DNA of 64,000 nucleotides from Acaryochloris sp. CCMEE 5410 (lineage in GTDB: Bacteria; Cyanobacteriota; Cyanobacteriia; Thermosynechococcales; Thermosynechococcaceae), in NCBI RefSeq assembly GCF_000238775.2, contig NZ_AFEJ02000003.1, forward strand, positions 124,001 to 188,000. Direction: 5' to 3'. Each line of letters begins with the position of its first letter. Position 1 is the first letter of the stretch. Shown one piece after another: positions 1 through 64,000 of the stretch. A program made the position numbers and the translations under genes. The notes below the pieces were generated by a model. The model saw only the letters and a program-made list of their open reading frames with translations, ran no database searches and was not told the DNA's origin.

Positions 1-1553
1 TCTGGTCTCTAGGCGCTATTGGATTATTCGTCTTTTCCTGTGTGTTGTTTACAGCACTCCCCTCTAACTTATTCCCGCAAAATGATGGGACGAAACTCAG
101 TATCAATGTCGAGTTAGCCCCTAGTGCTACCCTGGCGCGGTCTAAGGAAGTCGCCGATCAGCTGGGAGAGATTCTGCAACATTACAGTGATCTTGATGGG
201 CAACGGGTGTTTAAAAGCATCGTCAAATTGGTGGGAAGACGCAGCGGTCTGGTGGCTTCTGGTGAGCTGAAGCCTAGCGATGCAGATTATTTTGTCGGCT
301 TCTCCGGGATATTTGTCGATCGCGAGCAACGTCAGCATGACTCTTTTGCATACGCTCGTGACCTGCGCCAGGAACTGGACGATAAGGTTCTCCGCAATTA
401 TCCAGGATCGACCCTAGCAGTTCAGTATGAGCGACCTGGGGGCGGCGAAGACCCCATTCAGGTTGCGATTAGTGGTGATGACATGCAAACGCTCCGAGAG
501 ATTTCGGTGCAGGTGCAGGAAGTCCTGCGCGAAATTCCGGGCACGATGGATGTCCGCGATAATCTCGGTAACCTCCGGGAAGATTACAAGCTGATTCCCA
601 AACGGGAAGCTCTAGATTTTTATGGCCTCAGTCCACAGGATACGGCTTCTCAAGGTCGCATCCTGATGATCGACGATGACATCGGTGATTTCCCCGTTGG
701 CAGCGGTGAAGAAGATCTAGAAATTCGCCTCAGTACCCTCTGGCCGTCGCGACAGGGGGAGGTGGGTGGCCCCTCTCGCCAGGACGAGTTTCAAACAATT
801 CGGTTTGTCACCCCTGAGGGTAAAACAGTCCCCGCCGATGCAGTCCTTGAACCCTCACCCGGCGCGGTCCCACTCTCAATTACCCATCGCAAGAGCCAGC
901 GAACAGTGACGGTCTTAGCCAAAAACATACCAGGGATTGGCGTATATGATGCCGATATCTTGGCAGAGTTGACGCCAAGGCTCAATCAGATGCAGGCTAC
1001 TTGGCCTCAAGGCTATCAATATAGTTTCGGGGGCGATGCTGAAACCAGCGGTGAAACCTTTGGTTCTGCAGGTCAAATGTTGGTGGTGGCGATCTTTTTG
1101 GTCTTTGCAGTTTTAGTCCTCCAGTTTGGATCCTATACTCAACCTTTGATCATCATTCTCACCATTCCTTTTGCATTGACGGGCACCTTTATTGGCTTTT
1201 TCTGTTTGAACATACCGTTCTCGTTCCCCGCAGCCATCGGGGTGATTTCCCTGACCGGAATTGTGGTCAACAATGCCATTGTCATGGTGGACACCATGAA
1301 TGAACGGCGTAAAGCAGGGATGGATGTGCGTCATGCGGCTGCATATGGGGCGAGCGATCGCCTTCGTCCGATCTTGACAACTTCGCTCACTACTGTGATT
1401 GGGCTATTCCCGTTGGCTTTAAGTGAGGCGAAATGGTTCCCGCTGTGTATGGCAATTATTTTTGGCCTTGTTGCAGCGACTTTGATTGCATTGCTAGTGG
1501 TGCCAGGGCTTTATTTGCAACTTACCCCAAAAAATATTCTCTTAAAAGACTAA
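1..1553 (+). CDS. RND-family efflux transporter, C-terminal half (cut by window start)
   Basis: The reading frame is open to base 3, so the gene begins before the window and about half of a usual ~1000-residue RND pump is present. These inner-membrane proton-driven pumps export drugs or metals as trimers with a periplasmic adaptor and an outer-membrane channel. The visible order fits the family: a first membrane helix at the window edge, the second large periplasmic porter loop (through about base 1060), then a block of hydrophobic helices (about 1075-1540) with the conserved stretch VISLTGIVVNNAIVMVD and the RLRPILTT motif. The stop at 1551-1553 looks natural, 30 bp before the left end of a Tn3-type transposon. 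Whether it moves drugs (AcrB-like) or metals (CzcA-like) cannot be decided from this half. I see nothing wrong in the frame. Confidence 0.93.
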   Translation, partial: WSLGAIGLFVFSCVLFTALPSNLFPQNDGTKLSINVELAPSATLARSKEVADQLGEILQHYSDLDGQRVFKSIVKLVGRRSGLVASGELKPSDADYFVGFSGIFVDREQRQHDSFAYARDLRQELDDKVLRNYPGSTLAVQYERPGGGEDPIQVAISGDDMQTLREISVQVQEVLREIPGTMDVRDNLGNLREDYKLIPKREALDFYGLSPQDTASQGRILMIDDDIGDFPVGSGEEDLEIRLSTLWPSRQGEVGGPSRQDEFQTIRFVTPEGKTVPADAVLEPSPGAVPLSITHRKSQRTVTVLAKNIPGIGVYDADILAELTPRLNQMQATWPQGYQYSFGGDAETSGETFGSAGQMLVVAIFLVFAVLVLQFGSYTQPLIIILTIPFALTGTFIGFFCLNIPFSFPAAIGVISLTGIVVNNAIVMVDTMNERRKAGMDVRHAAAYGASDRLRPILTTSLTTVIGLFPLALSEAKWFPLCMAIIFGLVAATLIALLVVPGLYLQLTPKNILLKD

Positions 1554-1583
1554 ACACAGCTAACTTTCAAAATAGCGACATCA

Positions 1584-1621
1584 GAGGTTTAGGGTAGATT
1601 AGACCAGAAAACAATGCTAAG
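1584..1621 (+). repeat. Left 38-bp terminal inverted repeat of Tn3-family element
   Basis: It starts GAGGTTTAGGGTAGATT and pairs with 6771-6808 on the other strand at 32 of 38 positions. The length and G-rich start are typical of Tn3-family ends. Confidence 0.85.
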
Positions 1622-2076
1622 GCTAAAGTACCCTGACAAGATAGTTCTCAAGCTTTTTTCTGCCTTTCTAAGAGCATCAGAATTCTTGTATTCCTTTATA
1701 AATATAGGTTTCAAGGCAATAGCTTTTTAGTTTTTGCCTAATTGATTGCTATAAGTACTACTTGGAGACGCTTTCCTATGTTTCCATGACAGGCAGTACC
1801 CTGACTTTTCCCGTTATCTCCTATAACTCTTCAGTATCAATACTTCTAGCGAATGAACCAAGACTGTTTTTTAGCGTTTGTTCGCAATAGAAGAGGGCAA
1901 ATGCAAATACTCTACGGAATAATGAGGGTTTCAGAAAGCATTGGCTAGCTGAGGACTCGATTTCAGAACATTTTTAGCCTCGCTTGTTGCTCTACAGCCC
2001 TTTCCAAATAAGCTTTTGAAGACTTACCAGGAAAAGTCAGGCAGTACCAAAGTAGATGTATTCAGAAAATTTAAAT
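1622..2076. other. Non-coding left subterminal stretch of the transposon
   Basis: About 455 bases between the left inverted repeat and the tnpA stop codon. I see no credible coding frame and no clear terminator. It is AT-rich and without obvious repeats. Confidence 0.6.
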
Positions 2077-5055
2077 CTATTGGTCACTTGCTCTCTTAAT
2101 ACTCCGTAAAGGCCGCAGTCCTTTGAGAGCCTGAGTTTTCTCAATGTCAAAGATGATCTTGCCATGGGGATTGATATGTTCATACCGTGCTGGAGATAAC
2201 CGGGCCCGGTTTTCCTCAGTTACCTCATACCCTTGGCGCTCAATGTAATCCAGTACTGCCTGCAGATACACCGTATTCCAAACCACTATGGCATTGGTCA
2301 CCAGCGTCAAGCATCCAGCCTGATTTTCTAGCCCTTCTTGGTAGCGCTGCCGCAGCTCTCCCTGCCGAGCCACAACCAAAAAACCGCGCAGGGACTGGAC
2401 CGCTTCTCCCTTATTTAATTGACGATTGATCCGCCTACGGTGATCAAGACTGTTGTAATAGCGGAGGATATAGATCGTCTTCACTAACCGCCCATACTCC
2501 TGAAATGCCTGTAGCAAGCGATTAGGTTCTGGGAAAGAACTCAGCTTACTCATCAATAGCGATGCAGTCACATAGCCGTACTGAAGAGATGCCGCTACCC
2601 GTAGCATCTCATCCCAGTCATCTACAATTCGCTTTGGCTTGATGCGTCCTTTGAACAGAGGCTTGAGCAACAGATCCAGTTGAGTCTTAAAACGATAAAG
2701 GACCTGTTTTCCCAGATCGCGAATTCGGGGGGAGAACTGCAGACCACATACATCGAAGAAGGAAAAGATCACCTCCGTAAAGCCAGTCGTATCGGTGGTG
2801 TGCTCTAGAATTTTCAACTCCGTTTCGTTATCTTTAATGCCATCGAACACATAGGTTGAGTCACGACGAGTAGAAGGGATCACCTTGCTGCCATACTGCG
2901 AAAACTGATCTGAGAGCCAGGTGTAGAACGTTACCCCCTTGCCATAGCCAAAATACTTTGGCAATGCGACCGCTTGAGTGTTTTTCACTGCAACTGGAAA
3001 ACGCTGACCATCAGATGATGACAGGGTTCCACCTCCCCAGAATCGGGTGAGGGGTAACTGGTGATGATAGTTCACCAAGGTTGTATTGGCCTTGGTCAGT
3101 GTGCTCTCTTCAATAAACCAGTTGTTATGCCACAGCAAGCGCTCATAGGACAAATCGGCACTCTTGGCCATGGCCTTTAGACCTAGATTACACGCCTGGG
3201 ATAGTAGGGCTGCATACAGGTAGCGCTTGGTTTCTTGTGAACGCGTTTGATGACCTCCCGTATGAACCAGATGGTCACTGAAGCCTGTCAATATATCCAC
3301 CTCAATCAATAGATCCGTGAGGTCCACCTCGGGTAAAGATTGATTGACTAACGACTTCAGATGCTTATGCTGCTTGGATTGCGCTTGGGCTTCTAGGGGA
3401 GATAGGACAATGCGCTCATCGACCACACGAACATCAGGATTATGCTGAAGCGTTCCCATGAACCGAGTTATCTCAGTGTCCAGCTGTCGATTCAAATCTT
3501 CTAGCCGTTGTTCTCCCTGCTCTGGTAGAGACATCATTTGGCAAAACTCAGCTCGCATGGAGGGCCATTGCTCTTTGGGAATCAAATAACTTTCAGGATC
3601 GGCATAGCGCCGCGCCCCTTCCACCCATAGATTGCCCGAACGCAAGGCATGACGGAGTTCCCAAAGCACACACATCTCATAGTAACGCCGCTGTATCTTC
3701 CCCTTCTCATCCCGGATGTAAGATTTCCAAGGCGCACCCACAAACGCCATTGGTGCAGAATCGGGCACCTGGCGTTTACCCGTCATATTGAGCTGATGCA
3801 AAATAGTGATCGCCTCCAGCAGCGGATCCTTGTCTCGGTTGGATTGGAATGAAAACGTGTCCAAGAACGCTGGGGCAAATTGACGGATATAGCTGTAGCG
3901 GGCTGCGAAGTAATCATAGGATTCATCTTGAGCGGGTCTGGCTAAGCGATTACAGTCGGTGATAGCGGCTGCTAATTCTTCTGGAGTGACTTGCTCAAAG
4001 ATATCTGCCCTGACCTGTGGATCATCAACTTGTGGATCTAGGATCACGCTGCCCACCTGCTCCAGTAGCCTGACCTTTTCATTGATCGCCACTGCTTCAC
4101 GCTGACGGAATGCCTTGAGATCGTTCCTAGCCCTGGCATGGGTATCTGACAAGCAGCGAATAAACAGATCAACCGCCTCATCAGTTGCCTCAATCAATAA
4201 CTGATGGGCAAAGGCGATGAGCAACGGATAGCGCTTGCCAATAGGCATCCGCTTGAGACCCGGAACGCTACTTTTCTTCGCTAATCGGGCCAGGAACTTG
4301 AGGCGATTGGGGTTGAGCATTGAGACATCCCACAGATGGACTTGGTTGTCCCGCAAGAAACGAATCTTATTTATCGTTCTGGTAATGGCTTTGGGTGAGT
4401 TGCTTGTCGCAGGCCGTCTCAGCCAGGAAAAACGAATGCCATGGATTTGAGGTTCATGTTCGAGTAATTGATTGAGAAATCGGCGAACAGGCAGAGTCAG
4501 TAACGGCCTCAACCGTTTATGAGTCTCTTGCATCGCTCGGTTACGCACGGTGCTGACCATGCGCTCTAGGACCGTGACACCCGGACGAACGAGCTTGTCC
4601 CTGAAGAGCTTCTCTGCAGCAACCTGGAAGAGAAGTGAAGGCTTATCATGCTCTAAGGCCCGATTGACCAGCCATTTTGATAACCGCTTTAGGTCAATGG
4701 GTTTAGGGGTCCGAAATCCTAAGTAAGCTTGAACTTGTTGAAAATGTTGGCTGCGGGTTTGATGTCGCTGACCATAGGTTGAGAGGACGTCTGCTTCTAC
4801 CTCCAACTGCCCACTCACAAAGGTCGCAATTGCTTTGGGGGTTTGCTGTAGGTCTTCAGGGCAAAAGCCCATATATCGAAGTCCGCACAGTTGTAGAGAA
4901 AAGCCCAATCGGTTATCAGGCTGACGTTTACGGTTGACCTGGGCAAGATCTTCTGGGGTGAGGGTGAAGTATTGAATCAGATCTGATTCAGAGATATCTT
5001 CCGGAAATTGACTTCGGCGACTCCGCTCAGCGGCACTCAGTATGTTGACGGGCAT
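2077..5055 (-). CDS. tnpA: Tn3-family transposase TnpA
   Basis: A 992-residue protein of the usual Tn3 transposase length. The N-terminus (about residues 1-170) reads like the DUF4158 DNA-binding region that recognises the 38-bp ends, and the C-terminal third carries the DDE catalytic domain of the family (the segment with WGGGTLSSSDGQRF contains the first catalytic aspartate). It joins donor and target DNA to form a cointegrate. The ATG at 5055 directly abuts the TAA of the upstream regulator gene (5056), so the two are probably translationally coupled. No frameshift or internal stop is visible, in contrast to the two unrelated-looking tnpA copies at 16.3 and 37.2 kb. This is the only apparently intact Tn3 transposase in the window. 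Confidence 0.95.
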   Translation of the reverse strand: MPVNILSAAERSRRSQFPEDISESDLIQYFTLTPEDLAQVNRKRQPDNRLGFSLQLCGLRYMGFCPEDLQQTPKAIATFVSGQLEVEADVLSTYGQRHQTRSQHFQQVQAYLGFRTPKPIDLKRLSKWLVNRALEHDKPSLLFQVAAEKLFRDKLVRPGVTVLERMVSTVRNRAMQETHKRLRPLLTLPVRRFLNQLLEHEPQIHGIRFSWLRRPATSNSPKAITRTINKIRFLRDNQVHLWDVSMLNPNRLKFLARLAKKSSVPGLKRMPIGKRYPLLIAFAHQLLIEATDEAVDLFIRCLSDTHARARNDLKAFRQREAVAINEKVRLLEQVGSVILDPQVDDPQVRADIFEQVTPEELAAAITDCNRLARPAQDESYDYFAARYSYIRQFAPAFLDTFSFQSNRDKDPLLEAITILHQLNMTGKRQVPDSAPMAFVGAPWKSYIRDEKGKIQRRYYEMCVLWELRHALRSGNLWVEGARRYADPESYLIPKEQWPSMRAEFCQMMSLPEQGEQRLEDLNRQLDTEITRFMGTLQHNPDVRVVDERIVLSPLEAQAQSKQHKHLKSLVNQSLPEVDLTDLLIEVDILTGFSDHLVHTGGHQTRSQETKRYLYAALLSQACNLGLKAMAKSADLSYERLLWHNNWFIEESTLTKANTTLVNYHHQLPLTRFWGGGTLSSSDGQRFPVAVKNTQAVALPKYFGYGKGVTFYTWLSDQFSQYGSKVIPSTRRDSTYVFDGIKDNETELKILEHTTDTTGFTEVIFSFFDVCGLQFSPRIRDLGKQVLYRFKTQLDLLLKPLFKGRIKPKRIVDDWDEMLRVAASLQYGYVTASLLMSKLSSFPEPNRLLQAFQEYGRLVKTIYILRYYNSLDHRRRINRQLNKGEAVQSLRGFLVVARQGELRQRYQEGLENQAGCLTLVTNAIVVWNTVYLQAVLDYIERQGYEVTEENRARLSPARYEHINPHGKIIFDIEKTQALKGLRPLRSIKRASDQ

Positions 5056-5544
5056 TTATTCAACTGCAGCAGGTTTGTAGGACGTGCCGCAGTAAGGGCA
5101 AAAACGAAACTGCAAAGACAAGATTGGCTCTTTACACTGCCGGCAGCGGCTGGTCAGCTCAGTCCCACAGCCAAAGCAATAGTGACTGCGTGGATCTGTC
5201 CACATTGACTCGGGTACTGTTCCGGGTACCCAGCATTTTGGACAAAACTTCAGACGGATCACTGAAGGGACATCTGTGCCGTCACAAACAGCTTCCAAAT
5301 ACTCCAGGGGAATGCAAAGGGCTAGGGCTAATCCTTTTCTGACTCGTCGATTCAGTCGATGACTATCACCACTTTCAATCTTGCCAATCGTTTGACGATG
5401 AACCCCTGCCGCTTCACTCAGTTGCACTTGAGTCCAGTTCCGCTGCTGGCGAAGACGGCGGACATAATCGCAGAGGGATTCTTGGGGATGGGGGGCACAG
5501 GTCACCAATTCTGATGCCATAATTTGTGGGCAAGAAAACAACAT
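5056..5544 (-). CDS. XRE-type HTH and zinc-ribbon regulator of the transposon
   Basis: A 162-residue protein, or 154 if translation starts at the internal ATG at 5520. An XRE/Cro helix-turn-helix spans about residues 30-85 (WTQVQLSEAAGVHRQTIGKIESG). The C-terminus has a series of CxxC pairs (CPKC, CFGC, CRQC, CPYC) expected to bind zinc. It lies directly upstream of tnpA in the same direction and 46 bp from the divergent recombinase gene, so by position it probably controls transposase and recombinase expression by binding the shared intergenic gap. That role is inferred; I do not know a named family for this exact HTH plus zinc-ribbon layout. Confidence 0.8.
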   Translation of the reverse strand: MLFSCPQIMASELVTCAPHPQESLCDYVRRLRQQRNWTQVQLSEAAGVHRQTIGKIESGDSHRLNRRVRKGLALALCIPLEYLEAVCDGTDVPSVIRLKFCPKCWVPGTVPESMWTDPRSHYCFGCGTELTSRCRQCKEPILSLQFRFCPYCGTSYKPAAVE

Positions 5545-5590
5545 TGATAAAGTACATTATTATCTTTTTGTAGAGTATGTTTTCGACAGG
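5545..5590. promoter_or_regulatory. Divergent 46-bp control gap; possible resolution site
   Basis: This AT-rich gap separates the regulator/tnpA unit from the recombinase gene. In Tn3 elements the divergent gap normally holds both promoters and the recombination site of the resolution enzyme. I see only weak dyad symmetry (GTACAT... GTATGT), so the recombination-site role is positional inference. Confidence 0.4.
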
Positions 5591-6484
5591 ATGTCGGAGT
5601 TAGTTTTAGCAACAGTTGCGACGGAGTTTCTCAGCCGTCCGGGCTATGCGACGAGTACCCTCAAGTCCTATGAACTGACCCTCTTACCTTTGCTAGAGCA
5701 ACAGGGACATTTACCAATAGAATTGCTCTCTCGTGGGGTCTTGGAGGATTACCTCAACAGCCTGGAACACTTGTCCTACACCACCCATCGGCGGCACCAG
5801 TCAATTCTTCAATCTCTGCTGAATTTTGCCGTTGAGCGGGGGTATCTCAGAAGTAATCCTATTGCTCATTTGCGACAACGCAGGCCAGATGCTCAACAGG
5901 GAGAGTCACTCACTGATGAGTTGGTTCGGTATCTCAGTCCTCAGCAGTTGGAGCGGTTATATCAGTTGGTGAGGCCAGATGTTCGGCTCCATGCCCTTGT
6001 CGCTCTTCTACATCGCAGTGGGGCCAGAATCTCTGAGATCCTGTCGTTAGATCTAGAAGTGATCGATCTTAAAGGTCGAAAGTATCAAGTACTGGGCAAG
6101 GGTAATAAAAAGCGCTGGTGCTTTTACAGTCAGGATGCTGAACAGATTTTAGAGAAGTACATTCATCACTATCGGCACTCTGGTAATGGGGCCTTGTTTA
6201 CTGCTCGGCAACCCATGACAAGGACTATCAGTCGCCTTAGCTATACCACTGTGTACAAGGCTTGGAAAAAAATGACGCGAGATGAACCACTGCTCAAAGG
6301 AGTACGAATTCACGATTTGCGTCATACTTTCGCCACTGAGCGCGTGGGTCTGATGGGGATTGAAGAGCTGCGGGCGTTGCTGGGACATCAGCATATTCAA
6401 ACCACTTTGCGCTATCAGAAAGTGACATCAGCTCGGGCAGAGGAGGTAGCAATGCAAGCACTAAAGAAGTTGACGAGTGGGTAG
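5591..6484 (+). CDS. Tyrosine recombinase, likely cointegrate-resolution enzyme
   Basis: A 297-residue XerC/D-sized integrase. The N-terminal SAM-like DNA-binding domain covers about residues 1-100. The catalytic domain has the full set of residues: the first Arg in HRSGARISEIL, HDLRHTFATE with the HxxR pair, GHQHIQTTLRYQKV with the second His and the nucleophilic Tyr. It lies inside the transposon and diverges from tnpA, the arrangement of Tn3 elements whose cointegrates are resolved by a tyrosine recombinase. The start ATG at 5591 has no good ribosome-binding site directly before it, so the start is uncertain by a few codons. No damage is visible. Confidence 0.9.
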   Translation: MSELVLATVATEFLSRPGYATSTLKSYELTLLPLLEQQGHLPIELLSRGVLEDYLNSLEHLSYTTHRRHQSILQSLLNFAVERGYLRSNPIAHLRQRRPDAQQGESLTDELVRYLSPQQLERLYQLVRPDVRLHALVALLHRSGARISEILSLDLEVIDLKGRKYQVLGKGNKKRWCFYSQDAEQILEKYIHHYRHSGNGALFTARQPMTRTISRLSYTTVYKAWKKMTRDEPLLKGVRIHDLRHTFATERVGLMGIEELRALLGHQHIQTTLRYQKVTSARAEEVAMQALKKLTSG

Positions 6485-6770
6485 GTATTCTGTTCGTAGT
6501 AACGACATAAACGGATTATTAATTAGCATTCTTACGATATGACCTGGAGTAGTAGACCTACTCTGGACCAGCTGACTATGACTAAACGCAACTCAGATGC
6601 ACGTTAAATACCCAAAAGCACCTGTCAGAAAGGCTTTTAGCTGCTGATTAGTTAAAGATTAAAAAAGTTATTTCTTTGAAACCTATACCTGGAAATGAAT
6701 ACGTCGATTTTGATGCTTTAAGAAGCGCGAAAATTAGCGTCTGAAACTCATACTGTCAAAGGATTACAGC
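6485..6770. other. Non-coding right subterminal stretch of the transposon
   Basis: About 290 bases between the recombinase stop and the right inverted repeat. AT-rich; no credible gene seen. Confidence 0.6.
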
Positions 6771-6808
6771 CTTAGCGTTGTTTTCTGTTCCGATGTACCC
6801 TAAACCCC
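6771..6808 (-). repeat. Right 38-bp terminal inverted repeat of Tn3-family element
   Basis: Read on the minus strand it begins GGGGTTTAGGGTACATC and matches the left end (1584-1621) at 32 of 38 positions. The coding-like RTX sequence begins directly after it. Confidence 0.85.
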
Positions 6809-8254
6809 AGCCTCAGCGGCAATAACGGCAACGACAGCCTCAATGGGGGACTCGGAGCCGATATCCTCAACGGGGGAGCTGGTAATGATGTGCTCACCGA
6901 TGGAGCCAGTAACGGCACCCCCACTCCCAATGCCGTCTTCGGCCCCAGTCAAACAGCCCATCCCAGCTTCAACCCCTCAACGGGCTGGAACAGTAACGAT
7001 AGTCTGCCTCGCCAAGTCGCGGATGTGAATGGGGATAATCGCGCTGATATTATTGGCTTCTCCAACAACGGTGTGTTTGTTGCCCTCGGTCAAACGGATG
7101 GCACCTTTGGTTCCCTTATTGCAGCCAACGCCAACTTTACCCGCGCCACCGGCTGGAACAGTAACGATAGCCTGCCTCGCCGCGTGGCTGATGTCAACGG
7201 CGATAATCGCGCTGATATTATTGGCTTCTCCAATAACGGTGTGTTTGTTGCCCTTGGTCAAACGGATGGCACCTTTGGTTCCCTTATTGCAGCCAACGCC
7301 AACTTTACCCCTGCCACCGGCTGGAATAGTAACGACAGTCTGCCTCGTCAAGTCGCGGATGTGAATGGGGATAATCGCGCCGATATTATTGGCTTCTCCA
7401 ACAACGGTGTGTTTGTTGCCCTTGGTCAAACGGATGGCACCTTTGGCCCCGCTATTGCAGCCAACGCCAACTTTACCCGTGCCACCGGTTGGAACAGTAA
7501 CGATAGACTGCCTCGCCAAGTGGCTGATGTCAATGGGGATGGTCGCGCTGATATTGTCGGCTTCTCCAACAACGGTGTCTTCGTTGCCCTCGGTCAAACC
7601 GATGGTACCTTCAGCACCGCCACTTTAGCCAACGCCAACTTTACCCCTGCCACGGGCTGGAATAGTAACGATACCCTGCTGCGTTTAGTCGCGGATGTCA
7701 ATGGCGATAACCGAGCTGATATCGTTGGCTTTGCCGGTGATGGCACCTATGTTGCCCTCGGCCAAACCGATGGCACCTTTGGTCCGGTCACCCTAGCTAC
7801 CCAGCAATTTTCGCCACAGCAAGGCTTTACCAGTCAAGCCCAGCAACTGCGTCTGATTGCCGATATCGATGGTAATGGCCGCGGGGATATTGTGGGCTTT
7901 GGCAGCACGGGGGTTGGGGTTGCTGCTTCCTTAATTGTGGATGATGTGCTCACAGGCGATGCTGGCAATGACCGTTTAGTCGGTGGTGCTGGCAGTGACC
8001 TACTCACAGGGGGGGCGGATGCAGATACGTTTGTATTTGATGCCAATGCTGCAGTGAGTGGGACGAATCAGATTACGGACTTTAATGCAGCCGAGGGAGA
8101 CCGCCTAGAGATTGCTCAAGCCGCTTTTGGGAGTGAGATTACCTTCAATAGCACAACGGGTGAGCTGACGGTGGCAGGGACGTACAACAATACCCTGGCG
8201 GTTCTGACGAATCCATCAGGGTTTGATGTCAATACCCACATCACACTGGTGTAA
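6809..8254 (+). pseudogene. RTX/FG-GAP repeat protein, 5'-truncated by the transposon end
   Basis: The frame is open from just after the transposon end and starts in the middle of RTX nonapeptide repeats (GGLGADILNGGAGNDVL), so the N-terminus is missing. Then come about five and a half tandem FG-GAP/VCBS-type repeats of 56 residues (GWNSND... DVNGDNRADIIGF... GQTDGTFG), with calcium-loop acidic residues in each DVNGD. More RTX repeats follow (GDAGNDRLVGGAGSDLLTGGADADTFVF), and a serralysin-type C-terminal segment ends at 8254. Such proteins are large calcium-binding exoproteins exported by type I secretion through C-terminal signals. A GTG at 6890 could still start a 454-residue protein, but loss of the 5' part makes a non-functional remnant more likely. 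Confidence 0.85.
6983..7822 (+). repeat. Tandem 168-bp repeats encoding FG-GAP modules
   Basis: Units begin at 6983, 7151 and every 168 bases after that, about five in all. The first four are nearly identical at DNA level and the later ones diverge (GFAGDGTYVALGQ replaces GFSNNGVFVALGQ). The near identity points to recent expansion by unequal recombination. Confidence 0.85.
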
Positions 8255-8357
8255 GTCTAGGATTTGGCTGCGAAAAGCTGGGATTCATTCCCTGACTTGG
8301 TTTAAAGACTGGAGGGTTTTTAGAAATCTTGTACAGTCAAGCCCTTTGCACTCCTGC

Positions 8358-8708
8358 CTAAAACTCCAACGTCGATATTGCCCCCTCAACCTGCTCATCG
8401 GTGACTTCCAAGTACCCTGGCAATGCGGCCAACGTCCTATGCCCCGAAATCCGCTGAATATGCTTCGTTGGTACACCAGCGCTGTGCATCCGAGTCAAAG
8501 CCGTGCGTCTGAAGCTGTGGGTGCTAAACCCTTCCAGTCCCACCCGAGCAAAAGCTTGCCTCAAGATTCGGTCTGCTGAACTCACCCGGATATATGAACG
8601 GCCATGCCGACCGAAAAAGATAGGAGCGAGTCAGGTCAGGGGCATAAGCTACTAAGTAGTCATGTAGCTGTGTGTGCATCGGCACTTCTCGCGTATCTCG
8701 CTTGCCCT
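8358..8708 (-). pseudogene. Tyrosine recombinase remnant (C-terminal catalytic part, frameshifted)
   Basis: The last 75 codons (8358-8585) carry the integrase active-site region: HSFRRTALTRM with the HxxR motif, HIQRISGHRTLAALPGYLEV with His and a candidate nucleophilic Tyr. Reading further upstream on the minus strand, recognisable integrase sequence continues (HDYLVAYAPDLTRSYL, then FGRHGRSYIRV), but the two parts are in different frames, with the shift in a T-run near 8622-8626. Homology fades near 8708. The N-terminal DNA-binding domain and first catalytic Arg are missing. I therefore call it a dead integrase fragment. Confidence 0.75.
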
Positions 8709-8724
8709 ATATGCCCTATAGTTT

Positions 8725-9258
8725 TCAGATATCTGAAACTTGTTGAGAATCGCGGATTGTCGAGTTATTGCTGCTTGGCGTATAAGGTATCCCTCTGCCT
8801 TTAGGTGTAATAATCTTTTCCACTTGGTCTCTCATAGGTAATGTGTTAATCCATTTGAAGACCTGATGGACAGTTGCACCTACTGGAAAGCCAATACTAA
8901 TGCTCTTCCATTCAGTTTCTTCTTTTACCTTTGGATCATCTGTATCTGTAATGAGTTTAAATTTTCTCTTCGCTACTAAGGTGTAGGATAAAGCTCGAAA
9001 CCCACCAATGTTACGCAGATAATTCTTCCCAGCATTTGGGCCACTAGTAAATGTTCCTATAAAAATGGGGTCATTGCTTGGAATAGGGGATAGTCCCAAA
9101 AAGTCGGCATGAGCTTTCTTCATCTTGACGATGATTGGTTCTCTAACTTTCTGGCTATCGCGGACCTTGGTTACCAGAATTTCGGGGATTCGATAGAGAT
9201 GCCTCCGACTTCTTACGGTTGGCATAGACTCAATTACCTGCTGAGAAACAAACGACAA
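8725..9258 (-). CDS. Hypothetical protein downstream of integrase
   Basis: I do not recognise this 177-residue protein. It is basic at the N-terminus (SRRHLYRIPEILVTKVRDSQKV) with no membrane helix, signal peptide or clear enzymatic motif. The central part (FIGTFTSGPNAGKNYLRNIGGFRALSYTL) looks folded and globular. The listed start is a TTG at 9258; an ATG at 9225 (MPTVRSRRH) with an AGG upstream may be the real start, giving 166 residues. It lies about 100 bp downstream of the integrase-pRiA4 fusion gene on the same strand, so it may be an accessory gene of that integrase unit. Function unknown. Confidence 0.55.
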   Translation of the reverse strand: MSFVSQQVIESMPTVRSRRHLYRIPEILVTKVRDSQKVREPIIVKMKKAHADFLGLSPIPSNDPIFIGTFTSGPNAGKNYLRNIGGFRALSYTLVAKRKFKLITDTDDPKVKEETEWKSISIGFPVGATVHQVFKWINTLPMRDQVEKIITPKGRGIPYTPSSNNSTIRDSQQVSDI

Positions 9259-9361
9259 TCCCCTGTCTCACAAAGTACTGATTGATGGAGTCATCCACTG
9301 CGAAAGTCCAAAGCATAACTGGAATTACCTTTTCTTTATTGTTCCCTTTTATGCTTCCGTT

Positions 9362-10870
9362 TTAATGACTGTAACCTTCTCTAACCTCCATCTCCTTCAA
9401 GGCTTGATTCACCTCCTCTAAGTCAAACACTTTCGGGTCAAAATCACTGCTGACCCATTCCATCCGTTCCTCGTACTCTGGATGTAAGGGATTCTTCAAA
9501 ACCCCCAGTAGATGAACATACCCCCAGTCTCCACCACAGTCTTCCGGTGGGCAGGCCCGTTTCCCGGTCAGGCAAACGGGGTAAGTTTTCCCTAATTTAC
9601 TTGCTAACTTTTTCTCAACCTTGATTTCGTGTTGCCACATATCTCCGAAATCGTAAAGGTAGCCAAATGGGAATAAGTCATCTCCAAGCAACTCTGCCAA
9701 CGTGATGGTTTCATCCTCACTGATCGTGAACTTGTGAAGGTGGTAATCTTCCCACCCCATCACAACTTGCAACACCGTATGGAGTTGAGCCAGCGTCGTG
9801 GTCTCTGGGACTTGAATTCGCCGCCAGACTTGAGGTCTTACTCCCAACAACGTGATTTTCAACTGATAAACACTGGATACCTCATTCAAGGGCATCCCTA
9901 CCGAAGTAATCTTGGGCCAGTTCGAAGGTTCATCAACAATAGCCTCAAGTTGGATACTCTCCGGTTGGTCTTCAGCCACTCCATCCCCTGGTGCTTCTCC
10001 ATGCACTTCATAGAATTCCTGCTCTGCCTTCAACTCAATTCCTCGATCTGAATACCGGACAAACGACTGTTCCGAAGCATGACGGGTAATCCGTCGAGCC
10101 AAAGCTGAATCCATATCCTTCATCACCAACCGAGTGGCCAGGGTATGCCGTCCCCGGTGCGGGTGGGCATTCTCTACCTCAGCAATCTCTGCTATCGCCT
10201 TAAAGATCTTGTAGATGCCCCAGTACTGTAATCGCTGACCCTTACTGTTGTTGGAGTGGGAGACGAACAACGGTGAATCATTTTCCAGAACATCCCCCTG
10301 CTGCTCTCGCCATTGCTTGTACTGGTCAATCGCTTTTCGGGCTTTCTTCAGCAGTGGCACGGTGCCCACACTATCTGCTTTAGCGACTCGAATGGTGATG
10401 CGCTGCCCGTCATAATTCCCAACGTTCAGCCTGTGAATCTCTGATGCCCTTAACCCATGATCAATCAAGTGCAGCAAGGCCCGATCCCGGAAGGCATGGA
10501 AGCCGCGATCGCAAATCGCCTGATAGAGATTATCCACCTCATCCTGGCTGAACTCCTGGGGTAGCACTGGATCAGCCTTCAGCTTTTCTAGGAGCAACGC
10601 TGGGTTTTTGGTGATGTGGTCCCGAAGCGTCAGCCATTTGAAGAAGCTCTGCAATGCCGCCAAGCTGCGGTTAATGGTCGCTGACTTGCGGAGTTTGCCC
10701 CGGTGGTTGGGTTCAGTCTTGAGATAGTTCTTGTAGCGATCCAAGTCCCTGGAGGTAATCTCATGCCATCCCTTTGGGGTCCAGTCCATGATCTGCTTCA
10801 AGTCTCGCTCATAGGCTTTGTGGGTGTTGGGTCGGATTTCACGGGATCTCAAGAATTCTTCGACTCGCAT
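9362..10870 (-). CDS. Tyrosine recombinase fused to a pRiA4b ORF-3-like domain
   Basis: A 502-residue two-part protein. Residues about 1-280 are a phage-type integrase: SAM-like N-domain (residues 1-95), then catalytic DHGLRASEI, HRGRHTLATRL and a C-terminal His/Tyr segment (RHASEQSFVRYSDRG). Residues about 325-485 match the plasmid pRiA4b ORF-3 family as I know it (YQLKITLLGVRPQVWRRIQVP, MGWEDYHLHKF, YLYDFGDMWQHEI, CPPEDCGG). That domain is usually a free-standing protein of unknown function on plasmids. An upstream extension in the same frame begins with ATG at 10984 (MAIPEVKLIVLADQAATP) but is interrupted by a TGA at 10910-10912, so the enzyme must now start at 10870. Weak ribosome-binding site there. 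Confidence 0.85.
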   Translation of the reverse strand: MRVEEFLRSREIRPNTHKAYERDLKQIMDWTPKGWHEITSRDLDRYKNYLKTEPNHRGKLRKSATINRSLAALQSFFKWLTLRDHITKNPALLLEKLKADPVLPQEFSQDEVDNLYQAICDRGFHAFRDRALLHLIDHGLRASEIHRLNVGNYDGQRITIRVAKADSVGTVPLLKKARKAIDQYKQWREQQGDVLENDSPLFVSHSNNSKGQRLQYWGIYKIFKAIAEIAEVENAHPHRGRHTLATRLVMKDMDSALARRITRHASEQSFVRYSDRGIELKAEQEFYEVHGEAPGDGVAEDQPESIQLEAIVDEPSNWPKITSVGMPLNEVSSVYQLKITLLGVRPQVWRRIQVPETTTLAQLHTVLQVVMGWEDYHLHKFTISEDETITLAELLGDDLFPFGYLYDFGDMWQHEIKVEKKLASKLGKTYPVCLTGKRACPPEDCGGDWGYVHLLGVLKNPLHPEYEERMEWVSSDFDPKVFDLEEVNQALKEMEVREGYSH

Positions 10871-10984
10871 CCACCGGAGATCAGCCAGTGGGGTTGTTGC
10901 GGGTTGGGTTCAGGACCGGGCGGTATCGATGGGGGTGGCGGCCTGGTCTGCCAGTACGATGAGTTTTACTTCGGGGATAGCCAT

Positions 10985-11157
10985 TGGAGAAGATTGCTGA
11001 GGTTGCGATGGGGTGATGTGTGGGGAGATTAGCTATGAGAATTCTATTCCAAATAATTGTATGGGTGCTGGAAGTCTGGAGTTTGTATAAAGCACTAAGA
11101 AGATTCAAATTCCTTGGGATATGCTCGATTTAGTCCTTTACTAATGAGCCACTGTAA
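10985..11157. other. Short intergenic stretch upstream of the fusion integrase
   Basis: About 170 bases with no convincing gene. By position it should hold the promoter of the minus-strand integrase. Confidence 0.4.
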
Positions 11158-11295
11158 ATGCCACTAGGTGAAGTCGCACTAAATGCAGTTGTTAATGGGC
11201 TGGTTGGCTTAGCAGTAAAGACGGCTGGTGAAGCTGCTCCCGATAGAGTTAGAGAATTAAGCCCTACCTTCCTAAACCTAGCTATTTTTTTTTGA
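11158..11295 (+). other. Short ORF, possible 5' remnant of a larger gene
   Basis: A 45-codon frame beginning MPLGEVALNAVVNGLVGLAVK and running through TAGEAAPDRVREL before reaching TGA in a run of nine T. The residue use (amphipathic, Ala/Val-rich, then charged) looks coding, whereas the sequence that follows is AT-rich and of different character. I read it as the beginning of a gene whose remainder was replaced. It could also be chance. Confidence 0.3.
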
Positions 11296-11956
11296 ATCTT
11301 TAAGAAGAGCTATAGAAGACTTACGTTTCCAGCGCAGTGTTAAATAGTTAAATCGCCACCAAACTAAGAATGTGAATATCGAAATACTTAGTGCGATCCA
11401 AAAATAGAAACCAATCCCTTTAAAGTAAAGCAAAACAACTGAAGATAGCATCGCGGAGAAACATAAGCCACGTGCAATTCTATCTCTACTGCTTCTCATA
11501 TTCACTGCCAAGAATATCTGATCTAAACATTATCTCAGCTGTCGATAAATTTTTTTTAGAGTTTCGATAATTATTAGTACTTTTTTTTGTTTTTATAATG
11601 CAATTAAATATAAAAATAAATAATTCGTCTAGATAATAAAGAGGATACTCTTTTCTCTGTCTTCCTTTTATTTCCCTGATTTTATTTTTACTTTTCCTAT
11701 AGATCAAAATTCCAAAACTTCCTAGGCAATCAGAAATCATTTCTGTTAGGTACTTTGCTAAAATGTCAATAATCATTCCCAAACAATATATAACTGGAAG
11801 AGCAATTACTATTCCTGATCCAAAATCTGGTAAACCTTTGAAAAAAGTTATTAGATGTTTATCATTTAAGCATAGATTTTCTAGAATCAAGATGGACAAA
11901 ATAAATACAGTACCTGTTACTAAATATTCGACCAATAAACCTGGTAAAGCTTTCAT
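11278..11956 (-). pseudogene. Membrane protein split by a frameshift
   Basis: Two overlapping minus-strand frames, 11486-11956 (156 residues) and 11278-11511 (77 residues), read as parts of one protein. The first has two hydrophobic helices (YLVTGTVFILSILILENL, GIVIALPVIYCLGMIIDIL) then a basic stretch ending AEIMFRSDIL. The second continues plausibly from AVNMRSSRDRIARG into two more helices. The join is near 11500. The region is much more AT-rich than its neighbours. I do not recognise the family. Two separate overlapping genes remain possible, but the first ends in non-conserved-looking residues exactly where the other frame becomes sensible, so a single-base indel is the simpler reading. 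Confidence 0.5.
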
Positions 11957-12081
11957 AAATTATTCAACGAAATGTATATTTAAAGGAGTCAAAATAGATA
12001 AGGTCTATCATAGTCTCTCAACTTACTCTTTCCTCAGTTCCTTAAAATTGAGTACGAACTCAAAACAGACAATATTGAGTT

Positions 12082-12120
12082 GGTCCAGGGTGAATCCTCA
12101 ACGAAGATTCACCCTGGACC
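12082..12120. repeat. Perfect 15-bp inverted repeat
   Basis: Arms GGTCCAGGGTGAATC (12082-12096) and its exact complement (12106-12120) around a 9-base loop. GC-rich for this region and without a following T-tract on either strand, so it is not a clear terminator; it may be a protein-binding or mobile-element site. Confidence 0.7.
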
Positions 12121-12426
12121 GATGCATTGGCCTTAATTCCTCTATTATATTGACATGAAGCTCACGAAAAACATCTACATGTTTATCGAGGCTTTTCTTC
12201 CTGCAATATGATAAATACTCTTACTATTCATACCCTCAAATTTCTAGGTTGTTATTTCTAAAAAATAGTCTGTACTTAAAGACTCAAACTAAGTAAAATG
12301 AGTTAATTCATCCAGTAGTCTGTTATTTTTCCTCTGATGATTCCATTATTAAAAGCATCACCCGATTGAGGAAACCACCCACTGCTGGGGAGAGTCATGG
12401 TTCCTTCCCTACCAAATTCGTCCTTA

Positions 12427-12459
12427 ACTTTAACAACAATTTCACGTTGTTGTTAAAGT
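12427..12459. repeat. Perfect 13-bp inverted repeat
   Basis: Arms ACTTTAACAACAA (12427-12439) and exact complement (12447-12459) with a 7-base loop, in an intergenic region. Possible operator or element end. Confidence 0.65.
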
Positions 12460-12942
12460 CCAAATGGGGGATTCCAGGGAGAATCATGGTTATCTTGTGA
12501 ATACATGGCCACATATCTCTTTGCTAAACAATCGGAAGATACAAATTGACCTCAAACGACCGAAGCTGCGTTTTGGGGCAGCTTAAGCCTAAAAGCTATG
12601 AATAGCAACGGTTGTGGGCACTCTCATTAAATATTGTTTATTGAAAATCTAGTCAGCTCGCAAACGCTGTAACGGCAGAAATTAGTTAAGTGCTATAGTG
12701 CATTTATACTAAATTACCCCATATCGCAGCTTTCGTTGTTTTAGGCCCAGTTGCTCCCCCATAATCTCAAAACCACGTTTCAAACCCCTTCTCCTGACTG
12801 AAGGGGTATTTTTGTGGCTGTACCTACTCCAAATAATCCCTCTTATCTGCATTTGACTATTTCTTACACCAAAAGCTGCCAATCTTCTTGAGCCACTTTC
12901 ATCCAGTAAAATATCTGGAACGAAACCGCGCGATCGCACCCA

Positions 12943-13788
12943 TTGAAAACAGACTCCATTTTCTACCGCATCTTCAAGACTGACCCCGGCATCTTATTTG
13001 AGCTGCTAGGACAATCCCCCGAAGCCGCCCAAGGCTATGAATTTAAGTCAGTTGAAATCAAACAAGTTGCCTTTCGCCTTGATGGGGTGTTCTTGCCCAC
13101 CCCGGAGGCTGTAGACCAGACCGTCTGGTTTGTCGAAGTTCAGTTTCAACGTGACCCGGTTTTCTATCAGCGTTTCTTTTCGGAGATTTATCTGTATCTC
13201 AATCTGCATCCCGATACCATCGATTGGCAAGCCGTTGTTATCTATCCCAAACGAAGCATTGAGCCGGACTATCCCCATGTATTCCGGGCCAATTTGAATA
13301 GCGATCAGGTGCATCGCGTTTACTTGGAAGACTTGGAAGAAGCCGTTGATTCTCTTGGTGTGGGACTGATGCAGTTGATTGTGGCTGACTCAGCAAAAAC
13401 CGTCACCCAGGCCCAAGCTTTGCTCTCTAGGGCTCAATCGCAAGAACAGACAAATCCCAGGTTTGCAGCGATAATGGAGTTGATTGAAACGATTGTGGTC
13501 TATAAATTTCCACAACTGAGTCGGGAAGAGATAGAGAGTATGTTGGGCTTAAGCGAACTCAAACAGACAAAAGTCTATCAGGAGGCTTTGAATGAAGGAG
13601 AGCAGACTGGTGAAGCCAGACTAGTCCTTCGCCAGCTCACCCGCCGAATCGGTGACGTTGCTCCAGAGTTGCGATCGCAGATCCAAGCCCTCTCCCTCGA
13701 CCAAATCGAATCCCTCGGTGAAGCCCTACTCGACTTCTCAGAACCTGCTGACTTAGTGCAGTGGTTGCGAGGCAATCGATCTGAGTAG
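12943..13788 (+). CDS. Rpn/DUF2887-type PD-(D/E)XK nuclease, DUF4351 tail
   Basis: A 281-residue protein starting with TTG at 12943 (MKTDSIFYRIFK, the family's usual N-terminus). Residues about 1-135 resemble the DUF2887/Rpn nuclease family, with the acidic residues expected for a PD-(D/E)XK core (FRLDGVF and FVEVQFQRD). The C-terminal ~60 residues (LVLRQLTRRIGDVAPELRSQI... LGEALLDFSEPADLVQWL) read as DUF4351. Relatives are annotated as recombination-promoting nucleases or putative transposases and are very common in cyanobacteria. It stands alone, convergent with the pentapeptide gene. Nothing is damaged; its role in the cell is not established. Confidence 0.85.
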   Translation: MKTDSIFYRIFKTDPGILFELLGQSPEAAQGYEFKSVEIKQVAFRLDGVFLPTPEAVDQTVWFVEVQFQRDPVFYQRFFSEIYLYLNLHPDTIDWQAVVIYPKRSIEPDYPHVFRANLNSDQVHRVYLEDLEEAVDSLGVGLMQLIVADSAKTVTQAQALLSRAQSQEQTNPRFAAIMELIETIVVYKFPQLSREEIESMLGLSELKQTKVYQEALNEGEQTGEARLVLRQLTRRIGDVAPELRSQIQALSLDQIESLGEALLDFSEPADLVQWLRGNRSE

Positions 13789-13847
13789 TTTACGCTTGTC
13801 CCTGCATAATCCAACTTTATGCACTATCGACGTTAGCGGTTTGTGCT

Positions 13848-14648
13848 CTAATCTTCATCTTCGTTCGATTGAATGATCTGCGCTAACATTTTGCCGAAGG
13901 CTGTGTCATAAATCCCTTTTTTCCAGTTTTTGGCGTCTCTGACAGTCCACCAGGTGAGATGATGGGCGTCTCTAAAGTCAGTCCTATTGAGGTTGGCATC
14001 ACAAAGCTTCACTGATCGCACATTGGCTCCTCTTAAGCTAGCCTCCTCTAAGTCAGCCCCACAAAAGTTGGAAGCTCTAAGATCAGCGCCTTCCAGGGTT
14101 GCCCCATTTAGATTCGCATTTTTAAATTTCGACCCCTTGAGATCAGCCTTTTCAAGAACACCCTTTTTCAGATTGACGTCTTCGAGAAAAGACCCCAATA
14201 TACGGGCTTGTTTCAAGTTAGCTCCCCTCAAAATGGCCCCCCTCAATCGAGTTTGAATCATGCTGGTTTTGATTAGGATGGCTCCATTTAGGTCTGCTTG
14301 TGTCATCACTGCGTCCTGTAGGGAGGCTCCGCTCAATATGGCTCCACTGAGATTGGCTTGGCAAAAATCAGTCTTCATAAGATTGGCTGCTTGAAGATTG
14401 GCCCCTGCTAAATTAGTGCCCCTCAAATCAGCCCAACATAAGTCAATATGATTTAGATCAATTCCCTCCAAATCAGCCCCACGAAGGTCAGCCCGAAAGG
14501 GCAAAGAATAAACATCAATCCCATTCTGAAGCGCCTCACGCAGTTCAGTTCCGGAAAAAGTTGACGGGTTAATCAAGTGGATCGATTTCCATTCATTCCA
14601 AGATTCAACCCCCTTCATTAACTCTGCTAGATGCTCAGGATTTGCCAC
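13848..14648 (-). CDS. Pentapeptide-repeat protein
   Basis: A 266-residue protein whose residues about 45-230 are nearly continuous A(D/N)LXX pentapeptides (ADLRGADLEGIDL, CWADLRGTNLAGANL, ANLRG-type units), which fold into a right-handed quadrilateral beta-helix. Short non-repeat segments cap both ends, and there is no signal peptide or membrane helix, so it should be cytosolic. Members of this fold include gyrase-protecting DNA mimics and many cyanobacterial proteins of unknown job, and nothing here decides between them. It follows the integrase gene at 14667 by 18 bp on the same strand and may be co-transcribed as its cargo. Confidence 0.9.
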   Translation of the reverse strand: MANPEHLAELMKGVESWNEWKSIHLINPSTFSGTELREALQNGIDVYSLPFRADLRGADLEGIDLNHIDLCWADLRGTNLAGANLQAANLMKTDFCQANLSGAILSGASLQDAVMTQADLNGAILIKTSMIQTRLRGAILRGANLKQARILGSFLEDVNLKKGVLEKADLKGSKFKNANLNGATLEGADLRASNFCGADLEEASLRGANVRSVKLCDANLNRTDFRDAHHLTWWTVRDAKNWKKGIYDTAFGKMLAQIIQSNEDED

Positions 14649-14666
14649 TGTTTCTCCAATAACAAA

Positions 14667-16070
14667 TTAGGCTCTTTTAACTATCAAACCATCCCTAACC
14701 CACGCGACTTTCACCAAGCATTCATCCAACTCTCCCAGAACCTCCATCTCCCACTTCATCTGAGAGAGGATCGCTGACAAGTCATCGTCTTCCTCAACCC
14801 CAACAATCAGCTGGTACTCATTTCCTCGTGGTTTCAGCTTGACCATCTGATGCGGACTCAACACCCGATCCTCTATCTCTTTTCTGACCTTGCCCTTTTT
14901 CTTCCCTGATACCTTCAGGACTAACCCCACCTGAATAGTATTCAAAGGCATATCCACCGCTCGGATCGAGGTAACTAAATCAGGCTCCACAACAAATGCC
15001 TTTAACGGAACCATTTCAACATTGGATTCCTCACCGGCAGTCACCAGCTCTTCCAACGACATAGGCTGTCGCTCCACTTCCCCTTTATTCTCCAGAAACA
15101 CCCCTTTGGCCGTCCGATACCTGACTTTCTGGGAATATACCTCAAATGCCTTCACGGATCTCTGGCGCATCAATGTCATCGCCAGGTAGGCATCCATGCC
15201 ATTCTCAATCAACTGACTGGCATAGGTATGCCGTCCTTTATGGGGGTGAATATCAGGCCAGCCTGCATCCTGGGCCAGGGCTTTGACCATCTTATAGATG
15301 CCCTCATACCCCAACCGTTGACCTTTATTTCGATGACTCGTAGAGGCAAACATTGGATCGTCTGCCGTCATCTCTCCCTCACAGTCTGTCATCCGAACTC
15401 GGAGATTGGCCCGCAGTGCTGCATCAGTTTGATCATCTACAGGCACCTTACCAACGGACCCATGCTTAGCCTGCCGAATCGCGATCTCCACACCGTTATA
15501 ATCCCCGGCATTAAGCAGAGAGATTTCCTCAGCTCTTAACCCGGCATAGATCATCAAACAGAGAATCGCTCGGTCCCGGATCTCAGTACTCCGACCTTCC
15601 AGCGCTTCAAACAGGGCCTCCACCTGAAACAATTCCAGGTTCTTTCCTTCCGTTTCCGGAGTTACCGGAATACTGATGGCGGCACTGGGGTTATCCTCGA
15701 TATACCCAGCCTTGATCAACCAGGAAAAGAAACTCTTGATTGCAATCAGGACAGCCCCCACGGAACCTTGCTTCAACTGCCGACCCGATTCTAGGTAAGT
15801 CTTATAGCGCTTCAAGTCATTTAAGGTGATCTGGTGCCAGTCCTTGTTCACCCACAAGCTGAACTGTCGTAGATGTCGTTCATAATTGCGTCGGGTATTG
15901 GCCGCCAGGTTCTTCAGGGTGAGGAACTGTTCGATTCTTTGCGATCGCAGATTAACTACAGCTGGTTTCAATGGGATTGAACTCGGCTCTGATTTCTCCT
16001 TGCCAAACTCAATAAGACGGACAGACTGGATGTCGGGAGTTTGAGCAAAACGTGACATAAATTGCACCAC
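14667..16070 (-). CDS. Tyrosine recombinase with C-terminal extension
   Basis: A 467-residue integrase (455 if started at the internal ATG MSRFAQTPD at 16034). N-terminal arm about residues 40-140 (RIEQFLTLKNLAANTRRNYERHL). Catalytic residues sit in YAGLRAEEI, HPHKGRHTYASQL and the C-terminal RQRSVKAFEVYSQK with the nucleophile Tyr. About 140 residues after the Tyr form an extra domain that begins with a VDMPLN motif, also found where the pRiA4-like domain of the 9362-10870 integrase begins (VGMPLN), so the two enzymes are related in architecture although the tails differ. The gene is followed at 18 bp by the pentapeptide gene. The left end of the first 3.3-kb Tn3 element lies 32 bp upstream of its start, probably displacing its promoter. 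Confidence 0.88.
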   Translation of the reverse strand: MVQFMSRFAQTPDIQSVRLIEFGKEKSEPSSIPLKPAVVNLRSQRIEQFLTLKNLAANTRRNYERHLRQFSLWVNKDWHQITLNDLKRYKTYLESGRQLKQGSVGAVLIAIKSFFSWLIKAGYIEDNPSAAISIPVTPETEGKNLELFQVEALFEALEGRSTEIRDRAILCLMIYAGLRAEEISLLNAGDYNGVEIAIRQAKHGSVGKVPVDDQTDAALRANLRVRMTDCEGEMTADDPMFASTSHRNKGQRLGYEGIYKMVKALAQDAGWPDIHPHKGRHTYASQLIENGMDAYLAMTLMRQRSVKAFEVYSQKVRYRTAKGVFLENKGEVERQPMSLEELVTAGEESNVEMVPLKAFVVEPDLVTSIRAVDMPLNTIQVGLVLKVSGKKKGKVRKEIEDRVLSPHQMVKLKPRGNEYQLIVGVEEDDDLSAILSQMKWEMEVLGELDECLVKVAWVRDGLIVKRA

Positions 16071-16102
16071 TGTATCAGCACTTGGAGATCAATATATAAG
16101 AT

Positions 16103-16140
16103 GGGGTAATTGAAGGGTCGCTGACACCAGACGCAACCAA
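16103..16140 (+). repeat. Left 38-bp inverted repeat of copy A
   Basis: Begins GGGGTAATTGAAGGGTCG and matches 19378-19415 (other strand) at 37 of 38 positions, and the left end of copy B exactly. Confidence 0.93.
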
Positions 16141-16193
16141 GACTGAAACCCTTTCCTATCAATGGCTATAGGCATTAAGAACTGTAAATTGCA

Positions 16194-16237
16194 TTAACTG
16201 ACCTCACCCTCAATTTATAATCTGTACTTATAGTACA
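16194..16237 (+). promoter_or_regulatory. tnpA promoter with palindromic operator
   Basis: A TATAAT at 16216-16221 is preceded at 16 bp by TTAACT (16194-16199). Directly downstream lies the perfect palindrome TGTACT-TAT-AGTACA (16223-16237), placed to act as an operator over the transcription start. AGGAG follows before the ATG at 16288. The same block occurs in copy B at 37128-37171. Confidence 0.55.
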
Positions 16238-16287
16238 AAAACTTGCCTTACGCTCTAGTGAATTCACTTTCATAGGAGCGTAATTGC

Positions 16288-19232
16288 ATGAAACGGAAAT
16301 GGCATCCAGAAGAGCTACTTGAGCATTGGTCTATCCAGCCTGATGAGGAACATCTGTTGTCCAGACGTCAAGGCGCAAACCGCTTAGGATTTGTCCTGCT
16401 GCTTAAATTTTCCAATACGAAGGACGCTTCCCTGAACAGAAGTATGAGATTCCTCGTATGGCCATAACCTTTGTAGCAAGCCAGCTAAACTTATTGCCAG
16501 AGCAGTTTCAAGACTATAACTGGCGAGGTAGGAGCATTCAGAATCACCGGGCCCAGATTCGCCAATTTACTGGATTTCGACAAGCCACGGTAACAGACCA
16601 AAATCAGTTACGCACTTGGTTAGTCGATTCAGCTCTGAGTCAAGAGCAGGACTATCATCATCTGAAATTGAAAGTCTATGCTCAACTGCGTTCTCTTCGG
16701 ATTGAACCACCAACCCCCGCTAGAATTAAGCGCTTAATTCGGTCTGCTCAACACCTATTTGAGAGGCAGCTTTTTCCTTAACCCTTAAGCAGTTGTCCAA
16801 GCAAACTCAGACTGAGCTCGATAAATTGATCCAAGAACCCAAGGTGACGCCGGGTAAAGAGATACCAGATCCTCCCCTGAGTGCATTGAAAAAGACCCAG
16901 GACCAGTCGGTCTCAATAGCCTGCTTTCAGAAGTCATCAAACTCCAACGACTCCGCCAAGTGGCTTTGCCAGATACCCTGTTTTCTCATCTAAGCCCACG
17001 AGTTCTGGAGTGTTATCGGCTCCGAGTGGAGACAGAAACCTTATCAGAGTTGAGGCATCACCCCAAAACCATCCGACTCACCTTACTCGCGAGTTTCTGC
17101 TGGCAGCGGTGCCAAGAGATCATCGACAACATCATGGATTTATTGATTCAGATCGTTCATCGCATTGATACACGCAGCAAGAATAAAGTGACGTCAGAGG
17201 TGATCGCTAAAGTCAAAAAAACCGACTCTCATACCCAGCTGTTTTATCAGGTGGCCACCGCAGCCCTAGCCACACCAGATGGCTTGGTCAGAGATGTTAT
17301 CTACCCCGTTGCCAGTGAGCAAACTCTGGAGGCATTTGTTGACTCCTACAATGATGGCGGTCAGACTTACCGACAACTTCTACACTCGAGGATCCGTTCT
17401 TCCTACGGTCATCATTATCGGCAAATGCTTCCTGCGGTACTGGAAGTGATTGATTTTCGCTGCAATAACAAGCAATACCAGCCCATCCTGCAGGCTGTGG
17501 ATTTACTCAAAGCCTATGTGGACACCCCCGAAAACCTTATGCCTCAGCAGACGACGTTCCCATCGAAGGGGTCGTCAGTGCAGACTGGCAAGAGACGGTA
17601 TTGGATCAGGATGAAGACCAGCCAGACAAAGTAGATCGCATCGCCTATGAGATGTGCGTCCTCAGGGCCTTGCGAGAGAAACTACGGTGTAAGGAAATTT
17701 GGGTCGCCGGTGCCAATCGCTATCGCAATCCCGACCTGGATTTACCCCAAGACTTTGACGAGCGACGAGAAGAATACTACCAGGATCTGCAACAGCCCCT
17801 AGAGGTGGAGACCTTCATCACTCAAATCCAGGCTGATATGGAAAACGCTTTGACCCTACTGAATCAGGGAATGCCCCACAATTCCAAAGTTGAGATCTTG
17901 AGTAAGCGAGGAGGACGAATTAAGGTGTCCCCGCTTGAGGCACAACCGGAACCCATGAACATTCAAAAACTCAAGGAAGAGATCAACCACCGGTGGTCCC
18001 TAACGCATTTATTGGACGTCCTCAAAGAAGCGGACTTTCGGATTGATTTCACCCAGCATTTCAAGAGTGCGGCTAGTCGTGAAATATTGAGCCCCCAGTC
18101 CCTGCGAAAGCGCCTACTGTTGTGTATTTACGGACTGGGCACCAATTTAGGAATTAAGCGCATCGCTCATTCAGAAGCCGATGCAGGATACTTTGAATTG
18201 CATTATGTCCGACGCAAGTTTTTAAACAAGACTGCCCTCAGCTGTGCCATTACGGATGTGGCCAATGCGATTTTCCGGATTCGCCTTTCTCATATTTGGG
18301 GGGAAGCCACCACGGCTTGTGCGTCTGATTCTCGGCACTTTGAATCTTGGGACCAGAATTTGATGACGGAATGGCATGTTCGCTATGGCGGCCGGGGGGT
18401 GATGATCTACTGGCATGTCGAGAAAAAATCTGTGTGTATCTACTCGCAACTGAAGAAGTGTTCTTCCTCGGAGGTAGCCTTTATGGTTAAGGGTGTGCTT
18501 CGCCACTGCACGGAGATGTCCGTGAATAAAAGCTATGTGGATACCCATGGCCAAAGCGAGGTGGGGTTTGCCTTTTGCTATTTATTGAATTTCCAGCTGA
18601 TGCCTCGCTTTAAGGGCATCAACAAGCAGAAGCTCTACCTGCCGATGTCCGGGCAGAAGAAGAAGTATCTCCATCTTAAGGCGATTTTAAAGCGACCCAT
18701 TCGTTGGGATCTGGTTCGGGAGCAATATGAGCCCATGATCCAGTTCACAACCGCGATGAAGCAAGGCACTGCCGAACCTGAAGCCATTCTGAGTCGATTC
18801 ACTCGCAACAACATCAAGCACCCCACCTACTTGGCTTTGGCTGAATTAGGGCGAGCCATTAAGACCATCTTCCTGTGCCAGTATTTGCATGATGAAGCCT
18901 TACGGCAAGAGATCAATGAAGGCTTGAATGTCGTTGAGAATTGGAATAGTGCCAATGACTTCATCTTCTATGGAAAGAATGGTGACTTTGCCAGTAATCA
19001 AACGGCGATGCAAGAACTGTCCATGCTTTGCCTGCACCTACTGCAAATCAGCCTGGTTTACATCAATACTCTAATGATTCAAAAAGTACTTTCTGAACCC
19101 ACGTGGATGAATCGTATGCAGGAAGAAGATTTGAGGGCGTTAACGCCGTTGTTTTACCTCCATATCAATCCTTATGGACGTTTCCGCCTCAACATGAATG
19201 AGCGTCTGGTGATTGAAAACTTGGCTGCGTAG
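16288..19232 (+). pseudogene. tnpA: Tn3-family transposase, four frameshifts (copy A)
   Basis: The start ATG (MKRKWHPEELLEHW) and stop are present, but the gene is broken into four pieces. The shifts fall at A/T runs: T at 16408-16411, T at 16771-16775, A at 16889-16893 and A at 17531-17534. Adding one base at each restores one 982-residue frame, close to the 992 residues of the intact Tn3 transposase at 2077-5055. The longest intact part (17601-19232) holds the DDE catalytic region ([16 protein letters not shown]) and the C-terminus [11 protein letters not shown]. Three of the four lesions are shared with copy B, so the element was already dead when it was duplicated, unless the shifts are bypassed by slippage or are sequence errors. 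Confidence 0.88.
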
Positions 19233-19377
19233 GGAGTAGCTGTAATGAGGTTGTTGAGTTGGGGCCCATCTCAGCAAGGCAACCTTTGCTCGAATATCGA
19301 GTAGTACAGCAAAAAAATACTTAAGCAAAACTTATTGTTCAGGGGTAAATTTGCCCTGTTTTGAAGGGTGATCTAGT

Positions 19378-19415
19378 TTGGTTGCGTCTGGTGTCAGCAA
19401 CCCTTCAATTACCCC
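19378..19415 (-). repeat. Right 38-bp inverted repeat of copy A
   Basis: On the minus strand it begins GGGGTAATTGAAGGGTTG and mirrors 16103-16140 with one mismatch. The coding sequence of a coupling-protein remnant continues directly beyond it. Confidence 0.93.
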
Positions 19416-19426
19416 TTATTGACGAC

Positions 19427-20146
19427 ATGAGTTTCCTGGAGAAAATCCCTCAGTTGGTTACCACAAGTGAGATGGTCAGGGGATCGGGTGGATTAATCAT
19501 AGCGCTATCGCAGTCGTTTGAAGGCCTAAAATCTGACTATGGAGAGAAGGAAGCTGAGGCTTTACTAACGAATTTTCCTATCCAGATATTTCTAGGGGCT
19601 AATACTCTTGGAACTGCTAAGTGGAGTGCTGGAGCGTTTGGCGATGCCGCAAGGTATGAAGATGTCTTTAGTCGGAGTTTCGGTGGTGGCCAGGTGCAAT
19701 GCCGAGAGGATAAGCGGCGAACAGTAGAGAGTCTGATCAAAAGTGCTGACATCCTTAACTTGAAGCCACCTTCCCCGGACAGCGGTTTTACGTTCTATAT
19801 GAAGACGCCTCAATGGGGCCAGGAGTTTGCCAAGCATATACCGTGGCACCAGGTGATGCAGCGAACTGCCCCTAAGAAAAAAGCAATTCTAACAGAACTC
19901 CCGAAACAGTTTCAGCGCCCAGAGATATGGAATGCCAAGGACTTGCAAAGGTTGCTGAAAGGTAAACCAAGCCGTGTGAATCAGGATGTGACTTCACCGA
20001 GCACAATAGCCGACAATTTACGGCTATTTGAAGCAGAGGTTTTGCGATGTCTTGATGACTTGGCGCAGTTAGGAGCTGCCGACGTTATCCAACATCTCTC
20101 ACAGTTTTTATCAACTCACAACAAGGACCAAGAGAAAGATGAGTAA
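19427..20146 (+). pseudogene. Conjugative coupling protein (VirD4/TraD-like), C-terminal remnant
   Basis: The frame is open through the transposon end. The first recognisable codons are at 19416, with a possible internal ATG at 19427 (MSFLEKIPQLV). The stretch GGLIIALSQSFEGLKSDYG followed by LLTNFPIQIFLGANTLGTAKW resembles the segment of type IV coupling proteins after the Walker B region, where a Q-S/T pair precedes the 'NCPTQLVL'-like motif. The ATP-binding N-terminal two thirds are missing, removed at the right end of Tn3 copy A. Coupling proteins are membrane ATPases that feed relaxase-bound DNA to a conjugation channel. The remnant shows that this stretch came from a conjugative plasmid. 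Family assignment is by eye and only moderately secure. Confidence 0.55.
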
Positions 20147-20816
20147 CTACAACTATAATTTGGACCCAACGTGCGACTACTCAAAGGTTGATCTAGTCAA
20201 CCATACCGGCCTTTCGAAGAATACTGTTTATGAAGCCCTTAAGATTGCGGGGCTGTCTACAAGTCAGAGGATGTATCGAGGCCAGGAGCTGATCGATAGG
20301 TTTGTGCCTGTGCGACTTATGTTTGAAAGCGGGATGGATAAGGCTGAGATTGAGCAGCAACTCAATATGAAGACGGCCAATTCTGTAGAGAATAATGGCC
20401 ATTTTGAGCACGGTGATCCGATGCCTCAGACATCCCCTGTTACTGATTTTTCAGTCGTTGATAGTGCGATAGGGCAGGGTGTTGAAGATGCCATGACGGG
20501 GATTGTTGAGGCGAGGGTCATGGATTTTATTGAAAATCTACCTGGCATCGCAGCCCGAGCATTAGCGAATGCTGCTGAGAGTGGGCAAATACGAGCAGCA
20601 TTTTCTTCAAAGCTGCGTGACTACTACAAAGTAAGGCATACACCGGCTGATCCGGCTATTGTTAGCAGCACTCCTGAATCACTGATTCTAAAACCGTCAG
20701 ATGGTGAGGTTGAGGCCTTGGAAGCTCCATCTATTGATCAGACCGGAGAAACTATCGATCAGATGCCTCAATCCATCGAAGTAGACGAAGATACCCCTCC
20801 AGAGTCCCAACCTTAA
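20139..20816 (+). CDS. HTH DNA-binding protein
   Basis: A 225-residue protein. Residues about 12-70 form a helix-turn-helix (DLVNHTGLSKNTVYEALKIAG followed by a MerR-like wing and helix, MYRGQELIDRFVPVRLMFESG). The rest is acidic and low in hydrophobics, ending in a Pro/Glu-rich tail, and may be partly disordered. Its start overlaps the end of the coupling-protein frame by 8 bases, so the two were in one operon and it probably belongs to the same plasmid. A role as transcription factor or partition/replication adaptor is possible, but nothing in the sequence chooses between them. Confidence 0.6.
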   Translation: MSNYNYNLDPTCDYSKVDLVNHTGLSKNTVYEALKIAGLSTSQRMYRGQELIDRFVPVRLMFESGMDKAEIEQQLNMKTANSVENNGHFEHGDPMPQTSPVTDFSVVDSAIGQGVEDAMTGIVEARVMDFIENLPGIAARALANAAESGQIRAAFSSKLRDYYKVRHTPADPAIVSSTPESLILKPSDGEVEALEAPSIDQTGETIDQMPQSIEVDEDTPPESQP

Positions 20817-20916
20817 GCATTTCAGGGTAGGGGAGGGCAATTACCCCACGCACTACCCTGAGATTTACCCAACTCAAATTCTTACCAATCCTTCTCACAT
20901 TAAGGACAGATTTCTC

Positions 20917-21510
20917 ATGCGCCATATTTGGCTTTTAGTAGCAGGTTCAGTGCTCATTGCAGGATGTGGAAACTTTGGAGGTAGTCTCCCCGATACTCAC
21001 GTTTTGGTAATCACCGATCTAAGTACTCAGGACGAGCAAGATTATGCCACGGCTTTCTATGACGGTTTTGCTAGAAAGGCTCGTCGTTTCAAAACAATGT
21101 CCTTGGACAGATTGCTAGGCGAGACAACAGTGGTTGATTATTCAGGTGCTTCATCGAGGGAAGTAGTCGAAGATGTTATGCTTCATCGCTTAAACGACCT
21201 TACCCCCTCTACTGATGAGGCTCTAATTGCGGCTGCCCGTCGAGTCTTGGATCATGCAAATGGCCTTAAAGAGGGCCAGCGCCTGGTCGCGGTAATTCTC
21301 ACAAACGGCACCCGTAACCCGGCCACGATCTCAACTCTAACCAGGATTGTTTCAACTATACCGGCTAGTGGCAATGTCACTATCTATGTTGCTGGTGTCC
21401 AAGCGAGTAACGTCACTGCTCTTACCCCTGTGTTTAGCACTATGCCTGCCAATGCAGCAGTTATCGGAACTCTTGATTCCGACCTAAAAACCCTCATGCG
21501 GAGACTCTAA
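20917..21510 (+). CDS. Putative lipoprotein with von Willebrand-like fold
   Basis: A 197-residue protein with a type II signal peptide: hydrophobic stretch IWLLVAGSVLIAGCGN with lipobox LIAGC, so Cys17 should be lipidated. The mature part starts a Rossmann-like pattern (HVLVITDLSTQDEQDYATAFYDGF, then VAVILTNGTRN, VTIYVAGVQ) resembling a von Willebrand A or substrate-binding fold, with DLST in the position of an incomplete MIDAS motif. It sits 4 bp before the next membrane-protein gene, so both are probably one unit. I know no specific family; an envelope role on the plasmid is the most I can say. Confidence 0.65.
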   Translation: MRHIWLLVAGSVLIAGCGNFGGSLPDTHVLVITDLSTQDEQDYATAFYDGFARKARRFKTMSLDRLLGETTVVDYSGASSREVVEDVMLHRLNDLTPSTDEALIAAARRVLDHANGLKEGQRLVAVILTNGTRNPATISTLTRIVSTIPASGNVTIYVAGVQASNVTALTPVFSTMPANAAVIGTLDSDLKTLMRRL

Positions 21511-21514
21511 GGAT

Positions 21515-22624
21515 ATGAAGATCCTACGTCGAGGAATCTGGTTTGTAGAAGATCTTTTAACAAAGCCCCTTACAGCACTTGGATTTGGACTTCCATCAGC
21601 CCCGTGGGGATTTCATACCTTTAATGAGGCCAACTCGTTGATGGATGATCCTCATGCTAAGGAGCTAGCATCACTTCTCAAAAATAGGAGCCCTCTTAGA
21701 TTTCATGAACTTTACCATGGGGTTCTAAACAGCACATTTGATGCAAAGCGAGCACAGGAGACACTACAGGCTCTTGATATGGCATACATGGTGATGTCTC
21801 AGAGGGTCGTAGAAGCACGAGCAACTCTGCAAGCAATCAGAGCAGAGCGTATGAGCCCTAAAGGCTTCATTGAGATTGTCCTACTTTGGCTTTCTCAGCA
21901 AAAGGGGCGATGGAACGTTACAACCATTGGCCTCGCCTTTCTTGTGTTTCTATCTACTATGGAGCTGCTTCAGATTGAGATTCTCGACATTCGCGGCGAG
22001 GAGAGTCTTTTAGTTGTTTGTGCCCTTATTGCATCACTTTTTTTGACTGCTGCTGAGCAACAGGGGATCGAGAGGCTTGTGATGATGTTTCGTCGGGACG
22101 AAATCAGATGGTTGGTGAACGGTAACTATAAGCCAATTCCTTTTTGGCTTCGTCTTAAACATGGAGATGCACCAGTTACCCTCAGTATAATCCTTGTAAT
22201 TACTGAGGTTGCCTATGCCTCAGTTGGCCTTGTTCAAAGGCTTCCAGTGAGTCTTCAAACGAATCCGGCTTGGCAATTTACTGTAGTCAGTAGCTGTGGA
22301 CTATTTGCAATAGTGAACCTAACTCTAGCCTGGGGTGAGGCCTACAAAAAGCTTCACGATGAGGTGGAACGTGAACAACAATCTCCCTATTTGAACGATT
22401 CTCCGTTGCATGATGCTTACAATATGAGGCATTCCTATAATTTGGCTATTCGGAAAGCTGTCAGCGATCTTGCTACTGCTCAACATGCGTTAAGAAGGTT
22501 GGCCAATAAGAGGCGACAAGCGCGTCGTGATGCCCAAAAACAGTGGAATCGAGCAAGGTGGGAGACGTTTCGATTTAGGCGTGATGTTAGCCGCTGGGTT
22601 TGGTTACATGCGGATGATTGTTAG
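21515..22624 (+). CDS. Membrane protein of unknown function
   Basis: A 369-residue protein with four predicted membrane segments (around VTTIGLAFLVFLSTMELLQI, LLVVCALIASLFLTA, LSIILVITEVAYASVGLV and FTVVSSCGLFAIVNLTLAW), between a soluble N-terminal region of about 125 residues and a C-terminal Arg/Gln-rich, probably helical, tail. It starts 4 bp after the lipoprotein gene. Unrecognised. Its position behind coupling-protein, HTH and lipoprotein genes suggests a plasmid transfer or maintenance cluster. Confidence 0.6.
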   Translation: MKILRRGIWFVEDLLTKPLTALGFGLPSAPWGFHTFNEANSLMDDPHAKELASLLKNRSPLRFHELYHGVLNSTFDAKRAQETLQALDMAYMVMSQRVVEARATLQAIRAERMSPKGFIEIVLLWLSQQKGRWNVTTIGLAFLVFLSTMELLQIEILDIRGEESLLVVCALIASLFLTAAEQQGIERLVMMFRRDEIRWLVNGNYKPIPFWLRLKHGDAPVTLSIILVITEVAYASVGLVQRLPVSLQTNPAWQFTVVSSCGLFAIVNLTLAWGEAYKKLHDEVEREQQSPYLNDSPLHDAYNMRHSYNLAIRKAVSDLATAQHALRRLANKRRQARRDAQKQWNRARWETFRFRRDVSRWVWLHADDC

Positions 22625-23022
22625 GCTGGTAGCCATTGATAGATTGAAGTATCGATAATCAAGGGTTTTAGGAGATAACGCCTATACCTATCCGTTGTCT
22701 ATGGCCCTTGTGTGGCAAAGGCAGAGTTCTACGGGGAATCGAAGCACTTCACCATTTAAGCTATAAAGATGACGTTATCCACGCTTGAGCTGGGAAGGGG
22801 TGAGTGCCACTTTTTTGAGCCTGTCATTGCTCGTAGTCTGCGGAGCAGGAATAAGGAATGATGAGTATTTTACGATCCGATTTGAGGATGATGGATCGGC
22901 GCTGATCTGGTACGATAGTGGATTTTTTATGGTTGAGGCTACTAGCAACAGTATAGAAACATAGAGGCGTCAGAGCGGCTAGGGTTCTGAGTCTATTACA
23001 GCGTAAAAACGGGCGTGATTTT
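22625..23022. other. Intergenic gap upstream of the restriction operon
   Basis: About 400 bases with no gene I can support. By position the promoter of the hsdM operon should be here, but I see no convincing -35/-10 pair. Confidence 0.4.
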
Positions 23023-25170
23023 ATGGAACAGGGCCAACTGAATTGGATTACCAACTTCATTTGGGGGATAGCTGACGATGTTCTCCGTGACCTTTATGTG
23101 CGAGGCAAATATCGTGACGTTATTCTACCAATGACGGTGCTTCGTCGTTTGGACGCTGAGTTAGAGGCTACGAAGAGGGAAGTGCTTGAGATGAAGTCCA
23201 GTTTGGATGCTGCTGGTATTGTCAATCAGGAGGTCGCTCTTAGGCAGTCAGCTAGACAGGCTTTCTACAATACCTCGAAATACACGTTGCGAGACCTTCG
23301 TAACCGGGCAAGCCAGCAGCAGCTTCGGGCTGACTTTGAGGACTACCTCGATGGCTTTTCAACAAATGTGCAGGATATTCTTGAAAACTTTGAGTTCCGA
23401 AATCAGATTCCTCGACTCTCAAAAGCTGATGCTTTAGGCACCCTTATCGAGAAGTTTCTCGACCCTGTGATTAACTTGAGCCATAATCCGGTGCTTAACG
23501 GTGATGGCTCAGTTAAACACCCTGGACTTGATAACCATGCAATGGGCACGATTTTCGAGGAGTTAGTTCGCCGCTTCAACGAGGAGAATAATGAGGAAGC
23601 GGGGGAGCACTGGACACCCCGTGATGCAGTAAAGCTCATGGCAAAGCTCATCTTCCTCCCCATGGCTGATGATATTGAGTCAGGTACCTACCTTCTCTAT
23701 GACGGAGCTTGTGGCACGGGTGGGATGCTGACTGTTGCGGAAGAAACGCTCAAGGAGCTCGCAGAAGCACATGATAAGCAGGTATCAACCTACCTCTATG
23801 GTCAGGAGATTAACGCTGAGACCTACGCTATCGCCAAAGCAGATCTGCTTCTCAAAGGGGAAGGGGAGGCTGCTGACAATATCGTCGGTGGACCTGAACA
23901 CTCGACTTTGTCTAATGATGCTTTTCCCTCCAGGGAGTTTGACTTCATGCTTTCCAATCCTCCCTACGGGAAGAGTTGGAAGAGTGACCTCGAACGGATG
24001 GGCGGAAAAAGCGATATCAAAGATCCTCGCTTCATTACAGAACATAAAAGTGATGCGGAGTATTCGCTTATTACCCGGTCAAATGACGGGCAGATGATGT
24101 TTTTGGCGAATATGCTTTCGAAAATGAAGCACAACACGCCACTTGGAAGCCGTATTGCTGAAGTTCATAACGGCTCATCTCTATTTACTGGGGATGCCGG
24201 TCAGGGAGAAAGCAATATTCGGCGATGGATTATCGAGAGTGACTGGCTTGAAGCGATAGTGGCGTTGCCACTCAACATGTTCTATAACACCGGCATCGCT
24301 ACCTACATTTGGGTTTTGAGTAACCGCAAGCCTGAGCATCGAAAAGGCAAAGTTCAGCTCATTGATGCGACGAAGTGGTTTAAGCCGTTGCGAAAGAACT
24401 TAGGTAAGAAGAACTGCGAGCTTTCAGAGGAAGATATCCAGAAGGTATGTGATACCTTCCTCGCGTTTTCTGAAAGCGAAGAGTCAAAGATATTCCCCAA
24501 TCAAGCATTCGGCTACTGGAAGGTCACGGTTGAGCGGCCACTCAGGCTTCAGGTTAACTTGAGTGATGAGGTGTGTGCTGCCTTTCGAAAAGCGTGTGAG
24601 GGAGCGGGAGATGAGCAGCTTGCAGATGTCATCGATAAAGCACGAGTCGCTTTGGAGGAGGGAACATACAGGGACTACAACACATTTCTAACTGAACTCA
24701 AGAAAATTGCAGTAAAGGTGGGTGTGAAGTTTACGGCGAAGCGGGAAAAGTTCATTCGGTCTGTGCTTGCCCAGCAAGATGAATCTGCTGAACCTGTCAT
24801 TAAGAAGGTGTATAAGCCAGGGAAAGCAGAAGCTAATCCGCTTAATGGCCTCTTTGAGGCGAGTGTCGATGGAAAAGCCTGTGTAGTTGAATATGAGACA
24901 GATACAGGTCTGCGTGATACCGAACAGATTCCTCTTTTAGAAGAGGGAGGAATTGAAGCCTTTATCCAGCGAGAAGTACTACCTCATGCAGCAGATGCAT
25001 GGGTTGACGAAAACAGCATCAAAATTGGCTATGAAATCAGCTTTACCCGTTATTTTTATAAGCCTCAACCACTGCGAGAGCTCTCAGAAATTCGTGCTGA
25101 TATTGTGGCGCTAGAAAACGCCAATAAGGGACTCCTTGAAGAGATTATCGGAGGGATAGGCGCAGTATGA
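23023..25170 (+). CDS. hsdM: Type I restriction-modification, N6-adenine methyltransferase subunit
   Basis: A 715-residue HsdM. The N-terminal helical HsdM_N domain covers residues 1-160. The methyltransferase core carries the SAM motif YDGACGTGGML (about residue 227) and catalytic NPPYG (about 312). The protein is longer than the usual ~500-540 residues because of a C-terminal extension of roughly 150 residues after the MTase core. With HsdS it methylates adenine at an asymmetric bipartite site to protect host DNA, and with HsdR it forms the restriction complex. The stop overlaps the start of the next gene by 4 bases (ATGA at 25167-25170), so translation is coupled. Frame intact. Confidence 0.95.
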   Translation: MEQGQLNWITNFIWGIADDVLRDLYVRGKYRDVILPMTVLRRLDAELEATKREVLEMKSSLDAAGIVNQEVALRQSARQAFYNTSKYTLRDLRNRASQQQLRADFEDYLDGFSTNVQDILENFEFRNQIPRLSKADALGTLIEKFLDPVINLSHNPVLNGDGSVKHPGLDNHAMGTIFEELVRRFNEENNEEAGEHWTPRDAVKLMAKLIFLPMADDIESGTYLLYDGACGTGGMLTVAEETLKELAEAHDKQVSTYLYGQEINAETYAIAKADLLLKGEGEAADNIVGGPEHSTLSNDAFPSREFDFMLSNPPYGKSWKSDLERMGGKSDIKDPRFITEHKSDAEYSLITRSNDGQMMFLANMLSKMKHNTPLGSRIAEVHNGSSLFTGDAGQGESNIRRWIIESDWLEAIVALPLNMFYNTGIATYIWVLSNRKPEHRKGKVQLIDATKWFKPLRKNLGKKNCELSEEDIQKVCDTFLAFSESEESKIFPNQAFGYWKVTVERPLRLQVNLSDEVCAAFRKACEGAGDEQLADVIDKARVALEEGTYRDYNTFLTELKKIAVKVGVKFTAKREKFIRSVLAQQDESAEPVIKKVYKPGKAEANPLNGLFEASVDGKACVVEYETDTGLRDTEQIPLLEEGGIEAFIQREVLPHAADAWVDENSIKIGYEISFTRYFYKPQPLRELSEIRADIVALENANKGLLEEIIGGIGAV

Positions 25171-27269
25171 AGGCCACCGAAGCAAAGCTCCTTGCATTTC
25201 TCCAGCGATCACCCCAATTCATTATCCCGATTTACCAGCGGACCTATTCCTGGACCGAAAAGCAATGTCGTCAGTTGTGGGATGACATCCTGCGAGCTGG
25301 TCTCAATGATGATATATCCGCTCACTTTATCGGGTCAGTGGTCTATATCGAGAAGGGGCTCTATCAGGTTTCAAGCCAATCACCTCTCCTCGTCATTGAC
25401 GGTCAGCAGCGGTTGACTACTATATTTCTGCTCCTAGAAGCACTTTCCAGACAGCTAGATTGGACGGAGCCCTTAGAGGGGTTCTCTGCGAAAAAAATCC
25501 GCAGCTACTACCTCTTGAATACCTTGGAGGAGGGTGATCGCGGCTTCAAGCTGATCTTGACCCAGACTGATAAAGATACCCTGCTCGCTCTGGTACAGCA
25601 GAAGGATATGCCTAAAGAGCACTCTATTCGCGTGCGGGAGAATTTTCGATTCTTTGAGCAGCAGATAGCAAGCTATAAAGATGACCTTGTGCCACTCTGC
25701 AAGGGGCTTGCAAAGCTGGTCATTGTCGATATTGCACTGAGCCGTGATCAGGATAACCCGCAGCTTATCTTTGAGAGCATGAATTCGACAGGTCAGGAGC
25801 TGAGCCAAGCAGACCTGATTCGTAACTTTATTTTGATGGGGCTTGAGCCGGATCATCAAACCAGACTCTATCAGGATTACTGGCGGCCAATGGAGATGGA
25901 ATTTGGTCAGGAAGCCTATAGTAGTTACTTCGATAGCTTTATGCGTCACTACCTTACAGTTAAGACAGGTGATATTCCTAATGTGAAAGAGGTCTACCAG
26001 GCATTCAAGGCACTTTTTCGGTCCGAGGGGATTGAACCGTCTGATATTGATCGTCTTGTGGCTGACCTCCATACTTTTTCCAAATACTATTGCGCAATGG
26101 CGCTTGGAAAGGAGTCCGATAAGTTTTTAGCAGAGGCGTTTCAGGATCTACGAGAACTCAAAGTCGAGGTTGCCTATCCTTTCCTCCTTGAGCTGTACCA
26201 CGACTATCAGACCGGCACACTCATACATGATCAACTGCTTGAAGCGGTTCGGCTGATTGAGAGCTATGTCTTTCGTCGTGCAGTCAGCGCGATTCCAACC
26301 AATTCGCTTAACAAGACGTTTGCCACCTTTGGGCGTGCGCTCAAGAAGGATCGGTATTTAGAGAGTATTCATGCTCATTTCATGCTGCTTCCGTCCTATC
26401 GTCGGTTTCCGAAGGATGAGGAATTCAAGCGTGAAATCAAGAGCCGTGATCTCTATAATTTCCGCAGTCGTTCCTATTGGCTGCGCCGCATTGAGAATCA
26501 TGGTCGAAAGGAGCGTGTGCCGGTAGACGAGTACACCATCGAACATATCCTGCCACAAAACGAAAACCTCTCAGTAGACTGGCAGGAAGCCCTTGGGTCA
26601 GACTGGCAGACAGTTCAGCAAACGTGGCTTCACACGTTGGGGAATCTGACGCTGACTGGTTACAACCCCGAGTATAGCGATCGCCCCTTTCCTGAGAAAC
26701 GCGATATGCAAGGTGGGTTTAAGCAGAGTCCGTTGAAACTCAATGATGGCTTGGGCTTGTTAGAGGTTTGGAATGAGGAGGCTATTAAGCAGCGAGCTGA
26801 GCGTCTTTCAGATCAGGCTGTAAAAGTCTGGCATGGTCCAACGATTGAGGCAGCTGTGTTGGATGCTTATCGCTTTAAACCTCAAAAAAATGATGGGTAT
26901 ACCATTGATGACCATCCGTTTTTGCAAGGTGGGGCGATCCGGGAGGTGTTTGAGGACTTCCGTGCTCAGGTGCTGGCGCTTGATCCATGCGTCTCGGAGG
27001 AGTTTCTGAAGCTATACGTCGCTTACAAAGCGGAGACAAATTTCGTCGATGTGGTTCCGCAATCCAAGCGGCTGAGGCTTTCGCTCAATATGCGTTATCC
27101 CGAAATCTATGATCCAAAGGGGTTGTGTAAGGATGTGACCAACCTTGGCAGGTGGGGCAATGGTGATGTCGAGGTCGGGCTAGAGACGTTGGAAGAGTTG
27201 CCCTATGTGATGGGCCTTATACGGCAGGCATTTGAGAGGCAGATGGACAATGGGGAGGGAACAGAATGA
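25167..27269 (+). CDS. GmrSD-like DUF262/DUF1524 endonuclease
   Basis: A 700-residue protein joining DUF262 at the N-terminus with DUF1524 in the middle. The DUF262 NTPase/ParB-like motif DGQQRLTT lies near residue 78; the DUF1524 His-Me finger region YTIEHILPQNENL begins near residue 456, followed by LHTLGNLTLTGYN and SDRPFPEKR. An extra C-terminal domain of about 130 residues resembles DUF5655. DUF262-DUF1524 fusions are GmrSD-type, modification-dependent (type IV) nucleases that cut DNA with unusual bases. Here the gene overlaps hsdM upstream and hsdS downstream by 4 bases each, so it is expressed as part of the type I operon. A plausible role is to attack phages whose modified bases escape HsdR. 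No key residue is missing. Confidence 0.92.
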   Translation: MKATEAKLLAFLQRSPQFIIPIYQRTYSWTEKQCRQLWDDILRAGLNDDISAHFIGSVVYIEKGLYQVSSQSPLLVIDGQQRLTTIFLLLEALSRQLDWTEPLEGFSAKKIRSYYLLNTLEEGDRGFKLILTQTDKDTLLALVQQKDMPKEHSIRVRENFRFFEQQIASYKDDLVPLCKGLAKLVIVDIALSRDQDNPQLIFESMNSTGQELSQADLIRNFILMGLEPDHQTRLYQDYWRPMEMEFGQEAYSSYFDSFMRHYLTVKTGDIPNVKEVYQAFKALFRSEGIEPSDIDRLVADLHTFSKYYCAMALGKESDKFLAEAFQDLRELKVEVAYPFLLELYHDYQTGTLIHDQLLEAVRLIESYVFRRAVSAIPTNSLNKTFATFGRALKKDRYLESIHAHFMLLPSYRRFPKDEEFKREIKSRDLYNFRSRSYWLRRIENHGRKERVPVDEYTIEHILPQNENLSVDWQEALGSDWQTVQQTWLHTLGNLTLTGYNPEYSDRPFPEKRDMQGGFKQSPLKLNDGLGLLEVWNEEAIKQRAERLSDQAVKVWHGPTIEAAVLDAYRFKPQKNDGYTIDDHPFLQGGAIREVFEDFRAQVLALDPCVSEEFLKLYVAYKAETNFVDVVPQSKRLRLSLNMRYPEIYDPKGLCKDVTNLGRWGNGDVEVGLETLEELPYVMGLIRQAFERQMDNGEGTE

Positions 27270-28711
27270 TTGGTGAGTTGAAGCCCTATTCAGCCTACAA
27301 GGAGTCTGGGGTGCCATGGTTGGGTAAGGTGCCAGATCATTGGGAGGTGGAGAAACTCCGAAATATTTTGCGCGTAGTCGCCAAGAGAAATCGCCCCAAT
27401 CTTCCACTGCTATCAATTACGCGTGAGAAAGGAGTGATACTGCGCAACTTAGAAAGTAAGGAAGAGAATCATAATTTTATCCCTGACGATCTAACTAATT
27501 ACAAAGTTGTTAAAAAGGGACAATTTGCCATGAATAAAATGAAAGCATGGCAGGGATCCTACGGTGTCTCCTCATACAATGGGATTGTTAGTCCCGCATA
27601 TTTTGTCTTTGATATTAATGGATTACTTGGTAAGTACTTGCACAACGCAATTCGTTCTCAAGTCTACGTTTCATTTTTTACACAGGCATCTGATGGTGTA
27701 CGGATAGGTCAGTGGGATCTGTCACAAGATCGCATGAAAGAGATCCCGTTTTTCGTTCCTCCTATTAAAGAACAAACAGCAATCGCAAGCTTTCTCGACT
27801 ATACCGATCGACGAATTCGCCGCTATATTCGGAGCAAGCAAAAACTCATCAAGCTTCTAGATGAACAAAAGCAAGTGGTGATTAATGAGGCCGTAACCCG
27901 AGGTATCAATCCCGATGTTCCGATGAAGCCTTCAGGGTTTGAATGGTTGGGGGATATTCCAGAGCATTGGGAAAATGTGCTTCTTGGAAGGTGTCTTAAG
28001 AATATTGAACAAGGGTGGAGCCCCGTAGCAGCGGAAGGCGAACTTGCTGATGATCAATGGGCGGTGTTGACATTGTCTTCCGTTAAGCAGGGTCTCTTTA
28101 ATGCAGAGGCAATCAAACCTATATCAAAGTCAGCCAAAATACCGGAGGGCATAGAAGTTAAGGAAGGAGACTTCCTGCTAACTCGTTCTAACACAAGGAG
28201 TTTAGTAGGGGATGTATGTGTAGTTGAAAACGTACGATCAAAAACTGTTCTTTGTGACTTAATTTATAGGCTTAAAATTGATCGTTCATTGGTTGAGCCA
28301 TTGTTCCTGATGTATCAACTCTTATCTCCTTTTGGTCGTAGGCAAATAGAGCAGGACGCGCGTGGTTCAAGTGGAACCATGCCAAAAATAGCGCAGAAGC
28401 ATATTAAGTCATGGCGGTTAGTACTTCCAGACTTAGATGAACAAAAACAAATAGCTGGGGAACTAGCTCACGTTACGAAGAAAATCAATGATGTGATTGA
28501 GCAGATAAAAGATGAGATTGCTCTTTTTCGCGAATATCGCACCCGCCTGATCTCCGATATCGTCACTGGTAAGCTCGACGTTCGTGAAGAAGCAGCAAAA
28601 CGTCCCCAAGAAATTAACTATGTGGATCTACTCGAAATAGACGAAATCGAAGATGATATCGAACTAGGAGCTGACCTTGATTCCGAATCCATAGAGGATG
28701 AAGCGGCATGA
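27266..28711 (+). CDS. hsdS: Type I restriction-modification specificity subunit
   Basis: A 481-residue HsdS with two target-recognition domains. Each opens with the usual entry motif: SGVPWLGKVPDHWEVEKL near residue 14 and SGFEWLGDIPEHWENVLL near residue 217. Conserved helical spacers end each half (PPIKEQTAIASFLDY... LIKLLDEQKQ, and LPDLDEQKQIAGELAHV). It sets the sequence specificity of both methylation and restriction. The start overlaps the DUF262/DUF1524 gene (ATGA). The C-terminal tail is acidic. No second hsdS or half-hsdS is present nearby, so there is no sign of allele shuffling despite the recombinase gene at 32.4 kb. Confidence 0.95.
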   Translation: MIGELKPYSAYKESGVPWLGKVPDHWEVEKLRNILRVVAKRNRPNLPLLSITREKGVILRNLESKEENHNFIPDDLTNYKVVKKGQFAMNKMKAWQGSYGVSSYNGIVSPAYFVFDINGLLGKYLHNAIRSQVYVSFFTQASDGVRIGQWDLSQDRMKEIPFFVPPIKEQTAIASFLDYTDRRIRRYIRSKQKLIKLLDEQKQVVINEAVTRGINPDVPMKPSGFEWLGDIPEHWENVLLGRCLKNIEQGWSPVAAEGELADDQWAVLTLSSVKQGLFNAEAIKPISKSAKIPEGIEVKEGDFLLTRSNTRSLVGDVCVVENVRSKTVLCDLIYRLKIDRSLVEPLFLMYQLLSPFGRRQIEQDARGSSGTMPKIAQKHIKSWRLVLPDLDEQKQIAGELAHVTKKINDVIEQIKDEIALFREYRTRLISDIVTGKLDVREEAAKRPQEINYVDLLEIDEIEDDIELGADLDSESIEDEAA

Positions 28712-29175
28712 CACCGGTGTCTCAATGTCCCATGGTCTAACAGATTAACCATGTGAATAACCTTGCAGTCATTGCATTAAGCGGGGAGCTGTTTTCAGAT
28801 GCGGAGCGTATAGCCACTGAATTCCTTGCGTTTGAGAGTTTCCCCTGGATGCTGATCTAGAAAATCGGGACAATAAGCAGCAAAATCGCTGAAAAGGTAA
28901 GGAGGAGACCTTAGTTGGTTCTCACCAGCCCGGTATGATGGTCTAATGAAGCTGATACTTCTAAGGTGATGCAGATGTTTGAACCTCGGCATATCCGGTG
29001 AGCTTGGGATAGACTGCATCAGGTGAACTGGGTAGCCTAAGAGTAGGGCTTTTTACTGAGGAGGGGCTAACTTCCTTGTAAAGGTGAAAGGAACCGGTGG
29101 CTCCTCTACGTCCTTCGTCATTATCGTGGCGTGAGGAATCCATGATACTTCTAGCCTGCGAAGGGGAGTGGTTTG
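28712..29175. other. Gap between hsdS and hsdR
   Basis: About 460 bases that separate hsdR from the otherwise overlapping hsdM-gmr-hsdS unit. The only frames are short minus-strand ones with no protein features. It may hold a separate hsdR promoter, which would let methylation be established before restriction. AAGGGGAG at 29161-29168 is the ribosome-binding site of hsdR. Confidence 0.5.
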
Positions 29176-32100
29176 GTGAGTACCGATACCAGTGAAAAAG
29201 GTTTAGAAAGCCTCATTGTGGCAACGATGACGGGGCAGTTAGGTGCTGACCTGGTAGAAGGTAGCACGGTAGCTGAAGAGTCGGTTCCTTACGGTAGTAA
29301 ACGATGGATTCAAGGCTCATCTCAGGATTATGACCGGGACTATGCACTTGACCTGGTAAAGCTTAGAGCATTTCTTTGCGAGACGCAGCCTGAGTTTTCA
29401 ACAAGCGCAGACCTCGATATCACAAGTTCTACCAGGCATAAGTTTCTCTCCCGTCTTCAAGGTGAGATAACGCGACGAGGTGTGATCGATGTTTTACGTA
29501 ATGGTTTAAAGCACGGTCCACATGATTTAGACCTTTTTTATGGGACGCCTTCACCCGGCAATCTGAAAGCTGCTGAACGGTTTGCTCAGAATCGATTTAG
29601 TGTGACACGACAGCTTCACTATAGTCGAGATGAGACAAAGCTTTCGCTTGATCTCTGTCTCTTCATAAATGGACTCCCTATTGCAACGTTTGAGCTGAAA
29701 AATAATCTGACAAAACAGACAGTAGAGGATGCTGTTGAGCAATATAGGCGAGACCGTGATCCTCGGGAGCTTCTTTTTCAATTTGGACGATGTATTGCTC
29801 ATTTTGCGCTTGATGACCAAGAGGTACGATTTTGCACACATCTGAAAGGTAAAAGTTCGTGGTTTCTACCCTTCAATAAAGGGTTTAATGACGGTGCAGG
29901 AAATCCTCCCAATCCACAAGGCATAAAGACTGACTACCTTTGGACGCAGGTGTTGGCTCCTCAGAGCTTCACTAATATACTTGAGAACTATGCCCAGATT
30001 GTTTACGAGAAGAACGAGAAGACCGGTAAAAAGGAAAAGAAACAGATATTTCCCCGGTATCATCAGCTCGATGTTGTGCGGAAGCTTCTTGCGGATGTAG
30101 CTGAACGGGGTGCTGGAACACGCTATCTGATTCAACATTCTGCGGGTAGTGGCAAGTCAAATTCTATTGCATGGCTTGCCCACCAACTGATGGGAATAGA
30201 GGAGCATGAAGAACCACTTTTTAGCTCGATCCTGGTTATTACCGATCGCCGAATTCTTGATAAACAGATTCGAGATACTATCAAGCAGTTTGCTCAGGTT
30301 GGTGCGACTGTTGGCGCTGTTACGGAAGGTTCAAAGCAGCTCAGAGAATTTATTGAAAGTGGTAAGAAGATAATCATTTCGACGGTTCAGAAGTTCCCAT
30401 TTATTCTTGATGAAATAGGCGCTGCTCATCGAGGAAGTAACTTTGCCATTGTGATTGATGAGGCGCACTCTAGTCAGGGTGGTAAGACTTCTGCGGCTCT
30501 TTCTATGGCGTTATCGGAGTCAGGTGCTTCTGAGGAGGATGAAACAACAGAAGACCGTATTAATCGGATAATGGAAGCACGGAAGATGCTTCCAAATGCA
30601 AGCTATTTTGCCTTTACGGCGACTCCGAAGAACCGAACTCTAGAGATTTTTGGTGAACCCTATTCTGATGGAGGTCATACCAAGCACAGACCTTTCCATA
30701 GCTACACAATGAAGCAGGCTATCCAGGAGGGGTTCATCTTAGATGTTCTCAAACACTACACTCCTGTTCAGAGCTATTACCGCCTTATTAAAACTATTGA
30801 AAATGACCCTGAATTCGATACGAAGCGGGCTAAGAAGAAACTTAGAAAGTACGTTGAAAGTAATGATCACGCCATTCGGCTCAAAGCTGAAATTATGATC
30901 GATCACTTCCATGAGCAAGTCATCGCGCTTAATAAGATTGGAGGACAAGCTCGTGCAATGATCGTTACCAATGGAATTGAACGTGCAATACATTACTATA
31001 ACGCTTTCCAGCATTATTTAGCAGAACGCAAAAGCCCTTACAAAGCTATTGTTGCCTTCTCTGGAGAGCACGATTATGGAGGATCAAAAGTTACTGAAGC
31101 CTCTTTGAATGGCTTTCCGAGCAGTCAGATTGCAGACAAAATCGAGGAGGACCCGTATCGCTTTCTCGTCTGCGCAGATAAGTTTCAGACTGGCTACGAT
31201 CAGCCACTGCTCCACACCATGTATGTCGATAAGCAACTCTCAGGGATTAAAGCGGTACAAACGCTTTCACGTTTGAACAGAGCTCATCCGAAGAAGCATG
31301 ACGTATTTGTGCTCGACTTTATGAACGATGTAGACACGATTCAAAGGTCATTTGCTGACTTTTACCGCACGACTATTCTGAGCGATGAAACTGATCCGAA
31401 TAAACTCCATGACTTAAAAGCTACGCTTGATGGCTATCAGGTCTATGATCCACAAGAGGTCGCAGAGGTAGCTAATCTCTATCTTGGTGGAGCTGAAAGA
31501 GATAGGTTAGACCCGCTGCTTGATGCAGGTGTGGCAGTTTATAACGAAAGTTTAGATGAGGATGGTCAGGTCGATTTCAAAGGAAAAGCCAAGGCATTTT
31601 GCAGAACCTATGGCTTTCTTGCCTCAATACTCCCGTATACAAATGCAGATTGGGAGCGACTTTCAATATTTTTGAATTTCCTTGTTCCTAAGCTTCCAGC
31701 ACCACGAGAAGAGGATCTCTCACGAGGGATCCTAGAAGCAATAGATCTCGATAGCTACCGTAGCGAAAAGCAAGCAACTGTCCGTATTCAACTCCCTGAT
31801 ACTGATGCAGAGATTGAGCCTATTCCTGTTTCTGGCGGAGGTTATCGTGCTGAACCAGAGCTTGATCGCCTGTCTTCAATTATCCAAGTATTTAATGACC
31901 AATTTGGCAACATAACGTGGACAGATAGAGACCGAGTTCACAAGCTTATTACCGAGGATATTCCCGCAAAGGTTGCCGCTGATCCTTCCTTCCAAAATGC
32001 GAAGAAAAACTCAGATGAGCAGAATGCTCGTATTGAGCATGAAAAGGTTTTGAGGAAGGTCATCATTGATGCGATGAAGGATGACACGGAGCTGTTTAAG

Positions 32101-32184
32101 CAGTTCAGTGATAATGATTCGTTCCGTAAGTGGCTGACGGAGACGATATTCTCGATGAATTACTATGACAAGGATGCGGCGTAG
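29176..32184 (+). CDS. hsdR: Type I restriction endonuclease, motor subunit
   Basis: About 1002 residues, the usual HsdR length. The N-terminal nuclease domain has the PD-(D/E)XK core (LPIATFELKNNLTKQ, near residue 172). The SF2 translocase follows: Walker A HSAGSGKSNS near 321, DEAH box VIDEAHSSQGG near 426, motif III FTATPKNRTLEIFG, then the second RecA domain with TGYDQPLLHTMYVDK and ALSRLNR-like motif (QTLSRLNRAHP). It pumps DNA towards the complex and cuts at a distance when HsdS finds an unmethylated site. I prefer the GTG at 29176 to the TTG three bases earlier because it lies 7 bases from GGGGAG. Frame intact. Confidence 0.95.
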   Translation: MSTDTSEKGLESLIVATMTGQLGADLVEGSTVAEESVPYGSKRWIQGSSQDYDRDYALDLVKLRAFLCETQPEFSTSADLDITSSTRHKFLSRLQGEITRRGVIDVLRNGLKHGPHDLDLFYGTPSPGNLKAAERFAQNRFSVTRQLHYSRDETKLSLDLCLFINGLPIATFELKNNLTKQTVEDAVEQYRRDRDPRELLFQFGRCIAHFALDDQEVRFCTHLKGKSSWFLPFNKGFNDGAGNPPNPQGIKTDYLWTQVLAPQSFTNILENYAQIVYEKNEKTGKKEKKQIFPRYHQLDVVRKLLADVAERGAGTRYLIQHSAGSGKSNSIAWLAHQLMGIEEHEEPLFSSILVITDRRILDKQIRDTIKQFAQVGATVGAVTEGSKQLREFIESGKKIIISTVQKFPFILDEIGAAHRGSNFAIVIDEAHSSQGGKTSAALSMALSESGASEEDETTEDRINRIMEARKMLPNASYFAFTATPKNRTLEIFGEPYSDGGHTKHRPFHSYTMKQAIQEGFILDVLKHYTPVQSYYRLIKTIENDPEFDTKRAKKKLRKYVESNDHAIRLKAEIMIDHFHEQVIALNKIGGQARAMIVTNGIERAIHYYNAFQHYLAERKSPYKAIVAFSGEHDYGGSKVTEASLNGFPSSQIADKIEEDPYRFLVCADKFQTGYDQPLLHTMYVDKQLSGIKAVQTLSRLNRAHPKKHDVFVLDFMNDVDTIQRSFADFYRTTILSDETDPNKLHDLKATLDGYQVYDPQEVAEVANLYLGGAERDRLDPLLDAGVAVYNESLDEDGQVDFKGKAKAFCRTYGFLASILPYTNADWERLSIFLNFLVPKLPAPREEDLSRGILEAIDLDSYRSEKQATVRIQLPDTDAEIEPIPVSGGGYRAEPELDRLSSIIQVFNDQFGNITWTDRDRVHKLITEDIPAKVAADPSFQNAKKNSDEQNARIEHEKVLRKVIIDAMKDDTELFKQFSDNDSFRKWLTETIFSMNYYDKDAA

Positions 32185-32260
32185 TTATAGAAAACTGGGA
32201 GAAGCATAACGCTAGGAGCTGAGAAGATTTTGGAATATTCGCTCCTTTCACCCGCACCAT

Positions 32261-32294
32261 CACTGACTAACTTTTATACAAAAATTAGTCAGTG
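32261..32294. repeat. 10-bp inverted repeat downstream of hsdR
   Basis: Arms CACTGACTAA (32261-32270) and TTAGTCAGTG (32285-32294), loop 14 bases. No T-tract follows. It could be a terminator-like hairpin or a recombinase site for the gene at 32419. Confidence 0.55.
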
Positions 32295-32375
32295 GGGATC
32301 CAGCTTATAAGCTAATATTTTCAATGCTTTGACCCCCCTTAGGGGCTTGCACCATTGTCATTAAGGCTTTAGACT

Positions 32376-32412
32376 TCACTAAGTTTTTGTGATTTAGATA
32401 GAAACTTAGTGA
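32376..32412. repeat. 11-bp inverted repeat just before the short integrase
   Basis: Arms TCACTAAGTTT (32376-32386) and AAACTTAGTGA (32402-32412) around 15 bases, ending 6 bases before the ATG at 32419. Spacing suits a tyrosine-recombinase core-type site or an autoregulatory operator. Confidence 0.55.
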
Positions 32413-32418
32413 GTTCGT

Positions 32419-33018
32419 ATGGCGTTCGAAAAGGGTGAAAATCCACATCATCCAGCTCTAGGATCTAGCACTAAGGTTGAGCCAATTCGAACGAAGGCTG
32501 GAATTGATCGCATCAAACGACTCCTCGATGACAAGCCCCGCGATCTCTGTCTCTTCATCCTTGGTATCAACACTGCCTTTCGAGCGAATGAACTATTGAG
32601 CTTACGGGCTGGCCAGGTGCGACACATTGCAATTGGTGACAGCTTTGACCTTAAGCAGTCTAAGACCAAGCAGTATCGTCGAGTGACTTTGAATGCTTCA
32701 GCACATAAAGCTATTCAAGTGCTTCTGAACTCACGAGCTTATAAAGACCAAGATCCGCTATTCTACAGTCAAAGGAATCCGGTGCTCAAAGTCCCAGCGG
32801 TCAACGCCATGGTGAAACAGTGGTGTAGGTGGGGAGGCCTCAAAGGTAACTATGGGAGCCATACCCTTAGAAAGACTTGGGGGTATTGGCAGTATCAGAA
32901 CCGGACGCCAATTCCGCTTCTTATGGAGGCATATGGCCATCAGACTCAACAGCAGACTCTTGCTTACCTGTGTATTCAGGCTCCAGAGATCGCTGAAATC
33001 TATCAAATGGAGTTGTAA
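32419..33018 (+). CDS. Short tyrosine recombinase (FimB/E-size)
   Basis: A 199-residue protein that is almost only a catalytic domain, the size of FimB/FimE-type invertases. Residues visible: first Arg in GINTAFRANELLSL, the conserved Lys segment KQSKTKQYRRV, HTLRKTWGYW with HxxR changed to HTLRK (the second Arg is present), GHQTQQQTLAYL with His and Tyr. It lacks the N-terminal arm-binding domain of larger integrases. Two inverted repeats sit upstream (32261-32294, 32376-32412). It follows hsdR and converges with the CBASS genes. It may act on sites flanking the restriction or CBASS module, but no flanking direct repeat was found. Confidence 0.82.
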   Translation: MAFEKGENPHHPALGSSTKVEPIRTKAGIDRIKRLLDDKPRDLCLFILGINTAFRANELLSLRAGQVRHIAIGDSFDLKQSKTKQYRRVTLNASAHKAIQVLLNSRAYKDQDPLFYSQRNPVLKVPAVNAMVKQWCRWGGLKGNYGSHTLRKTWGYWQYQNRTPIPLLMEAYGHQTQQQTLAYLCIQAPEIAEIYQMEL

Positions 33019-33067
33019 GTTCGGAGTGAGTGTGGATCCTGAATTACCTGGGTTTCATACTAAATTG

Positions 33068-34501
33068 CTACTTAACTACTACAAAAAATCTACCGCTCCT
33101 TCCCCAACAACTTCGTGTCCGTCGGGAAATGACGAAAGCCTCAACCCAATGTGCCCCATGATAGCTTGTAGACTCCCAACGCACTCCAGGTTTGTTGGAT
33201 TTTTCAAAACCACCTCTCAATTGGTTTGCTTGTACTGCCTCATTATCAGTATTGACGACTTGCCATTTCACAACAAAGTCTGAGGATGCATGCAAAATAC
33301 CATTGGAATTTCTTGCCTCAAATCGGATCCATCGATCCTTCTCAACAACTTCTCCAGACTGTAAAATTCTAACTCTTTGATTACCGTATTGATCTAAGTA
33401 TTCAGTTGCCGAAATAGCTACTGTAAGGCGTTGCTGAAAAGGCCAGGAAAGCTTTTCCACATGCGGCAAACTTGGTGATATAAGTTTTTCTAGAAAATTA
33501 GCTCCTCTTACTAAAACCGCATGCACAATATCTGTACAACCTGTATCTCTAACTAGCGATGTTGATTCTGAAAAAGCTGCTATGTCATTAACTTCCCTTT
33601 TAGCAAACTCATTACCGAATATTTTCCTCCACTTTCGTATACTTTCGGCTCTATCATCTTCTTCATAGGCATCATCAATCCACTCTCGATACCTATGAAT
33701 ACATTCCCTAAAATTCTCATACTTCTCTTGGTTCCAGTGACGATTAAATGTTTCTGATGGCAGGACAGGATTCGTAACTATAGGCATGCTAGATCTAACC
33801 TGAAGATAGTCATCAAGGCGTCCTACTAGAACCTTCAACGAAGTAGGTAGGTCAGGAAAAATTTGCTTTTGGAAACTCTGATCAAATTGATTAACGCAAT
33901 TTCCCACAAGAGTAGTTAGAAGAATCGACTTTACCGAGAAAGTTGTCTTGATGTCTCTTAGATACTTGAGCAGGCGGATGGAGTGCTGAAGCATATTATT
34001 CCCAGTCCAAGTATTCCTCTCCAATAGCCAACTTGAATATGCTTCAGGTGCTGTTGGCTCAAACTTATCAACTGTTCGATTGCATACCTGAAATGTTGCT
34101 ACGGCATTATTATCAGTAATACACGGTACGATATCGAGATGAAAATCACCTGCATAATCTAGTGCAACACATCGCGTACCACGAGAAATTTTATCCTTGT
34201 ATCGATCAGAGCTCTTGAATATGTAGTAGAGATTATTCACATAGTCCCTGGGCGACCATGCTTCAAAACGATCAATAAACATGACGAGATCTGCGTCGAA
34301 CTCTCTTCCAGAAAGAGGTTTAATAATAGTTCCATGCGCCCATGAACCTTGTGCAGAAAACCTGATAATCTTCGCGTCGTAACCACTATTTATCAAAAAG
34401 TCTTGTATTGCGTTGACATGGCCTTCGAGTCTATCAATACGAGTCTGATTCAGATTGACAATATCGTCTATAAACGAATCAAAATGCTCTGATAACTTCA
34501 T
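33068..34501 (-). CDS. CBASS CD-NTase (cyclic oligonucleotide synthase) with AGS-C sensor domain
   Basis: A 477-residue SMODS/OAS-type nucleotidyltransferase. Catalytic signature: GSWAHGT near residue 52, the DxD pair in REFDADLVMF near 70 and the third acidic residue in FHLDIVPC near 122. Helical core to about residue 330. The last ~95 residues (RWIRFEARNSNGILHASSDF... GAHWVEAFVISRR) fit the 'adenylyl/guanylyl and SMODS C-terminal sensor' domain. On infection such enzymes make a cyclic di- or trinucleotide that switches on the partner effector. Its ATG overlaps the stop of the patatin gene (ATGA, 34498-34501), so the two are co-translated. No Cap2/Cap3 or HORMA/TRIP13 genes are present, so this is the two-gene (type I) layout. 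The nucleotide made cannot be told from sequence. Confidence 0.92.
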   Translation of the reverse strand: MKLSEHFDSFIDDIVNLNQTRIDRLEGHVNAIQDFLINSGYDAKIIRFSAQGSWAHGTIIKPLSGREFDADLVMFIDRFEAWSPRDYVNNLYYIFKSSDRYKDKISRGTRCVALDYAGDFHLDIVPCITDNNAVATFQVCNRTVDKFEPTAPEAYSSWLLERNTWTGNNMLQHSIRLLKYLRDIKTTFSVKSILLTTLVGNCVNQFDQSFQKQIFPDLPTSLKVLVGRLDDYLQVRSSMPIVTNPVLPSETFNRHWNQEKYENFRECIHRYREWIDDAYEEDDRAESIRKWRKIFGNEFAKREVNDIAAFSESTSLVRDTGCTDIVHAVLVRGANFLEKLISPSLPHVEKLSWPFQQRLTVAISATEYLDQYGNQRVRILQSGEVVEKDRWIRFEARNSNGILHASSDFVVKWQVVNTDNEAVQANQLRGGFEKSNKPGVRWESTSYHGAHWVEAFVISRRTRSCWGRSGRFFVVVK

Positions 34502-35487
34502 GGTACGTTTTCAGTGATTTTGTAGAGAGGCACAAATGGCTCAGCAGCTATGTCGAAGAAGATTGGCTGTAAGCTAGGAAACCGTTCCCGTGAATAAGAG
34601 AAGCCTAGGCCTTTCAGATTCTTTATCTCTGAAACGCCATCCATAGTGTATTCTCCCGCTGGAACGGTATGATTTACTCTAAATATAGCGTCTCGTTCAT
34701 GCTCGTGTCCGGTGAGAAGCTTGGCAATACCCATAGCTCCATGAGATTGACCATTCATGAATAACGAGACTAACTTGGTTGCTAACGGTCCCACTCCAGC
34801 TGCTTTTGGTAATGTATATGCTTCATCTAAACAACCCAAGCTCAGCACATAGATTTCCTCAGCAGGCCACTTCATAGTTCCAATTGCTTCTGTTACGGCA
34901 ACTGCAATCGGATTATTTGCCCAAATACCACCATCAATAAGCCCAACGCTTTCCTCAGTCATATGCTGCTGAAAGTAAGTTGGTGCGGCAGATGTGGCCA
35001 GTGCTGCATCAACTATAAGAGACTTGTAATCGGTTCTGAAGCGTGAATGGTGAGGAGTCTTATAGATGTAGACAGACTGTGCTGTAGGGTTCCAAGCTGG
35101 AATTACAATCCGGTGTTTTGCATCTCCAATTCTTTTATTACCAAAAAGGCCATTGAGAGTAGAACGCAACTTGTCAGAGCTGTATTTACGTCGATAAAGC
35201 CAGCGTATTGACCTTAGTTTATTAGTCACAAAACTCTGGAGCGCACTTCCTTGTTGACCAAATATTTCGGGTCCATTTTCCTCATACATTTGTAGTATTT
35301 CAGCTGCACGTAGCCCCATACCTAGACCAAGCGCTATTATTCCTCCTGTAGAAGTGCCGCTGATTAGATCAAAATATTCGCCTATCGGCTTATCTAGCTG
35401 CTCTTCGATACCAGCTAGGAATGCAGCTGGAAACGTACCTAAGATTCCACCTCCATCAATCGATAGAATCCTTCGTTTTTTAGTCAA
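34498..35487 (-). CDS. capV: CBASS effector, patatin-like phospholipase CapV
   Basis: A 329-residue patatin phospholipase. It has the glycine-rich oxyanion loop DGGGILG (residues 11-17), the nucleophile elbow GTSTG with Ser46, and the catalytic Asp in LIDGGIWANNP near residue 185. CapV enzymes are switched on by the cyclic nucleotide from the adjacent synthase (3'3'-cGAMP in the studied cases) and degrade membrane phospholipids, killing the infected cell before phage release. It is the first gene of a two-gene minus-strand unit. All catalytic residues are present. Start ATG at 35487 (MTKKRRILSIDGGG) leaves the short N-terminus typical of the family. Confidence 0.94.
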   Translation of the reverse strand: MTKKRRILSIDGGGILGTFPAAFLAGIEEQLDKPIGEYFDLISGTSTGGIIALGLGMGLRAAEILQMYEENGPEIFGQQGSALQSFVTNKLRSIRWLYRRKYSSDKLRSTLNGLFGNKRIGDAKHRIVIPAWNPTAQSVYIYKTPHHSRFRTDYKSLIVDAALATSAAPTYFQQHMTEESVGLIDGGIWANNPIAVAVTEAIGTMKWPAEEIYVLSLGCLDEAYTLPKAAGVGPLATKLVSLFMNGQSHGAMGIAKLLTGHEHERDAIFRVNHTVPAGEYTMDGVSEIKNLKGLGFSYSRERFPSLQPIFFDIAAEPFVPLYKITENVP

Positions 35488-35789
35488 ATCTCTCTCCCCC
35501 CATCACTGTTGAGCACTAGCAACGTTATCAAAAGTGCATTGGTATAAAGAAAAACAGTTCGCTGTCTATTATAGTTCAAGTGTATTGGTTTCGTGGAATG
35601 GCCGGTTTCTATTTATCAATAACCAACATTGAAAATTGTGGGAAAACTACTGAGATGAAGCTGGTTGTTTGTCTATTCTGTGTTCTAGTCGTGTCTCAAC
35701 TCCTAATGAAAGGCACTTGTGTTGTTGAAGTCTAACGGCTGGTAGTACAGGATAATGGCTAACAATAGAGGCGTTGTACAGGAGTTTGG
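35488..35789. promoter_or_regulatory. Divergent intergenic region between capV and the YhcG-like gene
   Basis: About 300 bases that must hold the promoters of capV (minus) and of the DUF1016 gene (plus). No clear gene or operator seen. AGGAG at 35780-35784 is the ribosome-binding site of the plus-strand gene. Confidence 0.45.
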
Positions 35790-36839
35790 GTGGCAAAAAA
35801 TCTTACGTTTGCTGATGATGGATATGATGAGTTTCTTCGAGGCTTAAAGGAGCGTATTCGTACTGCCCAGGTGAAAGCAGCGCTGGCAGTCAATCGCGAA
35901 CTGGTCTTGCTTTACTGGGAGATAGGTCGGGAGATTATAAATCGGCAAGTAGCCCAGGGTTGGGGCTCAAAAGTGGTGGATCAGCTGGCCAAAGACCTAA
36001 AGAAAGAGTTCTCAGATATGAGAGGATTTTCCCGGTCTAACCTCATGTATATGCGAGCTTTTGCTGAGACCTGGCCAGACGAGACAATTGTCCAAGAGGT
36101 ACTTGGACAAATTCCTTGGTACCACAACATCGCTTTGCTAGAGAAGCTGAAGTCCAAGGAGCAGCGGCTTTGGTATGCCCAAGAAACCGTAAAGAACGGC
36201 TGGAGCCGTAATGTGTTAGTTCTTCAGATCGAGAGTGGCCTCTATAAGCGCCAAGGGAGTGCGATCACAAATTTCGAACAAGCCTTGCCAAAAACTCAGT
36301 CAGACTTAGCTCAGCAGCTCTTAAAGGATCCCTATAATTTTGAATTTCTGACAATCAGTCAAGATGCTCATGAGCTTGAGCTAGAAAGGGGTCTGGTTAC
36401 CCACATTAGAGATTTTTTGATTGAGCTCGGATTGGGCTTTGCCTTTGTTGGCAGTCAGTATCCCCTGGTAGTTGATGGTACAGAGTTCCGCTTGGATCTC
36501 CTTTTTTACCATCTCCAGCTTAGATGTTTTGTAGTGATCGACCTCAAAATGGGGGCTTTCAAGCCTGAGGATAGCGGCAAAATGAATTTTTACGTTGCGG
36601 TGGTAGATGACACCCTCAGACATGAAATGGATAACCCGACTATCGGACTCATCTTATGTAAATCTAAGAGTCGCACTTTGGCTGAATATGCTCTACGAAA
36701 TATTCAAACTCCTATAGGGGTTTCAACTCACAAGCTACCAGATGATTTGTCGGAAAAACTTCCAACTATTGAGCAACTTGAAGCCGAACTGGAAGCGGTA
36801 CGTTTATCGGATGAAGGGGAATCTCAGGATCAAGCCTAG
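35790..36839 (+). CDS. YhcG-like DUF1016 PD-(D/E)XK nuclease
   Basis: A 349-residue protein with the two-part architecture of the family. The N-terminal DUF1016_N helical domain covers residues about 20-160 (NRELVLLYWEIGREI, GWGSKVVDQLAKDL, GFSRSNLMYMRAFAETWP, IPWYHNIALLEKL). The C-terminal YhcG nuclease domain spans about 180-330, with the PD-(D/E)XK core FRLDLLFYHLQLRCFVVIDLK (D then D-x-K) and GQMNFY-like KMNFYVAVVDD. Relatives are predicted Holliday-junction-like or restriction nucleases often seen in defence islands. GTG start at 35790 with AGGAG 5 bases upstream. It diverges from CBASS and is the last gene before Tn3 copy B. Confidence 0.9.
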   Translation: MAKNLTFADDGYDEFLRGLKERIRTAQVKAALAVNRELVLLYWEIGREIINRQVAQGWGSKVVDQLAKDLKKEFSDMRGFSRSNLMYMRAFAETWPDETIVQEVLGQIPWYHNIALLEKLKSKEQRLWYAQETVKNGWSRNVLVLQIESGLYKRQGSAITNFEQALPKTQSDLAQQLLKDPYNFEFLTISQDAHELELERGLVTHIRDFLIELGLGFAFVGSQYPLVVDGTEFRLDLLFYHLQLRCFVVIDLKMGAFKPEDSGKMNFYVAVVDDTLRHEMDNPTIGLILCKSKSRTLAEYALRNIQTPIGVSTHKLPDDLSEKLPTIEQLEAELEAVRLSDEGESQDQA

Positions 36840-37036
36840 ATAGTGCAATTTGTGCAGCAGGTTGTTGCACAAATTACTTGGGGACCAAGAGAAAACACGA
36901 CTGTCCTCACTTCCCAGCCACAGGCGTTAGCAGGTGTTGCGCTTCACAAGTGGCGCTTTGATATTCTCGTTACCCCCTCGCAATTTAAGCCCCTCGGGGG
37001 CTTGCTCCAAAAGTGCCTGCGGCGCGCTTCCAACAA
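36840..37036. other. Short region left of Tn3 copy B
   Basis: About 200 bases with no certain gene. The beginning of a frame (FVQQVVAQITWG, from 36846) resembles the helix of DUF1016_N proteins before their PWGHN motif, possibly a scrap of a second YhcG-type gene. A 7-bp hairpin AAGCCCC-TCG-GGGGCTT lies at 36987-37003 without a T-tract. Confidence 0.35.
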
Positions 37037-37074
37037 GGGGTAATTGAAGGGTCGCTGACACCAGACGCAACCAA
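37037..37074 (+). repeat. Left 38-bp inverted repeat of copy B
   Basis: Identical to the left end of copy A (16103-16140). Confidence 0.93.
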
Positions 37075-37127
37075 GACTGAAACCCTTTCCTATCAATGGC
37101 TATAGGCATTAAGAACTGTAAATTGCA

Positions 37128-37171
37128 TTAACTGACCTCACCCTCAATTTATAATCTGTACTTATAGTACA
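37128..37171 (+). promoter_or_regulatory. tnpA promoter and palindromic operator of copy B
   Basis: Same block as 16194-16237 in copy A: TTAACT, 16 bp, TATAAT, then TGTACT-TAT-AGTACA. Confidence 0.55.
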
Positions 37172-37221
37172 AAAACTTGCCTTACGCTCTAGTGAATTCA
37201 CTTTCATAGGAGCGTAATTGC

Positions 37222-40164
37222 ATGAAACGGAAATGGCATCCAGAAGAGCTACTTGAGCATTGGTCTATCCAGCCTGATGAGGAACATCTGTTGTCCAGAC
37301 GTCAAGGCGCAAACCGCTTAGGATTTGTCCTGCTGCTTAAATTTTTCCAATACGAAGGACGCTTCCCTGAACAGAAGTATGAGATTCCTCGTATGGCCAT
37401 AACCTTTGTAGCAAGCCAGCTAAACTTATTGCCAGAGCAGTTTCAAGACTATAACTGGCGAGGTAGGAGCATTCAGAATCACCGGGCCCAGATTCGCCAA
37501 TTTACTGGATTTCGACAAGCCACGGTAACAGACCAAAATCAGTTACGCACTTGGTTAGTCGATTCAGCTCTGAGTCAAGAGCAGGACTATCATCATCTGA
37601 AATTGAAAGTCTATGCTCAACTGCGTTCTCTTCGGATTGAACCACCAACCCCCGCTAGAATTAAGCGCTTAATTCGGTCTGCTCAACACCTATTTGAGAG
37701 GCAGCTTTTTCCTTAACCCTTAAGCAGTTGTCCAAGCAAACTCAGACTGAGCTCGATAAATTGATCCAAGAACCCAAGGTGACGCCGGGTAAAGAGATAC
37801 CAGATCCTCCCCTGAGTGCATTGAAAAAGACCCAGGACCAGTCGGTCTCAATAGCCTGCTTTCAGAAGTCATCAAACTCCAACGACTCCGCCAAGTGGCT
37901 TTGCCAGATACCCTGTTTTCTCATCTAAGCCCACGAGTTCTGGAGTGTTATCGGCTCCGAGTGGAGACAGAAACCTTATCAGAGTTGAGGCATCACCCCA
38001 AAACCATCCGACTCACCTTACTCGCGAGTTTCTGCTGGCAGCGGTGCCAAGAGATCATCGACAACATCATGGATTTATTGATTCAGATCGTTCATCGCAT
38101 TGATACACGCAGCAAGAATAAAGTGACGTCAGAGGTGATCGCTAAAGTCAAAAAACCGACTCTCATACCCAGCTGTTTTATCAGGTGGCCACCGCAGCCC
38201 TAGCCACACCAGATGGCTTGGTCAGAGATGTTATCTACCCCGTTGCCAGTGAGCAAACTCTGGAGGCATTTGTTGACTCCTACAATGATGGCGGTCAGAC
38301 TTACCGACAACTTCTACACTCGAGGATCCGTTCTTCCTACGGTCATCATTATCGGCAAATGCTTCCTGCGGTACTGGAAGTGATTGATTTTCGCTGCAAT
38401 AACAAGCAATACCAGCCCATCCTGCAGGCTGTGGATTTACTCAAAGCCTATGTGGACACCCCCGAAAACCTTATGCCTCAGCAGACGACGTTCCCATCGA
38501 AGGGGTCGTCAGTGCAGACTGGCAAGAGACGGTATTGGATCAGGATGAAGACCAGCCAGACAAAGTAGATCGCATCGCCTATGAGATGTGCGTCCTCAGG
38601 GCCTTGCGAGAGAAACTACGGTGTAAGGAAATTTGGGTCGCCGGTGCCAATCGCTATCGCAATCCCGACCTGGATTTACCCCAAGACTTTGACGAGCGAC
38701 GAGAAGAATACTACCAGGATCTGCAACAGCCCCTAGAGGTGGAGACCTTCATCACTCAAATCCAGGCTGATATGGAAAACGCTTTGACCCTACTGAATCA
38801 GGGAATGCCCCACAATTCCAAAGTTGAGATCTTGAGTAAGCGAGGAGGACGAATTAAGGTGTCCCCGCTTGAGGCACAACCGGAACCCATGAACATTCAA
38901 AACTCAAGGAAGAGATCAACCACCGGTGGTCCCTAACGCATTTATTGGACGTCCTCAAAGAAGCGGACTTTCGGATTGATTTCACCCAGCATTTCAAGAG
39001 TGCGGCTAGTCGTGAAATATTGAGCCCCCAGTCCCTGCGAAAGCGCCTACTGTTGTGTATTTACGGACTGGGCACCAATTTAGGAATTAAGCGCATCGCT
39101 CATTCAGAAGCCGATGCAGGATACTTTGAATTGCATTATGTCCGACGCAAGTTTTTAAACAAGACTGCCCTCAGCTGTGCCATTACGGATGTGGCCAATG
39201 CGATTTTCCGGATTCGCCTTTCTCATATTTGGGGGGAAGCCACCACGGCTTGTGCGTCTGATTCTCGGCACTTTGAATCTTGGGACCAGAATTTGATGAC
39301 GGAATGGCATGTTCGCTATGGCGGCCGGGGGGTGATGATCTACTGGCATGTCGAGAAAAATCTGTGTGTATCTACTCGCAACTGAAGAAGTGTTCTTCCT
39401 CGGAGGTAGCCTTTATGGTTAAGGGTGTGCTTCGCCACTGCACGGAGATGTCCGTGAATAAAAGCTATGTGGATACCCATGGCCAAAGCGAGGTGGGGTT
39501 TGCCTTTTGCTATTTATTGAATTTCCAGCTGATGCCTCGCTTTAAGGGCATCAACAAGCAGAAGCTCTACCTGCCGATGTCCGGGCAGAAGAAGAAGTAT
39601 CTCCATCTTAAGGCGATTTTAAAGCGACCCATTCGTTGGGATCTGGTTCGGGAGCAATATGAGCCCATGATCCAGTTCACAACCGCGATGAAGCAAGGCA
39701 CTGCCGAACCTGAAGCCATTCTGAGTCGATTCACTCGCAACAACATCAAGCACCCCACCTACTTGGCTTTGGCTGAATTAGGGCGAGCCATTAAGACCAT
39801 CTTCCTGTGCCAGTATTTGCATGATGAAGCCTTACGGCAAGAGATCAATGAAGGCTTGAATGTCGTTGAGAATTGGAATAGTGCCAATGACTTCATCTTC
39901 TATGGAAAGAATGGTGACTTTGCCAGTAATCAAACGGCGATGCAAGAACTGTCCATGCTTTGCCTGCACCTACTGCAAATCAGCCTGGTTTACATCAATA
40001 CTCTAATGATTCAAAAAGTACTTTCTGAACCCACGTGGATGAATCGTATGCAGGAAGAAGATTTGAGGGCGTTAACGCCGTTGTTTTACCTCCATATCAA
40101 TCCTTATGGACGTTTCCGCCTCAACATGAATGAGCGTCTGGTGATTGAAAACTTGGCTGCGTAG
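37222..40164 (+). pseudogene. tnpA: Tn3-family transposase, six frameshifts (copy B)
   Basis: This is the second copy of the transposase at 16288-19232. It lacks copy A's first lesion (five T at 37342-37346 keep the N-terminal 164 codons open) but shares three (T-run 37706-37710, A-run 37824-37828, A-run 38465-38468) and adds three of its own (A-runs at 38150-38155, 38899-38902 and 39356-39360). Restoring one base at each of the six runs gives the same 982-residue protein as repaired copy A. It cannot make full-length transposase by normal translation. It could be moved only in trans by another TnpA that reads the same ends; the intact enzyme at 2077-5055 has different ends, so it is not an obvious candidate. 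Confidence 0.88.
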
Positions 40165-40309
40165 GGAGTAGCTGTAATGAGGTTGTTGAGTTAGGGCCCA
40201 TCTCAGCAAGGCAACCTTTGCTCGAATATCGAGTAGTACAGCAAAAAAATACTTAAGCAAAACTTATTGTTCAGGGGTAAATTTGCCCTGTTTTGAAGGG
40301 TGATCTAGT

Positions 40310-40347
40310 TTGGTTGCGTCTGGTGTCAGCAACCCTTCAATTACCCC
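40310..40347 (-). repeat. Right 38-bp inverted repeat of copy B
   Basis: Identical to the right end of copy A (19378-19415). The TPR-CHAT reading frame begins directly after it. Confidence 0.93.
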
Positions 40348-43300
40348 GTCTTGCCGAACTCGACCTGGATACCTGCTTCGTCTGTCGTGGCACAGAACAG
40401 AATTTTCCCCTTGACTCAGCCCTCTACCAGCAAGCCCTAGCCCTTTTCGAAACCATCGATCATGCCCTTGGCCCAGCTGATGTCCTTGTTAGCTTGGGCA
40501 GCCGTCTAATAAAGGCAGGCTTCGACGGCACCGACTCCGTTCATCAAGCCCTGAAAATCTATCGTCAACAAGACAATCTGCTCGGCATCTACAATGCACT
40601 GACTGACCTGAGCAGTTGGTATCTCCAGCAAGGGCAAATCAACGAAAGCTTTAATCTGCGCCAGGAAGCTCTAGAAATTGCCCAACGAATGGGCTTTCTC
40701 CTCGCTCAAGCTACCACCTACCTCGGCATCGGCGACTACTACTTCCGCACCTCCGACTATGCTAACGCCCTAGCTGCTTACGAACAAGTCGAAGCTCTCA
40801 CCGATCTCCCCGGTATTCGCACTATGCACGGGCTGGCTCTTGTGAATGCTTACATCCATATGAACCTCCTCGATCGCGCTGAATCCATTTGCCACCAGAC
40901 TATCACCCTACTCCTGCCAATTGGGAACTCTCCATCGCTCTCCTTGGCCTACTTCATCCTGGGCAACGTCTTGAGTGCCCAAGGCCAGTGGGCCGAGGCA
41001 ATCTCCCGATGGCAGACCGGTCTCACTGTTGATGTCGAACTCAAGAACCACTTCGACCAAGCCGAAAAACTCAAATGCATCGCCCAAGCCATGGTCATGC
41101 AGCACCACAAACCGGGAGGCTCCAAAGTCCCCGACGTGGCGTATGAAACCGCTATGCTACATTATTCTGAAGCGATTGTATGTTTAGAATCCATTGGTGA
41201 TCGCCAAGCCACCGCTGCGATAGCAGGCACTTACCAGCTCCAAGGTCAAACCGCCGTTGCCAGTGGTCGTTCCCTCAATGCCCTCCCCTACCTAGAGCAA
41301 GCTCGCGAGACCTACGCTGCCCTGGAACTGGGTATGCAAACCGCTATTACTGATAGTCTGCTGGGTCTCACCTGCCATAATCTGGGTGGGCGAGGCTACC
41401 CCGAACTTTATGCTGAAGCCAGCCAATGTTATAAACGCGCCTTGGCGTATTTCCAATCCACCGAAATGCGTGACATGACCTGGAAAGTCTGTTTCTATCT
41501 GGCTGATATTGATTACCTGAGAGGGTTTCAAGCAGCAACGGAGGCAGAGCAGCGATCGCTCTGGCAATCTGCAGCTCAATGGCTGGAAACCGCTGCCATT
41601 GAAATCGATCTTGTCAGGGGGAAGTTTATGTCAGCCGATGCCATCTCCCAAGAAACCGCACGGTTAGGATTAGTGTCCAACAAGGAAAAAGTCTATACCT
41701 TTGCCATCAAACTGCACCAGACCTACCTGCAAGACAATACCGCAGCCTTCAATTGGCTGGAACGCCTGAAGGGGCGAGTCTTTCTGGATGGGTTGGCGCT
41801 GACCTCTCTGCGATCACCCGCGATTGCGGAGGGAGATCTACTAGCTCAGGAACAGACAATATTGACTTCCCTACAACAGGCGACCACTCAAGCCGATGTG
41901 ATCACCCTTTCGCAACAGCTCAACCTCCTTTGGGATCGGATGGCTACAAACCTTGCAGCAGCTGAGTACGTGACACTGCGACGGGCCGAACCAATTTGTT
42001 TAAAAGCATTACTGTCTTGCCTTTATCCCTAGACAAAGCCTGCAAAATAGTGCCAATGCCTCTATGTTTGCCCTATGCTCCAACGCCGCGTCATCCTGGC
42101 CGAATACTTCACTGCCGAAGACCGTACCCTACTCTTTTTAGTGCGAAAAGATTTTGTAGAACCGATCGTCAAAGAAATTCCCAAGTCCACTGCACAAATC
42201 CGGGCTTTTGTAGCTCAATATTTTCAGGCGGATTCAGCGACGGATCACCAACTTAGAAAATCCACCAGTGATAAAGTTTACAATCTCCCGGAAGCCGAAT
42301 TTCACGCCTTTCTGCATGATTTTGTCAGCCCTTTGCTCGAACCTGATCCAGCGGGGAATCCCATCACCCAGCCGGGTGATATTGTCTGGTTTGTGCCCCA
42401 CGACTTTTTGCACTACTTGCCGCTGCACGCCGTGAAGCTTGGGGAGGACTATCTTAGTGATCTCAATCCCGTCTGCTATACTCCCAGTGCCTCGGTGATG
42501 AAATACTGCCACCAAAAGCGTAAAGGTAAACGGGAGAAAGCATTGATCTTGGGCGATCCGTTGATTTATACGAAAGCTCAAGCCCTCGAGATCCAATCGC
42601 TTTTTCCGCCTGGGGCGGCTGAACTTCACATCGAAGATGCCGCCACAGACTTACTCAAACGCAAGCTGAGCGAGGCCAAAGATGACATCGATATTCTCCA
42701 CATTGCCTGCCACGGTGATTTTGATTCAGAGCAAGCTCTTCAGTCTGGAATTACTTTGCCAGATGGCAGGCTCACTGCCGAGGATATCTTTAACTTAAAA
42801 ATGAATGTCGATCTCGTGATCCTGAGTGCCTGTGAGACGGGGATTAACGAAAACAAACCTGGTGATGAATTGATTGGTCTCACCCGTGCTCTGATCTACG
42901 CCGGAACTCCTTCCGTCGTCGTCAGCCTTTGGGAAGTTGATGCCATTTCTACCAGCATCTTAATGACACAGTTTTACAAAGAACTGCTTGATGGGGCAAC
43001 CAAAGTTGAAGCCCTCCAACAAGCCCAAATAGAATTGCGAACGATGAATATTGAAACTGCCATCGCCCATTACACCAAAATCCAACAACGCTCCCCGGAT
43101 CTGATTGACCAACGTCAACTGCGATGGGATATGGCTAACCTATATTACAACGTTCAAGATTTCAGTCGTGCCAAGGAACTTTACCAGACTCTTCTTCCGA
43201 CTACTAGGCCCAATAGTCCAGAAATCGAAAAAATCAACAATTTGGTCCTGCTGTGTGAGATACAGGAGGGCAGCAAACCAATACAGAAATACCCGTATAC

Positions 43301-43349
43301 CCATCCATATTTCTGGGCACCGTTTGTTTTAATTGGCGATTGGAGATAA
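40348..43349 (+). pseudogene. TPR-CHAT caspase-like protease, 5'-truncated and internally disrupted
   Basis: The 5' end was removed at the right end of Tn3 copy B; the frame can now only start inside the transposon (about 40293). Residues through about base 41500 are TPR-like helical repeats (ALKIYRQQDNLLGIYNAL, ATTYLGIGDYYFRTSDYANALAAYEQ). From 42075 to 43349 lies a CHAT peptidase domain with both catalytic motifs, HIACHGDF (His, near 42700) and LSACETG (Cys, near 42823), ending HPYFWAPFVLIGDWR as in the family. Between 42000 and 42075 the frame is broken by two stop codons, and both flanking parts are in the same frame, so a short stretch of about 70 bases is corrupted. CHAT proteases act as caspase-like executioners in bacterial defence and cell death. 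It leads three same-strand genes. Confidence 0.85.
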
Positions 43350-43353
43350 GGCT

Positions 43354-43986
43354 ATGGCAATTGAAGATAAGACAATAAAATTTGTCAAAGACTGGATGAA
43401 CAATGATTTTAAGATGATCCAGGGCACTATCAATCCACTCGAATCAATCGCTTTACTTGAAAATAGTTCTTATGGTGTGATTGAGAATACTAGTCAGCAA
43501 GCAATCGGGGCGGTAACCAAGGCGGATTTGGAAGGGGCGACCGCCACCAATGAATCAAATCCTGTGCAGCAACTTTTATATAAAGTACCCCTGCTAAAAG
43601 TAGGCTGTGATGTGGAAATGCTAACTATCGAGACCTCGGTACAACTGGCAACACTAATCAAAATTTCAAAAGCAGCAATAGTTACGGATGATGCCAATCA
43701 AATCGTTGGCGTTCTTTCAGCCGAATCCGTCCGCCAGTTTATTCAGAGTAGTACAAGTCAACAGAAGGGCGCAGTGTTAGGAAGTGATGCTCTTCCCTAT
43801 GTTCCTGGAACTGGATTAAAAGGAGCGTTGTCTCCACTGACAGCATACTGTATTTGCTATGAATGCTGGTATGTAAATGAACTATCCGCTGAACAGTGGA
43901 AATCTCTTCAAGCTAATCCACTACCACCCATAACTTGTCAAAATCCCGATCCTAATGTCCCCCAACATTTAATCAAGTTGAGTTGA
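43354..43986 (+). CDS. Tandem CBS-like domain protein
   Basis: A 210-residue protein starting at ATG 43354 (MAIEDKTIKFVKDWM) with GGAGATAAGG 8-12 bases upstream; a TTG at 43333 inside the CHAT gene is less likely. The first ~140 residues contain two CBS-like units (MIQGTINPLESIALLENSSYGVIENTSQ... AIGAVTKADLEG and LLKVGCDVEML... AAIVTDDANQIVGVLSAESV), the adenosine-ligand sensing fold. The C-terminal ~60 residues include paired cysteines (YCICYEC) that might bind metal. It starts 4 bases after the CHAT stop and is followed closely by two membrane-protein genes. A nucleotide-sensing partner of the CHAT protease is a reasonable idea, not shown. Confidence 0.65.
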   Translation: MAIEDKTIKFVKDWMNNDFKMIQGTINPLESIALLENSSYGVIENTSQQAIGAVTKADLEGATATNESNPVQQLLYKVPLLKVGCDVEMLTIETSVQLATLIKISKAAIVTDDANQIVGVLSAESVRQFIQSSTSQQKGAVLGSDALPYVPGTGLKGALSPLTAYCICYECWYVNELSAEQWKSLQANPLPPITCQNPDPNVPQHLIKLS

Positions 43987-43999
43987 CTCAGAGGTACTT

Positions 44000-45070
44000 A
44001 TGTTTAATGAGGTTTTGAAAGAAGCTACAGGAATCCTTGATCGCCGCTTTCTCCTGAATGCATTTTTCCCTTGCCTGATCTTCTGGGGACTACTAGGTAT
44101 TGTGGGTGTCGTGGGCAGTGGCTGGGAACCCTTAAAACTCCTACAAAACTGGAACCAGCAGGATGGCATCCTGCAAACTCTGGAAATCATTGGGTTAATT
44201 ACGCTTGTAGTGTCCTCTGCTAGCGTCCTTTCTAGCCACTCGGCCAGCATTCTGCGCTTCTATGAAGGGTACTGGAAGTTTCCAGTGATTCAGCGATTCA
44301 CCCAACTGGGTAAAACTTGGCATCAGGCACAGTTAGCAAAACTAGATGTGCCAGGTCAAATGAAAGAACTCGCACAACAAATGAAACAAGTAGACGCTCA
44401 ATTGAGTACGACTCAAGCATTGGATCAGAAGCGATCTCTACAAGGTGAAATGAAGAGTCTAATTTCTCAGGAAAGAGAATTAAATCAACGGCAGTTCTCC
44501 CTGAAAGAATTGAATTATCGCAATTACCCTCACCCCCAGCGCTCGGATCAAGTCATGCCAACCCGCCTAGGCAATATCCTGAAAAATTCTGAATTATACC
44601 CTCTCGAACGCTATACCATTGATGCTGTTTTGATTTGGCCACGCTTATACCATTCCCTGCCCGATCGCTACATTCAAGTGATCACCGAAGTTCGCAGTAG
44701 TCTTGACTTTAGCTTAGCAATCGCCACTCTCAGCGGACTATTTAGCATCATGACTGGCCTTTGGCTATTGGCGGTGAAAGCTCCCGGCTGGTTATTCCTG
44801 CTGTGTTTTTGGGGAGGAGCACTGGCAGCCTGGTTGGCCTATCAGAGTGCTCTCGGGAATGCGGTAGCCTATTCTGAACAGGTAAAAGTCTGCTTCGATC
44901 TCTATCGCCATGAATTGGTCAAGCAACTTCGACTTAAACCAGCGACAACACCTGATTTGGAGAATCAACAATGGCAGGAAATCCGAGAGCTATTCTATGA
45001 AGGAAAGATCACTACTACTTGGCAATACACAGACTTAGAATCAAAACCAGAGGGTGCTCAGAATGGTTAA
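44000..45070 (+). CDS. Coiled-coil membrane protein
   Basis: A 356-residue protein. Two hydrophobic segments lie near the N-terminus (FFPCLIFWGLLGIVGVVG, LEIIGLITLVVSSASVL), a charged Gln/Lys/Glu-rich coiled coil covers about residues 110-165 (MKELAQQMKQVDAQL), and two more membrane segments lie near 235-285 (SLAIATLSGLFSIMTGLWLL, WLFLLCFWGGALAAWLAY), followed by a soluble tail. It is 13 bp after the CBS-like gene and overlaps the next gene by 8 bases. I recognise no family. In this gene order it could be the membrane anchor or pore of a CHAT-triggered system. Confidence 0.6.
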   Translation: MFNEVLKEATGILDRRFLLNAFFPCLIFWGLLGIVGVVGSGWEPLKLLQNWNQQDGILQTLEIIGLITLVVSSASVLSSHSASILRFYEGYWKFPVIQRFTQLGKTWHQAQLAKLDVPGQMKELAQQMKQVDAQLSTTQALDQKRSLQGEMKSLISQERELNQRQFSLKELNYRNYPHPQRSDQVMPTRLGNILKNSELYPLERYTIDAVLIWPRLYHSLPDRYIQVITEVRSSLDFSLAIATLSGLFSIMTGLWLLAVKAPGWLFLLCFWGGALAAWLAYQSALGNAVAYSEQVKVCFDLYRHELVKQLRLKPATTPDLENQQWQEIRELFYEGKITTTWQYTDLESKPEGAQNG

Positions 45071-45704
45071 TCGTAAGAACCGCAGAGTATCGTTGTCACT
45101 GGGACACCTCTTTCTCCTGAGCTATCTTATATTAGGCAGTTTAGGCTATAGTTACCTGCAATGGGCAGAGGGGCAAAGCCAAGTCAAAATTTGGGTGCCT
45201 AGCCGGGAGTTACCAGCCTACGCACTAATCCAGCCCACCGATTTGACTGAGAGAACTTTTCCCACTAGAAGGATTGCCGCAGAAACCGTGAAGGAAATTG
45301 ATAAAATTCGCGATCGCTACACAATAACAACCCTTCCTGAAGATAAACCCATACGCAAAAATCAACTGGGGCCAGAACTCACATCGGATCGGAAAAAGTT
45401 GCTCCAAAACAGTGTCTTGATTGGGATCAAAACCACACCCGCAATGATTTTGGGTGGTAATCTGCAAGCGGGAAATTTGGTAGATATTGCGATCGCACAA
45501 GAAGCCACGGAGAAGCAACTGAATCCTAAATTAATTCAATTTGACAATACCTTTGTCTTCGATATTAAATCCAGTTCACTAACGACTACGACAGCCAGTT
45601 CAGCGCCAGAACGGGTCGTAGTTTTAGCTATTCCAGCCCAGCGTCAAGCCGAATTTGCCCGCAGCATCGCTGGTAAAAAGTTGTTGCTGTTTAGGAAACC
45701 CTAA
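45063..45704 (+). CDS. SAF-domain-like membrane-anchored protein
   Basis: A 213-residue protein from ATG 45063. One N-terminal membrane helix (LFLLSYLILGSLGYSYLQW) precedes a SAF-like domain (VPSRELPAYALIQPTDLTERTFP... LPEDKPIRKNQLG), the fold shared by CpaB/RcpC pilus proteins and FlgA. The second half (VLIGIKTTPAMILGGNLQAGNLVDIAI) resembles the region after SAF in CpaB. It should lie outside the cytoplasmic membrane. It overlaps the preceding gene and is the last of the four-gene row. No pilus genes are near, so a role different from pilus assembly is likely here. Confidence 0.6.
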   Translation: MVNRKNRRVSLSLGHLFLLSYLILGSLGYSYLQWAEGQSQVKIWVPSRELPAYALIQPTDLTERTFPTRRIAAETVKEIDKIRDRYTITTLPEDKPIRKNQLGPELTSDRKKLLQNSVLIGIKTTPAMILGGNLQAGNLVDIAIAQEATEKQLNPKLIQFDNTFVFDIKSSSLTTTTASSAPERVVVLAIPAQRQAEFARSIAGKKLLLFRKP

Positions 45705-45870
45705 GTTCGTTGTCGTGGCTATACTTGCGACATCGCACCCCTTAAATTGTGCTAGTTAAAAAGCGATTGGATTTTACTATTGATATCTACTAGCGTTACA
45801 ACCTAGTTGTTCACATTTGTTTTATAAAGCTGGACAAGGACCATACTAAGCAAACAAAAATATGCTCAAA

Positions 45871-48060
45871 TTAAGTTGAATTTGAGCCATCCAAAGGGAG
45901 CAAGACTTTTTGCCGTTTGCGGGCTTGTGATTTACGATACTTCAGTTTTAATGGATCTGCATCCTTTCTCCAAACTAAGCGATGCCCCTTTAGCTCCGCA
46001 CAATGTTCATATAAAGACTGATGTAGGCTCCGAAGATCGCTAATCTTTCTGGGATTATCAAGCAGCCCCCAATCTGATTCCTGTTTAGTCAACTTTGCAA
46101 ATTTTTTGTAATGAGGGTAGTCAGTAGAGAGTAGCTGATCTTTCTGACTAAGTACGAAGGGATTGTCAGATACATCAAAGTCACGATATCGGACATGAAG
46201 ATCTTGAAGATCAATTTGCATACTAGTTAGTAGAGGCGGATGAGGATCTGTATCAAAGGTTGGAAACTCTAGATAAGAAATACGGGGACGATTCAAGCTG
46301 AATTTAATGATGTTGGCTCGGTCTGGACGGCCTAAAGTCCTGGAGGCGCAACCCTCATAAAGGCGTAGAAGTGGATCGAGTTGATCTAAAACTGAAACAT
46401 GAACCCAAAATGAAGTAGGGTGCTTAATACCTATTCCACTAATTTGGGCTCGTTGGCTTAAGAGTTCTAAATTACCAATACTCATCAACATTAAATCAGC
46501 TGCAGCACAAGCTTGCTGGTAACTACCAAAGAGACCTTTAATATCATGTTGAAGAACGGGTGAAAGGTCCTTAAACTTTGGGCGTTTATCAAAGTGCCTA
46601 AGAGCGAGATATACGAGTAAATCATTTCGTCGAGTGTCAGTTATCGCATCCCACTCATTAATATCAGTAGCTTGATAGACAAGTTTAAAGGCCCTTTTTA
46701 TAGTGCCAAACTGTTCTTGTAATGCTGCAAATTCTTCAACTTCTTCTTTGATGGGAAGTCGTCCCCGCTCGGTGAAAAAATCCATCAAGGGGGCTAACAG
46801 TTCTTTGCATTCTTCAAATCGGCGAATACTAAGCCGAACATGGGGAGTGCTAGTACGGGAACGAAAGCGAGAAGCCCGAAATATCTGGGCTTGAGCCTCA
46901 TCTCGAAATACGAAGTAGATGCCTAGTGCGACAGGGATCGCATCTACTGACTGACCTTCGCTATTGAGAATCTGATCGATATAGACTTTGAGTTCTTCTT
47001 GTTCGTAATATTTCTGAAAGGTATTTCGTGAAGTAATGATGCCATCTTCATAGGCAACCATATCCTGATTGCGATCATTCACTAACACTTGTGCAGATAC
47101 GATCAGGATCTTGTTTGTCAAATTCCAAGCTTCAACCAGCGCTGCTCGGCGCTCTCGCTGATCCTCAATGACATTGATGATATATCCTAGATTGACGATG
47201 TCAGCTTGATGTTTATCCTGGTTCGGTCGGTAGTATGGATCCCATCCATCAGTGGCATAACCTTGGTTAGCAAGTTGCTGTATATCGCCTCCATGTCCGC
47301 ACCCATAATCAAAGAATGTAGTTTCAACCTGGAATAACCCTGCTTCAAGCGCTAGTCGAACGGGCTTAGAAAGCGTATGACGGACTATAGCAGCTCTATG
47401 TCGATCAATTTGTCGGGTAGATAGTGTCGAGGAATTTTGCCGCTGATCCATTGTTGGAGTAGGCTGAGATGACTCTTTCTTCATCCTCTTTACTGTCGTA
47501 GAATGAGATGTTTTGAGAGGGCAGGCAAGAACATGGTCATGCACTTCGATGCCAGATTGAGATAGCCGTTGTTGCCAACTCATTAAAGTACCAATTTTGC
47601 GAGAATCCTCTAATAACCCCAGTAGTTCCTGTTGACGGGTTAACAGAGCGAATTGTTGGAATAACGGGTGATTAGGACTTAGAAAGGTTTCTTTACGGTG
47701 TAGAACAGGCGGATTTGACCTTTGGCTAAAGTCCTGATAGTCCAGCTTGCCAGTTCTTGTATCTACTTGGGTACTGGCGTGCAGCTTTGGATGAGGGTCG
47801 CGTTCAAACTCGGGATAGTAAAGGTAAGAAATACTGGGTTTATCGAATTGAAACTTTATTAGTGTAAAAGGAACTTGTCCCCCTAGAAATCGGTGTGCTT
47901 GTTGTTCGTACAACTGTAGAGTTGAATCTAACTCGTTTATTGTTGATTTATGCACATAGAGAGCAGTAGGGAGTTTCTTGCCCAACAAGCTGTTTTGGCA
48001 AAGTGTGACTACTTCAGAGAGGGAAATGGGTCCACTTGTTTTTGAGTGTGCTGCTTGCAT
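45871..48060 (-). CDS. DNA phosphorothioation-associated methyltransferase-like protein
   Basis: A 729-residue protein of the family I know as the 'DNA phosphorothioation-associated putative methyltransferase'. A Rossmann SAM-binding motif FFDYGCGHGGD is near residue 248, followed by GWDPYYRP and VNLGYIINVIED. On both sides lies the same ~155-residue domain: N-terminal LPTALYVHKSTINELDSTLQLYEQQ... DPHPKLHASTQVD, and C-terminal SFWVHVSVLDQLDPLLRLYEGC... DPHPPLLTSMQID. So the protein is an internal duplication flanking a methyltransferase. Its substrate is not known to me. It lies at the far edge of the dnd locus, separated from dndA by a serine-recombinase element. Frame intact. Confidence 0.87.
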   Translation of the reverse strand: MQAAHSKTSGPISLSEVVTLCQNSLLGKKLPTALYVHKSTINELDSTLQLYEQQAHRFLGGQVPFTLIKFQFDKPSISYLYYPEFERDPHPKLHASTQVDTRTGKLDYQDFSQRSNPPVLHRKETFLSPNHPLFQQFALLTRQQELLGLLEDSRKIGTLMSWQQRLSQSGIEVHDHVLACPLKTSHSTTVKRMKKESSQPTPTMDQRQNSSTLSTRQIDRHRAAIVRHTLSKPVRLALEAGLFQVETTFFDYGCGHGGDIQQLANQGYATDGWDPYYRPNQDKHQADIVNLGYIINVIEDQRERRAALVEAWNLTNKILIVSAQVLVNDRNQDMVAYEDGIITSRNTFQKYYEQEELKVYIDQILNSEGQSVDAIPVALGIYFVFRDEAQAQIFRASRFRSRTSTPHVRLSIRRFEECKELLAPLMDFFTERGRLPIKEEVEEFAALQEQFGTIKRAFKLVYQATDINEWDAITDTRRNDLLVYLALRHFDKRPKFKDLSPVLQHDIKGLFGSYQQACAAADLMLMSIGNLELLSQRAQISGIGIKHPTSFWVHVSVLDQLDPLLRLYEGCASRTLGRPDRANIIKFSLNRPRISYLEFPTFDTDPHPPLLTSMQIDLQDLHVRYRDFDVSDNPFVLSQKDQLLSTDYPHYKKFAKLTKQESDWGLLDNPRKISDLRSLHQSLYEHCAELKGHRLVWRKDADPLKLKYRKSQARKRQKVLLPLDGSNST

Positions 48061-48220
48061 CCTTGGTGAGGACCATTGACTTAGGACATCTATAGCAAGC
48101 TTACGGTAGACCTGTTGCTTTGATGACCAGTTGTGTTATTAAGATGAGATTTGAGAGTTTGAATCCGCGAGTGAGTCAACTCTAATCTTTTTCTAGAAAG
48201 AGTTTAAGGCTGTAGAATGG

Positions 48221-48235
48221 GGCATTGAAAAATAT
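48221..48235 (+). repeat. Left inverted repeat of the serine-recombinase element
   Basis: GGCATTGAAAAATAT; exact complement at 50862-50876. Confidence 0.65.
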
Positions 48236-48274
48236 CTTTATCTCGACCAGCAGACTACCCCTATTAGTAAAGGC

Positions 48275-48586
48275 TTGTCGCCAACCCAAACTATCACTGT
48301 CACAGATCCACGGCATCCTTTCTACGGCAGAACTCTACAGCTAATCAAGAGCACCAATCACCCTGTCTTAGGTCGCTGCTACGTGGTTTGGTTACAACCT
48401 GGCTTCGAGAGTCTTGTTCCGCTTAGTGTGACTGCCTCTGAATTTCAGATGAACAAAATCAGTCCCTCTCCTCTATCCATTGAAGGGATTGAAGAATTGG
48501 TACGTGTAGTGGAGAACATACAGCGCACATACCAAGGAAATCGCAGCGATGAAGATTCAACGGAGTCGAGTGCCCCCGCTGGTTGA
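48275..48586 (+). CDS. Small DUF5372-like accessory protein of the recombinase element
   Basis: A 103-residue protein with a compact N-terminal beta-rich part (ITVTDPRHPFYGRTLQLI, VVWLQPGFESLVPLSVT), the pattern of small proteins (DUF5372-like) found before serine recombinases in mobile modules, and an acidic Ser-rich tail. The only start in range is a TTG at 48275. Its end overlaps the next small gene by 38 bases. Likely an accessory DNA-binding or regulatory protein of the element; function not known. Confidence 0.6.
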   Translation: MSPTQTITVTDPRHPFYGRTLQLIKSTNHPVLGRCYVVWLQPGFESLVPLSVTASEFQMNKISPSPLSIEGIEELVRVVENIQRTYQGNRSDEDSTESSAPAG

Positions 48587-48761
48587 AAACGAAGGAGAAA
48601 TTGCTCCCCATCAACTTTGGAGCAAGCTCACCACAGGACAACAACAACACCTACACCACACCCTTATTGCCGTTTCCCAACATTGGCTCAAGATGGCATC
48701 TGACCCCACTTTACCTGAGGAACAAGAGCATGACTGTGACTATCAACCCAACATCAAGTAA
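48549..48761 (+). CDS. Small accessory protein of the recombinase element
   Basis: A 70-residue protein (MKIQRSRVPPLVENEG... LTTGQQQHLHHTLIAVSQHWL) overlapping the genes before and after it. Small proteins of this size and position accompany such recombinases. I see no motif beyond a likely amphipathic helix. Confidence 0.5.
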   Translation: MKIQRSRVPPLVENEGEIAPHQLWSKLTTGQQQHLHHTLIAVSQHWLKMASDPTLPEEQEHDCDYQPNIK

Positions 48762-50820
48762 GTTGACATCTGCGCATCTGGAGCGCAAAGCCATCATCTA
48801 TATTCGGCAGTCGAGTTCAAAACAAGTACGAGAACATTTGGATAGCCAACTCAATCAACGCGCATTGGTGAAACGTGCTGAAATATTAGGCTGGCACTCT
48901 GAGCGTATAGAGGTATTAGATGGCGATCTGGGCCAATCTGCCGGCCACGCAAAAAGTCGTGACGATTTCAAATCGCTAACAGCAGAAGTAGCATTAGGTC
49001 ATGTTGGTATTGTGTTTGGGTGGGATGCATCTCGATTAGCTCGCAATAATGCTGACTGGTATCAGCTATTGGACCTAGCCACTCTATTTGGAACACTAAT
49101 TGGGGACAACGAAGGTATTTATGACCCAAGAGAATTTAACGATCGCTTGTTATTGGGTTTAAAAGGAACCATGAGTGAAGCTGAACTTCACATGATCCAT
49201 CAACGCTTAAACGCCGGACGTTTGAGTAAAGTCCAACGAGGTGAATATGTTCAACGATTACCAACAGGATTAGTTCGCTTAGCAGACAAAACGGTAATCA
49301 AAGACCCAGACGCCCAGGTTCGTCATGTAATCGATTTGGTATTTGCAAAATTTAGTGAATTAAGAACCTGTCAAAAAGTTTTGCACTACTGCAAGCAGCA
49401 CCAAATTCTCATCCCACGCCAGCGACGCAGTGGCCCCGGAAATCGAGAACTTACTTGGAAACAACCCTCCCATCCAGCTATTCTCCAAATTCTTACTAAC
49501 CCGGCCTATGCTGGAGCTTTTGCCTATGGACGCAAAGCAAAGGATCCAAAGCGTCAAATACCAGGGCGTCCTACTACAGGTTTGGTTCGCCAGTCCATGG
49601 AAAATTGGCAATGCCTTATCCATGATGCTTATCCGGCATACATCAGTTGGGAGCAATATTTAGTCAACCGGGCTCAATTGACAGACAACATCAATCATTT
49701 TAGGCAAACACATGGACAGAGTAAAGGAACTCCCCGCAAAGGCGCAGCATTATTGCAGGGTCTAGCAATCTGTGGGTGTTGTGGTCGGCGCATGCAAGTA
49801 ATCTATAAGCCAAAAGTTCGCTATGTCTGTTCAGCATTGGCCACAGAATTCGCGGTTCCGACATGTGCAAAATTAGAGGGTTCGTCTGTTGAAAAGTTTG
49901 TAGTAAACGCTTTTTTTGAAGCTATTCAACCTGCCCAACTCAGTGCTCTGGAAGAAGTCTTATCCCAGCAAAAAAAAGAGTATCAGCAATTAAAAAAGTA
50001 CCATCATCAGCAGATGCAAAAAGCACAATATGAAGCCGCCCTAGCTCGTCGCCGATACGAGCAGGTTGACCCAGAGAATAGATTAGTTGCAGCTGAACTA
50101 GAAAAACAATGGGAAGATAAACTTCTTACTCTTAAAGAGACTCAAGAAATAGTTGAACGCTTTGAGCAAAAACCTATAGAGCCTAAGCTTAGCAACCCAT
50201 TACGCCAACAATTAAGTGAGATAAATCAGCATCTTCCTCACCTATGGTCTACTGAGCAACTCACTAATGAACATCGAAAAAAATTATTACGGAGTCTAAT
50301 TTCTCAAGTGATTCTCCAACGCATTCAAGCAGACCAAGTTCAAGTCAGAATTGTTTGGGTAAGTGGTCATTTCTCTGAAGGGATTGTGCGTCCTCCTATC
50401 CATCGTCAAGCAGACATCACAGGCTATCAAGACATGGTGGAACGAACCAGGCAATTATGGCAGGAGAACAAAACCGATGATCAAATTGCCAAAATACTAA
50501 CTAACGAAGGATTTCGGTCTGCTCGAAACTTGAAAGTTTCGAGTGGTACTGTCTTCAAAATTCGTCACCAACACCAGCTCACTAGTCCCTATCATAAATG
50601 TTGTTTGGCGGAGAAGGTAGATGGTATGTGGACTGTTCTTGGCCTATCCCGCAAACTAGGAGTTAGCCGAAGTTGGCTGTATCGCTCTATTCGAGGTGGT
50701 AAGTTGCCAGAATCTTATATTATTCGTAGGCCACCTCATGACAATTACCTTATAAAGGATGATCCAGAACTGTTTGAGCGCTTAAAAAGTGCAACACAGT
50801 CTACTCGTCAGGAAAAATGA
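48730..50820 (+). CDS. Large serine recombinase
   Basis: A 696-residue protein from ATG 48730 (MTVTINPTSSKLTSAHLERK). The resolvase domain begins KAIIYIRQSSSKQVREHLDSQLNQ, with the nucleophilic Ser in the IRQSS motif, followed by the recombinase domain with a YAGAFAYGRKAKDP motif and the zinc ribbon ICGCCGRRM... CSALATEFAVPTCAKLEG. A long coiled coil (about residues 405-500) and C-terminal helix-turn-helix segments (TDDQIAKILTNEGFRSARN) follow. Such enzymes excise and insert elements at short core sites. The upstream in-frame extension from 48583 overlaps two small genes and is unlikely to be translated. Confidence 0.9.
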   Translation: MTVTINPTSSKLTSAHLERKAIIYIRQSSSKQVREHLDSQLNQRALVKRAEILGWHSERIEVLDGDLGQSAGHAKSRDDFKSLTAEVALGHVGIVFGWDASRLARNNADWYQLLDLATLFGTLIGDNEGIYDPREFNDRLLLGLKGTMSEAELHMIHQRLNAGRLSKVQRGEYVQRLPTGLVRLADKTVIKDPDAQVRHVIDLVFAKFSELRTCQKVLHYCKQHQILIPRQRRSGPGNRELTWKQPSHPAILQILTNPAYAGAFAYGRKAKDPKRQIPGRPTTGLVRQSMENWQCLIHDAYPAYISWEQYLVNRAQLTDNINHFRQTHGQSKGTPRKGAALLQGLAICGCCGRRMQVIYKPKVRYVCSALATEFAVPTCAKLEGSSVEKFVVNAFFEAIQPAQLSALEEVLSQQKKEYQQLKKYHHQQMQKAQYEAALARRRYEQVDPENRLVAAELEKQWEDKLLTLKETQEIVERFEQKPIEPKLSNPLRQQLSEINQHLPHLWSTEQLTNEHRKKLLRSLISQVILQRIQADQVQVRIVWVSGHFSEGIVRPPIHRQADITGYQDMVERTRQLWQENKTDDQIAKILTNEGFRSARNLKVSSGTVFKIRHQHQLTSPYHKCCLAEKVDGMWTVLGLSRKLGVSRSWLYRSIRGGKLPESYIIRRPPHDNYLIKDDPELFERLKSATQSTRQEK

Positions 50821-50861
50821 AAATCTGAAGCCTAGGAGGGCATTGTAATGAACAAGGTTTA

Positions 50862-50876
50862 ATATTTTTCAATGCC
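50862..50876 (-). repeat. Right inverted repeat of the serine-recombinase element
   Basis: Exact complement of 48221-48235, 42 bp after the recombinase stop. Confidence 0.65.
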
Positions 50877-50949
50877 TCTAGAAAAGTAATTGACGGGCCG
50901 GATAGGCAATTTGTGTTAAAAGTAGGTCGTGATTTAAGCAAAGAAAACA

Positions 50950-52164
50950 ATGCAGCGTCCAATCTTTCTTGATGGTCATGGAACAACACCCACTGATTCA
51001 CGAGTGGTCAAAGCAATGATGCCTTACCTTCAAGAACAGTTTGGTAACCCTTCTAGTCAATCTCATCTTTATGGATGGGAAGCTGAAGCAGCTGTGAAGC
51101 TATCGCGAGAAACATTGGCAGAAGCTATTGGTGCCCAACCGGAAGAAATTATATTCACTAGCGGTGCGTCCGAGGCGAATAACCTCGCATTAAAAGGAGT
51201 TGCCGAAGCGTATTTCCAACGGGGCAAGCATATCATTACCGTCAAAACGGAGCACCGAGCCGTTCTTGAACCTTGTCGGTATCTTGAGAGCTTAGGTTTT
51301 GAGGTCACCTATCTACCCATTCAGTCAGATGGCCTCTTGCAGTTGAAAGATCTAGAGGACGCCCTTCGACCCGATACTATTCTGGTATCAGTGATGGCTG
51401 CCAATAATGAAATTGGAGTACTACAGCCCTTAGCAGCCATTGGTCGGATTTGCCATGATCACAAAGTACTGTTCCATACTGATGCTGCTCAAGCTATTGG
51501 TAAAATCCCGCTTGATGTCAAAGCCATGAATATTGACTTGATGTCTTTGACAGCACACAAGCTCTATGGCCCTAAAGGTATTGGTGCGCTCTATATTCGG
51601 CGGCGGCCTCCTCTAAATTTAGCACCACAAATACATGGAGGGGGACAGGAACATGGACTACGCTCTGGGACAATGCCCACCCATCAAATTGTCGGTTTTA
51701 GTACTGCTGTGGAACTGGCTCTCACCGAACTAAATCGGGAAGCAGGTCGCCAGAAACGGCTTCGGAATCGCCTCTGGTCGTCCCTAAAACAACTAGACGG
51801 AATTATCCTAAATGGACATGAAACAGAACGGCTCCCCGGTTCACTGAATGTGAGCGTTGAGGGAGTGGATGGGGCTGCACTATTGTTAGGTCTACGGTCT
51901 GATATAGCTGTCTCTTCTGGATCAGCCTGTGCTTCAGGACGTACTGAACCTTCCCATGTATTGTTAGCTTTAGGTCGTGAGCGTGATTTGGCCTCGGCTT
52001 CCTTACGATTTTGTATTGGTCGGTTCAATACAGAGCATGAAATTGACCGCTGTGCGTCAACGGTGTGTCAGACCATTGAAGCCCTTCGCCAATCTCATCA
52101 ATCATTCAAAGACAAGCCTAATTTGGATAAGACTTCAGGAAATACCACCCTATCAATAAACTAA
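50950..52164 (+). CDS. dndA: Cysteine desulfurase DndA/IscS-like
   Basis: A 404-residue class V aminotransferase. It has the N-terminal IFLDGHGTTPTDSRV motif, the PLP lysine in SLTAHKLYGPKG, and the flexible loop with the persulfide-forming Cys (SSGSACASGRTEPSHVL). It takes sulfur from cysteine and passes it to DndC for insertion into the DNA backbone. The shape is IscS-type with a short active-site loop. It is transcribed away from dndBCDE, next to a broken dndC paralogue, and directly after the serine-recombinase element; its promoter should lie in 50885-50949. Frame intact. Confidence 0.9.
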   Translation: MQRPIFLDGHGTTPTDSRVVKAMMPYLQEQFGNPSSQSHLYGWEAEAAVKLSRETLAEAIGAQPEEIIFTSGASEANNLALKGVAEAYFQRGKHIITVKTEHRAVLEPCRYLESLGFEVTYLPIQSDGLLQLKDLEDALRPDTILVSVMAANNEIGVLQPLAAIGRICHDHKVLFHTDAAQAIGKIPLDVKAMNIDLMSLTAHKLYGPKGIGALYIRRRPPLNLAPQIHGGGQEHGLRSGTMPTHQIVGFSTAVELALTELNREAGRQKRLRNRLWSSLKQLDGIILNGHETERLPGSLNVSVEGVDGAALLLGLRSDIAVSSGSACASGRTEPSHVLLALGRERDLASASLRFCIGRFNTEHEIDRCASTVCQTIEALRQSHQSFKDKPNLDKTSGNTTLSIN

Positions 52165-52254
52165 CGTTGCTACTATTCTTGAAAAGGTATTGAAATGAGT
52201 CATCAAAATTTCCATCATGCCAAGATGGACAAATAAAAGTTTGGGCTATCGCTA

Positions 52255-53441
52255 TTGAAAACTCTCAGTTTATTTGAGGAAGAACGATTAACGCTCCTGA
52301 AAAGCATAGAGCTATCGGTTGAGTCACTTCAGCAGTATGGCTATCTCTATCGACATTGGCCATTGCCTTTTCAGGTGGGAAAGACAGTACGGCCACAGTA
52401 ACGCTTGTAGATCATCTGATTGAAACTGGGCGCATCCCAAAACCAGAAACCCTCACTGTTTTATATGCTGACACTCGCCAAGAATTTCCTCCACTTCACA
52501 ACGCTGCAATGGACATCATGGCAGAACTCCAAACCCATGGCATGGATTGTCGAGTGGTTCTGCCCAAGTTAGATCATCGGTATTTTGTATACATGCTCGG
52601 TCGAGGAGTCCCTCCACCCTCTAACACATTTCGCTGGTGCACGCCCAAGCTTAAAGTCATGAGTATGGAACGGGAATTGGAGAAACTCCGAGCAGAGGCG
52701 GGAGAGAAGTTTTTGATGTTGACCGGGGTGCGTATTGGTGAAAGCGCTGCACGGGATCAACGGATTGCGATGAGTTGTACGAAGGATGGCGGTGAATGTG
52801 GTCAAGGCTGGTTTCAGCAAAGCTTTTCCAAAACCATCGCTGATACTCTTGCCCCCATTGTTCACTGGAGAGTTTGTCATGTCTGGGACTGGCTGATGTT
52901 TGAAGCACCAATGAGTGGATTCTCAACCGATGCGATCTTAAAAGTCTATGGGCAAGACACTGCTGAGGGAGAAGAGCCGATCAATGCCCGTACGGGTTGT
53001 ATCGGTTGACCATTAGTGCAAAAAGATGCAGCCCTGGATCGTGTCGTAGCTCAATCAGATTGGGAATATTTAGCTCCTTTACAGCAGCTAAGATCCTTAT
53101 ACTGGGAGATGAAAAAGCCTCAGTATCGATTGCGAAAACCTGGAGAAATCAGAAAATCAGCAACAAAGTATATTGGTAGAAATCGTCTAGGGCCAATATA
53201 TCTGGATGCCCGATGCTGGATGCTTGAACAGGTTCTAGTGATCCAAAAACAAGTGAATCAGGATGCCCAGCGTCTGGGCAGACCCCCTATTAGCCTGATC
53301 AATTCAGAAGAGTTGGCTCGCATCCATGAGCTGATTGAATTAAAGACATACCCTGATAAATGGGATGGCACCGAACCACATGGGGATGAACGGTTCAATG
53401 AGGTTCTGCCGGATGGGAGTATTCAGCCACTATTGTTTTAA
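52255..53441 (+). pseudogene. DndC/PAPS-reductase-like sulfurtransferase, frameshifted and with an in-frame TGA
   Basis: Coding similarity begins at TTG 52255 (KTLSLFEEERLTLLKSIEL... YGYLYRHWP) and then shifts by one base near 52358 into the frame with the PP-loop motif IAFSGGKDSTATV. The body carries FRWCTPKLKVM and LTGVRIGESAARD, as in DndC. At 53007-53009 a TGA interrupts GCIG-TGA-PLVQKD, and the same frame continues to 53441. The intact DndC at 55803-57452 has GCWVCTLVSKD at this place, so the TGA stands exactly at the second Cys of the predicted Fe-S CxxC pair. With one base restored the protein would be 395 residues. Two independent lesions make a dead paralogue most likely. It ends 12 bases inside dndE on the opposite strand. 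Confidence 0.8.
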
Positions 53442-53819
53442 GGCCATTGCGATACAACCATCAATGGCTTTGACCTTAGGGTCGCTCGCCAGATAGCCAA
53501 TACCCCGATGCAAATGCAAGCGAAACTGAGCTGCTAATGTTTCTGGGTCCGTGGGGAATCCATCGTTGTGACAACGCTGTTTGAGAGCAAGAATGAGAAA
53601 ATCTGCAAGCTCGCCCCCAAATACTGGCCAGGTCATCTCGACATTGCTGTCTGCGGGGATGGGAACGGGGGAGGGTGGTGTTGGTTCTGCTAGGGATCGG
53701 CACAATGCCCAACGACATAGAATATTCCATTGTTCAATCTTTGTTACCCGTTTTAACTTGATTAGCTGGTCTTTGCCAGCTTGAGAGATTCTTATCCGTT
53801 CAACAGGAGATGGCAACAT
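53430..53819 (-). CDS. dndE: DNA sulfur-modification protein DndE
   Basis: A 129-residue DndE, the usual small size. The N-terminus (VERIRISQAGKDQLIKLKRVTKIEQWNILCRWALCRSL) and the later LHRGIGYLASDPKVKAIDGCIAMAL are characteristic. DndE binds nicked double-stranded DNA as a tetramer and is needed for sulfur incorporation with DndC and DndD. It follows dndD by 4 bases in the dndB-C-D-E order on the minus strand. Its last 12 bases overlap the end of the converging broken dndC paralogue. Confidence 0.93.
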   Translation of the reverse strand: MLPSPVERIRISQAGKDQLIKLKRVTKIEQWNILCRWALCRSLAEPTPPSPVPIPADSNVEMTWPVFGGELADFLILALKQRCHNDGFPTDPETLAAQFRLHLHRGIGYLASDPKVKAIDGCIAMALKQ

Positions 53820-53823
53820 AGAT

Positions 53824-55797
53824 TTATTTCCAAAAGTAACCTGTTTGGACTTGAGTTTGCTTCATTTTTGCGTCGTAATGGAGCAAATATTCACGGCTGA
53901 TCGCCTTGTTTTTCCTCAGTTCCTTGATTTCGGGTTTGCCAATTTCAGTGTCTGTAGAGAGTAGTAAAACTTGATGACTGGCTTGCGGGAAATATCGTTT
54001 CACGATGTTTTTGCGATGGGAGGAATCGAGTCGGCCTAGAGGGGTGTCGATGGCTATAGGCAGTTGTCGCCCCGATGCCTGAGCCAATCCCCATAAAAGC
54101 GCAATGGCTAAAAGCTGTTTTTCCCCAGCAGAGAGCCGATGTTTAGGCACGGACTGTCCCGTTTGGTCAAAAAGAGACAAAGTGAATGCCTCAGTATCGA
54201 TTTCGACTCGATGCACTAGATTCGACTTGTGCAATAGATGTAAAAAGCATTGAGTAACAAGGGTTTCGAGCTGGTTCAGCTTTTGTAGCTTCAACCGTTG
54301 CTTAAAGATCTGCAGCTTTTCCTGCACCGTTGAAATGGACTTAAGAATATGCTCATCATCGAGCTGCTCAAGAGTCGTTTGGCTGTAGGACAGTAACTCT
54401 TTCTTGATTTGAGCGATTTTCTGAGTAATTTTGTCGTATTCACGCTGAGTTTGCTCATGTTTTACTGTGAGCTTTGCTACCTTATTCTGGGCTTCGGTTA
54501 CCTGCTGCGATAGCTTCTCATAGGTTTCGGGAGAGGCTGCAGTAGCCATATAGCGTTCAGCGGTTTCGGCGGTCTCTTCAATGGCCTGTAGAGCATTGAG
54601 ACGTTCCTGGACGAGTTGCTGTTGAGCGGGTAATGAATGATTCAGGATTTGAGTAAGCTGATGGAGATGATCTGCTGTGGCATTAAGCCATGGCTGAGTT
54701 TGGGGATGTGTCCAGTCTTCATCTTCTTGATCAAGGAAGTTACGAATTTTCTGAACTTTGGTCTGATCAATCTGTAGGGTTTCAACAAAGCTCAGCAGAT
54801 GCTGATTGCGCTCTTGCAACAAATCCTTTGCCCCTTGAAATTGCTCGTATCGCACTTCAGTTTGAAGTTGTTCCTGCACATCTTGGAGGAGTGGTTGAAT
54901 CAGCGCTAAGGGTAAAACACCAGCAGCAAATTCCCGTAGCGCTCGCCGCTGCGCCTGTGCCTCGTCTTTTGCCTGTTGAAGTTGACGTTCCAATTGACTC
55001 CTTTCGGCAGCAATCTTGCCACCCTTAGCTAGAAAACGTTCTTGAGCTTCATTCAGATTTTTTTTCTCTTCATCCAGCTCAGAGTAGACGGAAGTGTTGT
55101 GCTTCTTGGCTGACAGGCGTTGGGCTTCTAGTTCCGCCAGCTTTTGTTCGATTGTTTCCAGCGTTTGACTTTCTTGATTACTGGAGATGGCTTTACTCTT
55201 TCGGGATGCCAAGATTCCTAAATCTGCCGATAGGCGGTCAGGGAGTTCTAAGCCTAGGAGCGAACGCATGGCCCCTACAACTACCGAAGGTAACTCATCC
55301 TGTTCGGCTAGTTCTTTTACCTGCTCTCCGTCAAATAGAAATAAATTGGCAATACCTAAGGGCAACAAGTCCTCAATGCGTTGGTCCCAAGTTTTCGTTA
55401 ATGCTGGATCTAGCTCTCCATCTACAAGGATGTCCAGTTTATCTCGACTACTTTTAGTGTCTTTTGTCCAGCTCCGACAGATCTGAAAAGTAGTGGGCTG
55501 AACTGCATTATTCAGAGTCAGCTGAAGTGATAGCTCAACTGCCGTGGGTTCCCCATTGGTTTGCTGATTGATAGTTTGAACCAGAAAATCTTTATAGGCC
55601 AGATTCCCCCGAGTGGAACAAGGAGCCCGATGCCCATAAAGTGCTAGGCGGATAGCATCCATAAGCGTGGTTTTGCCTCCACCGTTCATACCTCCAAACA
55701 AAATAATGGGTTGAGCACTGTCCAGAGGGGCTAAGTGAATGACCTGTCGTCCACGATAAGGACCAAAATTTTGGAGCACCAGTTCTTGAAAAATCAC
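53824..55797 (-). CDS. dndD: DNA sulfur-modification ATPase DndD
   Basis: A 657-residue SMC/Rad50-like ATPase. Walker A GGMNGGGKTTLMDAI near residue 35, long coiled-coil arms (about residues 200-490), then the ABC signature LSAGEKQLLAIALLW and Walker B IAIDTPLGRLD near 585. DndD powers or licenses DNA opening for sulfur exchange in the DndCDE complex. The start lies 5 bases after the dndC stop. All ATPase motifs are present. Confidence 0.95.
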   Translation of the reverse strand: MIFQELVLQNFGPYRGRQVIHLAPLDSAQPIILFGGMNGGGKTTLMDAIRLALYGHRAPCSTRGNLAYKDFLVQTINQQTNGEPTAVELSLQLTLNNAVQPTTFQICRSWTKDTKSSRDKLDILVDGELDPALTKTWDQRIEDLLPLGIANLFLFDGEQVKELAEQDELPSVVVGAMRSLLGLELPDRLSADLGILASRKSKAISSNQESQTLETIEQKLAELEAQRLSAKKHNTSVYSELDEEKKNLNEAQERFLAKGGKIAAERSQLERQLQQAKDEAQAQRRALREFAAGVLPLALIQPLLQDVQEQLQTEVRYEQFQGAKDLLQERNQHLLSFVETLQIDQTKVQKIRNFLDQEDEDWTHPQTQPWLNATADHLHQLTQILNHSLPAQQQLVQERLNALQAIEETAETAERYMATAASPETYEKLSQQVTEAQNKVAKLTVKHEQTQREYDKITQKIAQIKKELLSYSQTTLEQLDDEHILKSISTVQEKLQIFKQRLKLQKLNQLETLVTQCFLHLLHKSNLVHRVEIDTEAFTLSLFDQTGQSVPKHRLSAGEKQLLAIALLWGLAQASGRQLPIAIDTPLGRLDSSHRKNIVKRYFPQASHQVLLLSTDTEIGKPEIKELRKNKAISREYLLHYDAKMKQTQVQTGYFWK

Positions 55798-55802
55798 AGG
55801 AG

Positions 55803-57452
55803 CTACTTCCTCTCACCAAATTTCAGATTAGCCCAAGACTCAGATTGATTGTCGGCGCTAGGGTCTACATTGTGTGCATGGGTACTCTCTTCTAAAGAAT
55901 TTGAGTTAGAGTTGCCCACTTCTCCTTGGGAAAAAAGTTTTTTAAGGGTTTCTGCTTCACCAGCGCTTGCTGCCTGCTGAATACGACGACGGTTATGAGC
56001 ATATGCCATCGCCTCATCCCTTTCGCGAGAGCTGGTAGTAAAGGGCTTTTCTAGAGCGTCAATGATGCCTTTACGACGGGACATAGTTTGATACTGCCGC
56101 TCGATGTCCAGCAATCGAGCAATCAATTCAAACTGCATCGAGTTGTCGCAAATTTCTTCTAAAGTGCTCCATTCGTCTTCGCCCAGAAGAGAATTACCGC
56201 TGTTCGGGCGTGAATCCTGGAAGGGTTCTCCGGTAATAGTTTCATATATTAGCGGCAGTGAATCATCAAATTCATGGAACTCTTCTAGCCAGATGCGGCG
56301 TATTTCGCTGAGTTCATCATCCGTTATGAGTTCAATATCTTGCATGGCTTCAGGAGCGTTGCGTCGAGCCGCAGCCTGAGTGGAAAGAACTCGCCGGAGC
56401 CATTCTTCACGCCAATGCTTCGTGTAAGGTCCTGGTATATTGACAACTTCAGTTGTACCTGAATCTTGAGCTGCCCGCTCATACAATTGAACATGCCCCT
56501 GCCTGCGTCTAAAGTCTCGCCTATCATGGTCGTTCTCTACGTCTAGCTCATTGCGAAGATTGAGCAAGGGTTGCATCCACTCCTTTTCAGCATCATTCTG
56601 AATCATGGCTTCCATTGATTTATCTTTGGAAACCAGGGTGCAGACCCAACAGCCAAATCGAGAACTGCCGCAACTTGGGGTTGATGTGTCAATGACAAGG
56701 GGGCATTCATTGTCTGCAGTTGCCCCTCGATACATGGTGAATAGTTCTTTATTGCTATTACCCCAAGGATTGGGCCACTGCATAAGATACATCCAAACCT
56801 CATCCGTGCGCCAATCTTCAATAGGAGTGTAAATAAGAGAATTAGGGCGACTGGGGTTGTAGTTGAGGTGAGAAAACACACGCCATTTACGGTGTTCTGC
56901 CATTAAAGCTGAACGACTAGCACTTTCGGCTTTGCGAGTACCCAGCACTAGAATGACTTCGCCACTTTCTCGAATCTTCTCACGAATGTAGTTGTCGGAG
57001 GGGCGGATTTTGAGGCGTTCTGTGCACCAGCGAAAGCCTTGGCGCGGAGCAGGATAACCTTTGCCAATGAGATTGACCCAAAAGGTGTCTTTAACCGCTG
57101 GTTTGAGGAGTACCGGTTTGACAGGCATATTCTGAGCTTGGGCTGCTTTTAGCATTTGATCGAGAGATTTGCTGACCCAAGCAGCAACGACAGGGTTCTC
57201 AACCAGAGTGTCTGTGGTGATAACGTGAACGGTTTTTGTGCGCTTTTCTAGGGGGAGTGCGGCGATGGCATTCCAAACCAGCTGCAAGATCACTGTTGAA
57301 TCTTTCCCGCCTGAATAGCCGATAATCCAGGGTAGAGCGTCCTGGGTATAGAGTTGCTGAATTTCAGCAGTTAATGCCTGAATATCTTCGATCAGGTTGG
57401 AGACATTTCTTTGAGTGCTATTAGTAATGTTGGACGAGTTCGCTTCAATCAT
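55803..57452 (-). CDS. dndC: DNA sulfur-modification sulfurtransferase DndC
   Basis: A 549-residue PAPS-reductase-type enzyme. The PP-loop SGGKDS is at residues 47-52 for ATP binding, and Fe-S cluster cysteines include GFRWC near 143 and the CGSSRFGCWVC group near 262-272. It activates the DNA phosphate and receives sulfur from DndA. The ATG at 57452 is preceded by AGGG at the right distance. A TACG-N10-CGTA palindrome (57473-57490) lies between it and dndB. It is complete, unlike its paralogue at 52255-53441. Confidence 0.95.
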   Translation of the reverse strand: MIEANSSNITNSTQRNVSNLIEDIQALTAEIQQLYTQDALPWIIGYSGGKDSTVILQLVWNAIAALPLEKRTKTVHVITTDTLVENPVVAAWVSKSLDQMLKAAQAQNMPVKPVLLKPAVKDTFWVNLIGKGYPAPRQGFRWCTERLKIRPSDNYIREKIRESGEVILVLGTRKAESASRSALMAEHRKWRVFSHLNYNPSRPNSLIYTPIEDWRTDEVWMYLMQWPNPWGNSNKELFTMYRGATADNECPLVIDTSTPSCGSSRFGCWVCTLVSKDKSMEAMIQNDAEKEWMQPLLNLRNELDVENDHDRRDFRRRQGHVQLYERAAQDSGTTEVVNIPGPYTKHWREEWLRRVLSTQAAARRNAPEAMQDIELITDDELSEIRRIWLEEFHEFDDSLPLIYETITGEPFQDSRPNSGNSLLGEDEWSTLEEICDNSMQFELIARLLDIERQYQTMSRRKGIIDALEKPFTTSSRERDEAMAYAHNRRRIQQAASAGEAETLKKLFSQGEVGNSNSNSLEESTHAHNVDPSADNQSESWANLKFGERK

Positions 57453-57472
57453 AAATATCCCTAGAGTGCGAG

Positions 57473-57490
57473 TACGTTTTTAATTACGTA
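57473..57490. promoter_or_regulatory. TACG-N10-CGTA palindrome, likely DndB operator for dndCDE
   Basis: TACG at 57473-57476 and CGTA at 57487-57490 are separated by 10 bases, 21 bases upstream of the dndC start. As I recall, DndB/DptB of Salmonella represses dnd genes by binding a TACG-N10-CGTA element; I cannot check this here. The element overlaps TACGTACAGTC (57485-57495), which recurs as TACGTACTGTC at 58739-58749 upstream of dndB. Confidence 0.6.
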
Positions 57491-57510
57491 CAGTCAGTAA
57501 TACATCAAGA

Positions 57511-58590
57511 TTATCTTCCTGCTAAAGCATGGACTCGCTCTAAGTTTTCCTCCTCCGTAGTTAGAGGCAATCCTAACGCCTTCTTCACATAGGCTGTTAA
57601 GAAATTTATACTGGCTCTAGATTTTGAGAGCCGACCCGCAGACATAATGCGCCCTTCCCAATCTGGATTAGAGCGACGCCAATCAATTTTTCGTAATCCT
57701 CTAAGCAGCTCTGCCCAGTCTCCATCAGGATAAATCGTAGTTAATGCTGCACCTGCGCCCCCCAGTCCTGCCAAGGTAACGGCATGGCTATGCACATATT
57801 CTCGGCGAATTTCCCCTGCACTGACTTCTTTGAGCATTACCTGATGCCAATCCAAAATATTTTGGCTCACAGCAGCCCAGAAGCGGGTTGCAAGATTGAT
57901 TTTTGCCTCAAGCTCAACCTCTTTGTGGTTCACAAGTAAATGTTGAGTGGCGCTGTAGATAGAACTCAGGGTGAAAAGCTTGCTAGAGCGAACAGGAAGA
58001 TTGCTCCGTTCAGTGCTAGTAAGTTTGCTAAAAACCGGAACTCGTTTGACGACCTCTTTAGAAAGGATTGCCTTCTGATCCCGATAATCGTAAAGGATAT
58101 TCAAGGAAGCGTCAGGCCGTGAAGCATAACGGTTTAGATCTGTGAACATCTGCTGCGAACGTTTAAGCCCTAGATCGCGGAAAAAGACGACCGCAATGGT
58201 CTCATCCCCTAGCTCAGGGTTATCCTTTAAAGCTTGTTCAAAGGCTGCGCGGCGGTGTTGACCGTCATTGATTACAAACCGAGCATCCATTGGAATCTTT
58301 AGTTGTCCAATGTCCTCTCCAGCAAGGGCTTCAAAGTTGATGCTGGAGTTCACAGAGACAGTGATTGCTGAAAATACATAGTCCTTAGGGTTGTCGAGGA
58401 TATAGCGAGCAATGTCTGGAACTCTGTGTTTATTAAGGATTCGCTGCGATCTCATCTCAGCTGGAATTTCCTCGTCATCAAACGAGAAAAGTTTGGGAAT
58501 CAGCCTTACCGGACACATCGAGACGTAGTACTCATGCCCAGCCTGAATACCTCTTATAGCTGGAAAAACATACTCGAATGGTAGGGTCAT
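57511..58590 (-). CDS. dndB: DNA phosphorothioation regulator DndB (DGQHR family)
   Basis: A 359-residue protein from ATG 58590 (MTLPFEYVFPAIRGIQAGHEYYVSM); an in-frame GTG at 58644 would add 18 residues but has no ribosome-binding site. It carries the family hallmark NDGQHRRAAFEQA (near residue 111), similar to ParB/Srx-like NTPase folds, and FTDLNRYASRPDASL. DndB is not needed for sulfur incorporation; it is described as a negative regulator of dnd transcription. It is first in the minus-strand dndB-C-D-E order, with 58 bp to dndC including the palindrome, so dndCDE may have its own promoter. Confidence 0.92.
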   Translation of the reverse strand: MTLPFEYVFPAIRGIQAGHEYYVSMCPVRLIPKLFSFDDEEIPAEMRSQRILNKHRVPDIARYILDNPKDYVFSAITVSVNSSINFEALAGEDIGQLKIPMDARFVINDGQHRRAAFEQALKDNPELGDETIAVVFFRDLGLKRSQQMFTDLNRYASRPDASLNILYDYRDQKAILSKEVVKRVPVFSKLTSTERSNLPVRSSKLFTLSSIYSATQHLLVNHKEVELEAKINLATRFWAAVSQNILDWHQVMLKEVSAGEIRREYVHSHAVTLAGLGGAGAALTTIYPDGDWAELLRGLRKIDWRRSNPDWEGRIMSAGRLSKSRASINFLTAYVKKALGLPLTTEEENLERVHALAGR

Positions 58591-58856
58591 AGCTTTAGAA
58601 GCCTGAAAATGGAATAAAGAAAATTGCGCAGGACAATTAAACACAGGAATATCACTTTTTACGTAATATTCTGATTAGATTACAAGCAATCTTAAGGCAC
58701 GTATGTAAAAAATAGCAAACATTATGCTATTTTTTACATACGTACTGTCTACGAACAGCCTATCTAAAGAGCCAGTGTCTTACTGATGCTTTGGCGTGTT
58801 GATATGTGTTCCGCTAAGCTTGAGCATGTACTCATAAAGTTTGGCGAGGCTAAGCT
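58591..58856. promoter_or_regulatory. Divergent control region dndB / GHKL ATPase with 19-bp hairpin
   Basis: A perfect inverted repeat of 19 bp (58699-58717 and 58725-58743, arms ACGTATGTAAAAAATAGCA and complement, loop AACATTA) dominates this 266-bp gap. TACGTACTGTC at 58739-58749 overlaps its right arm and is shared, with one mismatch, with the dndC operator region; a second TACGAAC follows at 58750. A TTACGTAA palindrome lies at 58659-58666. The hairpin could be a DndB or other repressor site acting on both divergent genes. Confidence 0.6.
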
Positions 58857-60656
58857 GTGGTTGCTTTCTTAGAAGAAGTGGATTTTCTTAAACAAGAAGT
58901 TGAGGAAGAAATCCGACTGGAAGCAGAGAATTTACTCTCTAGCTACAGTCAATTCCACGATGTTTTAGCCGAAAGTCTTCAAAACGCTGTCGATTCAGTA
59001 GATGATAGATACCATCAAGAACCTACAACGGCAGTCGCAAAAATATCACTAAAATTTGATATTCCTAAGCGGACTATTACTGTCACTGATACGGGTACAG
59101 GAATGCCTTGGTCAGTACTTAAAAATGCATTAAAGCCAAACGTAACATACAAGAGAGTCTCTAAATCTTCAGGAAAGCAGCGTCGTTCTAGAGGCGAAAA
59201 GGGAGTTGGTTTTTCTTTTTTAACATTTACTTCAAATCGTATAAGAGTAAAAACTTGCAATGGTACTGAAACAATTGAAGTTGTTGTAGAAGGAGCACAT
59301 GACTATGTAAAGGGTATAACTGGGGAACGCCCAATGCTCAAACCTATGAATTCTACGCCAGATGGAGTTAGCCGCGAACTTGGCTCTACAAAATATACAG
59401 TACTTGAGATGACTGATGTTTCCACAGTTGACTACTGTGATCGAGATATTTTTGATATATCACTACCAGAGTTAATGTGGACATTAAGAACGAGAACCGC
59501 AGTGGGTAATACAGATCCAGTCGTTTCTAATAGAACTCCTGAGCCTGAAATCGAAATTACGCTTCAGTATATTTCTGTGGAAGGAGAAGAAACAATAAAA
59601 CAAGTCCCATACTGCTATGAATCTCCTGAGGAATTAATCTCAGAACAAAGCAAAATCTCTTTTGAAAAGTTTCAAGATTATGTAGAGAAGAGAAAGCTAC
59701 ATCTAGCAAGAGGGAAAGCCCTAGTCTACAGAAATACGTTAACTACAGCAAGTGGGCGTTCTATTCATTGCTATTCATTTTCGATGGCTCCTAAAGCCTT
59801 TGACGATCTCACGAGTGACATGAGTTCTGAAGAAGGCTGGTCACCACCCAGCTGGGTAGGAATTCATATTGCAACTCGTGGAATGCCAACTGGAATATTT
59901 ATTGAACCCCCTATAACTGGCTCTGCTTTCTATTGGCGTCGTGTTTTTATGCTACTTCAAGACGATGAAATGAATTTTGACGTAGGTAGAAAAACACTAA
60001 GAGGAAGAGCTAAGCCGATGATGCAAGATATTTCCAAAACCATATGGAAGGACATTCTTGGTTATCTTCAATCTCTCACACCAGCAGATCCTGAAGCAGT
60101 TACTAGAAGGAAGCAAGGCAAACTACAATTATTGTTTCAGAAAGCTCATGAGTGGAAAGACCTAAACTTCGGCGCGATTCAATATAAAAAGGAGCCACAG
60201 CGAGAGCAAATGGTCGTGGCATTGTTTTATGAGTTGGTTGGAGCTAATATCTTAAAAGGCTATCAAACTCTCAGAAATAACACTATTGATCAGTATGATG
60301 CTTTTATTTATTACTCAATACCGAAAAAGCATATTGGTAAGTTTCAAGCAAATAGTATAAGAGAAGAATTATTAGAAGATCAAATAATCATTGAATTTAA
60401 GCATAAAGCTGAAGATATTTTAAGAGATATACTAGATAATAAGAAGACATATCAAGATATAAATCTTCTTGTTTGCTGGAAGTTAAATAAGAGTAAATTT
60501 GAAAAGAATAATATAGATGTTGAACTAGTGCCAGAGGAATCAGTTTATTATTTTGGTTCAACTCACATTCTTTACTTTCCAGGTATATATCAGGCGGGAG
60601 AAAGTCTAACAGTGATAGAGCTTAAAACATTTCTAGATCGAACTCGCCCTTCTTAA
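58857..60656 (+). CDS. GHKL (Hsp90/MORC-type) ATPase beside the dnd genes
   Basis: A 599-residue protein starting at GTG 58857, with GCGAGG about 8 bases upstream. A GHKL ATP-binding domain occupies residues about 20-200: N-box ESLQNAVDSVDDRY, G1 DTGTGM, G2 GEKGVGFSFLTF. The rest has no motif I recognise; residues 300-480 are rich in charged and aromatic residues and the C-terminus is Lys-rich and AT-rich in codon use. It diverges from dndB and converges with the helicase operon, so it sits inside the dnd locus. It is not one of the classical Dnd proteins (A-E, F-H). It could be a phosphorothioate-linked effector or an independent defence ATPase. Confidence 0.7.
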   Translation: MVAFLEEVDFLKQEVEEEIRLEAENLLSSYSQFHDVLAESLQNAVDSVDDRYHQEPTTAVAKISLKFDIPKRTITVTDTGTGMPWSVLKNALKPNVTYKRVSKSSGKQRRSRGEKGVGFSFLTFTSNRIRVKTCNGTETIEVVVEGAHDYVKGITGERPMLKPMNSTPDGVSRELGSTKYTVLEMTDVSTVDYCDRDIFDISLPELMWTLRTRTAVGNTDPVVSNRTPEPEIEITLQYISVEGEETIKQVPYCYESPEELISEQSKISFEKFQDYVEKRKLHLARGKALVYRNTLTTASGRSIHCYSFSMAPKAFDDLTSDMSSEEGWSPPSWVGIHIATRGMPTGIFIEPPITGSAFYWRRVFMLLQDDEMNFDVGRKTLRGRAKPMMQDISKTIWKDILGYLQSLTPADPEAVTRRKQGKLQLLFQKAHEWKDLNFGAIQYKKEPQREQMVVALFYELVGANILKGYQTLRNNTIDQYDAFIYYSIPKKHIGKFQANSIREELLEDQIIIEFKHKAEDILRDILDNKKTYQDINLLVCWKLNKSKFEKNNIDVELVPEESVYYFGSTHILYFPGIYQAGESLTVIELKTFLDRTRPS

Positions 60657-60757
60657 AAAGAGTTTTATTCTGTTGACTAAGTATTTCAATAGTAGAGAAT
60701 TGAATATGCTCAAATTATCTGGTTCCTGAAGTTAATTATTAAGTTGCCTGCTTAAAC

Positions 60758-61159
60758 CTAACTGATTTCTGAACGAATTTTGTCCTGTATTTGTATAGAT
60801 GTCTTGCCAGTCCATTGGGTTTGTAAACTGGCCAAGCCAACTTCAGCATATCTTGATATCAAGTCCATTAATTGCTGAGAATCGCCAGGTTCGGGTTGAC
60901 CATTTCGCTTCTGAAGTGAATGAAGACTAGCCTCCAACGCTAAGCGCACTTCATCATCCAAAGTGCTAACTTCCTCCAAGTCACTGCGATCTATCATTTT
61001 TATATCTGAGATATCAAGATTGTTTTTCATAGCATAAGCTGCTGCAAAGGCATAAGCATCAATTTGTCTGCCAAAAACAGCACGCTCTTTCAAATACTGC
61101 AAAAAAGACTTAGCTTCAGAACTCGGTCGAAACTTTTGTCTCGGATTAAATCTCATCAT
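60758..61159 (-). CDS. 133-residue partner of the helicase/SMC operon
   Basis: An unrecognised soluble protein of 133 residues, mostly helical, with a basic N-terminus (MMRFNPRQKFRP) and the segment GRQIDAYAFAAAYAMKNNLDIS, then an acidic stretch. Its start overlaps the stop of the SMC-like ATPase gene by 4 bases (ATGA type), so it is the last member of a four-gene coupled unit. By position and size it may correspond to one of the small subunits of the Pbe-type phosphorothioation-linked system, which I cannot confirm. The first part resembles small proteins annotated as dnd-associated. Confidence 0.6.
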   Translation of the reverse strand: MMRFNPRQKFRPSSEAKSFLQYLKERAVFGRQIDAYAFAAAYAMKNNLDISDIKMIDRSDLEEVSTLDDEVRLALEASLHSLQKRNGQPEPGDSQQLMDLISRYAEVGLASLQTQWTGKTSIQIQDKIRSEIS

Positions 61160-63087
61160 GCGGCAGCTCTCACAGTCGAAGAATCCTCAGTAGCCCCTAA
61201 ACGTTTTATTATAAGAATTTCAGCAACCTCACTACGAATGGTACTGAGTAAATCACGTGGGAAATCTCGATCCGTTGCTAAGACAATAACCTGAGAAGGT
61301 AAATCTGGTAGTGAGGCAACCAAATTTTCTTGATGTGCAACGTCCAAATGACCAAATGGTGTATCCATTACAAAAGGGGCAGCAGTTCCTGAAGCTAAGT
61401 TCAAGCCAGTGATAAACGAAAAAGCGAGTGCTTCTTTTTCACCCGCACTTAATGTTTCAGGTTTTAGCACATCTCCTGCTGCGTTTTTCAGTCCTAAGGA
61501 ATAGTCTGGTTTGATGACAACCCCAACATATTCATCAGGCTTATTGGTAACGCGCTGGTGAATTTCAGAAGTAATCTGCTCAATAGTTGCCTTCCTTTCC
61601 TCGATACGCCACTCGATAAGTTCTTTTGCTGCATGTTGCAAACCCCTTGCTAGCTGGGATTGTCGCACCAGGGTATCACTTTCGCTGCGGCGGCTGACGT
61701 ACTTTTCACGCTTACGTCGTAGCTGCTCTTCCTCTTGCAAAAGGCGCTCTAGGGTTTTGCTATTTCGCTCAGTTGCTTCTTTTTTTTCCTTGATAGTATA
61801 TTCTGTTTCAATAACTTGTCGCCAAATCTCCTTGGATTTTTCAAAATCTAAATCACCTGTTTCTTCCTTGAGACGAGTGATAGTTTGTCGAATTTCTTGT
61901 AAATTGTCCCGTAATCCATCTCGTTCGAGACAAAGTTTCTCTAAATCAGGCAACTCGAAGCTGGCAAGGTTTTCGAGTTCCATGCGTAAGCTATCTTGCC
62001 GAAGTGCATCCATACCGATACTGCCGGATAGGTTACTTTTATCTATCTCTTGTTGAATATGAGTTCGAGTATGGTCATCCATAGGACGCCCACACAAACA
62101 CATATCAGCATTGAGTAGAGCCTTAAGTTGTGAAGCTGACCCTGCTCTTCGAGCGACTGTTACGGTATTGCGTTGCATCTCATCCGCAACTTCTCGGATA
62201 AGATCTGTCAGAAGTGGGATAGGGGACTGCCTTAATGCCTCTTCTATTTTTTCCTCTCGAATGCTGATGTCTTCGCGGAAACGAGACTCTTCGCGTTGTA
62301 GCCGCAGAATCTCATTCATCTTGGTTTGTAAGGCATCGATCTGACTTGCCTCTGACTGCAGTGATTCCAGAGTTTTTATAGCGGCCTGGTGCTGTTCTTG
62401 GTAAAACTGCAGTTGTTCTTCGACAGTCGTAATCTCCTCTTGCTTATCAATGATCTGAGTGTTGAGAGCTTTAAGTTCTTGATCATCAGAATCAAGATCG
62501 CTCAGCTTATCATCCAATAAACTCAACGCTTTTGACGCATCATCACGTAAATTCATTAGTTCTGGCAGCCCTAATGTGCGTTCAATTGACTCTTTGGTCT
62601 GTTGGTTATAAAAAGATTGCGCATAACGCTTAATTTCTAACCCATCAAAGAAGAAGAACTGACTACACGCTTCAGGTAAAAGGTTTTCAATTCGCTCTCT
62701 GGAATCCCCTTGCTCGACCCCATCAATGCGGTAGCTTGCTTCACTCACTCGGGCAGTGATTGATGTACCTTTAACAACTCGCTTTGCATGGCGGCTAATT
62801 TCATGAATCTTGGCATCTCGCTCAAAGGTCAATTGAGCAGATAATTCCAGATCTGGCTTTGTTCTAACTGCAACACGATTGAAGTAGTCTCGCAAGTTAG
62901 CAGTTGGAACTCCAGAGCTTCCATATAGACACCATTGAATACCCTCTAGGAGGGATGTTTTACCAAAACCGTTATTTCCAAATAGAATCCAAATTTTTTT
63001 TTGGTCTGGGTTACGAGGGAACTCGATATGCTCGTCTTGATAACAACGCCAGTTTTGCAACCGAATACTTCTCAACTCAAAAACCAT
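61156..63087 (-). CDS. DndD/Rad50-like SMC ATPase with zinc-hook-like motif
   Basis: A 643-residue ATPase distinct from DndD. Walker A GNNGFGKTSLLEGIQWCLYG near residue 36; long coiled coil with a CLCGRP motif near residue 330 that looks like half of a zinc hook; ABC signature LSAGEKEALAFSF near 550 and Walker B PFVMDTPFGHLD. It overlaps the preceding 66-residue gene by one base (TAATG) and the following gene by four. Such ATPases in dnd loci belong to the defence half, together with a helicase. It may sense or clamp DNA without phosphorothioates. All motifs are intact. Confidence 0.85.
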   Translation of the reverse strand: MVFELRSIRLQNWRCYQDEHIEFPRNPDQKKIWILFGNNGFGKTSLLEGIQWCLYGSSGVPTANLRDYFNRVAVRTKPDLELSAQLTFERDAKIHEISRHAKRVVKGTSITARVSEASYRIDGVEQGDSRERIENLLPEACSQFFFFDGLEIKRYAQSFYNQQTKESIERTLGLPELMNLRDDASKALSLLDDKLSDLDSDDQELKALNTQIIDKQEEITTVEEQLQFYQEQHQAAIKTLESLQSEASQIDALQTKMNEILRLQREESRFREDISIREEKIEEALRQSPIPLLTDLIREVADEMQRNTVTVARRAGSASQLKALLNADMCLCGRPMDDHTRTHIQQEIDKSNLSGSIGMDALRQDSLRMELENLASFELPDLEKLCLERDGLRDNLQEIRQTITRLKEETGDLDFEKSKEIWRQVIETEYTIKEKKEATERNSKTLERLLQEEEQLRRKREKYVSRRSESDTLVRQSQLARGLQHAAKELIEWRIEERKATIEQITSEIHQRVTNKPDEYVGVVIKPDYSLGLKNAAGDVLKPETLSAGEKEALAFSFITGLNLASGTAAPFVMDTPFGHLDVAHQENLVASLPDLPSQVIVLATDRDFPRDLLSTIRSEVAEILIIKRLGATEDSSTVRAAA

Positions 63088-63287
63088 TACTCATCCTCCT
63101 GTGAGGTAATTCCAGGATAAAGAGCTGCATAACGTTCAACCATGTTTAGTAGCTGCGTTTTTATTCCAGGACGATTCTTAAGTACTACCTTTTCTTGCTC
63201 AATGGCTATCGCTTCCCGAAGCATATTCTCGGGAATCTCATACATAACAGCAAGCTCATGTATTTTCTGGTTTAAGGTGTCGTCCAT
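63087..63287 (-). CDS. 66-residue protein between helicase and SMC ATPase
   Basis: From ATG 63287 (MDDTLNQKIHELAVMYEIP) with GAGG at the right distance; the longer frame from 63323 would overlap the helicase end. Helical, Glu/Lys-rich (LREAIAIEQEKVV), ends GITSQEDE. The start is 8 bases after the helicase stop and the stop overlaps the next start by a base, so it is a real coupled gene. No known motif; likely a small subunit or linker of the complex. Confidence 0.65.
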   Translation of the reverse strand: MDDTLNQKIHELAVMYEIPENMLREAIAIEQEKVVLKNRPGIKTQLLNMVERYAALYPGITSQEDE

Positions 63288-63294
63288 ACATACC

Positions 63295-64000
63295 TCAAAG
63301 TAAATCGGAATGGCTAATACCATAGGGTTCCAACTTATGGATCAATCTATTCACAGCCACCATACGATTCCTAGCTGAATTTGCAAACTCAGCAAATCTG
63401 CGAACCTCGCTCTTTAAAACGCTCTGTGCTGATTCAGTGGAAGGTGGAACGACTAAAACATCTACGAGTGTTGCAAAAGATTTTCCGGCTGATGCCCTCA
63501 AGATGCGTCCCCTTCGTTGCACAAACTGGCGTTCTGATGAGTCACTTGCCAGAATAATGGCTAAATCTGTTTCTGGGATATCTACACCCTCGTCCAAACA
63601 CTTAACTGCTACTAATGCATCCAAACGCCCGCTGGCAAATTCTGATAACAATCCTTTGCGGTTGACGTCATCTGAGGAGTAGCGTGCAGCTCGAAAGCCT
63701 TGATGAGTTAGGAGCCGACTCGCCTCAGTTGCTTGCTCAATATCTGCACAGTAAACCATAGCTTTTCGAGGAGGGTGCTTCCTAATAATGCTGTCCAACA
63801 CTGACAGTTTCGATGAAGCTGACTTAAGAATATTGGCTCGACGGATGGCTAGACGTTTCCCTTGCTCATGTTCTTCTTCATCCTTACTGTTCAACAGACG
63901 GCCAATCTTTGCAGTCAATTCCTTAAAGTCGTCGTACTCATCATCCGATAGTTCGGCCACATAAACGTGATATTCGTATTCACAGAGAATACCCACTGCG
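63295..64000 (-). CDS. SF2 helicase, C-terminal part; likely dnd-linked restriction helicase (cut by window end)
   Basis: The frame runs off the window end. Visible is the second RecA domain of a DEAD/DEAH-type SF2 helicase: ALVAVKCLDEGVDIPETDLAIIL (motif V) and SERQFVQRRGRILR (motif VI with the arginine finger), and before it PRKAMVYCADIEQATEASRLL (motif IV). This matches the C-terminus of the helicase family annotated as 'DNA phosphorothioation system restriction enzyme'. It leads the operon helicase - 66 aa - SMC ATPase - 133 aa. The N-terminal Walker A/DEAH half lies beyond the window. The gene set recalls PbeABCD, reported in archaea as a phosphorothioation-dependent block on phage replication; the assignment is inference. 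Confidence 0.8.
   Translation of the reverse strand, partial: AVGILCEYEYHVYVAELSDDEYDDFKELTAKIGRLLNSKDEEEHEQGKRLAIRRANILKSASSKLSVLDSIIRKHPPRKAMVYCADIEQATEASRLLTHQGFRAARYSSDDVNRKGLLSEFASGRLDALVAVKCLDEGVDIPETDLAIILASDSSERQFVQRRGRILRASAGKSFATLVDVLVVPPSTESAQSVLKSEVRRFAEFANSARNRMVAVNRLIHKLEPYGISHSDLL

What the first reader, a model, noticed from the sequence alone, without database searches (positions are those of the whole stretch)
40348..45704. CHAT protease, CBS-like, coiled-coil membrane and SAF-like genes in one row
A TPR-CHAT executioner is followed at +4, +13 and -8 bases by a tandem CBS-like protein (ligand sensor?), a four-helix membrane protein with a coiled coil and a SAF-type membrane-anchored protein. 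I know no described system with this set. A ligand-sensing, protease-triggered membrane effector would fit. In this genome the first gene is damaged, so intact relatives are needed.
Basis: inference. Interest (0 to 1): 0.62.

Follow-up and report, generated by a model that had tools for sequence, protein, structure and literature searches.

The report
CHAT protease–CBS–membrane–SAF gene system
A row of genes for a caspase-like protease, a probable ligand-sensing adaptor, a membrane protein and an outside-facing anchor is a real, conserved and apparently undescribed bacterial system, found from cyanobacteria to actinobacteria and probably working as a membrane-bound, protease-controlled stress or anti-phage switch.

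Summary
The gene row is real, at the stated coordinates and spacings. It belongs to a conserved system: [TPR]–CHAT–CBS/Zn-ribbon–four-helix membrane protein–[SAF], in at least 27 loci of Cyanobacteria, Actinomycetota and Chloroflexota. A blind test with the CBS/Zn-ribbon gene alone found 9 new loci; all 9 had CHAT and the membrane gene beside it. In 11 actinobacterial loci the SAF domain is fused to the membrane protein. A sister class keeps the membrane gene and Zn ribbon but replaces the CBS pair with a small helical domain, beside CHAT or caspase.

Correction: the 'damage' inside the CHAT gene is a natural gene boundary. TPR and CHAT are separate genes in Calothrix, Nonomuraea and Actinomadura, and this CHAT is intact. 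The real damage is a Tn3-type transposon that removed about 220 N-terminal codons of the TPR gene.

The membrane protein has no Pfam, NCBIfam, PADLOC or PDB relative that I could find. Most likely mechanism (inferred): a membrane-tethered CHAT protease, controlled through the CBS/Zn-ribbon adaptor, gates the membrane protein for cell arrest or death, perhaps against phage. This window is a rich defence island; other loci are not obviously so. Substrate, ligand and role are untested.

The parts
37037..40347 (+). Tn3-family transposon with about 53-bp terminal inverted repeats and a broken transposase; it replaces the 5' part of the TPR gene
   Evidence: 99.76% identical twin at about 16103-19425; inverted-repeat match at both ends; no matching 5-bp target duplication
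40348..42032 (+). TPR gene, 5'-truncated (about 220 codons lost); its stop codon is the natural gene end
   Evidence: 57.6% identity to Calothrix TPR residues 223-781 of 784; TPR_12 5.6e-17
42075..43349 (+). Intact stand-alone CHAT protease, 424 aa; His213 codon at 42711-42713, Cys253 codon at 42831-42833
   Evidence: Pfam CHAT 1.2e-54; starts and ends in register with Calothrix CHAT, 52% identity; H/C pair kept in 54 of 54 alignable relatives
43354..43986 (+). CBS pair + disordered linker + C-terminal Zn-ribbon-like module, 210 aa
   Evidence: AlphaFold2 pLDDT 75.5; Foldseek best hit TA0289 CBS-rubredoxin 5.6e-7; VIA Z 12.9 over 122 aa to a CBS pair; relative L043 Pfam CBS 1.3e-12
44000..45070 (+). 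Four-helix membrane protein with cytoplasmic coiled coil; signature MPTRLGNIL...E...RY.xDAV..WPRL at residues 186-216 (about 44555-44647)
   Evidence: AlphaFold2 pLDDT 86.2; profile hits 67 loci including the window; no Pfam, NCBIfam, PADLOC or PDB family match
45063..45704 (+). Single-TM protein with extracytoplasmic SAF and RcpC-like (CpaB-like) domains
   Evidence: NCBIfam CpaB 9e-14, below its cut-off; relatives above Pfam SAF and RcpC cut-offs; fused to the membrane protein in actinobacteria

Best explanation
A membrane-bound, protease-centred switch. SHOWN by comparative genomics: TPR platform, CHAT protease, CBS-pair/Zn-ribbon adaptor, four-helix membrane protein and (often) a SAF domain form one co-inherited unit in three phyla, separate from but related to a class in which the CBS pair is replaced by a small helical domain and CHAT may be replaced by a caspase. 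INFERRED: the TPR-CHAT pair sits at the membrane (in several actinobacteria the TPR part itself has several predicted TM helices) and binds the membrane protein through the Zn-ribbon adaptor. An adenine-nucleotide-type ligand, or a partner, read by the CBS pair licenses or releases CHAT. CHAT then cleaves the adaptor or the membrane protein, opening or clustering the latter, so that the cell is arrested or dies. The SAF domain anchors the complex to the envelope, or senses it. The likely benefit is abortive anti-phage defence.
For: Unit: 9/9 loci found blind with the CBS/Zn-ribbon gene carry CHAT and the membrane gene. 54/63 membrane-gene loci lie within 6 kb of CHAT or caspase, against 21 CHAT matches in this whole 8.1-Mb genome. 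CHAT and membrane-protein divergence correlate (Mantel r 0.65, 0 of 5000 permutations). The membrane gene tree splits into a CBS class and a small-domain class. Fusions: membrane-SAF in 11 loci; caspase-Zn ribbon in Lyngbya L020/L053; TPR-CHAT in Kribbella and Streptomyces. The Zn-ribbon module is shared by both classes (hhalign probability 85%, E 6e-6). CHAT catalytic pair 54/54. TM helices in actinobacterial TPR proteins. Conflict-type company: EAD10, caspase and WD40/AAA neighbours at L020; type I RM, CBASS, YhcG and Dnd/Pbe around the window copy.
Against: No substrate, ligand, toxicity or phage phenotype is known. The flanks of other CBS-class loci (MFS, amidase, AMP-ligase, GGDEF/EAL) are not defence islands, and no copy was found in viral contigs. 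The adenosyl-binding motif of the CBS pair is kept only in part (window GAVTKADL in the first repeat; many relatives lack it). The SAF domain is lost in several lineages. Nothing shows that the membrane protein makes a pore.
Confidence: 0.42

Rival explanations
1. Reverse direction: SAF plus membrane protein are the sensor of envelope damage or phage adsorption, passing the signal through the Zn-ribbon adaptor to CHAT, whose output is cleavage of an unknown cytosolic protein.
For: SAF lies outside the cell and is directly fused to the membrane protein; the membrane-protein/Zn-ribbon pair is the constant part while the protease varies (CHAT or caspase) and a NACHT protein is the neighbour at L067.
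Against: SAF is missing from the whole sister class and lost repeatedly within this one, so it cannot be an essential sensor; a CBS pair points to a cytosolic ligand.
Confidence: 0.28
2. A CBS-regulated ion channel or transporter (like MgtE, CNNM/CorC or CLC in logic) whose turnover is set by a dedicated protease; a homeostasis system, not defence.
For: CBS pairs often gate membrane channels (MgtE, CNNM, CLC chains are among the structural hits); flanks of several loci are metabolic.
Against: CBS is absent from the sister class; the phyletic pattern is sparse (10 of 386 cyanobacteria for the membrane gene, 2 of 386 for the CBS gene) and plasmid-borne copies exist, unlike a housekeeping transporter.
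Confidence: 0.15
3. Part of a surface or pilus assembly apparatus, as the CpaB-like SAF/RcpC domain suggests, with CHAT as a separase-like regulator.
For: NCBIfam CpaB 9e-14 and Pfam RcpC above cut-off in a relative.
Against: No pilus or secretion genes recognised beside the loci examined; CpaB cut-off not reached; most membrane-gene loci have no SAF domain at all.
Confidence: 0.08
4. Chance neighbours or a decayed remnant.
For: Transposon cut the TPR gene here.
Against: Same set in 27 loci of three phyla and 9/9 in a blind search; CHAT, CBS, membrane and SAF ORFs here are all intact.
Confidence: 0.02

Closest known systems
Csx29 / Craspase TPR-CHAT (type III-E CRISPR)
   Same: TPR plus CHAT protease with His/Cys pair; best characterised relative of this CHAT (NCBIfam 5.7e-25, PDB 8d9f 1e-9).
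   Different: Score 88 against a cut-off of 300; no Cas7-11 or Csx30 match among the proteins scanned; here partners are CBS/Zn-ribbon, membrane and SAF proteins.
EACC1-caspase membrane-associated two-gene system (Kaur et al. 2020, PMC7159879)
   Same: A conserved small membrane-side component next to a clan-CD protease in multicellular bacteria.
   Different: EACC1 has a single TM helix and its own domain; here a four-helix protein plus Zn-ribbon adaptor, no EACC1 Pfam match, protease is mostly CHAT.
Bacterial gasdermin with adjacent protease (from memory)
   Same: Logic of protease-released membrane executioner.
   Different: The membrane protein is all-helical with TM segments, not the mixed alpha/beta gasdermin fold.
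TA0289-type CBS-rubredoxin proteins
   Same: CBS pair followed by a small metal ribbon.
   Different: TA0289 is not known to me to belong to a protease system; the ribbon here shares an L-x-G motif with the partner of the sister class.
CpaB/RcpC
   Same: TM helix, SAF and RcpC-like domains.
   Different: Below CpaB cut-off, no pilus genes, often fused to the membrane protein.

Membership tests
CHAT protease (PF12770) | CHAT domain above gathering score | tested here: met
   186 bits against cut-off 24
CHAT protease (PF12770) | catalytic His and Cys | tested here: met
   H213 and C253; kept in 54 of 54 alignable relatives
Csx29 / Craspase | NCBIfam NF041237 at or above curated cut-off | tested here: not met
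   88 bits against 300
Csx29 / Craspase | adjacent Cas7-11 (gRAMP) and Csx30 | tested here: not met
   None among the 20 window proteins scanned with PADLOC nor in the ORFs of 40.3-45.7 kb
EACC1-caspase system | EACC1 domain with one TM helix | tested here: not met
   No Pfam match in partners; four TM helices predicted
EACC1-caspase system | caspase (Peptidase_C14) effector gene | tested here: not met
   Protease here is CHAT; caspase only in some sister-class loci
Bacterial gasdermin system | gasdermin (alpha/beta, TM-free) partner of the protease | tested here: not met
   AlphaFold2 model of the membrane protein is all helix with TM segments
CBS-rubredoxin (TA0289-like) protein | tandem CBS pair fold | tested here: met
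   Foldseek 5.6e-7, VIA Z 12.9 over 122 aa; L043 Pfam CBS two stretches
CBS-rubredoxin (TA0289-like) protein | metal-binding ribbon | tested here: inconclusive
   Conserved Cys/His pattern in 23 relatives; metal binding itself not testable, model confidence modest
CpaB (TIGR03177) | curated cut-off reached | tested here: not met
   51 bits against 71
CpaB (TIGR03177) | Flp pilus locus | tested here: not met
   No pilus gene in the window neighbourhood or the flanks sampled
MotA/ExbB/ZorA-type motor subunit | shared fold of the membrane protein | tested here: inconclusive
   Foldseek lists ExbB, ZorA, PomA and MotA only at E above 1 and TM below 0.27
Anti-phage defence system | protects against phage | not testable with these tools
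   Only context: defence island in the window, not at other loci sampled

The most novel reading that the evidence does not exclude
A new family of bacterial membrane-bound protease complexes, inflammasome-like in logic: CHAT or caspase, a swappable sensor (CBS pair or helical domain) carried on a constant L-x-G/Zn-ribbon tail, and a constant four-helix membrane executioner of a family not seen before, in the CBS class also tied to the outside by a SAF domain.
Probability: 0.35. Interest if true: 0.78.

Novelty: new variant of a known kind. Interest (0 to 1): 0.62.

Why it matters
CHAT and caspase-like proteases are abundant in cyanobacteria and actinobacteria, but few have a known partner or substrate. 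This system hands each such protease two obvious candidate partners (a Zn-ribbon adaptor and a membrane protein), a swappable sensor domain, and fusions that fix topology, so the question 'what do bacterial caspase relatives do at the membrane?' becomes directly testable in cultured strains (Calothrix PCC 7103, Nonomuraea endophytica, Streptomyces).

Tried and rejected
Programmed frameshift or nonsense in a single TPR-CHAT gene: rejected, because Calothrix, Nonomuraea and Actinomadura have the same two-gene split and window TPR and CHAT each end or start in register.

A stator-like (MotAB/ZorAB) reading of membrane plus SAF proteins: only weak Foldseek rows, no acidic residue in the SAF TM helix, and a 1:1 fusion to SAF speaks against a 5:2 stator; left as inconclusive.

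PDB relatives of the membrane protein: none by profile or Foldseek; VIA best Z 7.9 on 54 residues of helix, not meaningful for helical proteins.

Viral contigs: no relative. Literature: no paper held with CHAT domain + CBS domain + SAF domain, CHAT + CBS domain + CpaB, or CBS domain + anti-phage + caspase; preprints and subscription journals are not covered.

Five-base target duplication of the Tn3-like copies: not found on either copy.
Full report
WHAT IS THERE. The window lies in an 8.1-Mb, 23-contig cyanobacterial genome (its phylum inferred from kin found). Pfam gives CHAT at 1e-54, TPR_12 at 6e-17, and only weak CBS (0.0016) and SAF (0.004) in the window proteins; the membrane protein matches nothing above chance.

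THE 'DAMAGE'. Calothrix PCC 7103 (L037) has a 784-aa TPR gene that ends 37 bases before a 446-aa CHAT gene; Nonomuraea and Actinomadura have the same split with short overlaps. The window TPR aligns to Calothrix TPR residues 223-781 of 784 (57.6%), and the window CHAT aligns from residue 1 to the end. So the stop at 42030 is the natural end and CHAT is whole, with His213 and Cys253. What is lost is the first ~220 codons of the TPR gene: a Tn3-type element with ~53-bp inverted repeats ends at 40347, exactly where homology to Calothrix TPR begins. A 99.8% identical twin lies at about 16.1-19.4 kb, and neither copy has a target duplication, so the flanks have probably been rearranged since insertion. 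Whether the operon is still expressed here is unknown.

THE CONSERVED UNIT. A survey of 386 genomes of the phylum found the membrane protein in 10, the CBS-like protein in 2 and the SAF-like protein convincingly in the same 2 (this genome and G354, which has the same gene order). Plasmids of Nostoc, Rhodococcus and Streptomyces added relatives, each with CHAT or a caspase beside it or within a few genes. One scan of about 85,000 species genomes with the membrane-protein alignment gave 52 loci in Cyanobacteria, Actinomycetota, Chloroflexota, Acidobacteriota, Planctomycetota and Pseudomonadota. After removal of duplicates, 54 of 63 loci have a CHAT or caspase gene within 6 kb and 52 of 63 have a Zn-ribbon partner; three of the nine without a protease are at contig ends. 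For scale, this whole genome has 21 CHAT matches in 8.1 Mb, so chance would give a few per cent.

TWO CLASSES. In the window's class the partner is a CBS pair followed by a Zn-ribbon-like tail; in the other class it is a small, apparently helical domain followed by a Zn-ribbon tail of the same kind (profile-profile probability 85%, E 6e-6, with a shared L-x-G motif just before the cysteines). The membrane-protein tree separates the two classes almost perfectly (3 label changes for 3 groups, shuffled mean 20; the exact node of the CBS class is weakly supported). SAF belongs to the CBS class only: separate gene in the three cyanobacteria and an Anaerolineae genome, fused to the C-terminus of the membrane protein in 11 actinobacterial loci, absent in Kribbella, Nonomuraea, Microbispora and two Streptomyces.

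BLIND TEST. Because those loci had been found with the membrane gene, I searched 297 genomes of the order of Nonomuraea with the CBS/Zn-ribbon profile alone. It gave 9 loci not seen before. All 9 have CHAT directly next to the pair and all 9 have the membrane gene; in 6 the membrane protein carries a fused SAF domain. Of 11 genomes with the system, nine hold exactly one strong full-length CBS/Zn-ribbon match, at the system; in two others (G394, G395) the profile match was weak. CHAT and membrane-protein distances correlate over 24 loci (r 0.65, 0 of 5000 permutations).

THE PROTEINS. CHAT: nearest solved relatives are the Csx29 proteins; the catalytic pair is present in 54 of 54 relatives that cover it. 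CBS/Zn-ribbon: model pLDDT 75.5, with a CBS pair (residues ~9-135), a disordered linker (136-159) and a ribbon; best structural hits are the CBS-rubredoxin protein TA0289 (Foldseek 5.6e-7) and other CBS pairs (VIA Z 12.9, rmsd 2.8 over 122 aa); a Thermoflexus relative scores 1.3e-12 for CBS. The first CBS repeat of the window keeps the ligand-type motif G-A-V-T-K-A-D (sequence, from knowledge of CBS proteins); the second does not. Membrane protein: model pLDDT 86.2, all helix, two TM helices, a long cytoplasmic coiled-coil part with the most conserved motif (PTRLGNIL..E...Y), two more TM helices and a cytoplasmic tail (topology inferred); no relative found by profile, Foldseek or VIA. SAF protein: positive N-terminus, one TM helix, then SAF and RcpC-like domains, hence probably outside. 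In Kribbella, Nonomuraea, Actinomadura and some Streptomyces the TPR part itself has several predicted TM helices, which places CHAT at the membrane.

HOW IT PROBABLY WORKS. Shown: co-inheritance, gene order, fusions, intact catalytic pair, CBS and SAF folds. Inferred: the Zn-ribbon adaptor links CHAT to the membrane protein; the swappable N-terminal domain (CBS pair or helical domain) sets what is sensed; CHAT cleaves the adaptor or the membrane protein, most simply in the disordered linker before the ribbon; the membrane protein is the executioner; SAF fixes the complex to, or senses, the envelope. The reverse direction (membrane/SAF as sensor, CHAT as output) is not excluded.

DEFENCE? The window is a defence island: type I restriction-modification (23.0-32.2 kb), CBASS cyclase plus patatin (33.1-35.5 kb), YhcG nuclease (35.8 kb), DndA/B/C/D-Pbe genes (50.9-58.6 kb). 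One sister-class member sits beside EAD10, caspase, AAA and WD40 proteins, the vocabulary of the conflict systems of Kaur et al. 2020 (PMC7159879). But flanks of other CBS-class loci are ordinary genes and viral contigs hold none. Defence is therefore likely but not shown.

NOVELTY. I found no paper in the held library that combines these parts, no PADLOC, Pfam or NCBIfam model for the membrane protein, and the set fails the defining tests of Craspase, EACC1-caspase, gasdermin and CpaB systems. Within the known kind 'clan-CD protease with dedicated membrane partner' it is a new variant with an apparently new membrane family.

Noticed in passing
window 16103-19425 and 37037-40347: Two 99.76% identical Tn3-like elements with ~53-bp inverted repeats; the transposase is split over several ORFs in both and no target duplications are seen, so the 20 kb between them may have been rearranged.
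   Followed up: partly
window 33068-35487: CBASS-type cyclase (PADLOC Cyclase 3.6e-171) and patatin phospholipase effector (2.8e-101) next to a YhcG nuclease at 35790-36839.
   Followed up: partly
window 50950-58644: DndA/SspA, a short 217-aa DndC-like ORF (52356-53009), PbeC/DndD, full DndC and DndB: phosphorothioation genes with an extra truncated DndC-like gene.
   Followed up: no
L074 2041-6964 (Cellulomonas sp. Leaf334): FHIPEP (FlhA cytoplasmic domain-like) proteins lie between a caspase and the Zn-ribbon/membrane pair.
   Followed up: partly
L067 482-5285 (Anaerolineae): A relative of the membrane gene sits beside a NACHT-FGE-sulfatase protein in place of a CHAT gene.
   Followed up: partly
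L016 6080-6640 (Streptomyces sp. NBC_00158 plasmid): CBS/Zn-ribbon gene present but frameshifted and not annotated, between CHAT and the membrane-SAF fusion.
   Followed up: partly
window 6890-8254: ORF with about five near-identical 60-aa FG-GAP-like repeats that also give a long antisense ORF.
   Followed up: no
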